A model generated the notes under the pieces. The model had not been told where the DNA came from. It ran no database searches and saw only the letters and a program-made list of their open reading frames with translations. The position numbers and the translations under genes are program-made. Positions 1 to 64,000 of a DNA stretch of 64,000 nucleotides are shown here, in pieces. Origin of the DNA: Liolophura sinensis (Eukaryota; Mollusca; Polyplacophora; Chitonida; Chitonidae). How positions within the stretch are numbered: the stretch's first letter is position 1; every line of letters begins with the position of its first letter. Location: assembly GCF_032854445.1 (NCBI RefSeq), contig NC_088305.1:25444628-25508627 (forward strand). Reading direction: 5' to 3'.

Positions 1-1512
1 GCATTTACTAGACCCGACGCCATGGCATCCAGTAGATCCGACGCCAGGGCATTTACTAGACCCGACGCCATGGCAAGCACTAAACCAGACGTCATGGCAT
101 CCAGTAGATCCGACGCCTGGGCATTTACTAGACCCGACGCCATGGCATGCACTAAACCAGACGTCATGGTATCCAGTAGATCTGACGCCTGGGCATTTAC
201 TAGACCCGACGCCATGGCATGCACTAAACCAGACGTCATGGCATCCACTAAACCAGACGTCATGGCATCCACTAGACCCGACGCCATGGCATCCACTAGA
301 CCCGACGTCATGGCATCCACTAGACCCGACGCCAGGGCATCCACTAGACCCGACGCCATGGCATCCATTAGACCCGACGTCATGGCATCCACTAAACCAG
401 ACGTCATGGCATCCAGTAGATCCGACGCCTGGGCATTTACTAGACCCGACGCCAGGGCATCCACTAGACCCAACGCCATGGCATCCAGTAGATCCGACGC
501 CAGGGCATTTACTAGACCCGACGCCATGGCATCCACTAAACCAGACGTCATGGCATCCAGTAGATCCGACGCCAGGGCATTTACTAGACCCGACGCCATG
601 GCATGCACTAAACCAGACGTCATGGCATCCAGAAAATCCGACGTCATGGCATCCATTAGACCCGACGTCATGGCATCCACTAAACCAGACACCATGGCAT
701 CCAGTAGATCCGACGCCAGGGCATTTACTAGACCCGACGCCATGGCATGCACTAAACCAGACGTCATGGCATCCAGTAGATCCGACGCCAGGGCATTTAC
801 TAGACCCGACGCCTGGGCATTTACTAGACCCGACGCCATGGCATTCACTAGACCCGACGTCATGGCATCCACTAGACCCGACGCCATGGCATCCACTAGA
901 CCCGACGTCATGGCATCCAGTAGATCCGACGCCAGGGCATTTTCTAGACCCGACGCCATGGCATCCACTAAACTAGACGTCATGGCATCCAGTAGGCCCG
1001 ACGCCTGGGCATTTACTAGACCCGACGCCATGGCATCCACTAAACCAGACGTCATGGCATCCAGTAGATCCGACGCCAGGGCATTTACTAGACCCGACGC
1101 CATGGCATGCACTAAACCAGACGTCATGGCATCCAGTAGATCCGACGCCAGGGCATTTACTAGACCCGACGCCATGGCATCCAGTAGATCCGACGTCATG
1201 GCATCCACTAGACCCGACATCATGGCATCCACTAGACCCGACGTCATGGCATCCACTAGACCCGACGTCATGGCTTCCACTAGACCCGACGCCATGGCAT
1301 CCACTAGACCGGACGCCAGGGCATCCACTAGACCCAACGCCATGGCATCCACTAGACCCGACGCCAGGGCATCCACTAGACCCGACGCCAGGGCATCCAC
1401 TAGACCCATCGTCATGGCATCCACTAGACCCAACGTCATGGCATCCACTAGACCCGACGCCATGGCATCCACTAAACCAGACGCCATGGCATCCACTAAA
1501 CCAGACGCGGTG
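1..1512 (+). repeat. 24-bp minisatellite, open in frame, cut by the window edge
   Basis: About 63 head-to-tail copies of a 24-bp unit of the type ATGGCATCCACTAGACCCG plus ACGCC. The unit reads MASTRPDA in the frame that starts at base 1. Variants (MASSRSDA, RAFTRPDA, MASTKPDV) combine into recurring 48- and 72-bp higher-order units. The frame stays open from base 1 to a TAG at 1525-1527, with a short unique end (AVRWYQ). Because 24 is a multiple of three, a stop-free unit stays stop-free, so the 501-codon frame is weak evidence for a protein. A second + frame (WHPLDPTP) also appears open, and many unit differences change the amino acid. I see no splice site, poly(A) signal or known domain. 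A repetitive secreted protein exon is possible but less likely than a plain minisatellite. Confidence 0.9.
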
Positions 1513-1748
1513 CGCTGGTATCAGTAGAGTTTTACACTCATAGCATCAGTGGACTAACTCGTCATTTTTACTCGGTGATCGGGTAAAGAATTGGGATCGA
1601 CCAGACTGGCCACTGATAATATGAGAGCGATAATGTTCTAAATAAGTGACGTTTGCAGTGTGCAGTTGTGCTTCTCTCGTCTATGTGTAAATTAACCGTT
1701 GCTATCAAAATTCCCAGATGATAATTTAAAGATCCACCAGATTCACCA

Positions 1749-1925
1749 GGTAGCATATCAAAGACTTTAAAAATGGCACATGTTGCTGCCACGCTTGGCG
1801 CTCAACACTGAAAGGATAGAGCGAGGAAACAGGAATTGTGGCCCGGTGTCAGCAAAATGTGAGTGGGTGGGGTGTCATGTCTGGTGTATCAGCATGACAT
1901 TTCATTGGGGCAGCACTTTAAAACC
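1749..1925 (+). mobile_element. SINE family 2, internal fragment
   Basis: It carries the family-2 core (AAGACTTTAAAAATGG, then CGCTTGGCGCTCA, then GGCCCGGTGTCAG and GGGGTGTCATGTCTGGTGT). The same block is found at 7430-7745. The tRNA-like head and the 3' tail are missing or too decayed to see. Confidence 0.65.
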
Positions 1926-2120
1926 AGATTTAACTTTAAGTCAAGTCTTCAGTTACGTACTTGGCCTAAAATAAATTGTGTAACATTATATTAAATATGA
2001 ACTATAAAATTGCTGCTTTTATACTTTGACTCTGGAGAACTGCAGTGGCTGCTAAGTTTGGCTAAAAATTTAAATATAAAATATGACTTAATACCAGTAT
2101 TAGCTCATAAAATTTCTCAC
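1926..2120 (+). repeat. Dispersed repeat, copy 1 (partner at 36776-36965)
   Basis: Collinear similarity over about 190 bp with 36776-36965. Shared blocks include TTGTGTAACA, ATACTTTGACT, AAAAATTTA.ATATAAAATA and GACTTAATACCAGTATT. No coding potential is seen. It is probably a fragment of an unclassified transposable element. Confidence 0.6.
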
Positions 2121-2441
2121 AACTGGGACCAGCATTACTTCATTCATTCATTCTAAATAATACGGCGACATTACTTTTCCACTGACATACGATGGCTGTT
2201 TAGCGCCGTACTCAAATGGTGGAAAATGGTGGAAATCGGAGTGCCCGGCGTAAACCACAGACCTTAGGCGAGTAACTGACAAACTTTCCCACTTGATGCG
2301 CACCATATTTGTGAAAGAAAAGTGTCTTCATTAACATTAAATTGTGCAGACGTGGCCACACAAGCGTCGACGGCATACCACAAGCCATACAAGTGGGAGA
2401 ATCTTCAAATGTCCTGTCCAAAAGAGCGCTTTGTGACATAC

Positions 2442-2682
2442 CTGTTGGAGCAACAGTCGTCCCGGTTCAACAGAGTCACGTATACTACCTCAGATATCGA
2501 CCCCAGATCCACAATCCACCAGGGGTAGGACTCATTCTTAGTGCTGGAACAGCTGCCCATGTGGAAATCTGCATAATGGACCCCGTCCACAGCCTTTCCA
2601 GCGTCAACGACTGTACTGGACTGCCACGCATGCGCCTCCATAGCAAGGTTTTCCAGACCGCGCGTATGCAAGGAAACCATCC
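2442..2682 (-). CDS. Lone exon of a fucolectin (FTP / F5-8C-like) lectin domain
   Basis: The - strand frame reads GLENLAMEAHAWQSS, then GKAVDG, GSCSSTKNE, PWWIVDLGS and NRDDCCSNR. This order (ENLA..AWQSS, a KAVDG loop, a GSC..T.NE segment, PWW.VDLG, and a final NR.DCC) is the signature of the fucolectin/tachylectin-4/pentraxin-1 domain, which binds fucose and Ca2+. The exon has a plausible acceptor (CTTATGTAG before 2682) and a strong donor (CAG/GTATGT at 2442/2441), so splicing signals look intact. The C-terminal part of the domain is not visible downstream on the - strand (2441 to 1). Parent gene unknown: such domains occur in secreted lectins and in large molluscan receptors. It may be one exon of a gene running off the left edge, or a decayed fragment. 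Confidence 0.7.
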
Positions 2683-3260
2683 CTACATAAGGAAAAGAGA
2701 TGTGTGATAAACGGATAGAATCAGTACCCTATCACATTTCACAAATATAATTCTGTGTATTTTAGAGGGTAAAATTTTTATAAGTTTTAACGATGAAACT
2801 GATATTCTGCACGAGAGGACACAAGGAGACAGGTAGTGATGAGGCTTCATGTGAGATCCCCTTACCGTTCCACGGCATCCCTCACAGCTGCGGGCATGCA
2901 AAGGTCCAAATTTGGACGCTCAACCTGTGTCGAGATTTTCATGGCTGCTTTCTCATAGGCTGGGCCAGGCATGTGCCGAAGCTTTTTGGCAATGGAATGT
3001 ATGAGACTGAGTTACAGCACTATGCATTTACATTGCCGCTTAAAATTAATAGGGGTCCGAGGCCAGCTGTAAGGTCGATCCTACAATGAAGCCGTTTGTC
3101 ATGGCGACATTTTACCAGTTTAAGATGAATCGCCAAAATCTAAAACCTAAAACAGTTACCAACAGTATTCCCGAACAGAACAATATTGTTAACAAGCAGT
3201 TATCCTGTATAGGCTTAAATAGCTATACACAGCAATAACAATTGTGTATAAATGAACAAT
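2683..3260. other. Unannotated stretch upstream of the FTP exon
   Basis: I see no convincing exon, RNA gene or repeat here. It may be intron or upstream sequence of the - strand lectin gene. Confidence 0.35.
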
Positions 3261-3378
3261 TCCCCCAGGCTTTGTTCGGTTTCATACTGCTGGCCGCCGT
3301 CGTATGAGTGGAATATTCTTGAGTACGGCGTAATACACCAATCAAATCAATAAATAAATAAATCAATAAATAAATATA
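3261..3378 (+). mobile_element. SINE family 1, 3' fragment
   Basis: It retains the decayed CCCAGGCTTTGTTCGGTTTC block, CTGGCCGCCGTCGTATGAG and the conserved 3' end TATTCTTGAGTACGGCG, then ACACCAATCAAAT and an (AAAT)n tail. Confidence 0.75.
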
Positions 3379-3442
3379 AATGCACCACATCGTCGCCATG
3401 TTGGTGTGAAGGTACAAACAAATACATGCATACCAATACGGT

Positions 3443-3525
<83 letters not shown>

Positions 3526-3682
3526 TTCATTTATTCATTTATTTGATTGGTGTTTTACGTAGTGCTCAAGAATATTTCACTTACACTACGGCGGCCAGCA
3601 TTATTATGGTGGGAGGAAACCGGGCAGAACCCTGGGGAAACCCACGACCATCCGCAGGTTGATAGATGACCTTCCCACATAC
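3443..3682 (-). mobile_element. SINE family 1, 3' part, with a long (TTTA)n tail
   Basis: Antisense copy: ATTTGATTGGTGTTTTACG, then CAAGAATATTTCACTTA, GGCGGCCAGCATTAT and GGAGGAAACCGGGCAGA. The 3' poly(AAAT) tail has expanded to roughly 26 tetranucleotides at about 3443-3545. It faces the SINE fragment at 3261-3378 tail to tail. Confidence 0.8.
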
Positions 3683-4004
3683 GGTACCAATGCGGTGTAA
3701 AGTTGCAGGTAAAAATACATGCTATTCGATCGTAAGTCATTTATGTAAAACTAATTATCTTGCCCGGTAATTTTTGCAGATTTGTCTTTGTTATGAACGT
3801 GCATCTTCAAGACATTTTTTCTGTCGTAAAATATAAAACACAGCAAAAATATTGTGTATATAAACTGACGTTTTAAATAATATACAAAGAATATTACTGA
3901 GAATTGCTGTCGATGTTCTTAAAAATGTTCTCAACAACATTTCCGAAGACAGTTGTTACAAACATATTCCTGAAAGTAAGTTTCAATATTCCTGAAAGCT
4001 ATGT

Positions 4005-4345
4005 ATGCCAACAATCTCTGTGACGATATCTACACCAACAATCTCTGTGACGATATCTACACCAACGATCTCTGTGACGATATCTACACCAACAATCTCT
4101 GTGACGATATCAACACCAACGGTCTCTGTGACGTTATCTACACCAACGATCTCTGTGACGATAACTACACCAACAATCTCTGTGACGATATCAACACCAA
4201 CGATCTCTGTGACGATATCTACACCAACGATCTCTGTGACGATATCTACACCAACGATCTCTGTGACGATATCAACACCAACGATCTCTGTGACGATATC
4301 TACACCAACGATCTCTGTGACGATATCTACACCAACAATATTCCC
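4005..4345. repeat. 27-bp minisatellite
   Basis: About 12 copies of a 27-bp unit (ACGATATCTACACCAACRAT then CTCTGTG). Two + frames (TNDLCDDIY and PTISVTIST) and one - frame (VGVDIVTEI) are open across it because 27 is divisible by three. None of these is supported as a gene. Confidence 0.9.
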
Positions 4346-4861
4346 GAGTATATCAGCCACAATGTCTTTGAATATATTTACCTATACAATGTTTCAGAAC
4401 ATTACTATATACCAATAATAACCGTGATAAAAGCTAATAATAATGCAGTTCTGTCTACAATATTCCTGAAGGTTGATGTCAACTGAAAAAAATGTCTTGA
4501 AGTTACCGTTATACCACCACTAACGACAATAAAATATTGCATCGTTTGAAAACCATATGGATGGTAATTTTAGCATTGGCGAACTCAGCGGTAGAGTTTT
4601 AACATGAGAAAGAAGAGTTTTTTTTCTATAACCAAACGCTGGTGACAAACTATAATGCGAATCAGAGGCCTGTTTTTACAAAGCTGTCGCAAACTGAGTC
4701 GGTCGCAACTTCCATCACAACTTACAGTGAAAAGATACGACAACGTGGTATTTACACCGTCTGTCTTAGTTCGGAAACGTTGAGGACAATGCATGCATGA
4801 ACTTATATTGATATTCTTCAGTCTCATAAATTGTTTTCAATGAATAGCCTTTTCTGTTTGT

Positions 4862-5080
4862 GGCCGTTGTGGGTTCAAGTCCAGCTCATGCTGCCATGGC
4901 TTCCTCTTCGGCAGTAAGTGGGAAAGTCTGTCACCAACCTGCGGATGCTCGTGGGTCTCACCTGGGCTCTGCCCGGTTTCCTCTCACCATATAATGCTGG
5001 CCGCCATCGAATAAGTGAACTATTCTTGTGTACAGCGTAAAACACCAGTCAAATAAATAAATAAATAAATAAATAAATTT
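4862..5080 (+). mobile_element. SINE family 1, nearly full body
   Basis: Begins in the box-B region (GGGTTCAAGTCCAGCTCATG), continues through the GTAAGTGGGAAAGTCTGTC core and ends with AACACCAGTCAAATAAATA and more (AAAT). The 5' tRNA-like head is missing. Confidence 0.85.
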
Positions 5081-6261
5081 TCTGATAATGCAATTTAGAG
5101 AAAAAAATGAATTATCCTTTTAAGTACTATATACATATAAGCATTCAAATAATTACGCACTAATACTGATATACAAGCTCAAATACAAACATACTATTAT
5201 ATTAAGATAAAAGGAGAAGGAGAGATTTAATATTATGACTTACATTTACTTTTTCACACAACCATCCAGGTGTACCGTGATCTTACCGTATAGTATGACA
5301 TGGATCCAGGAAACCAGCTTAAAAGTTGTCGGTGCCATATCTAATCAAACAGTCCGAATTAGAATTAAACATGTGTGCACTTCAGAGAATGAATGTCAAA
5401 ATGCGTTGATCACAAACCAAATTTCTGATGAAAACGCACGCATGATTATGCTGGTATAAACCGAGATGAGGTCAGCATGTATGTTCGAATAATACCGGGA
5501 CGGACCGTTTGGAGAGGAAAACCCAGTGCGTCAGATGGTATATAGATGTTGATTATGATAATAGGACTATCCGAGAGCAGAGATCGTATACATGGATTGA
5601 TAGGCCCTTTGTACCACGGCATTGTTTTATATGGGCGTATGTATGAGTTATCGGGGCCCCAAACTATTATCCGATAATTGGAATTTATCCGACAACTAGG
5701 AATTAACACATGGGCAACGAATTACCTCAGTATAAAGCCCTATTGTATTTGCCTTTGAATGGAAACGTCATTTGGGCGTGAGCCACATATTATACGACCA
5801 TTTACGGATTAGGGGTAGGGTGCGGAAATGTTTGCCCAATACATGGTTTATATCTTTGAAGAGTGACGATCACCGCGCTTATATCCGATTAATCTGTTAA
5901 CAATCTCGGTTGTATATGCAAGGGCAATCGAAGCTCTCAGTACACAAAGAAACGAACTGATGAATATTTACCGATATACACTGTATATGAAGTAAACTGT
6001 TATTCCGTTAACTGGCGCATTCTGGCCATTAGCATTTAACACTCAACGAATTTGTGTGGCCATAGGATTAGAGTGGACAATGGATGCTTTTAGTCAGTGT
6101 CTGTGTATTACGCAATCACATTTATGGAACAATCCATGTGCCTCTCTCAAAGGTGCGTACACAGATTGGTGGAGGAAACACAGCCCTCTGTAAAATAATA
6201 CGGCATTTCATCAATGCATCAATATATCAATGTGCATCATTTTCATTTCTTCTGGCTTCTC
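5081..6261. other. Intergenic, nothing assigned
   Basis: Small open frames on both strands (for example + 5235-5459 and - 5446-5709) show no recognisable domain, no flanking splice signals I trust and no repeat match elsewhere in the window. Confidence 0.4.
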
Positions 6262-6402
6262 GTCCGACCGTGTGTGGGAAGGCCTCCCAGTATCTTACGG
6301 ATGATCATGGGTTTTCTCCCGTCATAATGCTGGCCGCCGTCGTATATAAGTATAAAATACTTCTGAGCACGACATAAAACTCCAATCAATTACATAAATA
6401 AA
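6262..6402 (+). mobile_element. SINE family 1, decayed 3' half
   Basis: CGTCCGACCGTGTGTGGGAA, ATAATGCTGGCCGCCGTCGT, then AAAACTCCAATCAATTACAT. Heavily mutated. Confidence 0.65.
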
Positions 6403-7404
6403 CTTATTATAAATATCTGGGGTCTGAAAGTCCTATGAGGGCATTTCTGAGGTGGAGAACATTTTCACCGATTTATTGAACCAGTTCCAGTTTTATAGTG
6501 TAATGCCGCGGTGTGTTTTAGCATCTCCGTAAGGTTTTCTCGCATTTGGGTACGTAAACGCGCATGAAGAATCGTTAATGTGAAGCACAATACTTAGTTA
6601 TAAAATACCGGTCAATTTTATTTTTTTTCACAATAAAGTTTTAGTATTGTATGTTTGCACTTTTCAGCTGTACGTCAAAGAAAATGGTCGCATTTCCAGT
6701 GATTCGGCCAGTGCATGATTTAAAAAAAAAACGCTCGCTATGGGTAACTTGACCGAGTCGCTAGAAATTCGGGCCGACTCTTATTTTTTTTTTCGGGAAG
6801 ACAAACATTGCCGAACACAAAGCACTTCACTGCTCCGATTTACCGAAACCAGGTTCAGTATTACAGGTGTGTTTCCACCGGAGCCAGAAGAAAATCAGGA
6901 ACTGAAAACGTGATAGGATCAGATGAAACCATCGTACCGCGCCCACAGACCGATTTGGGGCCAATCATGCAGAAAATGTGCAAAGACAAATTTGTTCTTT
7001 TTCTGTGCACGGCAAGGTAATGAATTTAGGCCTACTCTAATTCTTCTAATTTTTCGGACATCCTACATGACCGCGAGTGGAAGACATCAAGTTAATCACA
7101 TCTCATGTGGAAGCAAGGTTTTCAAAGGTGTTTTATTACCGAATTGTTTGATCCCTTCAGTTTTGTGGATTATTCCATAGACTCACCACATGAACTACAA
7201 GCATAGTTTAACCAGCAAAATACGCCAAACAGGCCTATACCAAGTAAGTTTTTAATTAATTTTACGTGGGCCATACTGATAGAGTTTTACCAACATCCTT
7301 TTTGTAGTGAAGGAATCCCCCATATCGCAGAGATAGGCCAAAGTGCAAAATTTATGAGCTGGTCCTTGTAGTGTTATGTGGTTCAGTGATAACAATCAAA
7401 TAAA
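6403..7404. other. Intergenic, nothing assigned
   Basis: AT-rich with homopolymer runs near 6720 and 6785. Short frames at 6808-7020 and 6923-7180 have no recognisable homology. ACTCTAATTCTTCTAAT at 7033 may be a remnant of the CCTAATTCTTCAA terminal repeat described at 53695-53870. Confidence 0.35.
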
Positions 7405-7745
7405 TAAATGTATACCACACAATGTGTGGAAAGGCCCACTTCAGTGACCTAATGATTAGAACGAAGTCGAGACATACCAAAGACTTTAAAAATGGTGCTT
7501 GTTGCTGTCTCGCTTGGTGTTCAGCACTGAGAGAATAGAGCAAGGAAATAGAGCAATGACTGGTTGGCCCGGTGTCAGTATAATGTGACTTGGTGGGGTG
7601 TCATGTCTGGTGTCTCCCGCAGCACTTTGACGGCATGGACACAGGAAGACACAATATATATGTAAACACTCCTAATGACTCCCCGTCGTCATATGACTGA
7701 AAAATAAAAAAAAAAGTACGTCATTGAACCCCAAGCACACATACA
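7405..7745 (+). mobile_element. SINE family 2, near full length
   Basis: Decayed tRNA-like head, the core AAGACTTTAAAAATGG..CTCGCTTGGTGTTCAGCACTG, the block GGCCCGGTGTCAGTATAATG, and the conserved 3' end GTCGTCATATGACTGAAAAA followed by GAACCCCAAGCAC. Confidence 0.8.
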
Positions 7746-8081
7746 TATACATACAATGTGCAAGGCCGGAGTGCGAAGACATCTATCTTTTATTTATGGC
7801 ATGCTCTGTGACATTGCCTATTACTACTGATCATCTAGACATATTTCTTAGAACATCTTCAGAATAAGAACGTGCTGCATTTCCAGTAATAGAAAAACGG
7901 AACAGGAGATTGATGGTAAGAAACACCATTTTGATTTATCGCTGACTTGAATGGCTTGAACAAATACTTATCATTCTTCTCCAATCTAATTTCTGTCACT
8001 GCACAAGCTCGTGTGATTTTTAGTGGTACGTATGAGTGTGTATTAAAGGCATAAGCTTCTTCTAGAAGTACATCTATATTT

Positions 8082-8265
8082 ACTTATTTGATTGGTATTT
8101 TACGCCGTACTCAAGAATATTTCACTTATACGACGGTGGCCAGCATTATGGAAACCGGGCAGAGCCTGGGGGAAACCCACAACCATCCGCAGGTTGCTGA
8201 CAGACCTAAGAACGTACGGCCGGAGAGGAAGCCCGCATGAGCTGGACTTGAACTCACTGCGACTG
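8082..8265 (-). mobile_element. SINE family 1, antisense, just upstream of PYM1
   Basis: TTTGATTGGTATTTTACGCC, CAAGAATATTTCACTTATAC, GACGGTGGCCAGCATTATGG, ending near GAGCTGGACTTGAACTCAC (the complement of box B). Its right end is about 90 bp from the PYM1 start codon, so it sits in the probable promoter or 5' leader. Confidence 0.85.
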
Positions 8266-8354
8266 TAAAGTACATATATAAGCAAAATTAGTGTTGGTGA
8301 CATAGTTATGTCCCTTGGTAAGAAATCTTTTTGTCTGAAAACACGTTTTTCAAC

Positions 8355-8409
8355 ATGGCGACTGCAAATTCTCTGGAACGGGATGGGGTGGTACGAGATG
8401 ATACAACGG
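8355..8409 (+). CDS. PYM1: PYM1 exon 1 (start codon)
   Basis: ATGGCGACTGCAAATTC opens a frame of 18 codons plus one base ([18 protein letters not shown]) and ends at a GTAAAT donor. The leftover G joins the GA of exon 2 to give glycine, which matches the family's ..TGG/GKYI-like junction. This exon was too short to stand out as an open frame. I chose it by phase, spacing and the MAT start. Confidence 0.85.
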
Positions 8410-11400
8410 GTAAATTGTCTCCGAAAACACTTACAAATTATACAGAAAACATTTACCCTCTGTCTGCACGTGTAACTAACTGTGGATTCATCATGTAAAA
8501 GGCATTGTGGATTCCAAACTTAAATATATGCCACATTGACAAGTGTCCATATTTCGTGAGATTAAGACCCCGAGGCTCTAACCAGGGATTATGCCTCTTG
8601 TATTAATTCACTATATGCCTTTAATAAGAGGGGAAATCACACAGTCGTATTTTTAGGAAACGTACCTGTGAATGATTTGAGAGACTTAGTCCGAAATTGC
8701 TCTGACAGTAGCTCTACGGGACAATGTTCACATGGAAACATAGCCCTTTGTGCAGGCACTGACTTACCCTGCACTCCACGGTCCTCACTGTGCAGTGTTC
8801 AGCACACTGTTGTTGTCCGCTGCATGACGTGGTTGTCGGTAATCCCTATCCATTTGTGCGTCTGATGTATGCTAGTTAAGTGATGTGATTCGCCTTGCAA
8901 GTGCTCTAGACCAAAACATGACATACCAGCATCATCTGTGATTCATGCGCCATTTTTGAAATTTCGGTATAATGACTCCACAAAAATTGGAATTTCTCTA
9001 TTTCTCACATTACCCCATATGGAGGCAGAAAAGACCAAAGGCGTGGCTGGCTGTCTACAAGTATTGCCATGCAAACAAATGGATGAGCTGTGTTAGTCAT
9101 GTACACAGAGAAGTTTTGGTCCAAGGCACGTTTGCAAGGTGTTCATCATATCATCGGATGCAAAAATGGACACGACAACCACGTCATGGAGCAGACAACA
9201 ACAGTGTGTTGAGGACAGCTCACTGAAAAGTCAGTGCATCCATATGTTTCTACATAAACACAGTCCCATAGAGCTACTCTGACGGTAGGTTTGGCAAAAT
9301 TTTGTTTGGCCTAGGAAGTAGGATGGCCCCAAACTAACGTCAGAGCATGCTCCATTTGAAAGCCTGATGCATTTCCGTGGCAGTGTTTCATGGAATTTGA
9401 GACAAAAATTGTCTATCAAATATGTCTCCAGTATGTCTATGGAGACACTTATGTTATATTTACTTTATTGATTTATCGGATGCACAGTGTGATGTGAATA
9501 ACAGCTTGTGGTGCAAATTAACCTCTGTTTACCTTTTCACATGTTTCTAGTTTGTCAAATCCATGTCATACCATCTCCCTGCCACTTAAGGATGGATTTA
9601 AGTGCCACAACCATTTGACTTTAATATTACAGTTACTTGTGCATGACACAAATTGTTTAAATGTACAAAACGATATCAGCCTTCTATGTTATGATACCTT
9701 GTTAACGTTTAAATTTGTTTTTCAAGGAGAGGTATTTATCCCTGCCTCAAGACGACCAGATGGAACCTGGAGAAAACCTCGGAAAGTCAAAGAAGGTTAT
9801 GTCCCTCAGGAAGAAATGCCTGTGTAAGTCAAAATGTAGGGCCTTAATAAAACTAGATATGGGGGCCTCCATCACTGAGGGGGTAGCATGTCAGCGTAAC
9901 GCAATGATCCAGGAGCCTATCAGCATTGCGATGGCTGCGAGTTCAAGTCCAGCTCATGCTGCCTTCATCTCTGGCTGTAAGTGGGAAGGTCTGCAGCAAA
10001 CTGCAGATGGTTGTGGGTTTCGTCTGAGCTTAGTTTCCTCCCACCATAATGCTGGTCATTGTGATGTAAGTGAAATATTCTTGACTACGTGTGAAACACC
10101 AAATAAATAAATGCTAAAATCTTTTTCACCTGGGTTAAATTCACTTCGTTTCCACCTCCAGGGGCTGAATCCACAAAGTACTTTCTGACTTTGGTCAAAA
10201 CTTAAAAACCCTGTACGATGCTTAGTTTTTGCTACTGGAAGTTGAAATTTGGACACATTTGTCTTAAGATCACATTGAAGGGGGGGGGGGGGGGTCAAAG
10301 TTTTAATTTCTGAAACTCAAAAATAAGGTTTGAGATCGTATTTCAAATTTTGATTTAAGTCAGAAATGGCTTTGTGGGATCATCCCCTGATCTTTAGGAA
10401 TGTGACGAAAAGGTGTTGTGGTGATTAGCTCAGAGTGGTTATGACATCAAAGCAGAGAATTAGGGTACTGGCCATTTAGAAGAAAGTTGATGTTTTGTAC
10501 AGATATATACTTCTGATAAATTGTAGCGCCCTTAAATAAACAGCTGCTTCCATACAAAGCCTTTGCAATGAATACGACGGTTAAATGATAATGATTATTT
10601 AAAGTTAATCTGGATTTCCGTGATAAAAATATAATAGAAAAGCAGAGTGCTGTCATCGTGCTTTTTTTTGAGATATGAAGAAAATTGTGGGCCTTTGTGG
10701 CCCAGAGGGTTAGCACGCCAGCACAATGCAATGACCCAGGAGCCTCCCACCAATGCTGTCGCTGTGAGTTCATGTCCAGCTCATGTTGGCTTTCTCTTCG
10801 GCCAAATGTGGGAAGGTCTGCCTCTAACCTGTGGGTAGGCGTGAGTTTCTCCCATGCTCTGCGTGGTCTCCTCCAACCATAATGCGGGCCACCATTGTGT
10901 AAGTGAAATATTCTAGAGTATGGCGTAAAACACCAATCAAATAAATGAATAAATTTAGAAGAAAGTAAGTTGTGAAGATGCAAACTCCTGAGAAATTGTA
11001 GTGGCCTCAAACAAAGAGCGAGCTTGAATGAACTAAAATTTCGCCCACAAAAGTTCATTTGTAGACTAATGTAACAAAATAGTATTTTCTGTGTTGAAAC
11101 TTTCTGAAACATACTGAAACAGTTTCCAGTATAATATCATCCCAGCTTCCAAACAAACCTCAAAACGCCTTTCTACAATCAATAGAACTTTCAGAATCAG
11201 GAAAATGGACAAGTTAGTTATGGAGGAAATTTATTGTTATTTAGGATACTTTCCTTACAAAGCCTTTGCAATAAAGAAAACTCAGTTGGTTAGTACACTA
11301 GCGCAGAGCAATGACCCAGGGGTCTCTCACCAATGCAGTCGCTGTGAGTTCAAGTCCAGCTCATGCTGGCTTCCTCTCCGGCCGTAAGTGGGAAGATCTG

Positions 11401-12288
11401 ACAGCAACCTGCGGATGGTCGTGGGTTTCCCCCCGGCTCTTCCCGGTTTCCACCCACCATAATGCTGGCCGCCGTCATATAAGTGAAATATTCTTGAGTA
11501 CGGCGTAAAACACCAATCAAATAAATAAATCAATCAATAAAGAAGACTAATGATTAAGTTAATCTGGATTTCCTTTATAAAATGTACTCAAAAATTAGAC
11601 TTCTTTCACTGAGCTCTTTTTGAAATGTGAAGAAAATTGGATTGTATGTCAGAAACTGTTGTGGACATCTGAACATTGTAGGTTCAGTGTACAGACCCAG
11701 AATGTTGAAGGCAGACTAGCCTGTTAAAAAGATTTGTGATAATAAATCCTTGATACAGGTGTAACTACAACTATTTTTTTTTTCTTTTCAGGTATGTTAA
11801 TAAATGTGTTCACCATTATGTGTTATCATGTTTTTTTTTTTATTTTTTTTTTATCCAGGTATGAGAATAAAGGTGTGCAGTGGATGAAGAGTAAACCAAG
11901 CCTGCCCCCTGGGATGTATGTGGATGACACCAAACCAGATACTTCATCCATGTCAAAAGCTGCCAAGAAAAATGCCAAGAGGAAAGAAAAGAAGAGACAG
12001 CAGCGAGAAGCTGAAGGGGTTGATCAGGTCTCTCAGTCTGTGGCTAAAATAAGCTTTGAGGAACAGATGAACAAAGTGGTAGACACCAATAAAACTGCCG
12101 GTGATCCTAAGGCAGAGGCCATGAAGAAAGTTAAAAATCTGAAGAAAAAACTGCGACAAATAGAGGACTTAGAAGCAAAAGTAGACTCTGGTGAGTTAAA
12201 GCCTGCTCCAGAGCAAGTTGAAAAGATCAGCAAAAAGAAAGCAATACAGGCAGAAATTGATGACTTAGAACTTAAGTTTGGGGATTGA
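8355..12288 (+). CDS. PYM1: PYM1, partner of Y14 and Mago (three coding exons)
   Basis: PYM binds the Mago-Y14 heterodimer of the exon junction complex through its N terminus and the small ribosomal subunit through its C terminus. It helps to strip junction complexes from mRNA during translation. Exons at 8355-8409, 9727-9823 and 11859-12288 join in frame (phases 1 and 2) to give 193 residues, close to the usual size of about 200. The N-terminal Mago-binding segment reads [20 protein letters not shown] and then EEMPVYENK at about residues 26-55. The middle is basic ([15 protein letters not shown]) and the C terminus has [13 protein letters not shown] and a final [11 protein letters not shown], as expected. 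The ATG at 8355 gives the family-typical MAT start. The gene is tail to tail with BLOC1S1. Introns 1 and 2 carry SINEs. Confidence 0.95.
8410..9726 (+). other. PYM1 intron 1
   Basis: GTAAAT..TTCAAG boundaries. It contains a repeat near 9283-9412 that is similar to 26470-26600. The open frames at 8668-8865 and 8972-9226 have no recognisable homology. Confidence 0.8.
9283..9412 (+). repeat. Dispersed repeat, partner at 26470-26600
   Basis: Shared order of blocks with 26470-26600: AGGTTTGGCAAAATTTTGTT, GGCCCCAAAC, TGCTCCATTT, then GAGACAAAA. The BLOC1S1-intron copy has an inverted partner, so both probably derive from the same small DNA-transposon-like element. Confidence 0.55.
9727..9823 (+). 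CDS. PYM1: PYM1 exon 2 (Mago-binding segment)
   Basis: Acceptor TTTCAAG before 9727 and donor GTAAGT at 9824. It encodes most of the WIBG/Mago-binding domain, with [20 protein letters not shown]. This is the most conserved part of the family and is the main support for the identification. Confidence 0.95.
9862..10112 (+). mobile_element. SINE family 1, full length, in PYM1 intron 2
   Basis: Starts with a tRNA-like head (GGGGGCCTCCATCACTGAGG, GGTAGCATG), has box B GAGTTCAAGTCCAGC, the internal core, and ends CACCAAATAAATAAATG. Intact boundaries suggest a relatively young copy. Confidence 0.9.
10113..10440. other. PYM1 intron 2, unique stretch
   Basis: It includes a run of 14 G at about 10279-10292. 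Nothing else is recognised. Confidence 0.4.
10455..11275 (+). repeat. Two copies of a dispersed repeat (family B) in PYM1 intron 2, split by SINEs
   Basis: The segment TTTAGAAGAAAGTTG..GAGAAATTGTAGTGGCC..CAAAGCCTTTGCAAT appears from 10474 and again, partly, from 10953. The second copy includes the family-B core seen elsewhere (TATCATCC, CTTCCAAACAAACCT, AACGCCTTTC, AGAACTTTCAGAATC). The same core occurs near 23590-23790, 25150-25365, 45700-45850 and 51400-51545. No protein is encoded that I can recognise. Confidence 0.65.
10690..10954 (+). mobile_element. SINE family 1, full length, nested in family-B repeat
   Basis: tRNA-like head GGGCCTTTGTGGCCCAGAGG, box B GTGAGTTCATGTCCAGC, 3' end AACACCAATCAAATAAATG. 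Imperfect AGAAGAAA-like sequence on both sides may be the target duplication. Confidence 0.85.
11284..11540 (+). mobile_element. SINE family 1 with candidate target-site duplication
   Basis: Complete from AGTTGGTTAGTACACTAGCG to CACCAATCAAATAAATAAAT. ATAAAGAA is found directly before and after the element. The related copy of the host repeat near 10570-10615 runs through the corresponding place without the SINE, which supports a real insertion. Confidence 0.88.
11859..12288 (+). CDS. PYM1: PYM1 exon 3 (basic and C-terminal regions, stop)
   Basis: Acceptor in a long T tract (..TTATCCAG before 11859). The first base completes the valine codon begun in exon 2. It encodes the linker, the Lys/Arg-rich stretch, the [17 protein letters not shown] helix and the end DLELKFGD, then TGA. 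Confidence 0.95.
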
Positions 12289-12331
12289 AAGTGCAGAGGA
12301 TAAAGGTGATCATTTATTAGGATTTGATTTG

Positions 12332-12337
12332 AATAAA
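12332..12337 (+). terminator. PYM1 poly(A) signal
   Basis: AATAAA, 43 bp after the stop codon. It is the last canonical signal before the 59-bp tandem array begins. Confidence 0.7.
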
Positions 12338-12365
12338 ACTGAGCAGGTGAATTATCAAATTATCT

Positions 12366-15300
12366 TATTCATGACATTGGGTTTATAACATGTTATACAG
12401 ACCAGGTCATAAGGAAGGAGTGCTAACTCATGACATTGGGTTTATAAGATGTTATACAGACCAGGTCATAAGGAAGGAGTGCTAACTCATGACATTGGGT
12501 TTATAAGATGTCATACAGACTTGGGCATAAGGAAGGAGTGCGAACTCATGACAGTGGGTTTATAAGATGTCATACAGACTTGGACATAAGGAAGGAGTGC
12601 TAACTCATGACATTGGGTTTATAAAATGTTATACAGACCAGGCCATAAGGAAGGAGTGCTAACTCATGACATTGTGTTTATAAAATTTTATACAGACCAG
12701 GCCATAAGGAAGGAGTGCTAACTCATGACATTGGGTTTATAAGATGTTATACAGACCAGGTCATAAGGAAGGAGTGCTAACTCATGACAGTGGGTTTATA
12801 AGATGTCATACAGACTTGGGCATAAGGAAGGAGTGCTGACTCATGACAGTGGGTTTATAAAATGTTATACAGACCAGGTCATAAGGAAGGAGTGCTGACT
12901 CATGACAGTGGGTTTATAAGATGTCATACAGACTTGGGCATAAGGAAGGAGTGCTAACTCATGACATTGGGTTTATAAGATGTCACACAGACTTGGACAT
13001 AAGGAAGGAGTGCTAACTCATGACATTGGGTTAATAAAATTTTATACAGACCAGGTCATAAGGAAGGAGTGCTAACTCATGACATTGGGTTTATAAGATG
13101 TTATACAGATCAGGTCATAAGGAAGGAGTGCTAACTCATGACATTGGGTTTATAAAATGTTATACAGACCAGGTCATAAGGAAGGAGTGCTGACTCATGA
13201 CAGTGGGTTTATAAAATGTTATACAGACCAGGACATAAGGAAGGAGTGCTGACTCATGACAGTGGGTTTATAAGATGTCATACAGACTTGGGCATAAGGA
13301 AGGAGTGCTAACTTATGACATTGGGTTGATAAGATGTTATACAGACCAGGCCATAAGGAAGGAGTGCTAACTCATGACAGTGGGTTTATAAAATGTCATA
13401 CAGACTTGGACATAAGGAAGGAGTGCTAACTCATGACAGTGGGTTTATAAGATGTCATACAGACTTGGACATAAGGAAGGAGTGCTAACTGATGACATTG
13501 GGTTTATAAAATTTTATACAGACCAGGCCATAAGGAAGGAGTGCTAACTGATGACATTGGGTTTATATAATGTTATACAGACCAGGACATAAGGAAGGAG
13601 TGCTAACTCATGACATTGGGTTTATAAAATGTTATACAGACCAGGTCATAAGGAAGGAGTGCTAACTCATGACATTGGGTTTATAAGATGTCATACAGAC
13701 CAGGTCATAAGGAAGGAGTGCTAACTCATGACATTGGGTTTATAAGATGTCATACAGACTTGGACATAAGGAAGGAGTGCTAACTCATGACAGTGGGTTT
13801 ATAAGATGTCATACAGACTTGGACATAAGGAAGGAGTGCTAACTGATGACATTGGGTTTATAAAATTTTATACAGACCAGGCCATAAGGAAGGAGTGCTA
13901 ACTGATGACATTGGGTTTATAAAATGTTATACAGACCAGGACATAAGGAAGGAGTGCTAACTTATGACATTGGGTTTATAAAATGTTATATAGACCAGGA
14001 CATAAGGAAGGAGTGCTTATTTGTCACATTGGGTTTATAAAATGTTATACAGACTTGGACATAAGGAAGGAGTGCTTACTCATGACATTGGGTTTATAAG
14101 ATGTTATACAGACCAGGTCATAAGGAAGGAGTGCTTGTTCGTCACAATGGGTTTATAAAATGTTATACAGACCAGGTCATAAGGAAGGAGTGCTGACTCA
14201 TGACAGTGGGTTTATAAGATGTCATACAGACTTGGGCATAAGGAAGGAGTGCTAACTTATGACATTGGGTTGATAAGATGTTATACAGACCAGGCCATAA
14301 GGAAGGAGTGCTAACTCATGACAGTGGGTTTATAAAATGTTATACAGACCAGGTCATAAGGAAGGAGTGCTAACTCATGACATTGGGTTTATAAGATGTT
14401 ATACAGACCAGGCCATAAGGAAGGAGTGCTAACTCATGACAGTGGGTTTATAAGATGTCATACAGACTTGGACATAAGGAAGGAGTGCTAACTCATGACA
14501 GTGGGTTTATAAGATGTCATACAGACTTGGACATAAGGAAGGAGTGCTAACTGATGACATTGGGTTTATAAAATTTTATACAGACCAGGCCATAAGGAAG
14601 GAGTGCTAACTCATGACATTGGGTTTATAAAATGTTATACAGACCAGGACATAAGGAAGGAGTGCTAACTCATGACATTGGGTTTATAAAATGTTATACA
14701 GACCAGGTCATAAGGAAGGAGTGCTAACTCATGACATTGGGTTTATAAGATGTCATACAGACCAGGTCATAAGGAAGGAGTGCTAACTCATGACATTGGG
14801 TTTATAAGATGTCATACAGACTTGGACATAAGGAAGGAGTGCTAACTCATGACAGTGGGTTTATAAGATGTCATACAGACTTGGACATAAGGAAGGAGTG
14901 CTAACTGATGACATTGGGTTTATAAAATTTTATACAGACCAGGCCATAAGGAAGGAGTGCTAACTGATGACATTGGGTTTATATAATGTTATACAGACCA
15001 GGACATAAGGAAGGAGTGCTAACTCATGACATTGGGTTTATAAAATGTTATATAGACCAGGACATAAGGAAGGAGTGCTTATTTGTCACATTGGGTTTAT
15101 AAAATGTTATACAGACTTGGACATAAGGAAGGAGTGCTTACTCATGACATTGGGTTTATAAGATGTTATACAGACCAGGTCATAAGGAAGGAGTGCTTGT
15201 TCGTCACAATGGGTTTATAAAATGTTACACAGACCAGGACATAAGGAAGGAGTGTTTATTCATCACAGTGCGTTTATAAGATGTTATACAGAGCAGGTCA

Positions 15301-15615
15301 TAAGGAAGGAGTGCTAACGCATGACATTGGGCTTATAAAATGTTATACAGACCAGGTCATAAGGAAGGAGTGCTTGTTCATCACAGTGGGTTTATAAAAT
15401 GTTATACAGACTTGGACATAAGGAAGGAGTGCTAACTCATGACATTGGGTTTATAAGATGTTATACAGACTTGGACAGAAGGAAGGAGTGCTTATTGAAC
15501 ACAATGGGTTTTTAAAACGTTATACAGACTTGGACAGAAGGAAGGAGTGCTTATTCATCACATTGGGTTTATAAAATGTTATACAGACTTGGCCATAAGG
15601 AAGGAGTGCTCTTTC
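12366..15615 (+). repeat. 59-bp tandem array with higher-order structure
   Basis: About 55 copies of a 59-bp unit: ACTCATGACATTGGGTTTAT, AAGATGTTATACAGACCAGG, then TCATAAGGAAGGAGTGCTA. Two main variants differ at GACCAGGTC versus GACTTGGGC or GACTTGGAC, and at ATTGGG versus AGTGGG. Marker variants repeat at exact multiples of the unit: TGCTTATTTGTCACATTGGG at 14014 and 15076 (1062 bp, 18 units), and ACTTATGACATTGGGTTGAT at 13311 and 14255 (944 bp, 16 units). The last units near 15490-15610 are the most diverged. 59 is not a multiple of three and stops occur, so it is noncoding. It begins about 30 bp after the PYM1 poly(A) signal. Confidence 0.97.
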
Positions 15616-15837
15616 ATCTCAGTCCTGACTATGATGAAGGGGGATAACTCATCACAGGTGTTTAAAAAACTGGCATACAGACCTGTGATTATGTACTACT
15701 TATGTACTTATGTTTAAAAGGGTACAGACTTGTTGCTGGTGTCAGACATAGGAAAGTCCAGTCTATGCCATGAATAGCAGAATTTTAGGTATGGTGGAAT
15801 AATTCAAGGGTGACCAAAGCTGTATTTCAACAAAGGC

Positions 15838-16090
15838 AGAAGAAGACCAGCTGTATCAAGTCAGAAATGTTAGGCAACTATATTTTACCACAAGTTTCAT
15901 AAAAAGTAATTTAGACCAGACGAACGGTGGAGAAACATGAGTTGCTGAATGTTTGTGAACTTGAGAAGTTCCTAAAGGACAGAGGTGTGATTTGTGCCTC
16001 TGCCACAGCGTCAGTCAGTAAATTAATGTCAACAAACGGTGCCTAACACTTTTCACAGTCACATGACACTGTAGGACTGTTTTTACCTTT
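15838..16090 (+). repeat. Dispersed repeat, partner at 33000-33300
   Basis: Both copies share, in order, ATGTTA.GCAACTAT, GGAGAAA, TTTGTG.AC.TGAGAAGTT, CTAAAGGA.AGAGGTGT and ATTTGTGCCTCTG, then TTAATGTCAACAA and TGCCTGACA-like text. One frame in this copy reads LEKFLKDRGVICAS, and the partner copy reads PEKFLKERGVICAS. This could be a remnant of a transposon-borne coding segment. Confidence 0.65.
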
Positions 16091-16279
16091 GATGGCAAAA
16101 GAGTTCCAACTCGAAACTCTCCTATTCAATTACACTGAACTACCACCTTACCATGAGGATAGACTGAAAATTCTTCAAACCCGCTCATGACGTAGAATAC
16201 AAATATACCCATGAGGCAGGAGTGACAGTTTCTAATTGTACTACATATAAGCGATGTACTGATTTAGGCCCAATTGCTG

Positions 16280-16370
16280 GAAGCCCTCTTAACGTCACCA
16301 TGGCAACCAGCACTGTAGGCATCATGTCGCCATGGTAGTTATGCGCTCTTAACTCTAAGAGGGCTTCGTG
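16280..16370. repeat. Small inverted repeat (hairpin, MITE-like)
   Basis: GAAGCCCTCTTAACG on the left is the inverted partner of TCTAAGAGGGCTTCG on the right, with CCATGGCAAC/GCCATGG symmetry inside. It is about 90 bp end to end and could be a very short fold-back element. Confidence 0.55.
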
Positions 16371-16940
16371 CAAGCGAGCCCTGGGGTTGCTTGTATGAAG
16401 GAGTCAGAGACAAAGTTCATTGTAACTACCACAGCAACACATGTTTAGAAGGTGTTGCCATGTTTGTTAGTCAGCGGGTCATAAATAAAGGGGGATAACC
16501 CATCACATGTATTAGTTGCTACACTGAGTTTGATGGCTTCAAGGAGGAGGGTGTTAATAATCTGATGTAGAGATCGTGGGTTTGCTATTTGTAGGAGGAA
16601 TGACAAATACCCACCATTGTTTTATTCACTGATGTGTATGTAGGAAGGTAATGTTTGGTGTGACAGTCATCAGTTTTCAAAGCCAATTGACGACAATGTT
16701 CTGTAAGTCTTCAACCATTTTGACCTCCAATGCACTTTTACCAGTGGAATTTATGCATACACGTTTTAGGAAAATGACGCCAAAAATGATTTGTTTGTGT
16801 CAATATAGATGCAAACTTCATAAAACTGTACAAATCATCTCCCTATACCCCGATAAAATATTGGTTGCAGTTGTGGTCGAAAAGTTTGAAGAATTAGGGT
16901 ACTTCTGACATGTTTTATTCATTTTTGTTGGTGCATGCAT

Positions 16941-17192
16941 GACCAATGCCTAGCATGCTAGCACAGAACTCTGACCCAGCAGCCTCTCACCAGTGCAGTT
17001 GCTTTGAGTTCAAATCCTGCTAATGCTGGTTTACTCTACGGTCATAGGTGTAGAGGTCTGCCAGCAACCTGCAGATGGGCGTGGGTTTTTCCTGGGCCCT
17101 GCCAGTTTTCCTTCCACCATAATTCTGGCCGCCGTCCTATAAGTGAAATATTCTTCAGTGGAGCTTGGAAAACCAACAAATAAATAAATAAC
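16941..17192 (+). mobile_element. SINE family 1, nearly full length
   Basis: ATGCTAGCACAGAACTCTGA, box B TTGAGTTCAAATCCTGC, GCCGCCGTCCTATAAGTGAA, then AACCAACAAATAAATAAATA. Confidence 0.85.
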
Positions 17193-18182
17193 TTCATGTG
17201 TGTGACTGTGCGTATGAAATGGCTTGAACAGCAAAATGAAATTAATTCATATGATGTTATGGAAAATGTTTTGAGATTTTTTTTATTTGGTCAGCCCCAG
17301 AAAATGCTTGTTCTCTGTTTATAGTGTGCTTGTAGATTTTTTGTTTCGTGTCTTCATAGCAACATGCCATCTTGCACATCCTTGCTCAGTTTCCTGCAAT
17401 GCTATAAATGTGGTTTATACTTTTCTCACCCTGAAACATGATGAAAGAGTCGTTGATTCTTTTAAGAAAAGAACACATTTATACAAACTGTACCTTAAGT
17501 GAAGGAACTGTGTATAATTCTGCTTTCTGTTAAAGACTTTTTAAGGTTTCGTAAGAGAGAAAAATAATTTTAAATATCGTAATTTTCTATAAAATCCACT
17601 GATTCGAGCCACATTGAAAGTCCGTCCACATTTTAGGCTTGTCCAATGGAAAGCCTCCATTCCTTTGAATATTCATTGTGACGTCAGTGTGCTTTAGGGT
17701 TTACCTCTACAATATCATTAATGCACATTTCGTGGATTTTAAGGTCTGTGAAAGTCAACTCTAAAAAGAAAGAGTTTGTGATGTACTAGAGGGCAGCATC
17801 ATGCCTACATTTGTGGCAGTAGGCTGCCAAACTGCGTCTAGAATGCCATGCCTTGAAGAGCTACAGGACAAAGCTAAGCACGATGATGTATGTCATCTGA
17901 TAAAATGGCAGCCTAAAGTAGACTTCTAAGCCCTCATTGTTAGACTATTAAATACTGAAATAAGAAAATTAAGATGTTTTATTTAACCTTAAGTATAGCT
18001 CTTCCATTTAAGGTATAGGTTGTACATGTATAAATGTGTTCTTTTCTTACAACTGATAGAAAGATTGCTAAAATAAAAAAGAATATAAAAAGATAAACAT
18101 CATAATGCTGTTAAGGAGGTTTCCCCATCAACAGAAGTGCTAGGGAGACACACATATGGCGTGTGTTTTGTCTAATTTTTGG
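17193..18182. other. Intergenic, nothing assigned
   Basis: AT-rich. The open frame at 17287-17502 has no recognisable domain. Confidence 0.4.
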
Positions 18183-18530
18183 GACAGGCCCCGAAAGCAC
18201 AGTTGGTAGAGCATCCACTTCGGGAGGCAGTAGATCCAGGATCATTCCTGGGTCACACCTAAGACTTTAAAAAGAGGAAGTTGTAACCTCGCTTGGCATT
18301 CACCATGAAGGGGAAAGTGCAATGACTGGTTGACCTTATCAGTATAATGACTCTGCCGGCTTACTTTCCTTTGGTAAGGCGTCTCAGTGAAGCAGCACTA
18401 AATAAAAGAGCGGAGGAAATCCGTCCTGCAACAAAGGAGGCACATTACATGCACTCTAAGGATTCCTTTGTCGTCAAATGACTGAAAAATTGTTGAGTAC
18501 GACTTTGAACCCCAAGCACTAACTCACTAG
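18183..18530 (+). mobile_element. SINE family 2, full length
   Basis: A tRNA-like head is visible: CACAGTTGGTAGAGCATCC (box A) and AGTAGATCCAGGATC (box B-like). Then CACACCTAAGACTTTAAAAA, TCGCTTGGC, AGCAGCACTAAATAAAAGAG, and the 3' end GACTGAAAAATTGTTGAGTA with CCCCAAGCACTAACTCACT. Confidence 0.9.
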
Positions 18531-19142
18531 TTTTTGGTCTGCTCATTTTAGCCAATATATGTATAATTGTAGCAGCAAAATTTAGTTAGTTTTTTCACAT
18601 GGTTAGCCAATCTGATGAACAACATACTCCTATCTTTACTTTTTCTAAAGGCTCCTAAAGAAATGTAACATTCTACTTTCAACACTGCTAATATCCGTCC
18701 CATAAGTTAGAAGAATTAAGGTAAGCTATTGGCACAGGGTGCTGTGCTGGGACTTTTCTTGGCAGTACCAACTGATTACACTTTGGTACTGCTCTTGGTA
18801 CAAGGTTTTCCCAATCTAAACACATATTGTCATGTGGGAATGGCTCTTAATGTTACCCCTCAGTTAAATGATTACTTTAAAAATATTTTCACATAACTCG
18901 TCTATAAGTGTATATGAAAGAAAACGATAGATGTGATCTCAAGGTATCTTGCTGCTGGAGCCCACCTTACAAAGTTTTGAGCATTTAACTGCAATTTATT
19001 GTTAATTGAAAACAAAATCTGTAAAAATAAGTAAAGATACTTTTGGAGGCAGCCTTTCCCCTGATTACCCATTCATTTTTATGCAGTCTTTTCATTGTGC
19101 ATTGTTTTTATGGCTGCAGTCTTCTCCTTGATCTCACTCTTA
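18531..19142. other. Intergenic, nothing assigned
   Basis: AT-rich stretch between a SINE and the 28-bp array. No exon, RNA gene or repeat is recognised. Confidence 0.35.
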
Positions 19143-20072
19143 GCTGATTGGTCACCTTAATGAGCTCACAGACTGATTGGTCACCCTACTGAGCTCACCG
19201 GGACTGGTAGATCCAGGATCAATCCTTGATCAAGTCACACCTAAGACTTTAAAAAAGGAAGTTGTAACTTCCTCGCTTGGCGTTCAGCATGAAGAGGATA
19301 GTGCAACAACTGGTTTACTTGTTTCAGTATAATGGCTCGGGCGGGGCGGCTTACTTGCCTTCGGTAAGTCGTCTCTGTGAAGCAGCACTAAATAAAAGAG
19401 CGGTGGACTTCCGTCATGTAACAAGGAGGCACATTACACGTACATGCACCCTAAGGATTCCTTCGTCGTCATATGACTGAAAAATTGTTGAGTACGATGT
19501 TAAACCCCAAGCAGTTACTTACTCACAGACTGATTGGTCACCTTACTGAGCTCACAGACTGATTAGTTACTTACTGAGCTCTCAGACTGATTGGTTACTT
19601 ACCGAGCCCAGAGACTGATTGGTCACTTACTGAGCTCACAGACTGATTGGTTACTTACTGAGCTCAGAGTGATTGGCCACTTACTGAGCTCAGAGACTGA
19701 CTGGTCACTTACTGAGCTCAGAGACTGATTGGTCACTTACTGAGCTCAGAGAATGATTGGTCACTTACTGAGCTCACAGACTGATTGGTTACTTACTGAG
19801 CTCAGAGTGATTGGCCACTTACTGAGCTCAGAGACTGACTGGTCACTTACTGAGCTTAGAGACTGATTGGTCACTTACTGAGCTCAGAGACTGATTGGTC
19901 GCTTACTGAGCTCACAGATTGACTGCTTACTTACTGAGCTCACAGGCTGATTGGTAACTTATGAGCTCAGAGACGGATTCGTCACTTACTGAGCTCAGAG
20001 ACCGATTGGTTATATACTGAGCTCAGAGACGGATTGGTCACTTACTGAGCTCAGAGACTGACTGGTCACAGA
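19143..20072. repeat. 28-bp minisatellite, interrupted by a SINE
   Basis: Unit GAGACTGATTGGTCACTTAC plus TGAGCTCA, 28 bp, about 20 copies after the SINE and about 2 before it. Some copies are shortened by 3-4 bp (AGAGTGATTGGCCACTTAC). The SINE occupies 19197-19517. Confidence 0.92.
19197..19517 (+). mobile_element. SINE family 2 inserted in the 28-bp array
   Basis: Starts inside box B (TGGTAGATCCAGGATCAATC), keeps AAGACTTTAAAAAAGGAAG, CTCGCTTGGCGTTCAGCATG, AGCACTAAATAAAAGAGC and the 3' end GTTGAGTACGATGTTAAACC. The tRNA head is missing (5' truncated). Array units lie on both sides. Confidence 0.9.
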
Positions 20073-22214
20073 CTAGTTCAAGAACTTAACACTGTTATCA
20101 GTTATAACTTGAGTGTTCCTGCACACCACCATTTAAGAGAGAGATGACAAATGTGCACTTTGATGATGCAGATAAAAACAAATAATATCATCGTTATGAA
20201 ACAGGGATTTTTATTTTACATCTTTAATAGTTATATACATGTACATCTAAAGCCTGACAAGTACTTTGCAAAATTACATAATGTACTGCACAAGCCTCTA
20301 TAAACTTTAACAGTTTTAATTTTAAAGCAAGTTTAGACTTGTGGCGTTTTTATTTTGGCCTCCATGGGAGATATTTTGGGTCATACTGTATGTGTTTTAT
20401 CTTAGATCTCTTGTATCTTTTATAGTTGGTAAAAAGGCTCAGATATTTTTGACCAAAAAAAACATATTTGCTAATCAAATCAAATTTTCTCTATTTACCA
20501 ATAACAGCTCCAATTACTACCTTTGAGTAAATATCAGTCTTGGACCAACACAATTTGTAGTGATGAAATGGTCCCAATGTTTGAAAAAAGTTATAATGTG
20601 ATCTGCCATATAAATTTTGGCAGCTTTATTACCCATTTTCGATGATAACAGTCCCAAGATGAAGCTGATATTTTGTGAAAGGCAATAACTTGGGTTATTC
20701 TAAAATAACAGCTAAAATTTGATTGGAGTTGCACATACTGATTTTTGCCCAAATTCTCCAGTACAGCCTCTTGAAGTCAAAGCATTAAAATAAGACCGCT
20801 GCAGCATTTTAAAATTCTTTAAACTCTTTACCCGGTTCGTTATATTCCAAACAACTGCAGACCTTATTTAATCCTCATTTAAATTGGGATTTAATGACCA
20901 AATTAATGTGCGTCACAATAACTCATAAAATAGGCCGATATATAAAGCATATCACCATGACACATTTGCAAAATCTTGCAACTTGAAACAACAATTCTGC
21001 CAGCCACACGATTTTGGAATGCTTGGTGTTACTTGGAGTGTCCTGGTTAAAGTTATTTTCTGAAAACCACAGTTTCCAGCCAGCATCAGAGAATTACTTA
21101 AATTTCTCTAGCTGTACATTTCAATTCCATCCATCAGAAAATGCTGGTCATAGACACAAACATCCCTTCACAACCAGACAACTTTTTTGATTGGCCACCA
21201 CTTTTTCAAGTTATCACATCATTGTCTTGTTTATTCACCTGAAATCACAAAAACATATCATACAGCAATTTCAATTCATTTAAATTTATTCACTTATTCA
21301 TTCAATATCCATTTTCAACTAACGCATCATCCCATAGAACACCAATGCTCTGGATGTTGTTGTTGTTGTATGTTCAGACCACCATCAGGCTGTTCTCAGC
21401 ATGATAGGAAGTGCCTAGTTCACACGCACAACATTTGTTGTCGAAAACGAAATTTCTTGATCCAGACAACAAAAAATTCTTGAAATTTACTTGTAACCAC
21501 AGCAAGAATTCCAGAGTCTGGAACATTTGATCCAAAAATTTGGCTTGTTTAATTCTGGGCAATAAAAAAATCCAGAAACAAATGAGCACAGGAGTTTTCT
21601 CATCTGCGGGTCATCTGGACCTCGTGAGATCATTGTCGTCTACATCAACCAATCAGCATCTAGGACAAAGTCAGGTTAGTACACACAAAATGGGAGCTGT
21701 GACAACTTCTTGGGCTAACTTAACCTTGAGCGTACGTTGTGACTGTTTTTTGCCCCTGCTACCTTAAAAAATAGATAGCAAATGTCGCTCGTGTTGGGGT
21801 AACAGTATTCCGGTTTTTTGACCCAGGGATCTCAAAATCTGATTTTTGATAACAAATGTTGTCCATGTGCGCTAGGCTTCAGAGACTAGTATCCAGTAAT
21901 TTATTTGAAATTTCGATGTTTTGTGCCATAACCTCAAAAGTGTCACTAAAAAACACTAAATCATGACAAAGGATTACATTATTAGATAATTAAATTAAAA
22001 ATTTATAATTTTGTAATTATTTAATTGCATAAACATAAATTATTACATGAATAAGTAAATATTTTCAGAAATAATCATTCATTCCATAAATTATAAAATG
22101 CTTGAATTATTTCTACTACTGTCTAAATTATTTATGACAACATGAATAAACAGGTTATATAAAGTGAATAAATAATGAAATAATTACGGTAAATAACAAA
22201 GTTATCTTTCATTT
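20073..22214. other. Intergenic / possible long 3' UTR of BLOC1S1
   Basis: I see no exon. On the - strand an AATAAA lies at about 20211-20216 (TTTATT on +) and another near 21284. Either could be the end of a long BLOC1S1 3' UTR. AT-rich low-complexity sequence occupies about 21960-22200. Confidence 0.3.
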
Positions 22215-22290
22215 ATCTGATTGTTGATTACTGGCATACTCAGACATTTGTACTCATATAATGGCAGCCAATATTATGAGGGGAAGGCCC
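22215..22290 (-). mobile_element. SINE family 1, decayed fragment
   Basis: CTGATTGTTGATTACTGGCA, TACTCATATAATGGCAGCCA and ATTATGAGGGGAA correspond to the antisense 3' half of family 1, with many changes. Confidence 0.5.
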
Positions 22291-22329
22291 ACAGATCAAT
22301 GCCCCCACAAGCCGTGGGGGTGGCGGAAT

Positions 22330-22456
22330 TTACAAATTACATGTAAATTCATCTTTACTTTTGTTCATACTTTTGTAAGCGTATTCCAGAGCGCTGGATA
22401 TCGTTCTCATGTCCGTCTCTATACTGCGTGCCCAGTTCTCAACATCTCCAAATCTC
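22330..22456 (-). CDS. BLOC1S1: BLOC1S1 exon 4 (contains +1 frameshift)
   Basis: Acceptor GTGAACAG before 22456. In phase 0 the exon begins GAG ATT T GGA GAT GTT: the third T (bases 22450-22452) breaks the frame and gives a TGA within a few codons. After the extra base the frame reads [20 protein letters not shown] up to TAA at 22332-22330. No other AG/GT choice nearby restores the phase. It is either an assembly indel in a homopolymer or a real mutation. Confidence 0.85.
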
Positions 22457-25400
22457 CTGTTCACAATAATAAAAATAATAATGTATGGAACAGGAAAATA
22501 TACCATTTCACAAGAAAATTTATGCTCCAATAATAATTATCATAATCTAAATGCCTGGAAAATGTAGTTAACATGACCCATGTAACAATTTCAATTTGAC
22601 TGTGTTTGTTAGTTTTAAAGTTGTACTTCACTTTTGTCATTTTGTAAAATCAGGCCTTCATTACCATTGGTTTTTACCAGAATCTAAAGGGATTCTTGTT
22701 TAGATTCTGTTGCTCCTAGTGAAAACCTTTATGCGAATAAAAAAGTGAACAGATTTTGGGGATTCCATGTTCAAAAGTTTTAACGATGTGAAACACATTA
22801 CCTGTTGTATGTTCTATAGTAACAAAAACAATAGAATGGTGATGTTTTTTATGGGAATCCATGCAGAAATTTTGGTTTATAGTCTGGAGTCATGACAAAA
22901 AATAAAGGTTCCCTGTAAAGTTCTGTACATCATAATGGTTCGTGTACCTCCTTGTAGCAGATACAAGGGTCAACATATTACATTAATGGTGCTGCTTAAC
23001 TGAAATGCAATGCTGAGGACACAGACATGTTATAGAACACGGACACCATAAGACTACACATACGAGAACCTATACTAACCAGACCTCAGTCTATCCAAAT
23101 GCCTAGGATCAAGCAAGGAAGAACCAAGAAGTCTCAAACATGAGATCAAATAAATGTACAGCAGATATTTCATAGTGAAAGTCAAATACCATAAATACTA
23201 TATGTAAGCATGCTTTGGTGTTTTTACGTTGTACATAACAATTTTTCTGTCACATGATGAGAAGGAGTCATTGTGTGTGTGTGTGTGTGTGTATTACATA
23301 TACTGTGTCTAGATACCAGACATAACACCCCACCCAGTCACATTATGCTGACGCCAACCCAACCAGTCCTGTTTCCTTGGTCTAACCTCTTAGTGCTGAG
23401 GCGGGGTGCCAACAAGTATCATTTTTAAGGTCTCTGGCATGACCCAACCTCTCTGGTCCTCCAACCCATGCTCTAACCGCTAAGCCACTGAAGCAGTCTA
23501 ATGTAGGTGGAACTGATAACTCATTAGACGCAAAGTATCGAATGAGATATTATCACTTCCATCTCTGACAAAAACAATATTCATGGTACTTACTCTAAAT
23601 GACCTAAAATTTCGCTCACAAAAGTGCGTTTTTTAAAGCAAATAAATGTCACAAAATATTATTTTTGGTGCTCTAACATACAATTTTCCAGTAGAAATAT
23701 CCTCCCATGTTGCAAGCAAACCACAAAACACCTCTCAAAACTGAATGGAACTCTCAAAATGAGGAAAAATGGGCAAGTTAGTCATTTAGGATAACCTTCA
23801 TTGTGCAAGCTCATGATGGCTTTCATCTCTGCTGTACATGGGAAGGTATGCCAGCAACCTGTGGATGGTCGTGGGTTTCCCCGTGTTTTTTTTTTTCTTT
23901 CAGTTAGCCGTGGACAACTCACTGTTGTCTGTTGGCCATGAATTTATCCCCCACATCACGCACAAAAACGTGACTGTAAGAGTAGTTCCCCTTTGACAGC
24001 TGACCGTATATCCACAACACCGAACATTGTAATCTGTTATCTTTTAGAGGCAAACTAAAACACAGTTTATAATCTGTTGTTGGAAAAGTAGCATGATTAA
24101 AGATAACTGATTATTAAAAAGATAAGAGTACTACTTTTATTTCTCTTTTAGATTAAACTCGCTTAATCAACAGAGTATTGTATTAGATTTTTCTTGAGGT
24201 CCTCCACTAACATTTACTACTAAAAAAAAGATCAACTACATATCTACATTGCTTATGGGACATGTTGCTACACCAGATTAATATCATTGTTTTTACATGG
24301 AAACACTCGACTGAATCAAGAAAACGAACGTGTATGTCCGTACAAAATACATGTGTCTTAAAAGTGTCTTTGTACATGAATTCAGTTTGAACTGAAGACT
24401 GGTCAAAACAGAAGACAAACACTCACAAACACTTTTGTTTATATAAGCAGTATCTATCCACTGAACAAACAGCATGATTTTCTATGCCAACCATTGTTTT
24501 CTGCTCGGTTTCCTTCAACCATAATGCTGGTCACTGTCACATGCTGTACTCAAGAATACTTCACTTATAGGAAGGCGACCAGCAATTATGATGGGAGGAA
24601 AACCGGGCAGAGCCCGGGGAAACCCACGGGACCATACGCAGGTTGTCGCAAACCTTCCCCACATACAGCCGAAGAGAAAGCCAGCATAAGCTGGACTTAA
24701 ACTCACAGCGACTGCATTGGTGAGAGGCTCCTGGGTCATTGCGCTGCACTGACATACTAACCACCTCATTCCCGTTATTCCCTTCAGGTTGTCTTACCTT
24801 CAACGCAGTGTTAAAATCTTCCACCAGTTTGAGCCACTGTACAGTTTGCTTGGAGAAGTGAGCAGCGTTTGCCTGTAAGATCTTTGTCTCTGTGTCCAAC
24901 TTTTTCTGATTAACGTAGGCCTGTGCCACCCTGCACAAACAGATTGATTAATTCACTGAATTATTGGTTATTGATTTCTTTCATATTTCTCTTGTTTCTA
25001 AGGCCACATTTTACAACAACAAGTTTTGGAGTTATATAAAATAAACTTAGCCACACACACACATATATCGCAAATTCTCCCAGTAAATCTGGATGAATAA
25101 TGCAACATCCCTAGTTTAATATGAACCTGGTCTGTTAGTTCTTCTGATTGCTTTCTAAACCTTAAAACTTAATGACTAAATCTTTTCCCAAATGAGGGTG
25201 GGCTTTTTTTGTTGGCAAATATAAATGCTATAATATATTACTTTTGCTGCTGGACAATGTTTCCGCTAGGATATCATCCTATCTCTAATCAAACCTTGAA
25301 AACACCTTTCAAATATGAGCAGAACTCCTGGGAATCTAGTTATGGACAAAATTTTAGATCATTTACATATTAACATATACATGTATACCATAATTAGGTC

Positions 25401-27431
25401 AGCTTGGGAAAGTTGATTTTGGATTCATTACATGAAGTCAATCATATAGACAACCTTCAGGAAGGGTCAAATTCCCAGTGACATCTGCCCATGCAAGCTG
25501 AGGACATGGGGACATAGGGCTGGATTTGCTGTTTGAAGCCATGCTCAAACTATCCTACAAGACTTGTTGATTGTAACCAAGGCCCTTATAAAAAGTGAGA
25601 GTGCCAAAAGTTAGAAAAGCTTTTCTCTTTTGCCCTTTGGGTGGGGGTAGGAATAGAAGAAATCAGTTGCCCAGCAACCCCCACCCCGACAACTTTAAAT
25701 GGACACACAACACTTTATCATAATACAACCCTAATGACCAGTGTATAAAATCCTCCAATGAATGTCCAGATGATGATTTAACACTTGTGGTGGTTCACCC
25801 TCACCCATAATTGAGATGATCCACCAGAGCGTGACTCAGAGCTGTGGCAGAAGCAATAGCTGCCTTCTTCTTCTTCTCTGCAAAATTAACGTAATGACAA
25901 CTTAATAGCAAGGCATGCATTCTCTCCCATTTATTTATTTCACTGGTGTTTTCTCTCATGCACATTTGTTTATGACAGTGGCCAGGTTTATTGGTAGAGG
26001 AAACCCAGCAATAGCAAGGAAAAAACAAGTTGCCGAGTAGGGTAACTGTCATTGAGCAACACAGTTACAACAGTTACGGAGAGAAATGGTCCCAATGTGT
26101 CGGATTGACGTTAAGGAACATTATGAGACTCGCCTAACTAAAAGGACCATGGCAATCGGGGTCAACTTGTGTTACTGCCTTGGACTATTTTTTTGGTAGG
26201 CCAACCATAGAACAGGTTAGTTAATTTGTATGAACAAGCAGTTGGCATCAGTTGGAAAATTTAATGTGTGTGTAAACAGCGGTAACTGTTCCTGACTATC
26301 AATCCGACACTTTGGGGGCTGTTTCTTTCTGTAAATCTTGCAACCGTACTGTTTGATGAGAGTTACACCACTCGGCAACTAGGAGAAACTCTGTATTGTC
26401 ACAAAAATATGTGACTTACAGATATGACAACAAAGTGACAGTTAACATCCTCAGTTTACATTGGATTATACTCCGACACTAGGTTTAGAAAAATTTTATT
26501 CGGCCAGACTGGCCCCAAACCACCTTTCATTGTGCTCCATTTAAAATCTGCTGTAGTTTGCCATTGTAAATTGACACGATGTTGAGACAAAACTTGCACG
26601 TCAACTTTTGTCTTCACAGCCCTTATGTTCCATACCTTTTCATTGGTTGATTTACCACAAGCACAACGATGATCAGTTATTTCCTTAGCTGTACTGACAT
26701 CTGGATATATTTGTCAAGGGCAGTCAACACCATCATGTTTATAAATGGAGTGCGCTTTGATGGTGCTTTGAGGCCATCATTGGCCGAATAAAATTTTGCC
26801 AAATCTAATGATACAGCAATCTCGAACTATTGCTAGTCACCAAAGAAGCAGATTTTTCGCATGACCCTCTTCAAATAAAAGCAACACCTGAATCCACATC
26901 TGTCACTGGTTACTGTGCATTGTATTCGAGAGTCTTTTGCTAAGAGAAATTCCACCAGCAAGCTCACATTTTGAGTTTATTTCCTTGTTTTAATAAAAAA
27001 ATTTCCCTTTTCTGCACTCTTCATTTTAGGCAAGGTACCAGACTAAAATACAACTCCTCTGCACAGAGGGAGCAACCTATCCTACCACACACTTGATCCC
27101 ATCTCACAATGTAACTTTCGTGGCTGCTTCATTCGAATCAGATCAAGTTACATGTTTGCAACTGATGAACTTAAAAATAGTTTACTATAAACAAGCATGT
27201 ATGAAGTACAGACATTTCTATGAGTGCGAAACTCGAATAGACTCTGCTCTGTCGATCTCCAATGTGAGTTACCAGGAATTAGAAACTGATAAAGTGACAA
27301 CCGCTGATATATAACTGTAAAGAACAAGGGGAAGCGTTTGAACATAGAACTTAAATACGTCTACATGTACCTTGGTCATCTTTCCTCGCATTCTGCTTGG
27401 ATTGATGCTGTTTAAGCAAAGTCGACAACAT
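22330..27431 (-). CDS. BLOC1S1: BLOC1S1 / GCN5L1 (four exons, frameshift in exon 4)
   Basis: Subunit 1 of BLOC-1, which acts in endosome-to-lysosome-related-organelle traffic. It is shared with BORC, which positions lysosomes, and is also linked to mitochondrial protein acetylation. Exons (- strand): 27431-27371, 25877-25805, 24930-24798, 22456-22330. They encode [18 protein letters not shown], then [13 protein letters not shown], then [14 protein letters not shown] and [20 protein letters not shown], and finally [16 protein letters not shown] and SALEYAY. The first three exons join in phase (1, 2, 0). In exon 4 the expected E-I-G-D codons carry one extra T, and the true frame closes at once unless that base is removed. 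With the base removed the protein would be about 130 residues, near the usual 125. It is head to head with the integrin gene. Confidence 0.93.
23300..23500 (-). mobile_element. SINE family 2, antisense
   Basis: The - strand reads a tRNA-like head (CTTAGCGGTTAGAGCATGGG), then AGAGACCTTAAAAATGATAC, CTCAGCACTAAGAGGTTAGA and GGTGTTATGTCTGGTATCT. Confidence 0.75.
23585..23795 (+). repeat. Family-B dispersed repeat
   Basis: AAATTTCGCTCACAAAAGTG, CATGTTGCAAGCAAACCACA, AACACCTCTC, AACTCTCAAAATGAGG and GGGCAAGTTAGTCAT match the core at 11030-11220. Confidence 0.65.
23803..23890 (+). mobile_element. SINE family 1, internal fragment
   Basis: CAAGCTCATGATGGCTTTCA, ACATGGGAAGGTATGCCAGC, GGATGGTCGTGGGTTTCCCC. 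Confidence 0.7.
24497..24545 (+). mobile_element. SINE family 1, short fragment
   Basis: TGCTCGGTTTCCTTCAACCA then TAATGCTGGTCACTGTCAC. It directly abuts an antisense copy, giving a short head-on pair. Confidence 0.6.
24546..24770 (-). mobile_element. SINE family 1, antisense, beside BLOC1S1 exon 3
   Basis: CAAGAATACTTCACTTATAG, GGGAGGAAAACCGGGCAGAG, CAAACCTTCCCCACATACAG, GCTGGACTTAAACTCACAGC, then the head complement. Its end is about 28 bp from the exon 3 donor, in sense orientation relative to BLOC1S1. Confidence 0.88.
24798..24930 (-). CDS. BLOC1S1: BLOC1S1 exon 3
   Basis: Acceptor TTTGTGCAG before 24930 and donor AAG/GTAAGA at 24798/24797. It encodes [40 protein letters not shown] and TALK. 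This is the most conserved central helix of the family. Confidence 0.95.
25150..25365 (+). repeat. Family-B dispersed repeat
   Basis: GCTAGGATATCATCCTATCT, CTAATCAAACCTTG, AAACACCTTTCAAATATGAG, CAGAACTCCTGG. Same core as at 11130-11200 and 51420-51490. Confidence 0.65.
25366..25804 (-). other. BLOC1S1 intron 2, unique part
   Basis: Intron 2 spans 24931-25804. This portion shows no clear repeat and no exon. Confidence 0.6.
25805..25877 (-). CDS. BLOC1S1: BLOC1S1 exon 2
   Basis: Acceptor AATTTTGCAG before 25877 and donor TTATGG/GTGAGG at 25805/25804. It encodes [20 protein letters not shown] then HLNYG. The phase fits both neighbours. Confidence 0.93.
25925..26025 (-). mobile_element. SINE family 1, decayed 3' half
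   Basis: TTTATTTATTTCACTGGTGT, TTATGACAGTGGCCAGGTTT, GTAGAGGAAACCCAGCAATA. Confidence 0.6.
26065..26350. mobile_element. Small terminal-inverted-repeat element (MITE-like) in BLOC1S1 intron 1
   Basis: Left arm ..GAAATGGTCCCAATGTGTCG + GATTGA at about 26084-26110 pairs with the inverse of TCAATCCGACACTTTGGGGG at about 26301-26320. Weaker symmetry (ACAGTTACGG/CCGTACTGT) extends outward. No transposase is present. Confidence 0.55.
26460..26832. mobile_element. Second inverted-repeat element in BLOC1S1 intron 1
   Basis: The arm at about 26468-26540 (TTTAGAAAAATTTTATTCGG, CCAGACTGGCCCCAAACCAC, TGTGCTCCATTT) is the inverted partner of about 26748-26822 (GGAGTGCGCTTTGATGGTGC, TGAGGCCATCATTGGCCGAA, TAAAATTTTGCCAAATCTAA). 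A single-arm relative lies at 9283-9412. Confidence 0.6.
26833..27370 (-). other. BLOC1S1 intron 1, distal part
   Basis: Unique-looking sequence up to the exon 1 donor (AAG/GTACAT). The frame at 27093-27314 shows no known domain. Confidence 0.6.
27371..27431 (-). CDS. BLOC1S1: BLOC1S1 exon 1 (start codon)
   Basis: ATG at 27431-27429 opens [20 protein letters not shown], which matches the family N terminus (MLSRLLKEHQ..KQ). It ends with one leftover base at a GTACAT donor. Short enough to be missed by ORF length alone. Confidence 0.93.
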
Positions 27432-27853
27432 GTCTCTGACTCAACTTCACTGATTAACAGTTGTACGCATCATCACCAACTGGCGGGAGTGTAAATTTGG
27501 CAAGATAACAGCCACCCAGTCTGATTATTTCAACAGGAGAAATGATTAACAGGCTCTCAAACAACTGTCAGACCGCCCACACCTGACGCCGAACAGCACC
27601 CAAGCGGAAACACATCCGCGCTACAGAGTGCATTAACCAGCGGCCAAAGTATTAAGATAAATGAATGAAAATTGCTGATTTGTAAACTAATGGTCATATC
27701 AAGTAATGTATTAGGGGTTAAAGTCTATTTGAGGAGAAATTGTTCACAGAAGTGAAATCTTTATGTTTCAATGAAGCCGCATCACATATCCTAGAGCGAG
27801 TGGAATTGAGGTCAAAGTTCAGCGATTGAACAGCGCTTAGTGAAGCGGCAGCG
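27432..27853. promoter_or_regulatory. Shared intergenic region / likely bidirectional promoter
   Basis: 422 bp separate the divergent start codons of BLOC1S1 (-) and the integrin alpha gene (+). No recognised SINE or tandem repeat lies here, unlike almost every other non-coding stretch of this length nearby. A locally GC-richer patch is at about 27565-27645. I see no clear TATA box facing either gene. Transcription starts cannot be placed from sequence alone. Confidence 0.65.
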
Positions 27854-28047
27854 ATGGCGGTGTACGGCAAGCCAGTGGTCTACAGTGTGGTGCAGCTAGT
27901 TTTACTTCTACCTTGTTTACTTGGATTTAATTTGGACACACGGATACCTGTGATTAAAAATGGACCGCAGCTTAACAGTTTATTTGGATATTCTGTCGCT
28001 GAACATCAAATTTATAACGTTGACGACGGATCGGTCGCTGAGAACTT
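27854..28047 (+). CDS. Integrin alpha exon 1
   Basis: Signal peptide plus the first propeller strand. It ends AAC TT at a GTGAGT donor, and the TT joins the A of exon 2 to make leucine. The + frame closes at TGA just past the donor. Confidence 0.95.
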
Positions 28048-31000
28048 GTGAGTACTTCAAACCCCTCGAGGCCTCATATTTGCCAAGCCCTTTGCCCTAC
28101 AACAACGACATGTATACACTCCTTAAAAATACTTCTTGTTAAAAAAAAATGTCACTTCAGAATTTTAGGTTTGATTCATTTCTGTGCGTTTGTTTTGTCT
28201 CCGTTCTTCTGATACTTGTGATTTATTTAACTGGTTTGTCAATAGCAGACGATATAGTCACAAAATGCGAACAGATGCAGTTAGGCAAACAAATGGTATT
28301 GTTGTTACAAATATTTGGGGTAACTGGTATGGTCTGTATTTTTATATATAGGAAATTAATGGTTGTATTACATTAACTAGTTTTTGAGATGGTGTCATTG
28401 TATTTTGGTATGCTCTTCATGTCAGCAGAATTTTATTGTAGATTTTTGAAAATTTTCTTTGTAACCTATAAGAGTTTGATGCTCACATTCAGGTATTCTG
28501 CACATGTAAATGTGTTTCATTTCTTGAGTTTTTGACAGAATTTCAGTTTTGGTGACTTAGAAACTGATTTAACAACGAAAAGAGAAAACTTCAAGAAATG
28601 TGTCAACATGACTATGAGATTCAAAAAGTGTAGAAAGATATGACAGCTCAGGCTTTCTAAATGAAACAAATCTCAAGTCGGTAACAATTTTGAATATTTG
28701 AAATTTTATATTGATAAACCTTGAGATAATCTTGGTAGGTTATACATTGGACTTTCTGTTATAGCTAAGTGAATGAGGGGTGAACTGTCTGTTGAAGGTG
28801 TGTGAAATGCTATTATCTGTTAATTTACCCTCCATCTTTCAACATGCCACTGCCTTTAAGTGTGTCATAGGGCATCTGTTTCTTGTCCCCCATGGGAGTG
28901 TTGTGGGGCAATGTTACTGTTAGACTTAGTTATGAGGCTGTTTGGTTTAGCCAACAGTGACAGATGGATAAGGATGGTTACAGCTAGTCAGGGGAGTCAA
29001 CTAGCCATGGGCTGTCTAGCTTGTGAGTGAAATGAATTAGTGTTAAATGTTATGGGTGGGTGAGTCTTGGCATTAAGGGGGTAGGGGTGATTGGATATAA
29101 CATTTTGACTGATGTCTGAAAATTCTTGATTCTTGGAGTTTCTCAGCAGAAAGCTCTGTTTCCTCTCTTATTTAAACATTGTATATGGTTTGTGCGATCA
29201 TAATTTCCATACCACGTCCATTAAAATGCACAAGGAGAAAAAAAAGATAATGGTGCTTTGTAATTTTAATTATTTATTTATTTCACTGGTGTTTTACGCC
29301 GTACTTAAGAATATTTCACTTATACGACAGCGGCCAGCATTATGGTCGGAGGAAACCGGGAAGAACCCGTGGGAAACCCACGATCATCTGCAGGTTGCTG
29401 AAGACCTTCCCACTTTCAGCCGGAGAGGAAGCCAGCAGTAGCTGGGCTTGAACTCAGAGCAACCTCATTGGTGAAAGGCTCCTGGGTGATTAGATGCGTT
29501 AGCGCGCTAACCAACTGAGCCACGGAGGCCCGTGCTACTTCGTAATGTTGTAGGACTAGGGTGTCACTGAAATTATTTAGTTGTCTTAAAGATGTCTATT
29601 TCACACTTTTTGAGCAAGGGATTGAGTGAGGGCAGGGCATTAAGGAGGGGAGTAGTAAGGAGGGGGGAGGCTAGGCAACTGCTATCATATCAAATTCTCT
29701 TGAAGAGGCTTGACTCATCTTAGGTGTAATTTGGAAGCTGCTCAGGGACAAAAATTTTAAGAGGAGAGGGTGGGTGGGGGGATAGTTCTGTGACTAATTC
29801 CAGGTCTTTTAGTTACTACTTAACCATGGTAGTATTCCTGGTATGGGCGCCAGATGTTCCTGTACCATTACTCACTCTTACCTCAAGCATGTTAAGCTTT
29901 CTCTTAGTAATAAATGCATGTAAACATGAATAGGCCTACTGACTACTGCTTAAATGGGTAATTAAATCTCTTTACGCTGTTGATTTATGCATGGAGTTGA
30001 TACAGCTCGATATTAAAATCTAAAAATGCCATAGAATGGGAAAAAAAGGAAATAAATTTAAAATTATGAAGAAATTTCATATAATTGTTGTGTCATTAAA
30101 TAGGTACATGTAAGAAATAAAAAGTGCATTTGTGAATTAAAATATGATAAATCCTCCAGAATTTTGTAGTATGGTCAGTGTGTTGAAATTTGGAATTTCC
30201 TCTGTTTGATGTTCATGTTGAAGCACGGATTTATCCCCATGCTCAATTCCTGCAGAGGGAGGGAAGCAGAACATCCTCCTCATTCATGAGTTTCTGTCTT
30301 AAACCTGGACCAGCAAAGGTGACCTAAACTCTTATTACTGTAAATCGCATGTCATAGTTTGGAATTTTACCAGCTCTGTGCTTCTGTAAGCAGTTTCTGA
30401 AACTTTAATCAGTGAGTACTACATGCAGTACAAACATTTGGGTGTTTGGGTATCCAGGATTTGCTCATGGTTACGTCATTCTTTTTCATGAAATCCCAGA
30501 AGTAAGATATCCTAGTACAAGTTTGAACTGTGAACATGTATGTCTGGTAATCTGCCAGCTGCATATGCCGTGGGGTGGGATGGGTATGCCCTGTGGGGTC
30601 AAGGTGTGGCCTTAGTTGTTGATGTAACCTTTATGCTGTGTGTGGGAGGAGAGATGAAGAAAGGGGAGTATTTGGAGGAGGGGGGGGGGGCTTAAGTGCT
30701 AGATAAGAAGGAAGGTAATGGTAGCGTTAATAAGAGAGTACTGCCTGGTTTGTGTTTTACATGTTTACTGTGGTACACAAACTTTACACAAATACATAGA
30801 ATTAGCTGCATATTTTAGAGTATTTCCAGACACTTGATTTTGTATGCAAGTACCTATATGTACACAGGTAAGACGAGTATGATTTGTGTTCATAGATATC
30901 TTAATGCTGTGGATCTATGGGTACTTTATGGTCTGTAGTGGATTATTCTTGTCTTTCTGACCCGTGATGTCTCGGCTATTCCCTCAACCTGATACCCTGA

Positions 31001-34000
31001 CCATTGCATTAAAAGTTTAACAAAAATGACGTATTTACACCTTGAGCCACCATTCAGCATTGCAGAATTGCTGAAGGCTGTGTGCGGCAATTTCACTTAC
31101 TGTTAACAGAAATATCGGACTTGACTCTAGGGTTATTTAAAAATCCACATAGAGGAACTATAATTCACAGTACAGGTATGCGCCCATTGAAATCTGTGAA
31201 GTGAGATGTTCACTAGGTAGAGATGGCCTATGACACATGTACTTAATTGGGGGATTGAGAGACACAGGTGCTCACACATTTGTTCCCTATTTACATGATA
31301 TAATGCTGGAATATAACATATTCCATACTAATTTATTTGTTGTGGGTTAAAGCCACTGTGGCTCCACATGGCATTTTAAATATGATATTACATGTAGGTA
31401 CATGTATATGTACATGGGTATGGATGTATGACCACTCTTGTCTTGTATTGCCCGCCGTCGTAGAAGTGAACTGTTCTTGAGAATGGCGTAGAACACCAGT
31501 CGAATAAAATAAATGTATAATGGTTTGTTGTCAACACATTGGCCAAACATGTCAAAACCTTTAACTGTCGAGTTACTATAGCAATGATAGAATAGCTCCA
31601 TTATGGGGACAGGAACCTATATGTCCTAAGTCCTTCCTGAGATAACCACTCTAATGCAGAGCATTGCCCATAACATTTAATACGCAGTTTTCGAGTTACG
31701 TTATTATGACAACAGAATGACTTCCCTGTGCAAAATGATGTCATCACTTTATGGCCCAAAAATCTATATACCTACCTTTTAACAGGGCAGTGATCGTGGT
31801 TAGATCAAGGCAGAACACCATTTTTTGTGCAATATTGGGAACCCAAATCCACCCAAGAATACAATTCAGAAGATCATACATTATTTAAAATAACCTTGTT
31901 AAATGACAAATATACTCTAAACTAATTTGTCACACATGACTACGTGGTCATACATTTGTACCTTTCTGATGTTCATTGTAGCTAATTAGAAATGAACAGA
32001 AATTACTTGGGATCTACTAGATGCATGTTTTACTCCTTGTCCATATATGGCACACATGTACACGTCACTTTTACTGGGTTAGACAACCTCATGTGTAGAA
32101 AATAGGATATTAGTATACATTTTTAGTCAGAATCTAACCACAGATTGTTCCGTTTGTGAATGAGTCAAGTGCTCTTCCTTGAGTACATGCAGGTTTCAAG
32201 TGTCGTTACTGAGTACTGCGGTGACCTAGGGCTTGTCTTCACACAATAGTTATCAGCTTAGGTCATACTTAGTATAAATGTATAGAGATATTATTTGCCA
32301 TTGATTAACAAAGTTTGAACACCTGCCTTTAATACTGTACATGCACATGTCTAGGTTTGCGTTCTATAAAGTTAGGTTTAAGTTAGCCCTTGTTTAGGAC
32401 ATTTTGGGTTAATTGGCTTGAGTATGGCTTGATGACGCCCATTGTCTCCGCCAGGAATTCCTGATTTAATTTTATCACCAAGACAAAAACTGAATTGAGT
32501 CATGCCCTGTACCCTGGGGTAAACCCACGCGTGCTTTGCATCTACACAGTGGTGCCTTGCTCTGTCGCTGATGCTCTGGGGTGGAATTCTTGTCCGATAA
32601 GGTTCAAATGTCGAAGTTCAAAGGTGAGACGAGGTCAGACTATGTCATGTGGCCTTTGTATCTGAGCTGGTTAAAACAATAAACTACATGTTTATTTCCA
32701 CATACCTTGTCAGTGACATGATGATACAACTGAAATTGAATAGTTGTTATTCGGACCATTTTTTTTTTTTTACACTCATTTTCTATGTGTGCTGGTGTCT
32801 CATTGCAGCATTATGACAGCTTAAGTCTGTACACGTTAAGTGTTATTAGTTATTGCATAAACATGTCATACATTATCTGTGAAATGAACATTGTCACTAA
32901 GTACAGGAATACCCTTGTACAAAGTTCATGTGTACTCAGTTATTCAGTTAGCTAAGACAGCAGTAGGGGAGTTTCAAGTTTGAATTCTTTTATCGCCAAA
33001 GGTAAGAAAAGTCCTACTGTATCATGTGACCTGTCCAAAATGTTAAGCAACTATCGCCGGATCACATTTACTATAACATGGGTGTCATGGGAATCAAGTT
33101 TTGCAAAAAGTTATTTAGAGTAGACAAATGATGGAGAAAACTGAAGAGCTGAAAGTTTGTGGACCTGAGAAGTTTCTAAAGGAAAGAGGTGTCATTTGTG
33201 CCTCTGGAACGCTGCGAGACAGGTGCTTTTTGTATTAATGTCAACAAGGGTTGCCTGACATTTTTCATAAGTGACATCAAGGATCATTACTGTTATTACC
33301 TTAAAAGTTTGAACTTATTGCAGTGTGTAGATGCTGAAGTGAAAGAAGTTGATATGTAATAGTAAGCTTGTTTCCTACCACTGCATTGAAAGGCTCATAC
33401 ACAAGTATAAGGCTGTGGCTTTATTAATACCTCCTTTATGCACTCTGCATGTGCAGGTATGAATGATACTTCAATTGTGATTTGTAAATGTGTGATCATT
33501 TTAGATATTTAATTAGAAGTAAAATGGGCAAGCGCATCAGAACCAATGTCTGCAGAATTAGTTTCTCAGTTATTGCACATGAAGAACAGATATTCTTGGT
33601 TCTAGCTTGATACATGTACATGTGCCCTTGTATATTTATCAGAGAATAATTTACCGTATCTCCAAGATTTTGAAATAACAATTCTTACAGTACCAGTACT
33701 TGTTTTCCTAGGGTAAAATTCTTTTGGCGAGAAAAAAAAAAAATACTTCTTTAAAAAAATTTTAGAAGTGAACCATATATATAGCTGTCAAAAAATGTAG
33801 AAATATTTTCAAGGATAAGGTCAGTGGAGTCATTACATTAAAATGTGTAGAACAATTCCTCTTTTACATCAGGACTGTGCTAACCACCACTGCGCAAGAG
33901 AAAACTTTGCTGACTCGGCAGTCTTTATTCCCCTCTATACTTAACCCTTCAAGTCACTTTATCCCATAGCTACTCTTACTCTACTTCACCAGGTTATTTA

Positions 34001-37000
34001 CAGTTGCCATGGTAACGTTTAAAGAATGAAGCGGTAGAGGCTGCAGTCCAATGTAGCAGAACAAGTGTTGCAGAGTTGCTGAACAGGACAGGCTGGTTGT
34101 GCGTGTTCGCAGTTGTATGTTATGTATCTACTCCCATAACTGAATGGTACAGGCCAGGGTGCACTGGTGGCAGACAGGGAAAACAAACCTGTCTGGCTGT
34201 AAAACCTTTGATGTGTCGCATTATTCATGGATGACATGTACTGTAATTTTAGGATGTACAGTACAGTATACAATACATTATTGTATGTATACTGTGTACA
34301 TTTGGATTCATAATACATGTACATGTATGTATACATGTGGATTCATAATACATGTACATGTATGTATACATGTACATTCATAATACCTGTGCCTGTATAT
34401 ATATGGGTTCATAATATGTATACATGTACACGTATGTTCTGTATACATGTGGATTCATAATACGTGCACACGTACATGTGGATATATGTACATATCAGGG
34501 TATATATTCGTTTCTAGAAATAGGGAAATTATATTCTGGAGAATATGTACAGGTCCTAAAGAAAAATTGCACATTTCATTTCTTTTTAAAGGTTTTCTTT
34601 AGGTACATTAAGATTTATTTATTTATTTGATTGGTGATTTACGCCATACTCAAGAATATTAGATTTGATGCACCAGTTTGTATTGTAATGCCATACCAAC
34701 CCCCCAACCAGAGAAAACTGTGTACTGTAATGGTATTGTCTTTGGGACAAAGTCGACAAACCACAGAAGATTACAGCCCTGACCAGAATATGTCTTGTCA
34801 GACATGACACTCGCGTACAAGCCAAAGTCAGATTTAGAGAAGGATTTCCAGATTTGTCACACAGACTGGTGTTCACCTGTCAGTTCTTCCACATGGAAGC
34901 AAATACACGCTTGAAAAGGACGTTGAGGAGGTGGATTTTATTTTCTTATTACGTGAACTGCATCACCTTTGTTTTATGTTATAAACATACAGTACGTATT
35001 AAACAAATGTGGAATTAAAGCATGTGTGGACATACATGTAAATCTTACATTAACTGTGCATGTGCAGTAGGCTGCACTGTTACACTTTAACACACAGAAA
35101 TGATTTTTGTGGAGCAAAATTCTGAATTTTAGTAATTTATAAGCTTTATTTTGGTAGTAGACCCTGGCTCAGTTGTGTGATGGGTCACACTCTGTGCAGA
35201 TTGAAACCTTGACTAATGATGTCAAACATTCAAATCTAGTTAATTCAGGTTTTGTTAATACATTTGAGGAGTTTTGTTGGATTCCTGAATGATGAAGAAG
35301 GATATAACTTGTTCATTATGCTCTGATTGTTTTTGTCCACTCATAAACAGGCAGAAACCAGAGAATCCACATGTATACATACATGTACACGTATTATGAA
35401 TCCACATGTATACATACATGTACACGTATTATGAATCCACATGTATACATACATGTACACATATTATGAATCCACATGTATACATACATGTACACATTTT
35501 ATGAATCCAAATGTACACTGTATACATACATGTAATATGCATTGTATACCGTACTGTACATCCTAAAATTACAGTACATGTCATCCATGAACAATGCGAC
35601 ACATCAAAGGTTTTACAGCCAGACAGGCTTGTTTTCCCTGTCTGCCACCAGTGCATACCAGAGAAACAGTCATAAGTGTAGCAGAAAAATCCAAATAAAT
35701 AATCAAGACAAACAAAATAAGTAAATAAACATGTTAATTTTGCCAGAGTTTTAGTGTTCTCGACCATCAGGAGAGACCTTTAGTTAGTTCAAACTTGTGA
35801 CTTCAAACTAGAATTAATAGGTAAACTAATTGTCATTGTAGTTTCTAATGTCACAATTAATGCTTATAACCCATCCAGATCATAATATGTCTAAAATGTT
35901 ACGTTTGGTTGACAAGCTCCATTAAAGCTGTGGAGGTCTGAAGTCTTTTTCCAATGTCTAAACACTTTGGTGATAATGTGTGCACGATTCAGTGAAACTG
36001 TTGGGGCGGTGTTCTCAAACCTCACGGCAATGCCATCTGTCATACATTTGCCATGCACCCCTACTTAGGAATTCTTCACATTGTCTTTATACCTCTTCGT
36101 CATTGGGAGGTAGAAAAGTCAAGGTGTGTCTCCACATCAACCATGCTGTTTTGCCCAGCAGGGCAGTATAACCTCTTAATAAAGCTTGAATACACATGTG
36201 TTACTAAGAATTTGGAGTGACAAAAGTGTGAGCCATTTTCTACAGATCTGCATGAGCATGTGTTGAGATTGTATCTGTGCAGGAAGAAGGAAGCCTGATG
36301 GAAATATGTTTTTATCTGACCTTTGCACCAGTACATGTATGCTTCCTGTCAAGAATATTATCAGATGTTGCTTTCATTTAGATGCACATACTTATGTAGT
36401 AAAGGTAGAATTTAAGACATTCATACGTAATGAAAGCATGTGGACTTAAATGTTACGTTCAGTTATATTTATATTCATTTATGCTGTCACACTCATAAGA
36501 CGCATAACATAGAAGATGGTGACATTTTTATGTAATTTAGGCCAAAGGAAAATAACAAATATTTGAGACAAACACAAAATTTATGTGTGAAATGTATTCT
36601 GGTCAGGACAGTATTCGTCTGTGGTTTGTTCACTGATAAACCGGTTTCCCTTTAATAGTAATAAACACCTTTCAGCTCCATTAGTTGGTTGCCTGTTACG
36701 GGTTTTCAAAGTGTTTGAGTATCCTTACATATTTTCATTAATCACCAGGGCTGGGCTGTCCAAAGCTGGTTGAAGACTTAATACCAGATTAAACTATAAG
36801 CCAAGTCTTCTATTTTGTAATTAGCCTAAAAAATTGTGTAACACTATATTATATATGAACTAAAGTTATACTTTGACTTTGGAGATGTGCATTGGCTGCA
36901 GTCTTTGGCCAAAAATTTAGATATAAAATACATGTATGACTTAATACCAGTATTGGCAAACGCACTTTCCAAGAAGTGGGTTATTTTATAGCTAAATTAA

Positions 37001-40000
37001 TCTACAGTGCGGGTTTGATATTGATATGGTAATGAACTCTACTGATGAAAGAATCAGTTAATAGCAACCATCTAATATCGGGAGTAGTGTAATGACCCAG
37101 GATCCTCTAACCAATGCGGTGGCTGTAAGTTCAACTCATGCTGGCTTCCTCTCCGGCCGTATGTGGGAAGGTCTGCCAGCAACCTGCAGATGGTTGTGGG
37201 TTTCCGCTGGGTTGTGGAACGAAGTGTAATTTTGAGTGGTTGTGAATGGAGTATTGTCCTGTATACATGTACATACATGTTTTGTACGTCCTCCTATTAC
37301 ATGTAGACGTGTAAGCTGCTATTTATTTAGGAGTTACTGGGAAGATGCACGTGCAGCGTGTTTTTTAAATGTAATAAACCGGGTACATGTAGTGTTAGAT
37401 ACCTGGGTCACTTTCATAAAGCAGCATACGGCATTTTTTTTTATCCTACATTTGTCATAGGATATTTTGTACATAGCTGTTCACGTACCATTGTCTTATA
37501 TACAGGGTATCGTACAAGTACTACATCTTTGTGAAAGTGACCCAGGAGCCTCTCACCAATGCGGTCGCTGTGAGTTCAAGTCCAGTTCATGATGGCTTCC
37601 TCCGGCCGTAAGTGGGAAGGTCTGCCAGCAACCTGCAGATGGTCGTGGGTTTCCCCCGGGCTGTGCCCGGTTTCCACCCACCATAATGCTGGCCGCCGTC
37701 GTATAAGTGAAATATTCTTGAGAACGGCGTAAAACACCAATCAAATGAATAAATAAATCTTTGTGAAAGTGACCCATGGCTACTTGTGAATCAGGAAAGT
37801 ATTACTGGCCCCAGGATCATGAAGAAATCTTAGATTTAAGTCTAAATTTCAAATCACTTTAAAATTGTTATTTCTGACGTAACAAGGGCAAAATTGTGCT
37901 TGACAGCATAAATTCAGGGTAAGTTATTGTATAACAAATTTCAGCTAAAGTTACTGAAAGGAAGATACCATATTTAAGGATTGAAATATTGACTTAAGTC
38001 TAAGATCGCTTTGTGGTCCTGGGACTTGGAGTTTACAGAAGACAGTAAAGCTGTAAAACATGAGGTACATGGACATCTTAAATTAAAGAATATACCACAA
38101 TCCTACGTACATGTACATGTACCTTTGGGGGGCCTCCATGGCCAAGGGGTTAGCAACCAGTGCGGTGAAATGACCCACTAGCCTCTCACCTACATGTACA
38201 TGTATGCGGTCAAGTTCAGCTCATGCTGCCTTCCTCTCCGGCCATACTCTCCTCTCCGGGTGGGGAAGATCTGACAGCAACCTGCGGATCATCATGGGTT
38301 TCCTCCTGGGCCCTGCACAGTTTCCTCCCACCATAATACTGGCAGCTGTTGTATAAGTGAAATAATTTTGAGTATGGCGTAAAACACCAATGAAAGAAAT
38401 AAATATATGAGTTTGGCGGCATGGACTGCCCTGCCACAAGAAGACGCAATATATGTATGTACACACACTAACTGACTCCTCGTCGTTATGTGACTGGAAG
38501 TATGTTTAGGATGATGTTAAACCCCAGGTTTACATGCATACAGTTTTACATTTGTAGAGTTGTAATAAAGGTTATATCATTAGAGAGTTTACAGCAGACA
38601 TACATGTGTACAGTTGTAATAAAGATGATGTCATTGAGGAGTTTACAGCAGACATACACGTGTAGAGTTGTAATAAAGGTGATATCATTGGGGAGTTTAC
38701 AGCAGACATACACCTGTAGAGTTGGTAATAAAGGAGACATCATTAGGGAGTTTACAGCAGACGTACACTTGTAAAGCTGTAATAAAGCAGCCATCATTAG
38801 GGAGTTTACAGCAGACGTACAGTATAGAGCTGTAATAAACCAGCCATCATTAGGGAGTTTACAGCAGACGTACATGTGTATAGTTGTAATAAAGCAGGCA
38901 TCATTAGGGAATTTACAGCAGACGTACATGTGTAGAGTTGTAATAAACCAGCCATACTTGTGTAGAGTTGTAATAAACCAGCCAACATTAGGGAGTTTAC
39001 AGCAGGCGTACATGTACATGTGTAGAGTTGTAATAAATGAGGTCAGACATTCAGTGAGCCAGGGAATATCATAGCTGTGGAGTAATGGATAGCAGGAATG
39101 TAGTCAGTCTCTGTTAGTGCTCCAGTCATGCTGTTAGACAGGATGGAGATCTGTGAAACCAAGGCTGGTTGTTTTTTACAGGTGCTATTCTGAGCACTGA
39201 AATAACTGAAGATCTATTCATGTGTCCTTACACATACTTGTAAGGTCTGTGTTTCCTACCTGTTTCCTATCTTGAATACTGTGTTGATTTTACAAATGCC
39301 TTGAGTGTCGTTTTTTCCAGATCTTGAATAGGAAACTGAATAGGATGCAGTTAGAATGTGTAGGCAAGATCAGGCTAACCATAAAGCTGAACTCTTAGTA
39401 AACAAAAAATTAGAAATGTGGTGTCTGTCGGGCCTGGATGTGTGGAGAAAATAGCCTCACAAAGCTTTAACCCACTTGTAGGAAGAATCCCCTGTCATCC
39501 AACCAGTGATGATTCTGTAAAGTTAAAACTTCACGATACCAGGACAGAGCCATTTCTAGAGCAAAATTTTTTATTGGGAAAAACATCATATTTTTGTTTA
39601 ATTTACTAGTTAGTTTTAATACAGTCTGATCTTTACAGTGTAGTTTGGGTGGCTATTAAACAGTTTAGAAGACAAACTGTTTCTGGGAATGGAAATGGCT
39701 CCAGATATGGCCCTGCAGGTACTACTAGATGGTGGTAGCATTCCGTGACTAACACTCAGTCTGCATGATTCATTCCCAGTTGTGGAACTAAACTATCTCC
39801 AGAACTATCATCTGAAAACCAACGGCTAATGAATGACGAAGTTTTTGTTTTACAAGCTAACAAGTAAAAACATCTCAATTTATTTCTTCCAGTTTCGGAA
39901 TGGGACCTGTAATTTCTTTTGGGTTACAATTCCGAACTCCTCCGTAATGACAAGAGCTAGACGAGGCCAATTGTGGCCATTTGCCAGGGTAATAATAGAG

Positions 40001-43000
40001 ACAGAGTAACCCCGGGATCAATGATAGGGCTAGCCTACTACAGAGTAATGGATTCTCAGATTAGCTCTTGGGATTCTCCATGACGTCTGTGATGGATTGA
40101 CCAGGGTTGGGTCATGTAACTCTATCCCTGGGTGGTTTTATAATCTAAGATAATCTGTTATTCTTAGAACTCCAGAAATACCGCTGCATGTTAATTCTGA
40201 CAGTTTGGTTCACGTGCATGTACAATGTAGCGTAGTGGTACATGTATTTTCATACAGATTCTGATTCTGTATGCGTTTGCACAGGTTCATATTCACATAC
40301 ATGTATTGTTTTGGTTTTAATGCAGATTCAGACATTACATACTTGTTGAGCAGATTCAAATTTGCATGTACTATAGCATAGATTTAGAATTACAGTTTAA
40401 TACAAATTCAGACCTTGTACATGTATGCCGTAGCACAGAATAAAATATACAAGTACTGCAGTATAGATTTATAATTATACCATAATACAGACTCAGTAAC
40501 AAGCTAAGAAACCATTATTTACGAGGGAGTGGGGATTGGCACCCCAGTAGGCTCTCACCAATATGACCTTCGTGAGTTCAAGTCAGCCTCATGCTGGCTT
40601 CCTAACCAGCCGTAAGTGTGAAGGTCTGCAGCAACCTGCGGATGATTGTGACCCCAGTTTCCTGGTTTCTTGAGTACGGCGTAAAGCACCAATCAAATAA
40701 ATAAATGTTTATTAGGACCTGTGTTAAAATGTCCATTGTATTGTTGGTGCCATTGCGTACATCAGCAGACACATTATTATACATGTAGTGTTTCCCGTAT
40801 ATACGATGTACTCCTTGTGTGTACTGTTCAGATGTGTACATACTGTCATTCTTCAGCCTTTTCAGCCTGTTTACAACCTGATTATTCAAGCATACAGTAC
40901 ATGGAATAGCATTCTTTATAGACTGATAAAATTAGACTTCTTGTAAAACCCTGAAATTGGCCAAACCAGCCTTTTCAGATGTTTACAACCTGATTATTCA
41001 AGCATACAGTACATGGAATAGTATTCTTTATAGACTGATAAAATTAGACTTCTTGTGAAACCCTGAAATTGGCCAGACCAGCCTTTTCAGATGTTTACAA
41101 CCTGATTATTCAAGCATATAGTACATGGAATAGTATTCTTTATAGACTGATAAAATTAGACTTCTTGTGAGCCCTGAAATTGGCCAAACCAGCCTTTTCA
41201 GATGTTTACAACCTGATTATTCAAGCATATAGTACATGGAATAGTATTCTTTATAGACTGATAAATTAGACTTCTTGTGAAGCCCTGAAATTGGCCAGAC
41301 CAGCCTTTTCAGATGTTTACAACCTGATTATTCAAGCATACAGTACATGGAATAGCATTCTTTATAGACTGATAAAATTAGACTTCTTGTGAAACCCTGA
41401 AATTGGCCAAACCAGCCTTTTCAGATGTTTACAACCTGATTATTCAAGCATACAGTACATGGAATAGTATTCTTTATAGACTGATAAAATTAGACTTCTT
41501 GTGAAGCCCTGAAATTGGCCAGACCAGCCTTTTCAGATGTTTACAACCTGATTATTCAAGCATACAGTACATGGAATAGTATTCTTTATCGACTGATAAA
41601 ATTAGACTTCTTGTGAAGCCCTGAAATTGGCCAGACCAGCCTTTTCAGATGTTTACAACCTGATTATTCAAGCATATAGTACATGGAATAGTATTCTTTA
41701 TAGACTGATAAAATTAGACTTCTTGTGAAGCCCTGAAATTGGCCAGACCAGCCTTTTCAGATGTTTACAACCTGATTATTCAAGCATACAGTACATGGAA
41801 TAGCATTCTTTATAGACTGATAAAATTAGACTTTTTGTGAAACCCTGAAATTGGCCAAACCAGCCTTTTCAGATGTTTACAACCTGATTATTCAAGCATA
41901 CAGTACATGGAATAGTATTCTTTATAGACTGATAAAATTAGACTTCTTGTGAAGCCCTGAAATTGGCCCAAACAGCCTTTTCAGATGTTTACAACCTGAT
42001 TATTCAAGCATACAGTACATGGAATAGTATTCTTTATAGACTGATAAAATTAGACTTCTTGTGAAGCCCTGAAATTGGCCAAACCAGCCTGTTTACAACC
42101 TGATTATTCAAGCATACAGTACATGGAATAGTATTCTTTATAGACTGATAAAATTGTGAAGCCCTGAAATTGGCCAAACCAGCCTGTTTACAACCTGATT
42201 ATTCAAGCATACAGTACATGCATGGAATATGAAGGCATTATTCTTTATAGACTGATAAAATTAGACTTCTTGTGAAGCCCTGAAATTGGCCAGCCAGCCT
42301 TTTTCAGATGTTTACAACCTGATTATTTAAGCGTACTGTACATGGAATATGAAGGCATTATTGTTTATAGACTGATAAAATTAGACTTCTTGTGAAGCCC
42401 TAAAATTGGCCAGACCAGCCTTTTCAGATGTTTTACAACCTGATTATTTAAGCGTACTGTACATGGAATATGAAGGCATTATTCTTTATAAACTGATAAA
42501 ATTAGACTTCTTGTGAAGCCCTGAAATTGGCCAGACCAGCCTTTTCAGATGTTTACAACCTGATTATTTAAGCGTACTGTACATGGAATATGAAGGCAGT
42601 ATTCTTTATAGACTGATAAAATTAGACTTTTTGTGAAACCCTGAAATTGGCCAACCAGCCTTTTCAGATGTTTACAACCTGATTATTTAAGCGTACTGTA
42701 CATGGAATATGAAGGCATTATTCTTTATAGACTGATAAAATTAGACTTCTTGTGAAGCCCTGAAATTGGCCAGACCAGCCTTTTCAGATGTTTACAACCT
42801 GATTATTTAAGCGTACTGTACATGGAATATGAAGGCATTATTCTTTATAGACTGATAAAATTAGACTTTTTGTGAAACCCTTGAAATTGGCCAAACCAGC
42901 CTTTTCAGATGTTTACAACCTGATTATTTAAGCGTACTGTACATGGAATATGAAGGCATTATTGTTTATAGACTGATAAAATTAGACTTCTTGTGAAGCC

Positions 43001-46000
43001 TGAAATTGGCCAGACCAGCCTTTTCAGATGTTTACAACCTGATTATTTAAGCGTACTGTACATGGAATATGAAGGCATTATTGTTTATAGACTGATAAAA
43101 TTAGACTTCTTGTGAAGCCCTGAAATTGGCCAGACCAGCCTTTTCAGATGTTTACAACCTGATTATTTAAGCGTACTGTACATGGAATATGAAGGCATTA
43201 TTCTTTATAGACTGATAAAATTAGACTTTTTGTGAAACCCTGAAATTGGCCAGACCAGCCTTTTCAGATGTTTACAACCTGATTATTTAAGCGTACTGTA
43301 CATGGAATATGAAGACATTATTCTTATAGACTGATAAAATTAGACTTTTTGTGAAACCCTAAAATTGGCCAGACCAGCCTTTTCAGATGTTTACAACCTG
43401 ATTATTTAAGCGTACTGTACATGGAATATGAAGACATTATTCTTTATAAACTGATAAAATTAGACTTCTTGTGAAGCCCTAAAATTGGCCAGACCAGCCT
43501 TTTCAGATGTTTACAACCTGATTATTTAAGCGTACTGTTACATGGAATATGAAGACATTATTCTTTATAAACTGATAAAATTAGACTTCTTGTGAAGCCC
43601 TAAAATTGGCCAAACCAGCCTTTTCAGATGTTTACAACCTGATTATTTAAGCGTACTGTACATGGAATATGAAGGCAGTATTCTTTATAGACTGATAAAA
43701 TTAGACTTTTTGTGAAACCCTGAAATTGGCCAAACCAGCCTTTTCAGATGTTTACAACCTGATTATTTAAGCGTACTGTACATGGATTATGAAGGCATTA
43801 TTCTTTATAGACTGATAAAATTAGACTTCTTGTGAAGCCCTGAAATTGGCCAGACCAGCCTTTTCAGATGTTTACAACCTGATTATTTAAGCGTACTGTA
43901 CATGGAATATGAAGGCATTATTCTTTATAGACTGATAAAATTAGACTTTTTGTGAAACCCTGAAATTGGCCAAACCAGCTTTTTCAGATGTTTACAACCT
44001 GATTATTTAAGCGTACTGTACATGGAATATGAAGGCATTATTCTTTATAGACTGATAAAATTAGACTTCTTGTGAAACCCTGAAATTGGCCAAACCAGCC
44101 TTTTCAGATGTTTACAACCTGATTATTTAAGCGTACTGTACATGGAATATGAAGGCATTATTCTTTATAGACTGATAAAATTAGACTTCTTGTGAAACCC
44201 TGAAATTGGTCAAACCAGCCTTTTCAGATGTTTACAACCTGATTATTTAAGCGTACTGTACATGGAATATGAAGGCATTATTCTTTATAGACTGATAAAA
44301 TTAGACTTCTTGTGAAGCCCTGAAATTGGCCAGACCAGCCTTTTCAGATGTTTACAACCTGATTATTTAAGCGTACTGTACATGGAATATGAAGGCATTA
44401 TTCTTTATAGACTGATAAAATTAGACTTTTTGTGAAACCCTGAAATTGGCCAAACCAGCCTTTTCAGATGTTTACAACCTGATTATTTAAGCGTACTGTA
44501 CATGGAATATGAAGGCATTATTCTTTATAAACTGATAAAATTAGACTTCTTGTGAAGCCCTGAAATTGGCCAGACCAGCCTTTTCAGATGTTTACAACCT
44601 GATTATTCAAGCATACAGTACATGCACATGTAGTGTGAGGGCATTATTCTGTATACACTGATAAAATTAAACTTTTCGTGAAGCCCTGAAATTGGCCAAC
44701 CCAACTAATGTAATTTTGCCTCTGATGTCAAATTAAAAATGTGCCAAATTTTAAGTGAAAATTGCTCTTTCATACGCCAAAAGCTTAGGGATGAGGGTTC
44801 ACGTATCTGTGCTGGTAGGTTAACATGTACCCTAATACCCTAATGTGCATTTTTAGTTTGAATTTGGAGACAAAACTACATTGGTTGGATTGGCCAATAT
44901 CTGGACTTCACAAAAAGTATAATTGTATCCATCTGCACAGACTAATGCCTTCAGAATATGCTGGAATAAACACCTTGCAAACATGCGAAAAGGTTGAAGA
45001 ATTACAGTAGATTGGCATGATCATGTAGGCGTAGGTCAGGTTCCTGCAGAAAACCCGGCCTTTGTCAGGAATAAAAGTCTTCATGCATTAAGTAACAGTG
45101 CATTGTGCTAATTTGTGTTTACGTAGGGTGGGTATTACTAGAGGGTCTCGTTAGAAATTTAAAAAAACACTGTGTGGCGAGGAAGAGGAGGGGGTGGCAG
45201 GAGTGGAGAGTTTGATGGTAAAGACAGGATATTGTCATCATGGCCCAGTTGTAAAGTGTATTACTATTTAGATGTGACATTAACCGCTGACCCCCCCCCC
45301 CCCCCCCCCCCAGATTCCATTGACGAGGACCGTGTGTAGGATGGTACATCACCATTCTGAATGAATGAAGCTGAGATAAATCTATGAGCCACTATATTTC
45401 GTATGAACCATTCTGAAGTTTTAGTATTTACCCTAATGAAAGGGAATGAATAAATAAAAAAAACATTTTGTTCACCTTTAAAACTTTAGATTACAGAGGA
45501 AGTTGCCCAGTCACAGTGCAAAGATACAAACGTAACTTTGGGTAAAAACTGCTACAAAAACAGATGGTCTACAGGGATGTGAATGCACATGTATTCCTAG
45601 TTTATTAGTTATTAATTGATTATTCCAAAAATTGGATTTACTACATGTATTTCTTAACACATGTTTGACTGTAGGTGCAGATGGCTCCCAAGAAAGAGCG
45701 TTGTATTTTAGGGAAATAATGGTTATAAGATATTTCTTTTGGTTTCGAAATGTAATTTTTTTCAGTTGGATATCATCATCCAAACAAACCCCACAATGCT
45801 TTACATGTACTTGAGCTATAATCTGGAAGGAATTTTTAAAATCCGGCAACATCATTACATATAACTTAGTAAGGTCAAATACCATACATGTATGTATTTT
45901 CCGATAAAGCTAAGTTTATTGTAAGTCACCCCCTACTTTCACCATCGATGTTCTCAGTTTCATTATCAGTTGACACTCTTCCTGAAAGTATATTTTACCA

Positions 46001-49000
46001 CCCTTAACTACAAGTACTTCTCCTATCCCATGCACCAATCATCATCTTAGTTTCATTATCAGTATGCACTTTCCCTTTCCTTACAAAGTATCACACACAG
46101 CTCAGCTATAGCGCCCACACTTGTCTGACTCTACCATACATGTGTACATTGACTCTGGATGTGTTTATTCTGATTTACCCAATGTTTATGGTAGATAGGG
46201 AGGTGTTGTCTGTTGAGTAGTGTTCTGTGGTTATACATCAGTAGATAGGCCATAGCCTTATCCAGGGATACCCCACAGCTGATGAAGGGGCCAGCCCTTC
46301 CCTGGGACAGAAATATTCTAATTTATTTCACTGAGAGGCCTCACTCACAGCTTCATGTATGAAGGGTGAATGTACATGTAGCATTGTATGATGTATCCCA
46401 GATGTTACACGTACAGTCTTCAATGTTTTCACATGTTTGCGAGGTGTTTATTCAAGCAACTTATAAGGGCATTATTTTGTGTAGACTGATAAAATTATAC
46501 ATTTTGTGACGCTCTGAAACTGGCCAATCCGACCAATGTGGTTTTGTCTTTAAAACCAAAGTAAAAACATGCATAAATTGCACTGAAATTTGCTGTTTCA
46601 TACTGTGCGAAAAGTTTGAGTAATTAGAGTACATGTTACACAACCCTAACCAAGTTTTTTAGAAGGGTGTTGCCCCTGCTCCTAAAATGTGCATCCTGTC
46701 CCCTTTTTGGTCAGACACAATGTTATTTGTTTGAGAATTGTACATATGTATTCTGCCCCCCCACTCCCCCCCGTAGGTACAAATTTGAGTATTTATACCA
46801 GAAAAACACATACATGTAGTTGTTTTTTTTGCCCAAATTTTCAGTTTTTAACTGAATTGTACGTGAATACTGGGGTCTAAAATTGATGTGCATGACTCCT
46901 TGAAATGAAAATACAGTACTTACTGCTTGAGGTTTTTCATCTGTTCGGACAGCTGAGACCTTGACATCCACAAAGATCAGTGAAATAGCACATGTGAATA
47001 GGATTGCATGTACTTGTAAATTAACCGTAGAGGAATTTACTAATAATGCTACCTACAGTTTATATGTAAATATGGTTTATGTGAAAGAAGTACATATGCT
47101 TTTCATACAGTCATGGAAAAGTCTTCCAGAAACTTTCAGATATTTGTGAGTTTCCCCACCCCCCGGGGCTCTGCCCAGTTTCTTCCCCCCATAATGAGGC
47201 TGCTGTTGTACATGTATAAGTGATATATTTCTGAGTATGGCATGAAACACCATCAGACAGTTATATATAAATTTCATGCATTCAACTGATGCATGCATGC
47301 ATAAGTGCTGCTGCATCTGACAAAAATCTGCTTTTGCTTAAGTCGTGGTCATATGACTGAAAAATTGTTAAGTACGATGTTAAACCCGAAGCTCTCACTC
47401 ACTAACTCTTTTACTTAAATTCTTTTTTTAGGATGTTTGATGTAGAGTTACTAACTTTAGGTGCCAAGTGGAAGTACATGTCAGCATGTCATTTTCTGAT
47501 TGGCTGGCTGATAACATTTATAGCAGCCAATTAAGTGAAGGGCATCTATTTTCTGCGATGGGTTTGTGCTTTGTAGTGTACTTGTACATCAGTACGTGTA
47601 TATGCACTACATTTACGTGCTGGTAATTACTATTAGCTTTTTGTCAGGGGCAGTTATATATCTATGTTGTAAAAGTAGTACACAACAGTTACCTGTAATT
47701 AATGACGAATGAATTTGGGAAAATGGAAAATGTCAAGGACCGGCACAGAAAGATATTAAAAGGAGTTGCCATACCGAATTTCTAAATTACATGTAACCAT
47801 GTACTTCATTGTTTAAATGAAATGATTTTAAATACCTCTAGATTATGGGAAGTTCCACAGTTACATGTACAAGTACTCAACATGTAGCCAGTAGCCTGTT
47901 GGTATTTGGAACATCTGTGGAATGTGGTAAATGACCTGAAGTTTCACATGTGAGTTACTGTTATTCACTTTCATTTGATCCGAGTTGGCTGCAAGATGAC
48001 AGAAGAGAGTGATTAGCCCCACAACCTCCCCTCCCTCACCCCACCCCTTTGCTTCATTTCCCTGCATGTCACTCAGTAGCTGTGGTTGCTAATCCTCTCT
48101 ACATGAGATCAAGCCACTGACAGTGAGGTGTGCAGGTTTCACGACTAGTAGGCCTACATGTACATCTCTAAATATACCCATGAATGAAATCAAAGAAAGT
48201 AGTAAGACAGGTAATGTCTTTCAGAGCATTGTCTGAAAGCATTGAATGTACATGCACAATGTACACTGTAGACAAACCGATTATTTGGGTTAGGCCTATG
48301 TAGAAGTGACCTCGTTCTGTTATCTGGTGAGTGCTTGTATATGTGTAAAGGCACTGGTCGTCATGATTAAGCTCGACAGAGTTTTTTACCTTATTCCCAT
48401 TTATCACAAAATAACAAAAATAAAATAGTCAACCTGTTGCGAAGTGTATTTTCGAAAATGATTATGATCAAAACTGAGAAAATCCTGAACTGTTGGTGGT
48501 AGGAGCATAGACTCAACTGCTCAGTGAAGCGTGAGCTTGTTTATTTCATTCTTGAACTCTCAGTATAATCCCCTGACCACACCTGATGCTGCTCTCCCCC
48601 AGCACTCAGTAAACAACCACAACCAGTGCAATGAATCCTGGGATACGCTTTCCAGAGTCCCAGGGCAAAACTTTAGGTCATTTACCATACTCAAAGAATA
48701 TTCCAAGTGAAGTTGTTGCCAGTGGTCACCATGACAATGTAGAGTTATGGTTAAATATGTACCACAAAAAATGTCATACAAGGGATGGTCTGACAGCAAT
48801 CTGCTGATGGTTGTGGTTGTCTCCCTGGCACTACTCGATTTCCTCCTGCCAAAGTGCTGGGCACTGTTGTAAAAGTGAAATGTTCTCGAGTACAGTGGTA
48901 AAACACATAATAAATAACATTGACCAAAGCCTTCTAAGATTCCAGCATTCCTCCTCAAACTTCACACATCTGCTGGGGTCGGGTGGAGGGAGGGAATTTT

Positions 49001-52000
49001 GATGTGAGGTGAAGCCATATAGTCCTGCCCTTCCCCAGCTTCGTCATCACACCCTATGGTTGTTTTCCTTCCTGGGTTAAGGTACTTGTCTCCCAGGAAT
49101 TTTAATACCCTTGGTGATCAGGTTGCCTTGGTCAGGGAATGGGCAGTAAGAGATCTTCAGCTTAAGGAACAGATGTTGTCAACTATATGTACAGCTGAGT
49201 GTAGGAAAGCAAATGTAGTGGACAGGAGCTCTCTAGAATAGAGGGAAGAAAGGTTGATTTTTTTATTTTATTACTAAATCAAATGTAACTGTGAACTTCA
49301 GACTCTCTTGGCCATTGGCTGAAATCCACTGAATGGTGGAGAATTGGAACATACTCTCAAGCTTTTCCTTGCTTTCCAGCTTTCGGTATAAGTGAAATAT
49401 TCTTGAGTACAGCTTGAAACACCAATTAGATAAATATATAAATAAATCAAGGTTGAGGAATTTCAGACTGTACATCTGTTATGGTTAGATGCTCTTTGTT
49501 TGTTTCTTTTGGTTAAGTAAACAACTTCATTTAGGCAATGCTGCCATATGGGTGGTTTTGTGGGGTGCAATAACAGCATTACATATACATCAATTCCAGA
49601 TTTGTCAGGAGTGTCTACATGTACATATACATCAGTTCCAGATTTGTCATGAGTTTCTACATGTACATCAGTTCCAGATTTGTCATGAGTCTCTATATAT
49701 ACTTCAATTCCAGATTTGTCACGAGTTTCTACATGTACATCAATTCCAGATTTGTCATGAGTGTCTACATGTACATGTACATCATTTCCAGATTTGTCAT
49801 GAGTTTCTACATGTTCATGTACATCAATTCCAGATTTGTCATGAGTGTCTACATGTACATGTACATCAGTTCCAGATTTGTCATGAGTTTCTACATGTAC
49901 ATCAGTTCCAGATTTGTCATGAGTTTCTACATATACATCAATTCCAGATTTGTCACGAGTTTCTACATGTGCATGTACATCATTTCCAGATTTGTCATGA
50001 GTGTCTACATGTGCATGTTTGAGTTCATGTTACTAGAAAAGCATTTAGAACTTAATGACAAAAGGTATTAGTCTCTGTAGATTCCATTTTAATGGAGACA
50101 GTGAGACCCTATACAGAGCACTAACCACACACAGTGTTAGACTTAAAGTTTGCACAGCACCAAGAAAGGCATTTGAGAGATATCAGACAGTGTACATGTA
50201 GATACATGCATATCCTTTTTATCTCCATTCTTGGAGGCCTGCCTTGATACATTTGTTGAGGAACAGATGGGTTTAATTGACCTGCACTTGACCCGATCTA
50301 AGTGCTTGTTTTGGTTGATGCCAACATGGCCTGATACCAGATACTGTCCTACAAGTTACACTTTATCTGCCTGTACAGCTTTAACCAATTAGCCGGTAAT
50401 TGTGTAATTAATTCAGGGGCAATTGATCTTGAGTGTCAAGAAGGTCTAGTGTCATGTCAGGTTGACATTTGACCCTTGACCTTTCTTCAAGGTCACACAG
50501 AGCTATCTTCTGCAAGTTGTAGCTTAGTTCTTTGTCCAAGTACAGTTTTTCTTCCTGGTAAACATGCATAACACAAGGTGTAGAATAGTTTGCATCATTT
50601 TTTGGGCAGATCTTTACATTAACTCTCTGTGACATTTAGAGGTTGGGAATGACATAGCAGGGAAGAGATTGTTATGAAAGTACAACTTCTATTTATTCAT
50701 AAATGATGTTTCAGTGCAGAAACTAACATTGTCATTGACTTTATAACGATGCCAATTTCTCCATCAAAAAGTCGTGGAGTGTCTGCTTTGTGGACAGTAG
50801 ATCCAGGGTCATTCCTGGGTTGGGTCACACCTAAGACCTTAAAAGAGGACGTTGTAGCTTCCTCACTTGGCCTTCAGCATTAAGGGGATAGTGCAGTATA
50901 ATGGCTCGGATGGGGCTACTCGGATGAAAGAGCGGTGGAAATTCGTAATGCAACAAGGAAGTGCATTACACGTACATGTACATGCTCTCTGAGAACTCCT
51001 TTGTCGTCATATGGCTGAAAAAGTGTTAAGCACAGTGTTAAACCCGAAGCACTCACTCACTCAAAAAGTCGTCTTTGAATACATAAAAGTTGTACATGCA
51101 TTAGAATCTCTTCCATGTTATAATATGCACATGTGTATCATTATATGAAGCTCAAATCATTGTTTCAAGTTATGAAAAGCACCTGTTTTTACCTGGTTTA
51201 CAATGTCTGATATCAAGAAATGGGGGGCCTGTCAGCAACATTCAGATGGTCGGGGGTTCCCCCCCCCCCCCCCCAGCTCTGCCCGGTTTCCTGCCACCGT
51301 AACGCTGGTGGTTAAGTGAATTATTCTTGAGTATACCGTAGAACACCAACCAAATAAAGAAATAAAGAATAAGCAATAGGGCAAATGTGCAGTAAATGGC
51401 CCTCTTACGTTTTCCCATTAGCCAGGATATCATCCTACCTTCCAAACAGACCTTGGAGCAACTTTCTGAGATCCATAGAAATTTCAGAATCGGGCAGACC
51501 GTGCAAATTATTCTTGGGGGAAATTTAATCATTTGCTGACTATAGGAAGCACTTCGCACACATTGGCACTGACGGTAGAACACCTACATGTACATGCATA
51601 TACTCACTTCAGTGCACTGTAAAAGAAAACATAAAATTTAACTACAGTAATTGAAAATTTGGAGGACGTGTAATTGCCCTTGGATAGATGCACGTGTACA
51701 TGTACACATAAAGTGTATTTGGCACTGATGATACGTGGAGTAAGGATGTATATATACAGTCAATGGCAGGATATTTTCTTTGACTTTGACATAAGTCATC
51801 AGGAGCATCAGGTGGGAAGAAATGAGTACAATTCAAATTAATTGTAAACAGGGCATATGCACATCTGCCTGATAATGAGGTATGGAATTTATCAATCAAA
51901 ACTGCGGACTCTTATTTTTATTTATTTATTTATTTTCTTTTGTTTATTTTGTTTATTTGTTAGATTGGTGTTTTATGCCAAACATTTGTACTCAATAATA

Positions 52001-55000
52001 TTTCACTTATATGATGAAAGCCAACATTATGGTAGAAGGAAACCCATGGCCATCCATAGGTTGCTGACAGACCGTCCCACGTACAACCAGAAAGGAATCC
52101 AGCCTGCATCAGCTGGACTTGAACTCACAGCGACCACATTGGTGCGAGGCTTCTGAGTTTCTGTGCTGCGCTGCCACGCTAACCCCTTGGCCACAGAGGC
52201 CCCAGACTCTTTGAAGTACAGTGGTAATATGTATGGCATTGTATGTTCCTGTCATTAGGGCTGTAAAACAACAGATGACACCAACCTGTACAAAACATTT
52301 ACATCCTGTACAACGTGTATATTCCAGATCTGAGATTGCAGCGTAAGTCTGGAAACCATCTTGGCAAAGTATTTATTTTCGTAACATGGTCACATTTTTT
52401 TATTTTGCGTATCAAATTCTTCAGTAGTATGCAGACGTAGATTCGTAGATTATTGGCTCTTACATTTCACACGTGCAAAAAAAAAAAAAAGCCTTTGCGT
52501 AATGGACTCCAGTTGTGAACCATTTGTGGAATCCTTATGGAGCATCAGGTTTCTCTGAATGAATCCATTCTGCCAAGTGTTTGGTTATTGCCCTTTGATA
52601 GCTCTCCTGTGTGTACTTCTGGCTTTCCTGCCTGGTTCAAGTTCCTTTGGTATTGATATAACCTGGATTGAGTGTAATCCAAACTTCTCCCAGCGTAAGG
52701 TTCTGTAAGCACATGGTTTGATTGTTTCCATTGTTTTTATGGGGTGTGATGACAGTGGGCTGTGCATTGCTGAAAGAGATGTAAAACTACAGTATGTGTA
52801 TAAGCATGTACACCTTGATGCAGTTTTACATTTTTAATAAAATATATGTATGTTCTGATCTATTCCATACGGTCTAATATAAAGTTAAATGAGAAGAAAG
52901 TCACCTGTAGAGAAATGGACAACCAGCATTGATCTGATGCACCTTCCATTGTTTCAGATGTATGCAATGTTGGACATAAAATAAGAAAAGGAGAGTGAAA
53001 AATAAGACCAAAGCAATATTAATTAAAATTTTGCTGATTCCACATTTAATGAACAGACAAATTGGGCTTTTTACATTTATCTGATTAAATCTACATGTAC
53101 AATTGCCTACAAATTTTGGCTGAATCTACTGTTCATTTAACGAAGACAGAGGGGAAGATTGTGGCTCTCTGTGCCAAGGTAAAGTGTATTATTACCATTT
53201 ACATGTACAGGTATATAAACAAAAAAAAAATAAAGTGGCATGAAAAAACTGATTGGGGCATGAGATCATATAGCAGTGCTGTCACATACTTTGTCATGTG
53301 ATGTGATATGAGCTGCCTGTCTGTCTGTCTATCCAACCCATCAACCTCAACCCCCAGGTTTGTTGAGGGTGCAGACAGCTGTTGGTGATCTGAGCCGAGA
53401 CCAGATATTCCATTGTTAATGTTTTCCTAACTGAAATGTTCCGCCCCATCCTTCTGTACTGTTCTGGAGAGAGAGGAGACAGCTGTTGTACAAGTAGACT
53501 AAACAAACATGAAGGTCATACATGTAAATCTTCTGGTTTCTAAAGGGTTTGTCACAAAATCTGGCAATGTTTCATTGGAGTGGCATGTCCTAAATGTAAA
53601 AGAAACTTTTGAAAGCTTTGTACATGTACAAAGAAAAAAAATATATATATCGATGTACTGGTTCAAATTTCTTCTTTCAAAATGGAATTTCATTACCGTA
53701 ATTCCTCAATCTTTTCGCATATGATAGAGGAACTTTCAGCGCAATTTATGCGCATTTGGAGGCATTTGGGCTTCACAAGAAATGTCATTTTATCAGTCTA
53801 CACAGATTAATGCCTGGAGAACATGCTTGAACAAACACCTTACAAATGTGAAAAAGTTGAAGAATTAGGGTTAGAACAAATTGTTGTCGTTATCACTTGA
53901 TGTACTGATTTATAATGGCAGTGTTCCTTGAACTGAAGTTGAAACCATAAACCAAAAAACATTCACTTCATTCGTGTCCTTCAGTCAACACTGGGAACAT
54001 GGGTAAAGACCTCATTTTGTGGGTCTGGTGTTATCCTTGGTCAGCAGCCGTTAAACGTACATGTTACGGGGACCACAAATCTGTCAGTTAGAATTTCTGG
54101 AACTATACATGTTGCTGTTATACTTGTATATGGGTAGTAAGTTTTAAATTTCGTCAAAAATAGTTTTGCAGACAAAAATGCCATGGCTACATGTAGCCTT
54201 CTATGTGGCTGCTGAATGTACTAGATGTTCGGTCTGTATATACATTTATGTGGCGAAAATTTATAATCTGTGCCTTAGAAAATTGTTTTGTAATGAAAAA
54301 TAAAAATTGTAATTTAATTGTGTTACAAATTTCTAAAAAGTACTAGAGGTACCTGTCCTCCAAAGAAACCTGGAAAATGCATTTTCTGTTCAAAGTGTGT
54401 GTATATCTGGACAAGAAACGCTTACATGTATATTGTGTACACGTGTATTGGTGTACTTAAATTCGGAGAATTATAGTAGAATTATGGTAGACATAGGAGA
54501 GGTTAAAGGCCAGGGGCTAAAGGTCATAAGGGTCCGTACAGATGGAAAGGTTCATCTTGCACTGAAGACAAAACATCACTTTGTCAGCCTTTCAAACTTT
54601 CTCTTTGAAATGAAAAATCACCCAGTAATCTGTTGGAAGATGTAATTTTAGGAGTTATAAAACAACTAAAGCTTTTATATTTCTGATATTGGAGTTGGGT
54701 GTAGTCATTTTATCTTTGTAAAGAATAGTTTTGACTAAAGTGATTGGAACACATGTACATTTGTATTGGTGCTTATGTTTTATCATTTGAAAGTTTATCT
54801 AAAAGCATACAAATTGTCAAAAGGCATGTCAGAAAAAAAGGACTTTCAGGGATTGTTTAGGACTGGTTTTGTGATATGAATTGCCTGACTACACATGCAT
54901 ATACATTGATCACAGGTTTCTTCTTCATTTTTCTGACACTTAAAGTTTCCTTTAGACCATGCCAATTTAATTTTTTTTTTCTTTACAAATGCATAAAAAA

Positions 55001-58000
55001 AATTTTCCATGTCAAATGAGGAAAAAATAGAAGTGAAACTTCCAGCTCATGCTGACTTTCTCCCCGACCTTAAGTGGAAAGGTCAGTCAGCAACCTGCAG
55101 ATGGTCATGGGTTTCCCCCAGGCTCTGCTCGGTTTCCTCCCACCATGATGTTTGTAGAATGTATAATTACTTACAGACACCGTTTAAAACTGTAAAAAGG
55201 TTTTGTGGGCACGAAATTGCAAACGGACGTGAACGAAATAATAAATAGAATATTGCATAGTAGAGGTTGAATACCATAAATATTGTTCTCATGAGAGGTA
55301 AAAATGATAAAAACTCGACGCTGCGTGTCTTGTGGGTTATTTCCACCTCTCACTCAAAAAATATTTATGGTATTCAACCTTCACTGTGCAATATCCTCTT
55401 TGGATTTTCGCGTTTTCAGTGTTCATGTAACTTTGGTAACAATGCATCAAGTTAGTGACGAAGTTGCCAAATGTTGATGTTTTACCTCGTTTACTCCACT
55501 TACAAAACTGACACCTTGTACATCTGTTTGCCTGTAAAAATGCACTAATTTGGCCAAATATGATTTCATTGACTGTAGCGTAATAATTGATGCTTAGATG
55601 ATGTACAAGACAAAAATCCTACATACTGTAATTCTTCAACCTTTTCGCATGGTTGCAAGGTGTTCATTCAAGCATATTCTGAAGGCATTGTTCAGTGTAG
55701 ACTGATAAAATTATATTTTTTTTTGAGGCTGTGAAATTGGCCAATCCAACGAATGTACATGTACTTTTGTCTGCAAAATCTAATTGTAAATGTGCACAAA
55801 TTGCACTGAAAGTTGCTCTTTGGCGATAAGGTCCAGGAATTAGGAAGCATGTATTCATATTGGCCAGAATTTTGTCATTATTGGCTTTCCCAGCTGTAGT
55901 ACTACATTGTGTAAATGCTCAGTCACGTTGGACCACAAGGCCTCGATAATAAGTTGACCATGGCACCTCTCATTACAACCCCATAGATTATTATTTCTCC
56001 TGCACTCTGTACACACGATACAGGAGAAACGCATACAGTTTATATGCTATTGGGATGATAGCTGCTGAGCTATGTGTGGAATTTTAATAATTTGTCAATT
56101 AAGTTAATTGTTTGGATGCTATCAGATGCGAAGAGTAGGACACTAATCAAATGAATGTTGTATTTTACTACCGGTAGGTCATGTACACGCACCCCATATA
56201 ATGGTTGCGAAATAATATAAAACATTATGGCCATATTTCACTGTAAATGAATTTCATCAAAGTCTTGTAAGGGTTTGTTAGGATTATGTGTCAAATTCAA
56301 ATTATTATAATTTATAGATTTATTTGATTGGTGTTTTACGCCATACTCAAGAATATTTCAATTATATGACGATGGCCAGCATTATGGTGAGAGGAAACCG
56401 GGCAGAGCCTGGGTAAAACCCACGGCCATCCGCAGGTTGCTGACAGACCCTCCCATGCAAATGATTACAATAGTAACAGTCATAATAATATTTGAGTGTC
56501 TGATTCAACGTCTAACGTTGGTGCAAGTAGGATGTGTGATAAGAAATCGAGGAAGAAAATGTAAATGAGGCGTGATGACTTAAGGTTTTGACTAAATTTA
56601 CATGCATATGTAAATGTAGATGTATGCTGGAGAACATGCACACTGGGTATGATAACATGTGTCTACATTGAAATATTCTACGTGTGGCATACTGAACAAT
56701 CAAAGGCCTACATGTACATGTAAGAGTCTGTCATGAGCTTCATTGATCATGAGGGCAGAAATGGTTAGCATGACAACACAGTGCAATGACACAGGAGCCT
56801 CTCACGCATGCTGCCGTTGTGAGTTCAAGTCCAGCTCATGATGGCTTCCTCTCCTGCTGTATGTGGAAAGGCCTGCCAGCAACCTGTGGATCATTGATTT
56901 TTCCCCTGGGCTCTGCTCAGTTTCCTCTCACCATAATCCTCTCACCATAATGCTGGCCATAAATAAATATTGATATTGTTTGTCCAATTTTCTGTTTCAG
57001 ATTTTTGGTCGGCGCTCCCAAAGCAGATGTGGATGCCCAGAGATATACCCAACAGAAAGACCTGGTGGTCACTACTGTGACTGGGTTTGGCAGCCTTTAT
57101 AAGTGCAGGTTATCCACCAACCCAGACGACTGCGAAAGGTTAAAACTTGGGGAGGAAAGTAAGTATAGTAGTAGCAACTGACATTTGTACAGATCCGGAG
57201 TTCAATCCTGAGACGAGTCATAGGTATCGATCGGTAAATTGGTACCACTTCATTTCGCGCTCAGAAATAGGACAGACACCAGCTGTGTGCTTTCTGTACA
57301 TGTACCCTAATTCTTCTAAATTTTAGGACAGATATCAGTAGAAGTGAAAGTCAAGAATTACATTTCTCTCCCAGTTTTTTTTGGAAAGTGAAGATGTGAA
57401 TATGTAGTTTATTAGGTAGACTAACCCTGTGAAAGAAAAAGACAGGGTATATTCCTCCTACAATTACATATATGTGTACACTGGCTAAAAATAGTGGACC
57501 AGGTGTCCCAAAAATTAGATGGATTCGAGTATATTGTATTGTATCTTCACCTGTTTCTGATTTTTTATGTTGCTCTTTGTCTGATTTTTATGTTGCCTTT
57601 TGCCTAATTTCCCTGTCCCACTTAGTCTAATTTCCCTGTCACACTTTGTCTCAATTCCCTGTTACACTTTGTCTGATTTCCATGTTTTACTTTGTCTGAG
57701 TTCCCTGATTCACTTTGCCTAATTTCTCTGTCCCACTTTGTCTAATTTCCCTGTCACACTCTGTCTGTTTTCCATGTTTCACTTTGTCTGGTTTCCATGT
57801 TTCACTTTGTCTGGTTTCCATGTTTCACTTTGTCTGATTTCCCTGTCACATTTTGTCTGATTTCCATGTTTCACTTTGTCTAATTTCCCTGTCACACTTT
57901 GTCTGTTTTCCATGTTTTACTTTGTCTGATATCCATGTTTCACTTTGTCTGATTTCCATGTTTCACTTTGTCTGATATCCATGTTTCACTTTGTCTGATT

Positions 58001-61000
58001 TCCATGTTTCACTTTGTCTAATTTCCATGTCACACTTTGTCTGATTTCCATGTTTCACTTTGTCTGATATCCATGTTTCACTTTGTCTGTTTTCCATGTT
58101 TCACTTTGTCTGATATCCATGTTTCACTTTGTCTGATTTCCCTGTCACATTTTGTCTGATTTCCATGTTTCACTCGTCTTCCAGTCTATCAAGACACGGA
58201 TCGTGTGAAGGAGAATGTCACGGATCAGTGGTTAGGTGTAGTCGTCAACAGTGAAGGACCAGAGAACAAAATTATTGTGAGTGTCTGTGGTTCTGATTTA
58301 TCTTCACTGTAATAAGACAAAATGTAGACCTCGTCAGGCTAATCTCTTGAATAACCAACCTATTTTTATGGGAATCCAAGCTGTTTACAGTAAAGCTCTG
58401 TAATTGGGGTAATTTGTCAAGAGAATAGTGCAGTTTAGTTGTTGGGCCCTCCTGTTTTTTCGTTCATAAACCTGACAAGGATTTATGTACCATTATACAA
58501 CATAGTAAGTACAGTGTTAAAACAACAATTTAAATATATGTCAATGAATTACTGGTATTCTAATTCTGTGGTGTGCATTTGAAGATGTTGCAGCACCCTA
58601 AGGATGGTCGTGGGATTCCTCCGGACTTTCTCTGTTATTGTTCCACCATAATGCTGGCTGTCCTATAAGTGAAAGTATAGGAAAGTTCTTAAATATTGCA
58701 TAAACACCAGTCGGGAAAAAATAATTGAATGAATACTTGGAGTACAGATGATACAGAATCCTGAGTAAGACCTAAAACCAGGTAAACAGGTGTTTATTTT
58801 CCTTTCTACTCCTTCCTCTCCGGCCATACGTGGGAAGGTCTTGCAGCAACCTGCGGATGGTTGTGGGTTATGAAATATTCTTGAGTACAACGTAAAACAC
58901 CAATCAAATAAATAAATTGAATCCTTTCTACTCCTTTACAGACATGTGCCCATCGGTACAAAAAACACCGTACTGCTTCTCAGCGCACAAACTGGGGTTT
59001 CGGTAAATGTCACACCTTCACAAACCGCCTTGATTATGACATGGAATGGGACGCCTGCTCTCAGCTCTCCGTTGTGGCAGGACACGAGGATTATGGGTAT
59101 TGTCAAGCTGGCACCAGCGGAATCATCGCTAATGTAAGTCCTGTATGCAGATGTTTTTTTGTTTTTTTTTTTAAAAGAAAACACAACACTAGACCAAATG
59201 TGAGGATGTACATGTATGTATAGAGAACCTCCTACATACACCTAATGACTTGTCGTCATCGGGTAACTGAAAAATGGTATGTTTACACTTTGTTTCCGGT
59301 TTGAGTAATAATAGTGTATCGCATGAACTCATAAGAATTTCAGAGTAAAAGATGATTTATGAGTTTCCTTGTTACAAAGATGCTTATTACGTCAAAAAGA
59401 AGAAAAATGGCTGTGGCCATAAGGTCAATTTTGACCTGTATGTCTTTTACTGACTAAGTGGAGCCTCCGTGGCTGAGGCGGTTAGAAAGCCAGAGTGGCC
59501 CAATGACTCAGGAGCCACTCACTGTGAGTTCAAGTCCAGCTCATGCAGGCTTTCTCTCTGGCTGTAAGTAGGAAGGTTTTTCAGTAACCTGCGGATGGTC
59601 GCAGGGTTCCCCCAGGGCTCTGCCCGGTTTCCTTCCATAATAATTCTGGCCGTAGTCATATTAGTGAAATATTCTTGAGTGAGGCATAAACCACCAATCA
59701 AATCAAAAATCAAATAAATGACTAACCAAGGCTATATTTTTTCTGTTTTTTTCTTTTAAGTAATGAAAGTGGCAGGGATTGTGACACTGACATGGTTTGT
59801 TCTAAAGATCAGTTTTGTAGGTTTTTAATAACCTCAGGATTACTATGCTGTAGTTATTGCGCAGCAGCAAAGAATAGTTGTTTATTTTGTCTATGATATT
59901 TTTGAATCGTCAAAGAAAGGTCTGAATGTTTTTTCAAGACTAACACATTCTAAGGCCAGGGAGAGTTACCCTTGTCAGTGTCTAAAACTCTTGTGCGCTA
60001 ACTAGCAGCTCAGCATAATTTTCTGATACAGTAGTTATCTCCCTTCCACGTCCATCTTTTGTATCTCTTGATGTTTTTCAGGATGGTAATGTTGTTATTG
60101 GCGCACCTGGAGCAAAGACATGGACAGGTATGAGAGCAGTGGTGCTTGATTTAACTTTGCTAGTCAGATTTTTCCTAAAAAAAATGATGGTGTGATATTT
60201 ATCTGCATACATGATTTTTGTTGTTTGTACAAGGCTATCATACAGATGCTGCACATGGTGATGATACAGTCTTTTATTTGTTATTTGCCCTTGCTGGATC
60301 AGTTGGGTGTGGCATGCTTTACTGTGTTAAACCTTTGCGGGATTAGTTGGGTGTGGCATGTTTTACTGTGTTAAGCCCTTGCTGGATCAGTTGGGTCTGG
60401 CATATTTTACTGTGCTAAGCCCTTGCTGGATCAGTTGGGTATGCCATAATTTACTGTTTTAGCCCTTTGCTGGATCAGTTGGGTGTGCCATATTTTACTG
60501 CGAGTTGCTCTGTCAGTCGGTCAGATTTTTGAACGCATGATAATGGTTTAATGTAACTTTGACAATATTGCAGTCATATTGTGACAAGAACAACAGCAAT
60601 CAATAAATAAATAAATAACCAGAATAGCTAGAATAACTGTAGGCATAGTTACAGGGTAAGATTTGAGCATTAACTTTTAACCTTAAATATTGCAGGGATG
60701 TTATTTAAGAAGTACGACACAGAAGAATTAATCTCAGGGTTGGGTTGGAAGAGAACACCCGTGGAGAAAGGAGAAAACCCACCTGTGCCTTTCTTTTCTT
60801 ACTTAGGTAAGCAGTGCGGCTGTGACGATGGTTGTAAACTCTTGAATGACAAAATTAAAGTAAAGCCAGATTGTTGAGTACACTCAGAAGCTTCTCTCCT
60901 ATGTCGTCACTGTGAGCTCAAGTGCAGCTCATGCTGCCTTCCCCTCCAGTTGTGCCAGAACTGCCAGTAATCTGTGGCTCTTCATGGGTTTAACCCAGCC

Positions 61001-62939
61001 TGGTTTCCTCCCATTATGGTGTTGGTTTCCTCCCATTATGGTGTTGGTTTCCTCTCATTATAGTCTTGGTGGCCATTGTATTAGTGAAATATTCTTGAGT
61101 GTGGCATAAAATTCAGAGCAAATAATTGCATAAATAAGTGAGTACACTCATGTCAGGCAGAGACATCCAGCTAAAGTGACAAGGTTTTGCTCAATATGTT
61201 ACCCAACCTGCAAGACTTCTGCGTACTCCTAAATGATGAAGATAATTAAGCACACTTGCGTCTTTCCAAGAAATCCAGGTAAAGTGACAAGGCCTTTTAA
61301 GTGTCAAATCATGAAACTCACTGTTTTGACATACATTTTTATACAATTTTAGGGTTTTCAGCGGCTGCTGGCCGATTCAGTGGAGCTCAGATGTACTACG
61401 CAGCCGGTGCACCTCGTGCTAATGAGATTGGTCAGGTCGTCATGTTTACAGCCAAAACCAACAACGGAGAGTTTCAGTACATCCCAGAGAATGTCATCAA
61501 GGGCTCTGTGTTCGGCTCTATGTTTGGCTACGATATCATCGCCCTCGATATTAACCAGGATGGGTAAGGCCTGTGGTGAAAATAAGGAGCTTACACAGAC
61601 TCCTATCATAATCTACAGGGGATCAGTAACTCTACGTGTACACAAAGTGCTGTAAAAATTGCCCCTTCAGAAGCACAAATGGCCTTAACAAGATACTTTA
61701 GATGCCAACATTTAAGTATTTCCAATAATGAAATTAATCAGGTGACTCTGTGGCCGAGGGTGTTAGCACGCCAGACTGGAACAGTCATGTTTTTCATTCT
61801 GTAAGGTTAAGTTACGACACATAAGAACTGACACATAAGAGCGATGGTTGTTTGCTAGAAACTGTTCATTTATAATGTTATAACTTTCCAGATTTGATGA
61901 CTTAGTGGTTGGAGCACCATTTTACTTTGTGAAGAAGAAGAATGTGGGTGGAGCTATTTATGTATATATGGGTGGTCCCCAGGTATGTACTGACCAATCA
62001 CAGCACAGATTTCAGATTTCCTCAAGACACATGCAGAGCCCATTTGTGGGAATTCATCAAAATTTTAAGACTTACATATTGAATTTAATCAGTAAAATTC
62101 ACTAGTTTATAAAAGATGAATCAGTGTACTTTGGGCAGCCTAGCTCTTCACCTATAAATGGGAAAGGCAATCAAATAAATAAATCGAAAACCTGGTAACC
62201 TTAAACCCAAGTGATATCTAGAAATAAGAAGTCATGAAAGTGTTTGAACTTTGTGACAGGCACAATTGTGATGGCTAACATATCCCTTCAATATGTGTTA
62301 TTAGGACAGTCACTCTTGCACAAGTTTGAGCACGCTTTGTAGAATGGGCCCAGGATGTGAAAATTTATTTTCAGGGAATTGAAAGCAGCACGATTCCCAC
62401 AGTGATTGAGAGTCGGATGATGGGAGAGAAGGAGTGTAAGCGATTGGGCTGTACTTTTGCACGGTTTGGTTTTAGTCTGACCTCAGCTGGTGATCTCAAC
62501 AAAGACGGCTATCTTGGTAAGTTTTTTAGTTGCCTTTTACTTTGCTTCTGCCACAAGAAGACACATATGAATGTATGTCGTCATATGAATGTAAAATTGT
62601 TAAGTATGACATTAGACCCCAAGCGCGCATACATACATACATATACATACTGTTGTTACCTCAGCAGGATATTTAATCTCTGGATAGATCCCACTGGAGC
62701 CTTAGAATTATAGTTTAGAGCCATTTTTATGCCCAAGAAAAGCTTTTTTTGGTACTTTCATATAATAGGCTACATCGTACACTACATATTGAGAAATAAA
62801 AAAAAACAAGTGTATCTCTTAATCATTTATGGGTTTATCTTTGATTGCAGACGTTGCTGTGGGAGCTCCTTATGAAGGGAATGGCACTGTGTACATTTTC
62901 CATGGATCAGAGAAAGGAATTGTCGAGAAATATGCTCAG
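27854..62939 (+). CDS. Integrin alpha subunit, laminin-binding (alpha3/6/7, PS1) type; 5' part, exons 1-10
   Basis: Integrin alpha chains pair with a beta chain at the plasma membrane and bind extracellular matrix. Ten exons join in phase to 442 codons and run off the right edge. Residues 1-24 look like a signal peptide (VVQLVLLLPCLLG), followed by FNLDTRIPVIKNGPQLNSLF then GYSVAEHQ, the canonical mature start. The propeller follows: LFLVGAPKAD, DQWLGVVVNSEGPENKIITC and AHRYKK, YGYCQAGTSG, VVIGAPGAKTWTG, YLGFSAAAGRFSG, YAAGAPRAN, LVVGAPFYF, VAVGAPYEGNGTVYIFHGS. Two Ca2+ loops appear across exon joins: DINQDGFDD and DLNKDGYLD. No inserted I (A) domain lies between blades 2 and 3. The QWLGV..TCAHRY segment favours the laminin-receptor group over RGD or alpha4/9 types. 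The ATG at 27854 is the only start with a signal peptide. Intron 1 is about 29 kb. Thigh, calf, membrane and tail parts lie outside. Confidence 0.95.
28149..29268. other. Intron 1, unique stretch
   Basis: A 75-codon frame at 28149-28376 would encode two hydrophobic stretches, but it lacks splice or poly(A) support and looks incidental. Nothing else is recognised. Confidence 0.4.
29269..29533 (-). mobile_element. SINE family 1, full length, antisense
   Basis: Complete from the TTTATTTATTTCACTGGTGT tail to the tRNA-like head complement TAGCGCGCTAACCAACTGAG then CCACGGAGGCC. This is the best-preserved head in the window: read on -, GGCCTCCGTGGCTCAGTTGG is an excellent box A, and GAGTTCAAG is close to box B. 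Confidence 0.93.
29534..31447. other. Intron 1, mostly unique
   Basis: G-rich patches near 29625-29670, 29760-29780 and 30655-30690 (a run of 10 G). No exon is recognised. Confidence 0.4.
31448..31515 (+). mobile_element. SINE family 1, 3' end fragment
   Basis: TTGCCCGCCGTCGTAGAAGT, TTCTTGAGAATGGCGTAGAA, CACCAGTCGAATAAAATAAA. Confidence 0.75.
31516..32999. other. Intron 1, unique
   Basis: AT-rich. I see no repeat match elsewhere in the window and no exon. Confidence 0.4.
33000..33300 (+). repeat. Dispersed repeat, partner at 15838-16090
   Basis: Shares ATGTTAAGCAACTATCG-type start, TGATGGAGAAAACTGAAGAG, GAAGTTTCTAAAGGAAAGAG, GTGTCATTTGTGCCTCTG and TTAATGTCAACAAGGGTTGC. One frame reads VCGPEKFLKERGVICASG. 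Confidence 0.65.
33301..34159. other. Intron 1, unique
   Basis: No exon or clear repeat is seen. Confidence 0.4.
34160..35655. mobile_element. Fold-back element with roughly 300-bp inverted arms
   Basis: Left arm about 34160-34480 and right arm about 35365-35655 are near-perfect reverse complements. The outer ends are TGCACTGGTGGCAGACAGGG and CCCTGTCTGCCACCAGTGCA. Within the arms, CATTATTCATGGATGACATG pairs with CATGTCATCCATGAACAATG, and ACAGTACATGTC/TGTACTGTAATT match. The inner arm parts are minisatellite-like (ATACATGTGGATTCATAATA). The roughly 880-bp centre holds a SINE-1 scrap and no recognisable transposase. No clear target duplication was found. Confidence 0.85.
34616..34662 (-). mobile_element. 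SINE family 1, 3' end scrap inside the fold-back centre
   Basis: TTTATTTATTTGATTGGTGA, TTTACGCCATACTCAAGAAT. Confidence 0.7.
35656..36775. other. Intron 1, unique
   Basis: No exon or repeat is recognised. Confidence 0.4.
36776..36965 (+). repeat. Dispersed repeat, copy 2 (partner at 1926-2120)
   Basis: ACCAGATTAAACTATAAGCC, AAGTCTTCTATTTTGTAATT, TTGTGTAACACTATATTATA, then GACTTAATACCAGTATTGGC, collinear with copy 1. Confidence 0.6.
37090..37212 (+). mobile_element. SINE family 1, 5' and middle part
   Basis: TGACCCAGGATCCTCTAACC, AATGCGGTGGCTGTAAGTTC, TCCTCTCCGGCCGTATGTGG, TGCAGATGGTTGTGGGTTTC. Confidence 0.8.
37537..37770 (+). mobile_element. SINE family 1, well preserved
   Basis: GTGACCCAGGAGCCTCTCAC, box B GAGTTCAAGTCCAG, GGTCGTGGGTTTCCCCCGGG, TTCTTGAGAACGGCGTAAAA, CACCAATCAAATGAATAAAT. 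The flanks share CTTTGTGAAAGTGACCCA, probably a target duplication of about 15-18 bp. Confidence 0.9.
37771..38127. other. Intron 1, unique
   Basis: Repeats of TACATGTACATGTAC near 38108. The section TTTAAGTCTAAATTTCAAAT..TTGTGGTCCTGGGA resembles 10150-10385 and may be another old repeat. Confidence 0.35.
38128..38404 (+). mobile_element. SINE family 1, full length
   Basis: Head GGGGGGCCTCCATGGCCAAG, GGGTTAGC, box-B region, duplicated CCTCTCCGG, and 3' end GTATGGCGTAAAACACCAAT. A TACATGTACATGTATG block lies inside. Confidence 0.87.
38408..38526 (+). mobile_element. SINE family 2, 3' part, abutting family 1
   Basis: GGCGGCATGGACTGCCCTGC, ACAAGAAGACGCAATATATG, ACTCCTCGTCGTTATGTGAC, GATGATGTTAAACCCCAGG. 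Parallel to the copy at 7620-7735. Confidence 0.8.
38550..39035 (+). repeat. 54-bp minisatellite
   Basis: About 9 copies of a 54-bp unit: GAGTTGTAATAAAGGTGATA, TCATTGGGGAGTTTACAGCA, GACATACACGTGTA. Open frames on both strands follow from 54 being divisible by three. Confidence 0.92.
39036..40520. other. Intron 1, unique
   Basis: No exon is recognised. About 40250-40500 has several imperfect CAGATTCAGA/ACATGTAT motifs, possibly a decayed tandem repeat. Confidence 0.4.
40521..40708 (+). mobile_element. SINE family 1
   Basis: GGCACCCCAGTAGGCTCTCA, GAGTTCAAGTCAGCCTCATG, GCCGTAAGTGTGAAGGTCTG, TTCTTGAGTACGGCGTAAAG, CACCAATCAAATAAATAAAT. The middle is partly deleted. Confidence 0.85.
40848..44805 (+). 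repeat. MITE-like element with about 33 internal tandem copies (112/120-bp satellite)
   Basis: The array starts right at ATTCTTCAGCCTTTTCAG, which resembles the left end of the MITE family (ATTCTTCAACCTTTTCGCA). It then repeats a unit TTTTCAGATGTTTACAACCT, GATTATTCAAGCATACAGTA, ..AGACTGATAAAATTAGACTT, CTTGTGAAGCCCTGAAATTG, GCCAGACCAGCC. The left part of the array has 112-bp units (AAGCATACAGTACATGGAAT AG). From about 42230 the units are 120 bp (AAGCGTACTGTACATGGAAT ATGAAGGC). After the last unit the sequence goes on as the right half of the same MITE (AATGTAATTTTGCCTCTGAT, ATTGCTCTTTCATACGCC, AAAAGCTTAGGG). Confidence 0.93.
44815..45010 (-). mobile_element. MITE copy, reverse orientation
   Basis: ACATTGGTTGGATTGGCCAA, ATCTGCACAGACTAATGCCT, AACACCTTGCAAACATGCGA and AAAAGGTTGAAGAATTACAG are the complement of the same family. 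It sits just beyond the expanded element. Confidence 0.75.
45011..45640. other. Intron 1, unique with a poly(C) run
   Basis: A run of about 20 C ends at 45311. No exon is recognised. Confidence 0.4.
45690..45855 (+). repeat. Family-B dispersed repeat
   Basis: TTGGATATCATCATCCAAAC, AAACCCCACAATGC, TATAATCTGGAAGG, ATCCGGCAACATC. Decayed. Confidence 0.5.
45856..46419. other. Intron 1, unique
   Basis: Nothing is recognised. Confidence 0.35.
46420..46645 (+). mobile_element. MITE copy (single, unexpanded)
   Basis: TCTTCAATGTTTTCACATGT, GAGGTGTTTATTCAAGCAAC, GGGCATTATTTTGTGTAGAC, CTGAAACTGGCCAATCCGAC, ATTGCACTGAAATTTGCTGT, GCGAAAAGTTTGAGTAATTA. This shows the unit in single copy. Confidence 0.8.
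46646..47146. other. Intron 1, unique
   Basis: Nothing is recognised. A C-rich tract lies near 46755-46775. Confidence 0.35.
47147..47270 (+). mobile_element. SINE family 1, decayed
   Basis: GAGTTTCCCCACCCCCCGGG, GCTCTGCCCAGTTTCTTCCC, AAGTGATATATTTCTGAGTA, TGGCATGAAACACCATCAGA. Confidence 0.7.
47325..47405 (+). mobile_element. SINE family 2, 3' end
   Basis: GTCGTGGTCATATGACTGAA, AAATTGTTAAGTACGATGTT, AAACCCGAAGCTCTCACTCA. Confidence 0.8.
47406..48781. other. Intron 1, unique
   Basis: No exon is recognised. The frame complementary to 48560-48958 overlaps the next SINE and has no recognisable domain. Confidence 0.4.
48782..48920 (+). mobile_element. SINE family 1, decayed
   Basis: GGATGGTCTGACAGCAATCT, GATGGTTGTGGTTGTCTCCC, CTGTTGTAAAAGTGAAATGT, TCTCGAGTACAGTGGTAAAA. 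Confidence 0.7.
49383..49450 (+). mobile_element. SINE family 1, 3' end
   Basis: CGGTATAAGTGAAATATTCT, TGAGTACAGCTTGAAACACC, AATTAGATAAATATATAAAT. Confidence 0.75.
49575..50025 (+). repeat. 36-42-bp minisatellite rich in TACATGTAC
   Basis: About 11 copies of TTCCAGATTTGTCATGAGTT, TCTACATGTACATCAG, with or without an extra ACATGT hexamer, so the period steps in multiples of 6. Two + frames (CHEFLHVHQFQI and SRFVMSFYMYI) stay open as a result. Confidence 0.92.
50026..50767. other. Intron 1, unique
   Basis: Nothing is recognised. Confidence 0.35.
50768..51062 (+). mobile_element. SINE family 2
   Basis: GACAGTAGATCCAGGGTCAT, CACACCTAAGACCTTAAAAG, CTCACTTGGCCTTCAGCATT, GTCGTCATATGGCTGAAAAA, AACCCGAAGCACTCACTCAC. 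A CAAAAAGTCGT word flanks both sides (50765 and 51062), a likely target duplication. Confidence 0.88.
51222..51370 (+). mobile_element. SINE family 1, 3' half
   Basis: GGGGGGCCTGTCAGCAACAT, GATGGTCGGGGGTTCCCCCC (poly(C) expanded), CAGCTCTGCCCGGTTTCCTG, TTCTTGAGTATACCGTAGAA, CACCAACCAAATAAAGAAAT. Confidence 0.82.
51400..51545 (+). repeat. Family-B dispersed repeat
   Basis: GCCAGGATATCATCCTACCT, TCCAAACAGACCTTGGAGCA, ACTTTCTGAG, AGAAATTTCAGAATCGGG. Confidence 0.65.
51916..52202 (-). mobile_element. SINE family 1, full length, antisense
   Basis: (TTTA)n, GATTGGTGTTTTATGCC, ATAATATTTCACTTATATGA, GCTGGACTTGAACTCACAGC, and head complement GCTAACCCCTTGGCCACAGA then GGCCCC. Confidence 0.9.
52203..53690. 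other. Intron 1, unique
   Basis: No exon is recognised. A run of about 14 A lies near 52478. Confidence 0.35.
53695..53870 (-). mobile_element. MITE copy with clear terminal inverted repeats
   Basis: Left end ACCGTAATTCCTCAATCTTT (then TCGCAT) is the inverse of the right end AAAAAGTTGAAGAATTAGGG. Inside, ATTTTATCAGTCTACACAGA, AACATGCTTGAACAAACACC. It defines the family whose unit is amplified at 40848-44805. Confidence 0.8.
53871..55035. other. Intron 1, unique
   Basis: AT-rich, nothing recognised. Confidence 0.35.
55036..55150 (+). mobile_element. SINE family 1, middle fragment
   Basis: TTCCAGCTCATGCTGACTTT, AGGTCAGTCAGCAACCTGCA, GGTTTCCCCCAGGCTCTGCT, CCTCCCACCATGATG. Confidence 0.8.
55200..55440. 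mobile_element. Palindromic fold-back (MITE-like) element
   Basis: TTGCATAGTAGAGGTTGAAT, ACCATAAATATTGTTCTCAT on the left pairs with AAAAAATATTTATGGTATTC, AACCTTCACTGTGCAATATC on the right. Centre near 55310-55340. The outer 40-60 bp show weaker symmetry. Both strands therefore read similar short peptides (NIYGIQP.LCNILF), which is an effect of the palindrome and not a gene. Confidence 0.75.
55625..55848 (+). mobile_element. MITE copy (single, unexpanded)
   Basis: TACTGTAATTCTTCAACCTT, GGTTGCAAGGTGTTCATTCA, GTGTAGACTGATAAAATTAT, GTGAAATTGGCCAATCCAAC, CACAAATTGCACTGAAAGTT, then CAGGAATTAGG. Confidence 0.85.
55849..56310. other. Intron 1, unique
   Basis: Nothing is recognised. Confidence 0.35.
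56311..56458 (-). mobile_element. SINE family 1, 3' half, antisense
   Basis: TTTATTTGATTGGTGTTTTA, CAAGAATATTTCAATTATAT, GAGAGGAAACCGGGCAGAGC, CATCCGCAGGTTGCTGACAG. Confidence 0.88.
56748..56975 (+). mobile_element. SINE family 1 next to the exon 2 acceptor
   Basis: GAAATGGTTAGCATGACAAC, box B GAGTTCAAGTCCAGC, GTATGTGGAAAGGCCTGCCA, and a duplicated CCTCTCACCATAAT. It ends in ATAAATAAATA about 25 bp before the exon 2 splice acceptor. Confidence 0.85.
57001..57158 (+). CDS. Integrin alpha exon 2
   Basis: Encodes LFLVGAPKADVDAQRYTQQK, DLVVTTVTGFGSLYKCRLST, NPDDCERLKLGEE. It completes blade 1 (the VGAP FG-GAP motif). Donor GTAAGT at 57159, with one leftover base. Confidence 0.95.
57159..57545 (+). 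other. Integrin intron 2, first part
   Basis: CCCTAATTCTTCTAAATTTT at 57305 may be a scrap of the MITE terminus. No exon is recognised. Confidence 0.5.
57546..58178 (+). repeat. 22-23-bp pyrimidine-rich minisatellite abutting exon 3
   Basis: About 27 copies of TGATTTCCATGTTTCACTTT + GTC, with variants CCCTGTCACA. The last copy (CCATGTTTCACTCGTCTTCC) runs into the AG of the exon 3 acceptor at 58184. Confidence 0.93.
58185..58276 (+). CDS. Integrin alpha exon 3
   Basis: IYQDTDRVKENVTDQWLGVV, VNSEGPENKII. Contains an N-glycosylation sequon (NVT) and the QWLGV motif typical of the laminin-receptor group. Donor GTGAGT. Confidence 0.95.
58584..58735 (+). mobile_element. SINE family 1, decayed 3' half
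   Basis: GCAGCACCCTAAGGATGGTC, GTTCCACCATAATGCTGGCT, GTCCTATAAGTGAAAGTATA, AACACCAGTCGG. Confidence 0.7.
58808..58917 (+). mobile_element. SINE family 1 with internal deletion
   Basis: CTTCCTCTCCGGCCATACGT, TGCAGCAACCTGCGGATGGT, then TGAAATATTCTTGAGTACAA, AACACCAATCAAATAAATAA. The CCCGGTTTCC..GCTGGCC part is missing. Confidence 0.8.
58942..59133 (+). CDS. Integrin alpha exon 4
   Basis: Exactly 64 codons in phase 0: TCAHRYKKHRTASQRTNWGF, GKCHTF, SVVAGHEDYGYCQAGTSGII. It holds the conserved cysteines of blades 2-3. No I-domain insertion follows. Confidence 0.95.
59225..59285 (+). mobile_element. SINE family 2, 3' scrap
   Basis: CCTACATACACCTAATGACT, TGTCGTCATCGGGTAACTGA, AAAATGGTATG. Confidence 0.6.
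59461..59722 (+). mobile_element. SINE family 1, full length
   Basis: Head GAGCCTCCGTGGCTGAGGCG, GTTAGAAAGCC, box B GAGTTCAAGTCCAGC, GGTTTCCTTCCATAATAATT, TGAAATATTCTTGAGTGAGG, CACCAATCAAATC. Confidence 0.92.
60082..60127 (+). CDS. Integrin alpha exon 5 (46 bp)
   Basis: Short exon encoding DGNVVIGAPGAKTWTG, an FG-GAP strand of blade 3. Acceptor TTTTTCAG, donor GTATGA. Confidence 0.92.
60288..60512 (+). repeat. 44-bp minisatellite in integrin intron 5
   Basis: About 5 copies of CTGGATCAGTTGGGTGTGGC, ATGTTTTACTGTGTTAAGCC, CTTG. Confidence 0.88.
60696..60806 (+). CDS. Integrin alpha exon 6
   Basis: MLFKKYDTEELISGLGWKRT, PVEKGENPPVPFFSYLG. It ends with the SYLG start of the next FG-GAP repeat. 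Acceptor ATATTGCAG, donor GTAAGC. Confidence 0.93.
60879..61140 (+). mobile_element. SINE family 1 with internal triplication
   Basis: GAGCTCAAGTGCAGCTCATG near the start; GTTTCCTCCCATTATGGTGT plus TG repeated three times near 61000-61070; TGAAATATTCTTGAGTGTGG near the 3' end. Confidence 0.83.
61353..61563 (+). CDS. Integrin alpha exon 7
   Basis: GFSAAAGRFSGAQMYYAAGA, PRANEIGQVVMF, FGSMFGYDIIALDINQDG. The Ca2+ loop is completed by exon 8 (FDD). Donor GTAAGG. Confidence 0.95.
61740..61775 (+). mobile_element. SINE family 1, head scrap
   Basis: GGTGACTCTGTGGCCGAGGG, TGTTAGCACGCCAGAC. Confidence 0.65.
61892..61982 (+). CDS. Integrin alpha exon 8
   Basis: FDDLVVGAPFYFVKKKNVGG, AIYVYMGGPQ. Acceptor CTTTCCAG, donor GTATGT. 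Confidence 0.95.
62145..62187 (+). mobile_element. SINE family 1, deleted scrap
   Basis: CTCTTCACCTATAAATGGGA, AAGGCAATCAAATAAATAAA: two ends with the body missing. Confidence 0.5.
62375..62516 (+). CDS. Integrin alpha exon 9
   Basis: GIESSTIPTVIESRMMGEKE, CKRLGCTFARFGFSLTSAGD, LNKDGYL. The next Ca2+ loop begins here. Acceptor TTTTCAG, donor GTAAGT. Confidence 0.95.
62540..62650 (+). mobile_element. SINE family 2, 3' part
   Basis: TTCTGCCACAAGAAGACACA, GTCGTCATATGAATGTAAAA, TTGTTAAGTATGACATTAGA, CCCCAAGCGCGC. Confidence 0.75.
62851..62939 (+). CDS. Integrin alpha exon 10 (last seen)
   Basis: DVAVGAPYEGNGTVYIFHGS, EKGIVEKYAQ, with an NGT sequon. Phase 0 at donor GTAAAT. The rest of the gene is beyond the window. 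Confidence 0.95.
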
Positions 62940-64000
62940 GTAAATTGGCAACAAAGACCAATTCCACATAGCCAGTTTGATCTGAATTAAATAGTTCATT
63001 AACTGTATTTTCGCTTTTAGTTTAGCATGTAAAAATTCACTTTCAGAAGCAAATTATGGCCCTAAAATGGCACATTTGATCTGACAAAAAAATCCAAATT
63101 GACCCTAAAATGGATGAATCTAGCAAAATGTCACTTTAAAACTTCTGGTGACATACAGTAATCGTTTTGTTTCAAGCCCTAGTAGTTAAAATTGGGGTTG
63201 CACCATAAGTGTTATGTTAATATAGATTTCTCAGAGTTCACACTTTTTGGGCCATTCACTATGCAATATTTTGAATATTTAACATTTAAAAAGGTGGCTT
63301 TTTTTGATGGTCAGATAGAGTGTTTTTTTAGAATACAAAAAAAAAAAACACACGCACGCACGACAAAAAAAAAAACCCATGAAACTAAAAGTAAGAGTGC
63401 ATGGTAAAAGTGTATTGATTATGGTTTAAAGTGTCTGTCGTCCCACCAAAGTGCTGGCCGCTGTTGTATAAGTGAAATATTCTTGAGTACGGCGTCAAAC
63501 ACCAATCAAATAAATAAATCAAAGTGTGTGCTTGTTATGGATTGCGAGTTAGCCGCTTTTTGGGCCTAGGCACACATGTACATGCATGCCGTATGTGTAA
63601 ATAACTTGTCATGTCACAACTTGTATGGTCAAATGGAAACTATAAATTAACTTGCATATGTAGACAGAGACATCACTACCAAGTATGGATGTTTAAATTG
63701 TAACCCTTTTGTAAAGTGAAAGACAGCACCTGAGTAATGTTTATGTCCACTGAAAGACTACCATTCAAAGTATCTTAAACTGGCGTTAAATATTTTTTTT
63801 TAGATTTTTTTCAACCTAGTAAAAGTTTAGTGAAACTTCGTCTTGACACAACTTCAGTGCGTCTTATTGAGTGCAAGGCGATGTAACATTTACTCTAGCC
63901 TTCAAACGTTGACGGTATTTTCCGTATATTAGTGTAAGCAGTAGCCTATGACAAATGGGACTTCAGCAATGAAGGCCCAAGTGATGAATATAGTTTTCTT
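62940..64000 (+). other. Integrin intron 10 (partial)
   Basis: No exon is seen. A SINE-1 3' fragment lies at 63432-63524. A-rich low complexity at about 63338-63375. Confidence 0.7.
63432..63524 (+). mobile_element. SINE family 1, 3' end, consensus-like
   Basis: TCGTCCCACCAAAGTGCTGG, TGTTGTATAAGTGAAATATT, CTTGAGTACGGCGTCAAACA, CCAATCAAATAAATAAATC. Confidence 0.85.

Follow-up and report, generated by a model that had tools for sequence, protein, structure and literature searches.

A tandem array of 33 units derived from the left half of a single MITE in the chiton Liolophura sinensis

Can a tandem array grow inside a single mobile element, and does a 4-kb array in a chiton genome record how such growth begins? 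Reviews list MITE-derived repeats from Xenopus, rye, ants, lepidopterans and bivalves (PMC6947457, PMC12628747, PMC9659126). The array considered here lies in a stretch of 64,000 nucleotides (hereafter the window; positions 25,444,628 to 25,508,627 of NC_088305.1), from an assembly that was published as Liolophura japonica (PMC11068029), the species being corrected to L. sinensis (PMC12441733).

An alignment of copies from the window with copies from other chromosomes gave a family consensus of 221 bp, including a TA on both sides. Its terminal inverted repeats, i.e., TACTGTAATTCTTCAACCTTTTCGCAT and TACCCTAATTCCTCAACCTTTTCGCAT, are equal at 24 of 27 letters, TA included. In a set of 36 near-full rows, which counts one place twice (L024 = L043), mean identity to the consensus was 90.1%, and the TA target site was present on the left in 24 rows, on the right in 27 and on both sides in 18. 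A 33-base core of the element was found at 1,970 places genome-wide (997 + 973, including units of the tandem array) when up to 3 mismatches were allowed, whereas a reversed-pattern control gave 0, so that chance is excluded; the family has about two thousand recognisable copies. It is thus a short multicopy element with terminal inverted repeats and a target-site duplication, as expected of a MITE. Being only 221 bp long, the element is presumably too short for a transposase gene, and hence non-autonomous, and the family would owe its origin to a transposase; the TA target site is compatible with a MITE of the Tc1/mariner type.

A profile search of the window (E up to 1e-3) found five loci of this family, all within 40841-55844, and none in the remaining 49 kb. 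Three are single, unexpanded copies, at 46417-46630 (forward strand, E = 3e-55), at 53694-53867 (reverse strand, with an internal deletion, E = 4e-36) and at 55624-55844 (forward strand, E = 4e-56). A fourth, at 44828-45009, is inverted (reverse strand; profile match 45009-44843, E = 2e-52); a TA flanks it on each side, part of its interior near the distal end is deleted, and its distal 15 bases, i.e., the stretch to 44828, were read by eye. This copy, which was absent from the first-pass annotation of the window, lies tail to tail with the fifth and expanded copy, 28 bp downstream of it. We also considered the 426-nt end of the region (44584-45009) as one element with a long inverted repeat, and rejected this when the family alignment resolved it into two separate elements of the 221-bp family.

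The window contains other tandem arrays, e.g., one called by TRF at 12369-15610, with a 59-bp unit in about 55 repeats; when 177 bases of that array were searched against the genome, its own locus was the only one to match (25 matches, 1 candidate place). Rfam gave 0 matches in the window at gathering thresholds and, when Pfam was applied to 10 of 39 open reading frames, only GCN5L1 was above its cut-off.

The expanded element, all parts of which are given here on the forward strand, occupies 40841-44799. It is one MITE copy in which the left half (consensus positions about 14-127) is present as 33 tandem, head-to-tail units, followed by an ordinary right half. Profile matches start at 40841 and end at 44797, the final two bases having been assigned by eye. 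In order, the element consists of the TA, the left terminal inverted repeat, the 33 units, and the right half with a degraded right end. The left end (40841-40869), placed by sequence, family alignment and profile match, holds the TA target site and the terminal inverted repeat TACTGTCATTCTTCAGCCTTTTCAGCCTG, and reads TACTGTCATTCTTCAGCCTTTTC versus TACTGTAATTCTTCAACCTTTTC in the family. A tandem array was called by TRF at 40854-44703, and cutting at TTTACAACCTGATTATT gave 33 units from 40870 onwards, the length of the last unit (u33), which has no following anchor, being set by hand. When aligned with consensus positions 14-127, unit u06 (112 bp) was identical at 82.5% of ungapped columns, and u17 (120 bp) at 85.1%, with 11 inserted bases. 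Past u33, the sequence matches the family profile as far as 44797 (match 44577-44797, E = 6e-43). In this right half (44704-44799, placed by family alignment and profile match), the terminal inverted repeat is degraded, with GAGGGTT in place of the family TTAGGGTA. Joining the left end directly to u33-44799 gave 84.9% identity over the aligned part, the first bases falling outside the alignment. The array thus has the features of a MITE-derived tandem array, i.e., a unit homologous to part of a MITE, and MITE ends that bound it. No stop-to-stop frame of at least 100 amino acids was found between 40932 and 45510, giving no indication of a coding function for the array.

These results bear out the proposal of the first-pass annotation that the array arose within one MITE copy by multiplication of its left half, with a left flank resembling the MITE left end and a continuation as the right half after the last unit. 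The three single-copy relatives that it had named are real, and MITE copies elsewhere are indeed related to the unit. The extent it had given, 40848-44805, does correspond to a real element, although the boundaries required correction to those above.

The units fall into two length classes that occupy separate blocks. The 112-bp-class block (u01-u12, 40870-42186, defined by unit alignment) is without the 8-bp stretch TGAAGGCA and has the same unit head (C/A/A) as u33; u01-u10 are 111-112 bp long, and u11 and u12 are shortened to 104 and 95 bp. The 120-bp-class block (u14-u32, 42311-44590, likewise from the unit alignment) consists of units of 119-121 bp that retain TGAAGGCA, as in the MITE, and have the head T/G/T. 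Between the blocks is the switch unit u13 (42187-42310, 124 bp, placed by unit alignment and tree), which looks ancestral in its character states and has some private changes besides an extra CATG. The last unit, u33 (44591-44703, placed by unit alignment, family alignment and tree), has a tail nearer to the MITE form and a head like that of the array, and runs directly into the right half.

The point at which one unit joins the next suggests how the first duplication arose. The word CAACC occurs at positions 14 and 123 of the MITE consensus, 109 bp apart, and the array junction falls on CAACC: ordinary copies read GGCCAATCCAACCAATG in mid-element and TTCTTCAACCTTTTC at the left end, and in the array the sequence is GGCCAAACCAGCCTTTTC or a near match. 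Because of this correspondence, we conclude that the first duplication probably used a 5-bp microhomology. Among consensus segments of 60-179 bp, microhomology of at least 5 bp was found in 17 of about 8,520 distinct junctions (0.2%), and in 104 of 11,700 breakpoint pairs (0.9%). Direct repeats of 5 bp at distances of 90-130 showed no enrichment (5 pairs in the consensus, versus a shuffled mean of 6.6). Their presence at that spacing is therefore unremarkable, whereas it is improbable by chance that the junction actually used should coincide with one of them. Since the array element itself today reads CAGCC on the left and CAACT at the exit, the microhomology is a feature of the family consensus and not of today's letters.

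The same junction was used to search for other expansions in the genome. At up to 3 mismatches, the junction pattern occurred at 106 places. Among the 100 of these that were listed, all 24 with 0-1 mismatch were within this array, and the 9 with 2 mismatches comprised 6 in this array and 3 elsewhere. By eye, two of these 3 outside places look like ordinary sequence from the MITE interior, as do the majority of the listed 3-mismatch places; the remaining outside place, at 5123213 on C4, has the sequence CCAACTTTTTT. Because all 24 matches at up to 1 mismatch sit in this array, the tandem expansion looks local. Of 1,688 candidates from a consensus junction probe, 40 were scored and none spanned the junction; this is a weak negative and the probe a poor test of uniqueness, since the array itself was missing from its matches and only the inverted copy was listed, and the mismatch-pattern search is the better test. 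Allowing up to 3 mismatches, the unit-head word of the array has 31 occurrences; 29 fall here, and the remaining 2, at other loci, differ by 2 and 3 mismatches. One of the latter (L079) is a single, internally deleted MITE copy that shares CAGATGTTTACAAC, and the array may therefore have begun in a minor MITE subfamily. Neither the unit search (40 scored of 1,316 candidates) nor the junction and head patterns revealed a free array of the unit. Among 49 fetched loci, which as the best matches to the queries lean to intact copies, none had a TRF array inside the MITE, and at one (L040) an array with a 60-bp period touches 30 bp of the MITE end.

We reconstructed the history within the array from a tree of the units, rooted on the MITE consensus, with ultrafast bootstrap (UFBoot) support. 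The unit u33 branched first and u13 next, followed by the 112 and 120 blocks as separate clades. Support was 86 for all units but u33, 77 for the two blocks together, 86 for the 112 clade and 97 for the 120 clade. The usual mark for UFBoot support is 95, so that only the 120 clade exceeds it, support for the rest of the tree being moderate. With the MITE consensus and u33 as reference, a derived 8-bp deletion marks the 112 class, which has kept the older unit head, whereas the 120 class has three derived head letters and has kept the 8 bp. The switch unit u13 carries neither derived set, and u33 has kept older letters in its tail. Mean differences were 3.8 and 3.9 within the blocks and 8.7 between them. 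Those between u13 and the blocks were larger (10.4 and 11.4), i.e., u13 is further from the blocks than they are from each other, because of its private changes. The first-pass annotation had correctly placed the two classes in separate blocks; however, it had also taken an apparent switch near 42230 as a record of the direction of growth. Because u33, and then u13, branch before both blocks, which are separate sister clades, the switch is poor evidence for one growth direction.

Within the 112 block, similarity peaked between units 4 apart (family-wise p = 0.03 over 6 lags), and within the 120 block between units 9 apart, although the latter was not significant (family-wise p = 0.08 over 10 lags); neither value is corrected for the two blocks, and the periodicity is weak. 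Taken with the tree, it fits internal duplication of blocks better than growth at one end. A rare start form, CAGCCTGTTTAC, occurs in u01, u12 and u13 and, because these units share it, growth of the 112 block between the left edge and the centre would fit. It would appear that u13 is an old unit, with one block having expanded on each side of it. It is possible that u13 is instead a recombinant with a 112-class head and a 120-class tail, which would look ancestral by construction. However, its extra CATG resembles CATGCA in u33, and this single character tends to favour an old unit over a plain hybrid.

We consider the best explanation for the locus to be a microhomology duplication of the MITE left half, followed by growth in place, and would put its probability at roughly 0.85. 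It rests on the observed anatomy, the descent of the units from the left half, where the junction falls, how the units branch in the tree, and the fact that at up to 1 mismatch the junction is confined to this array. The MITE would have inserted at a TA, and an error between the two CAACC words, of which one lies in the left terminal inverted repeat and the other in the middle, would subsequently have duplicated its left half once. This error might have been replication slippage, template switching or microhomology end joining. Unequal exchange and local block duplication would then have enlarged the resulting pair in place, the 112-bp and 120-bp blocks arising on either side of the old u13, and the edges (the left terminal repeat and the tail of u33) staying unlike the interior of the array. 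We infer the kind of replication or repair error, and also the unequal exchange, the latter from one assembled haplotype.

It is possible, although in our view unlikely, that the expansion was instead triggered by the inverted MITE at 44828-45009, i.e., that a hairpin between the paired copies stalled a replication fork, and that template switching then duplicated the adjacent half. The tail-to-tail arrangement described above would suit such a hairpin. The 426-nt end folds at -82.9 kcal/mol, compared with a shuffle mean of -40.3 (z = -11.4, 100 shuffles), and the inverted copy is thus predicted to be able to form a strong hairpin with the end of the expanded element; a single array unit showed no unusual folding (z = -0.4, 200 shuffles). 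There is also a precedent in the model of two elements in proximity put forward by Hikosaka and Kawahara for Xstir, which is outlined in a review as two nearby MITEs forming a stem-loop that gives rise to tandem repeats (PMC12628747). However, this is one case only, in which the inverted copy may have inserted before or after the array formed; the array units group in the tree with u33 rather than with the inverted copy; and a single microhomology duplication requires no hairpin. We are slightly more doubtful of the stronger claim that the inverted neighbour was the cause, the fork-stalling hairpin and template switching at CAACC repeatedly duplicating the half-element, such that pairs of MITEs, and not single MITEs, would seed arrays.

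Rolling-circle copying of a circle formed from the MITE half, with reinsertion at the locus, would account for many similar units at once, and models of this kind exist for Helitron-derived arrays, according to the same review (PMC12628747). We regard it as improbable, as the two diverged clades and two basal units fit stepwise growth, and the junction at up to 1 mismatch is absent elsewhere. Capture by the MITE of a pre-existing tandem repeat, as proposed for miDNA4 in Xenopus, is a model that exists for a Tc1/mariner MITE (PMC12628747), but here it is very improbable, since ordinary copies genome-wide have a left half homologous to the unit, and since neither the unit search (with 40 of 1,316 candidates scored) nor the junction and head patterns showed a free array. 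Tandem arrays may be mis-sized in assemblies, but an artefact seems just as remote, given that the PacBio HiFi reads (average 8,347 bp at 14x) exceed the 4-kb array (PMC11068029), that the units differ among themselves, and that the downstream flank (45012-45700) is present once in the assembly, matching only itself, with no second match to indicate an alternative haplotype.

The array consists of like units arranged head to tail, as in satellite DNA. With regard to abundance, however, there is one 4-kb locus, and a single locus of 33 units is not yet satellite DNA. The first-pass annotation had seen here the step from mobile element to satellite DNA; a tandem array has indeed arisen from a MITE, but the satellite step was overstated for one locus, and the process has already been described in other animals.

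Xstir and Xmix of Xenopus (Hikosaka and Kawahara 2004, as cited in PMC12628747 and PMC9659126) are likewise MITE-derived tandem repeats with composite MITE-plus-array structures. As those reviews describe it, Xstir occurs as MITE, array and composite, whereas the chiton has one composite locus, and the host and MITE family differ. In the same reviews, miDNA4 of Xenopus tropicalis (Scalvenzi and Pollet 2014, as cited in PMC12628747 and PMC9659126) is a MITE with either a single monomer or an internal array. It is assigned to Tc1/mariner, with which the chiton TA site is compatible, and direct repeats of at least 5 bp have been invoked for its expansion. However, its monomer is proposed to have been captured, with AT-rich repeats flanking it, whereas in the chiton the unit is the left half of the MITE itself, including some of the terminal repeat, with CAACC as the repeat word. 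In the Tetris foldback transposon of Drosophila virilis, internal tandem repeats associated with the terminal inverted repeats are reported to seed kilobase arrays, and the TIR-220 repeats have been amplified into satellite-like arrays in beta-heterochromatin (PMC4079207); in the chiton, nothing comparable was found beyond the one locus. Molluscan non-autonomous elements linked with tandem repeats have likewise been described, in summary accounts, as the tandem-repeat-containing MITEs of Donax trunculus, and as the Pearl elements of oysters and clams, with HindIII and BIV160. Among titles in the literature on Polyplacophora and satellite DNA, we found none about chiton satellites.

The process is therefore already known from frogs, flies and clams, and the chiton locus is a well-preserved further example. 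To judge from reviews, most inferences of a transition from MITE to array draw on populations in which single, composite and free forms occur (PMC6947457, PMC12628747, PMC9659126). At this single locus the two ends of the MITE survive, the final unit has an older tail, a unit in the middle is basal, and the 5-bp junction can be identified. As such it provides a clean worked example of a first duplication followed by internal growth, one that is testable at the same locus in related individuals or species.

Five copies of one MITE family, which has a 221-bp consensus with terminal inverted repeats and TA target sites, lie inside 15 kb of the window (40841-55844), the first of them being the copy whose left half is expanded into 33 tandem units. 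Genome-wide, strict matching of a 33-base core of the family (up to 3 mismatches) gave 1,970 matches in 609 Mb. Set against this number, five copies in 15 kb represent a local cluster at 40841-55844, with the caveat that diverged copies escape the strict match.

Two loci of the family fetched from elsewhere in the genome contained repeated structures of their own. At L040, an array with a period of 60 bp (local positions 1292-1476; 3.1 copies) overlaps the final 30 bp of another MITE copy, and is perhaps a second, small duplication of the MITE end. At L030 (local positions 1501-2075), two near-full MITE copies point the same way with 127 bp between them and form a possible dimer.

The window also carries an open frame on the minus strand (24561-24944) with a Pfam match to GCN5L1 (E 1e-14). 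A 59-bp array at 12369-15610 (about 55 copies) has a strong excess of G over C; when 177 bases of this array were searched against the genome, the sole locus matched was 12369-15610 itself. Other arrays have periods of 28 bp (19515-20069), 54 bp (38547-38955), 36-42 bp (49580-50018) and 23 bp (57567-58174). Summed over all arrays listed for the 64-kb window, tandem repeats occupy about 11.5 kb. A 24-bp array (1-1508; about 63 copies) lies within a GC-richer part of the window, and its last third is open on both strands (188 and 190 amino acids); beginning at the first bases, it may extend past the window edge.
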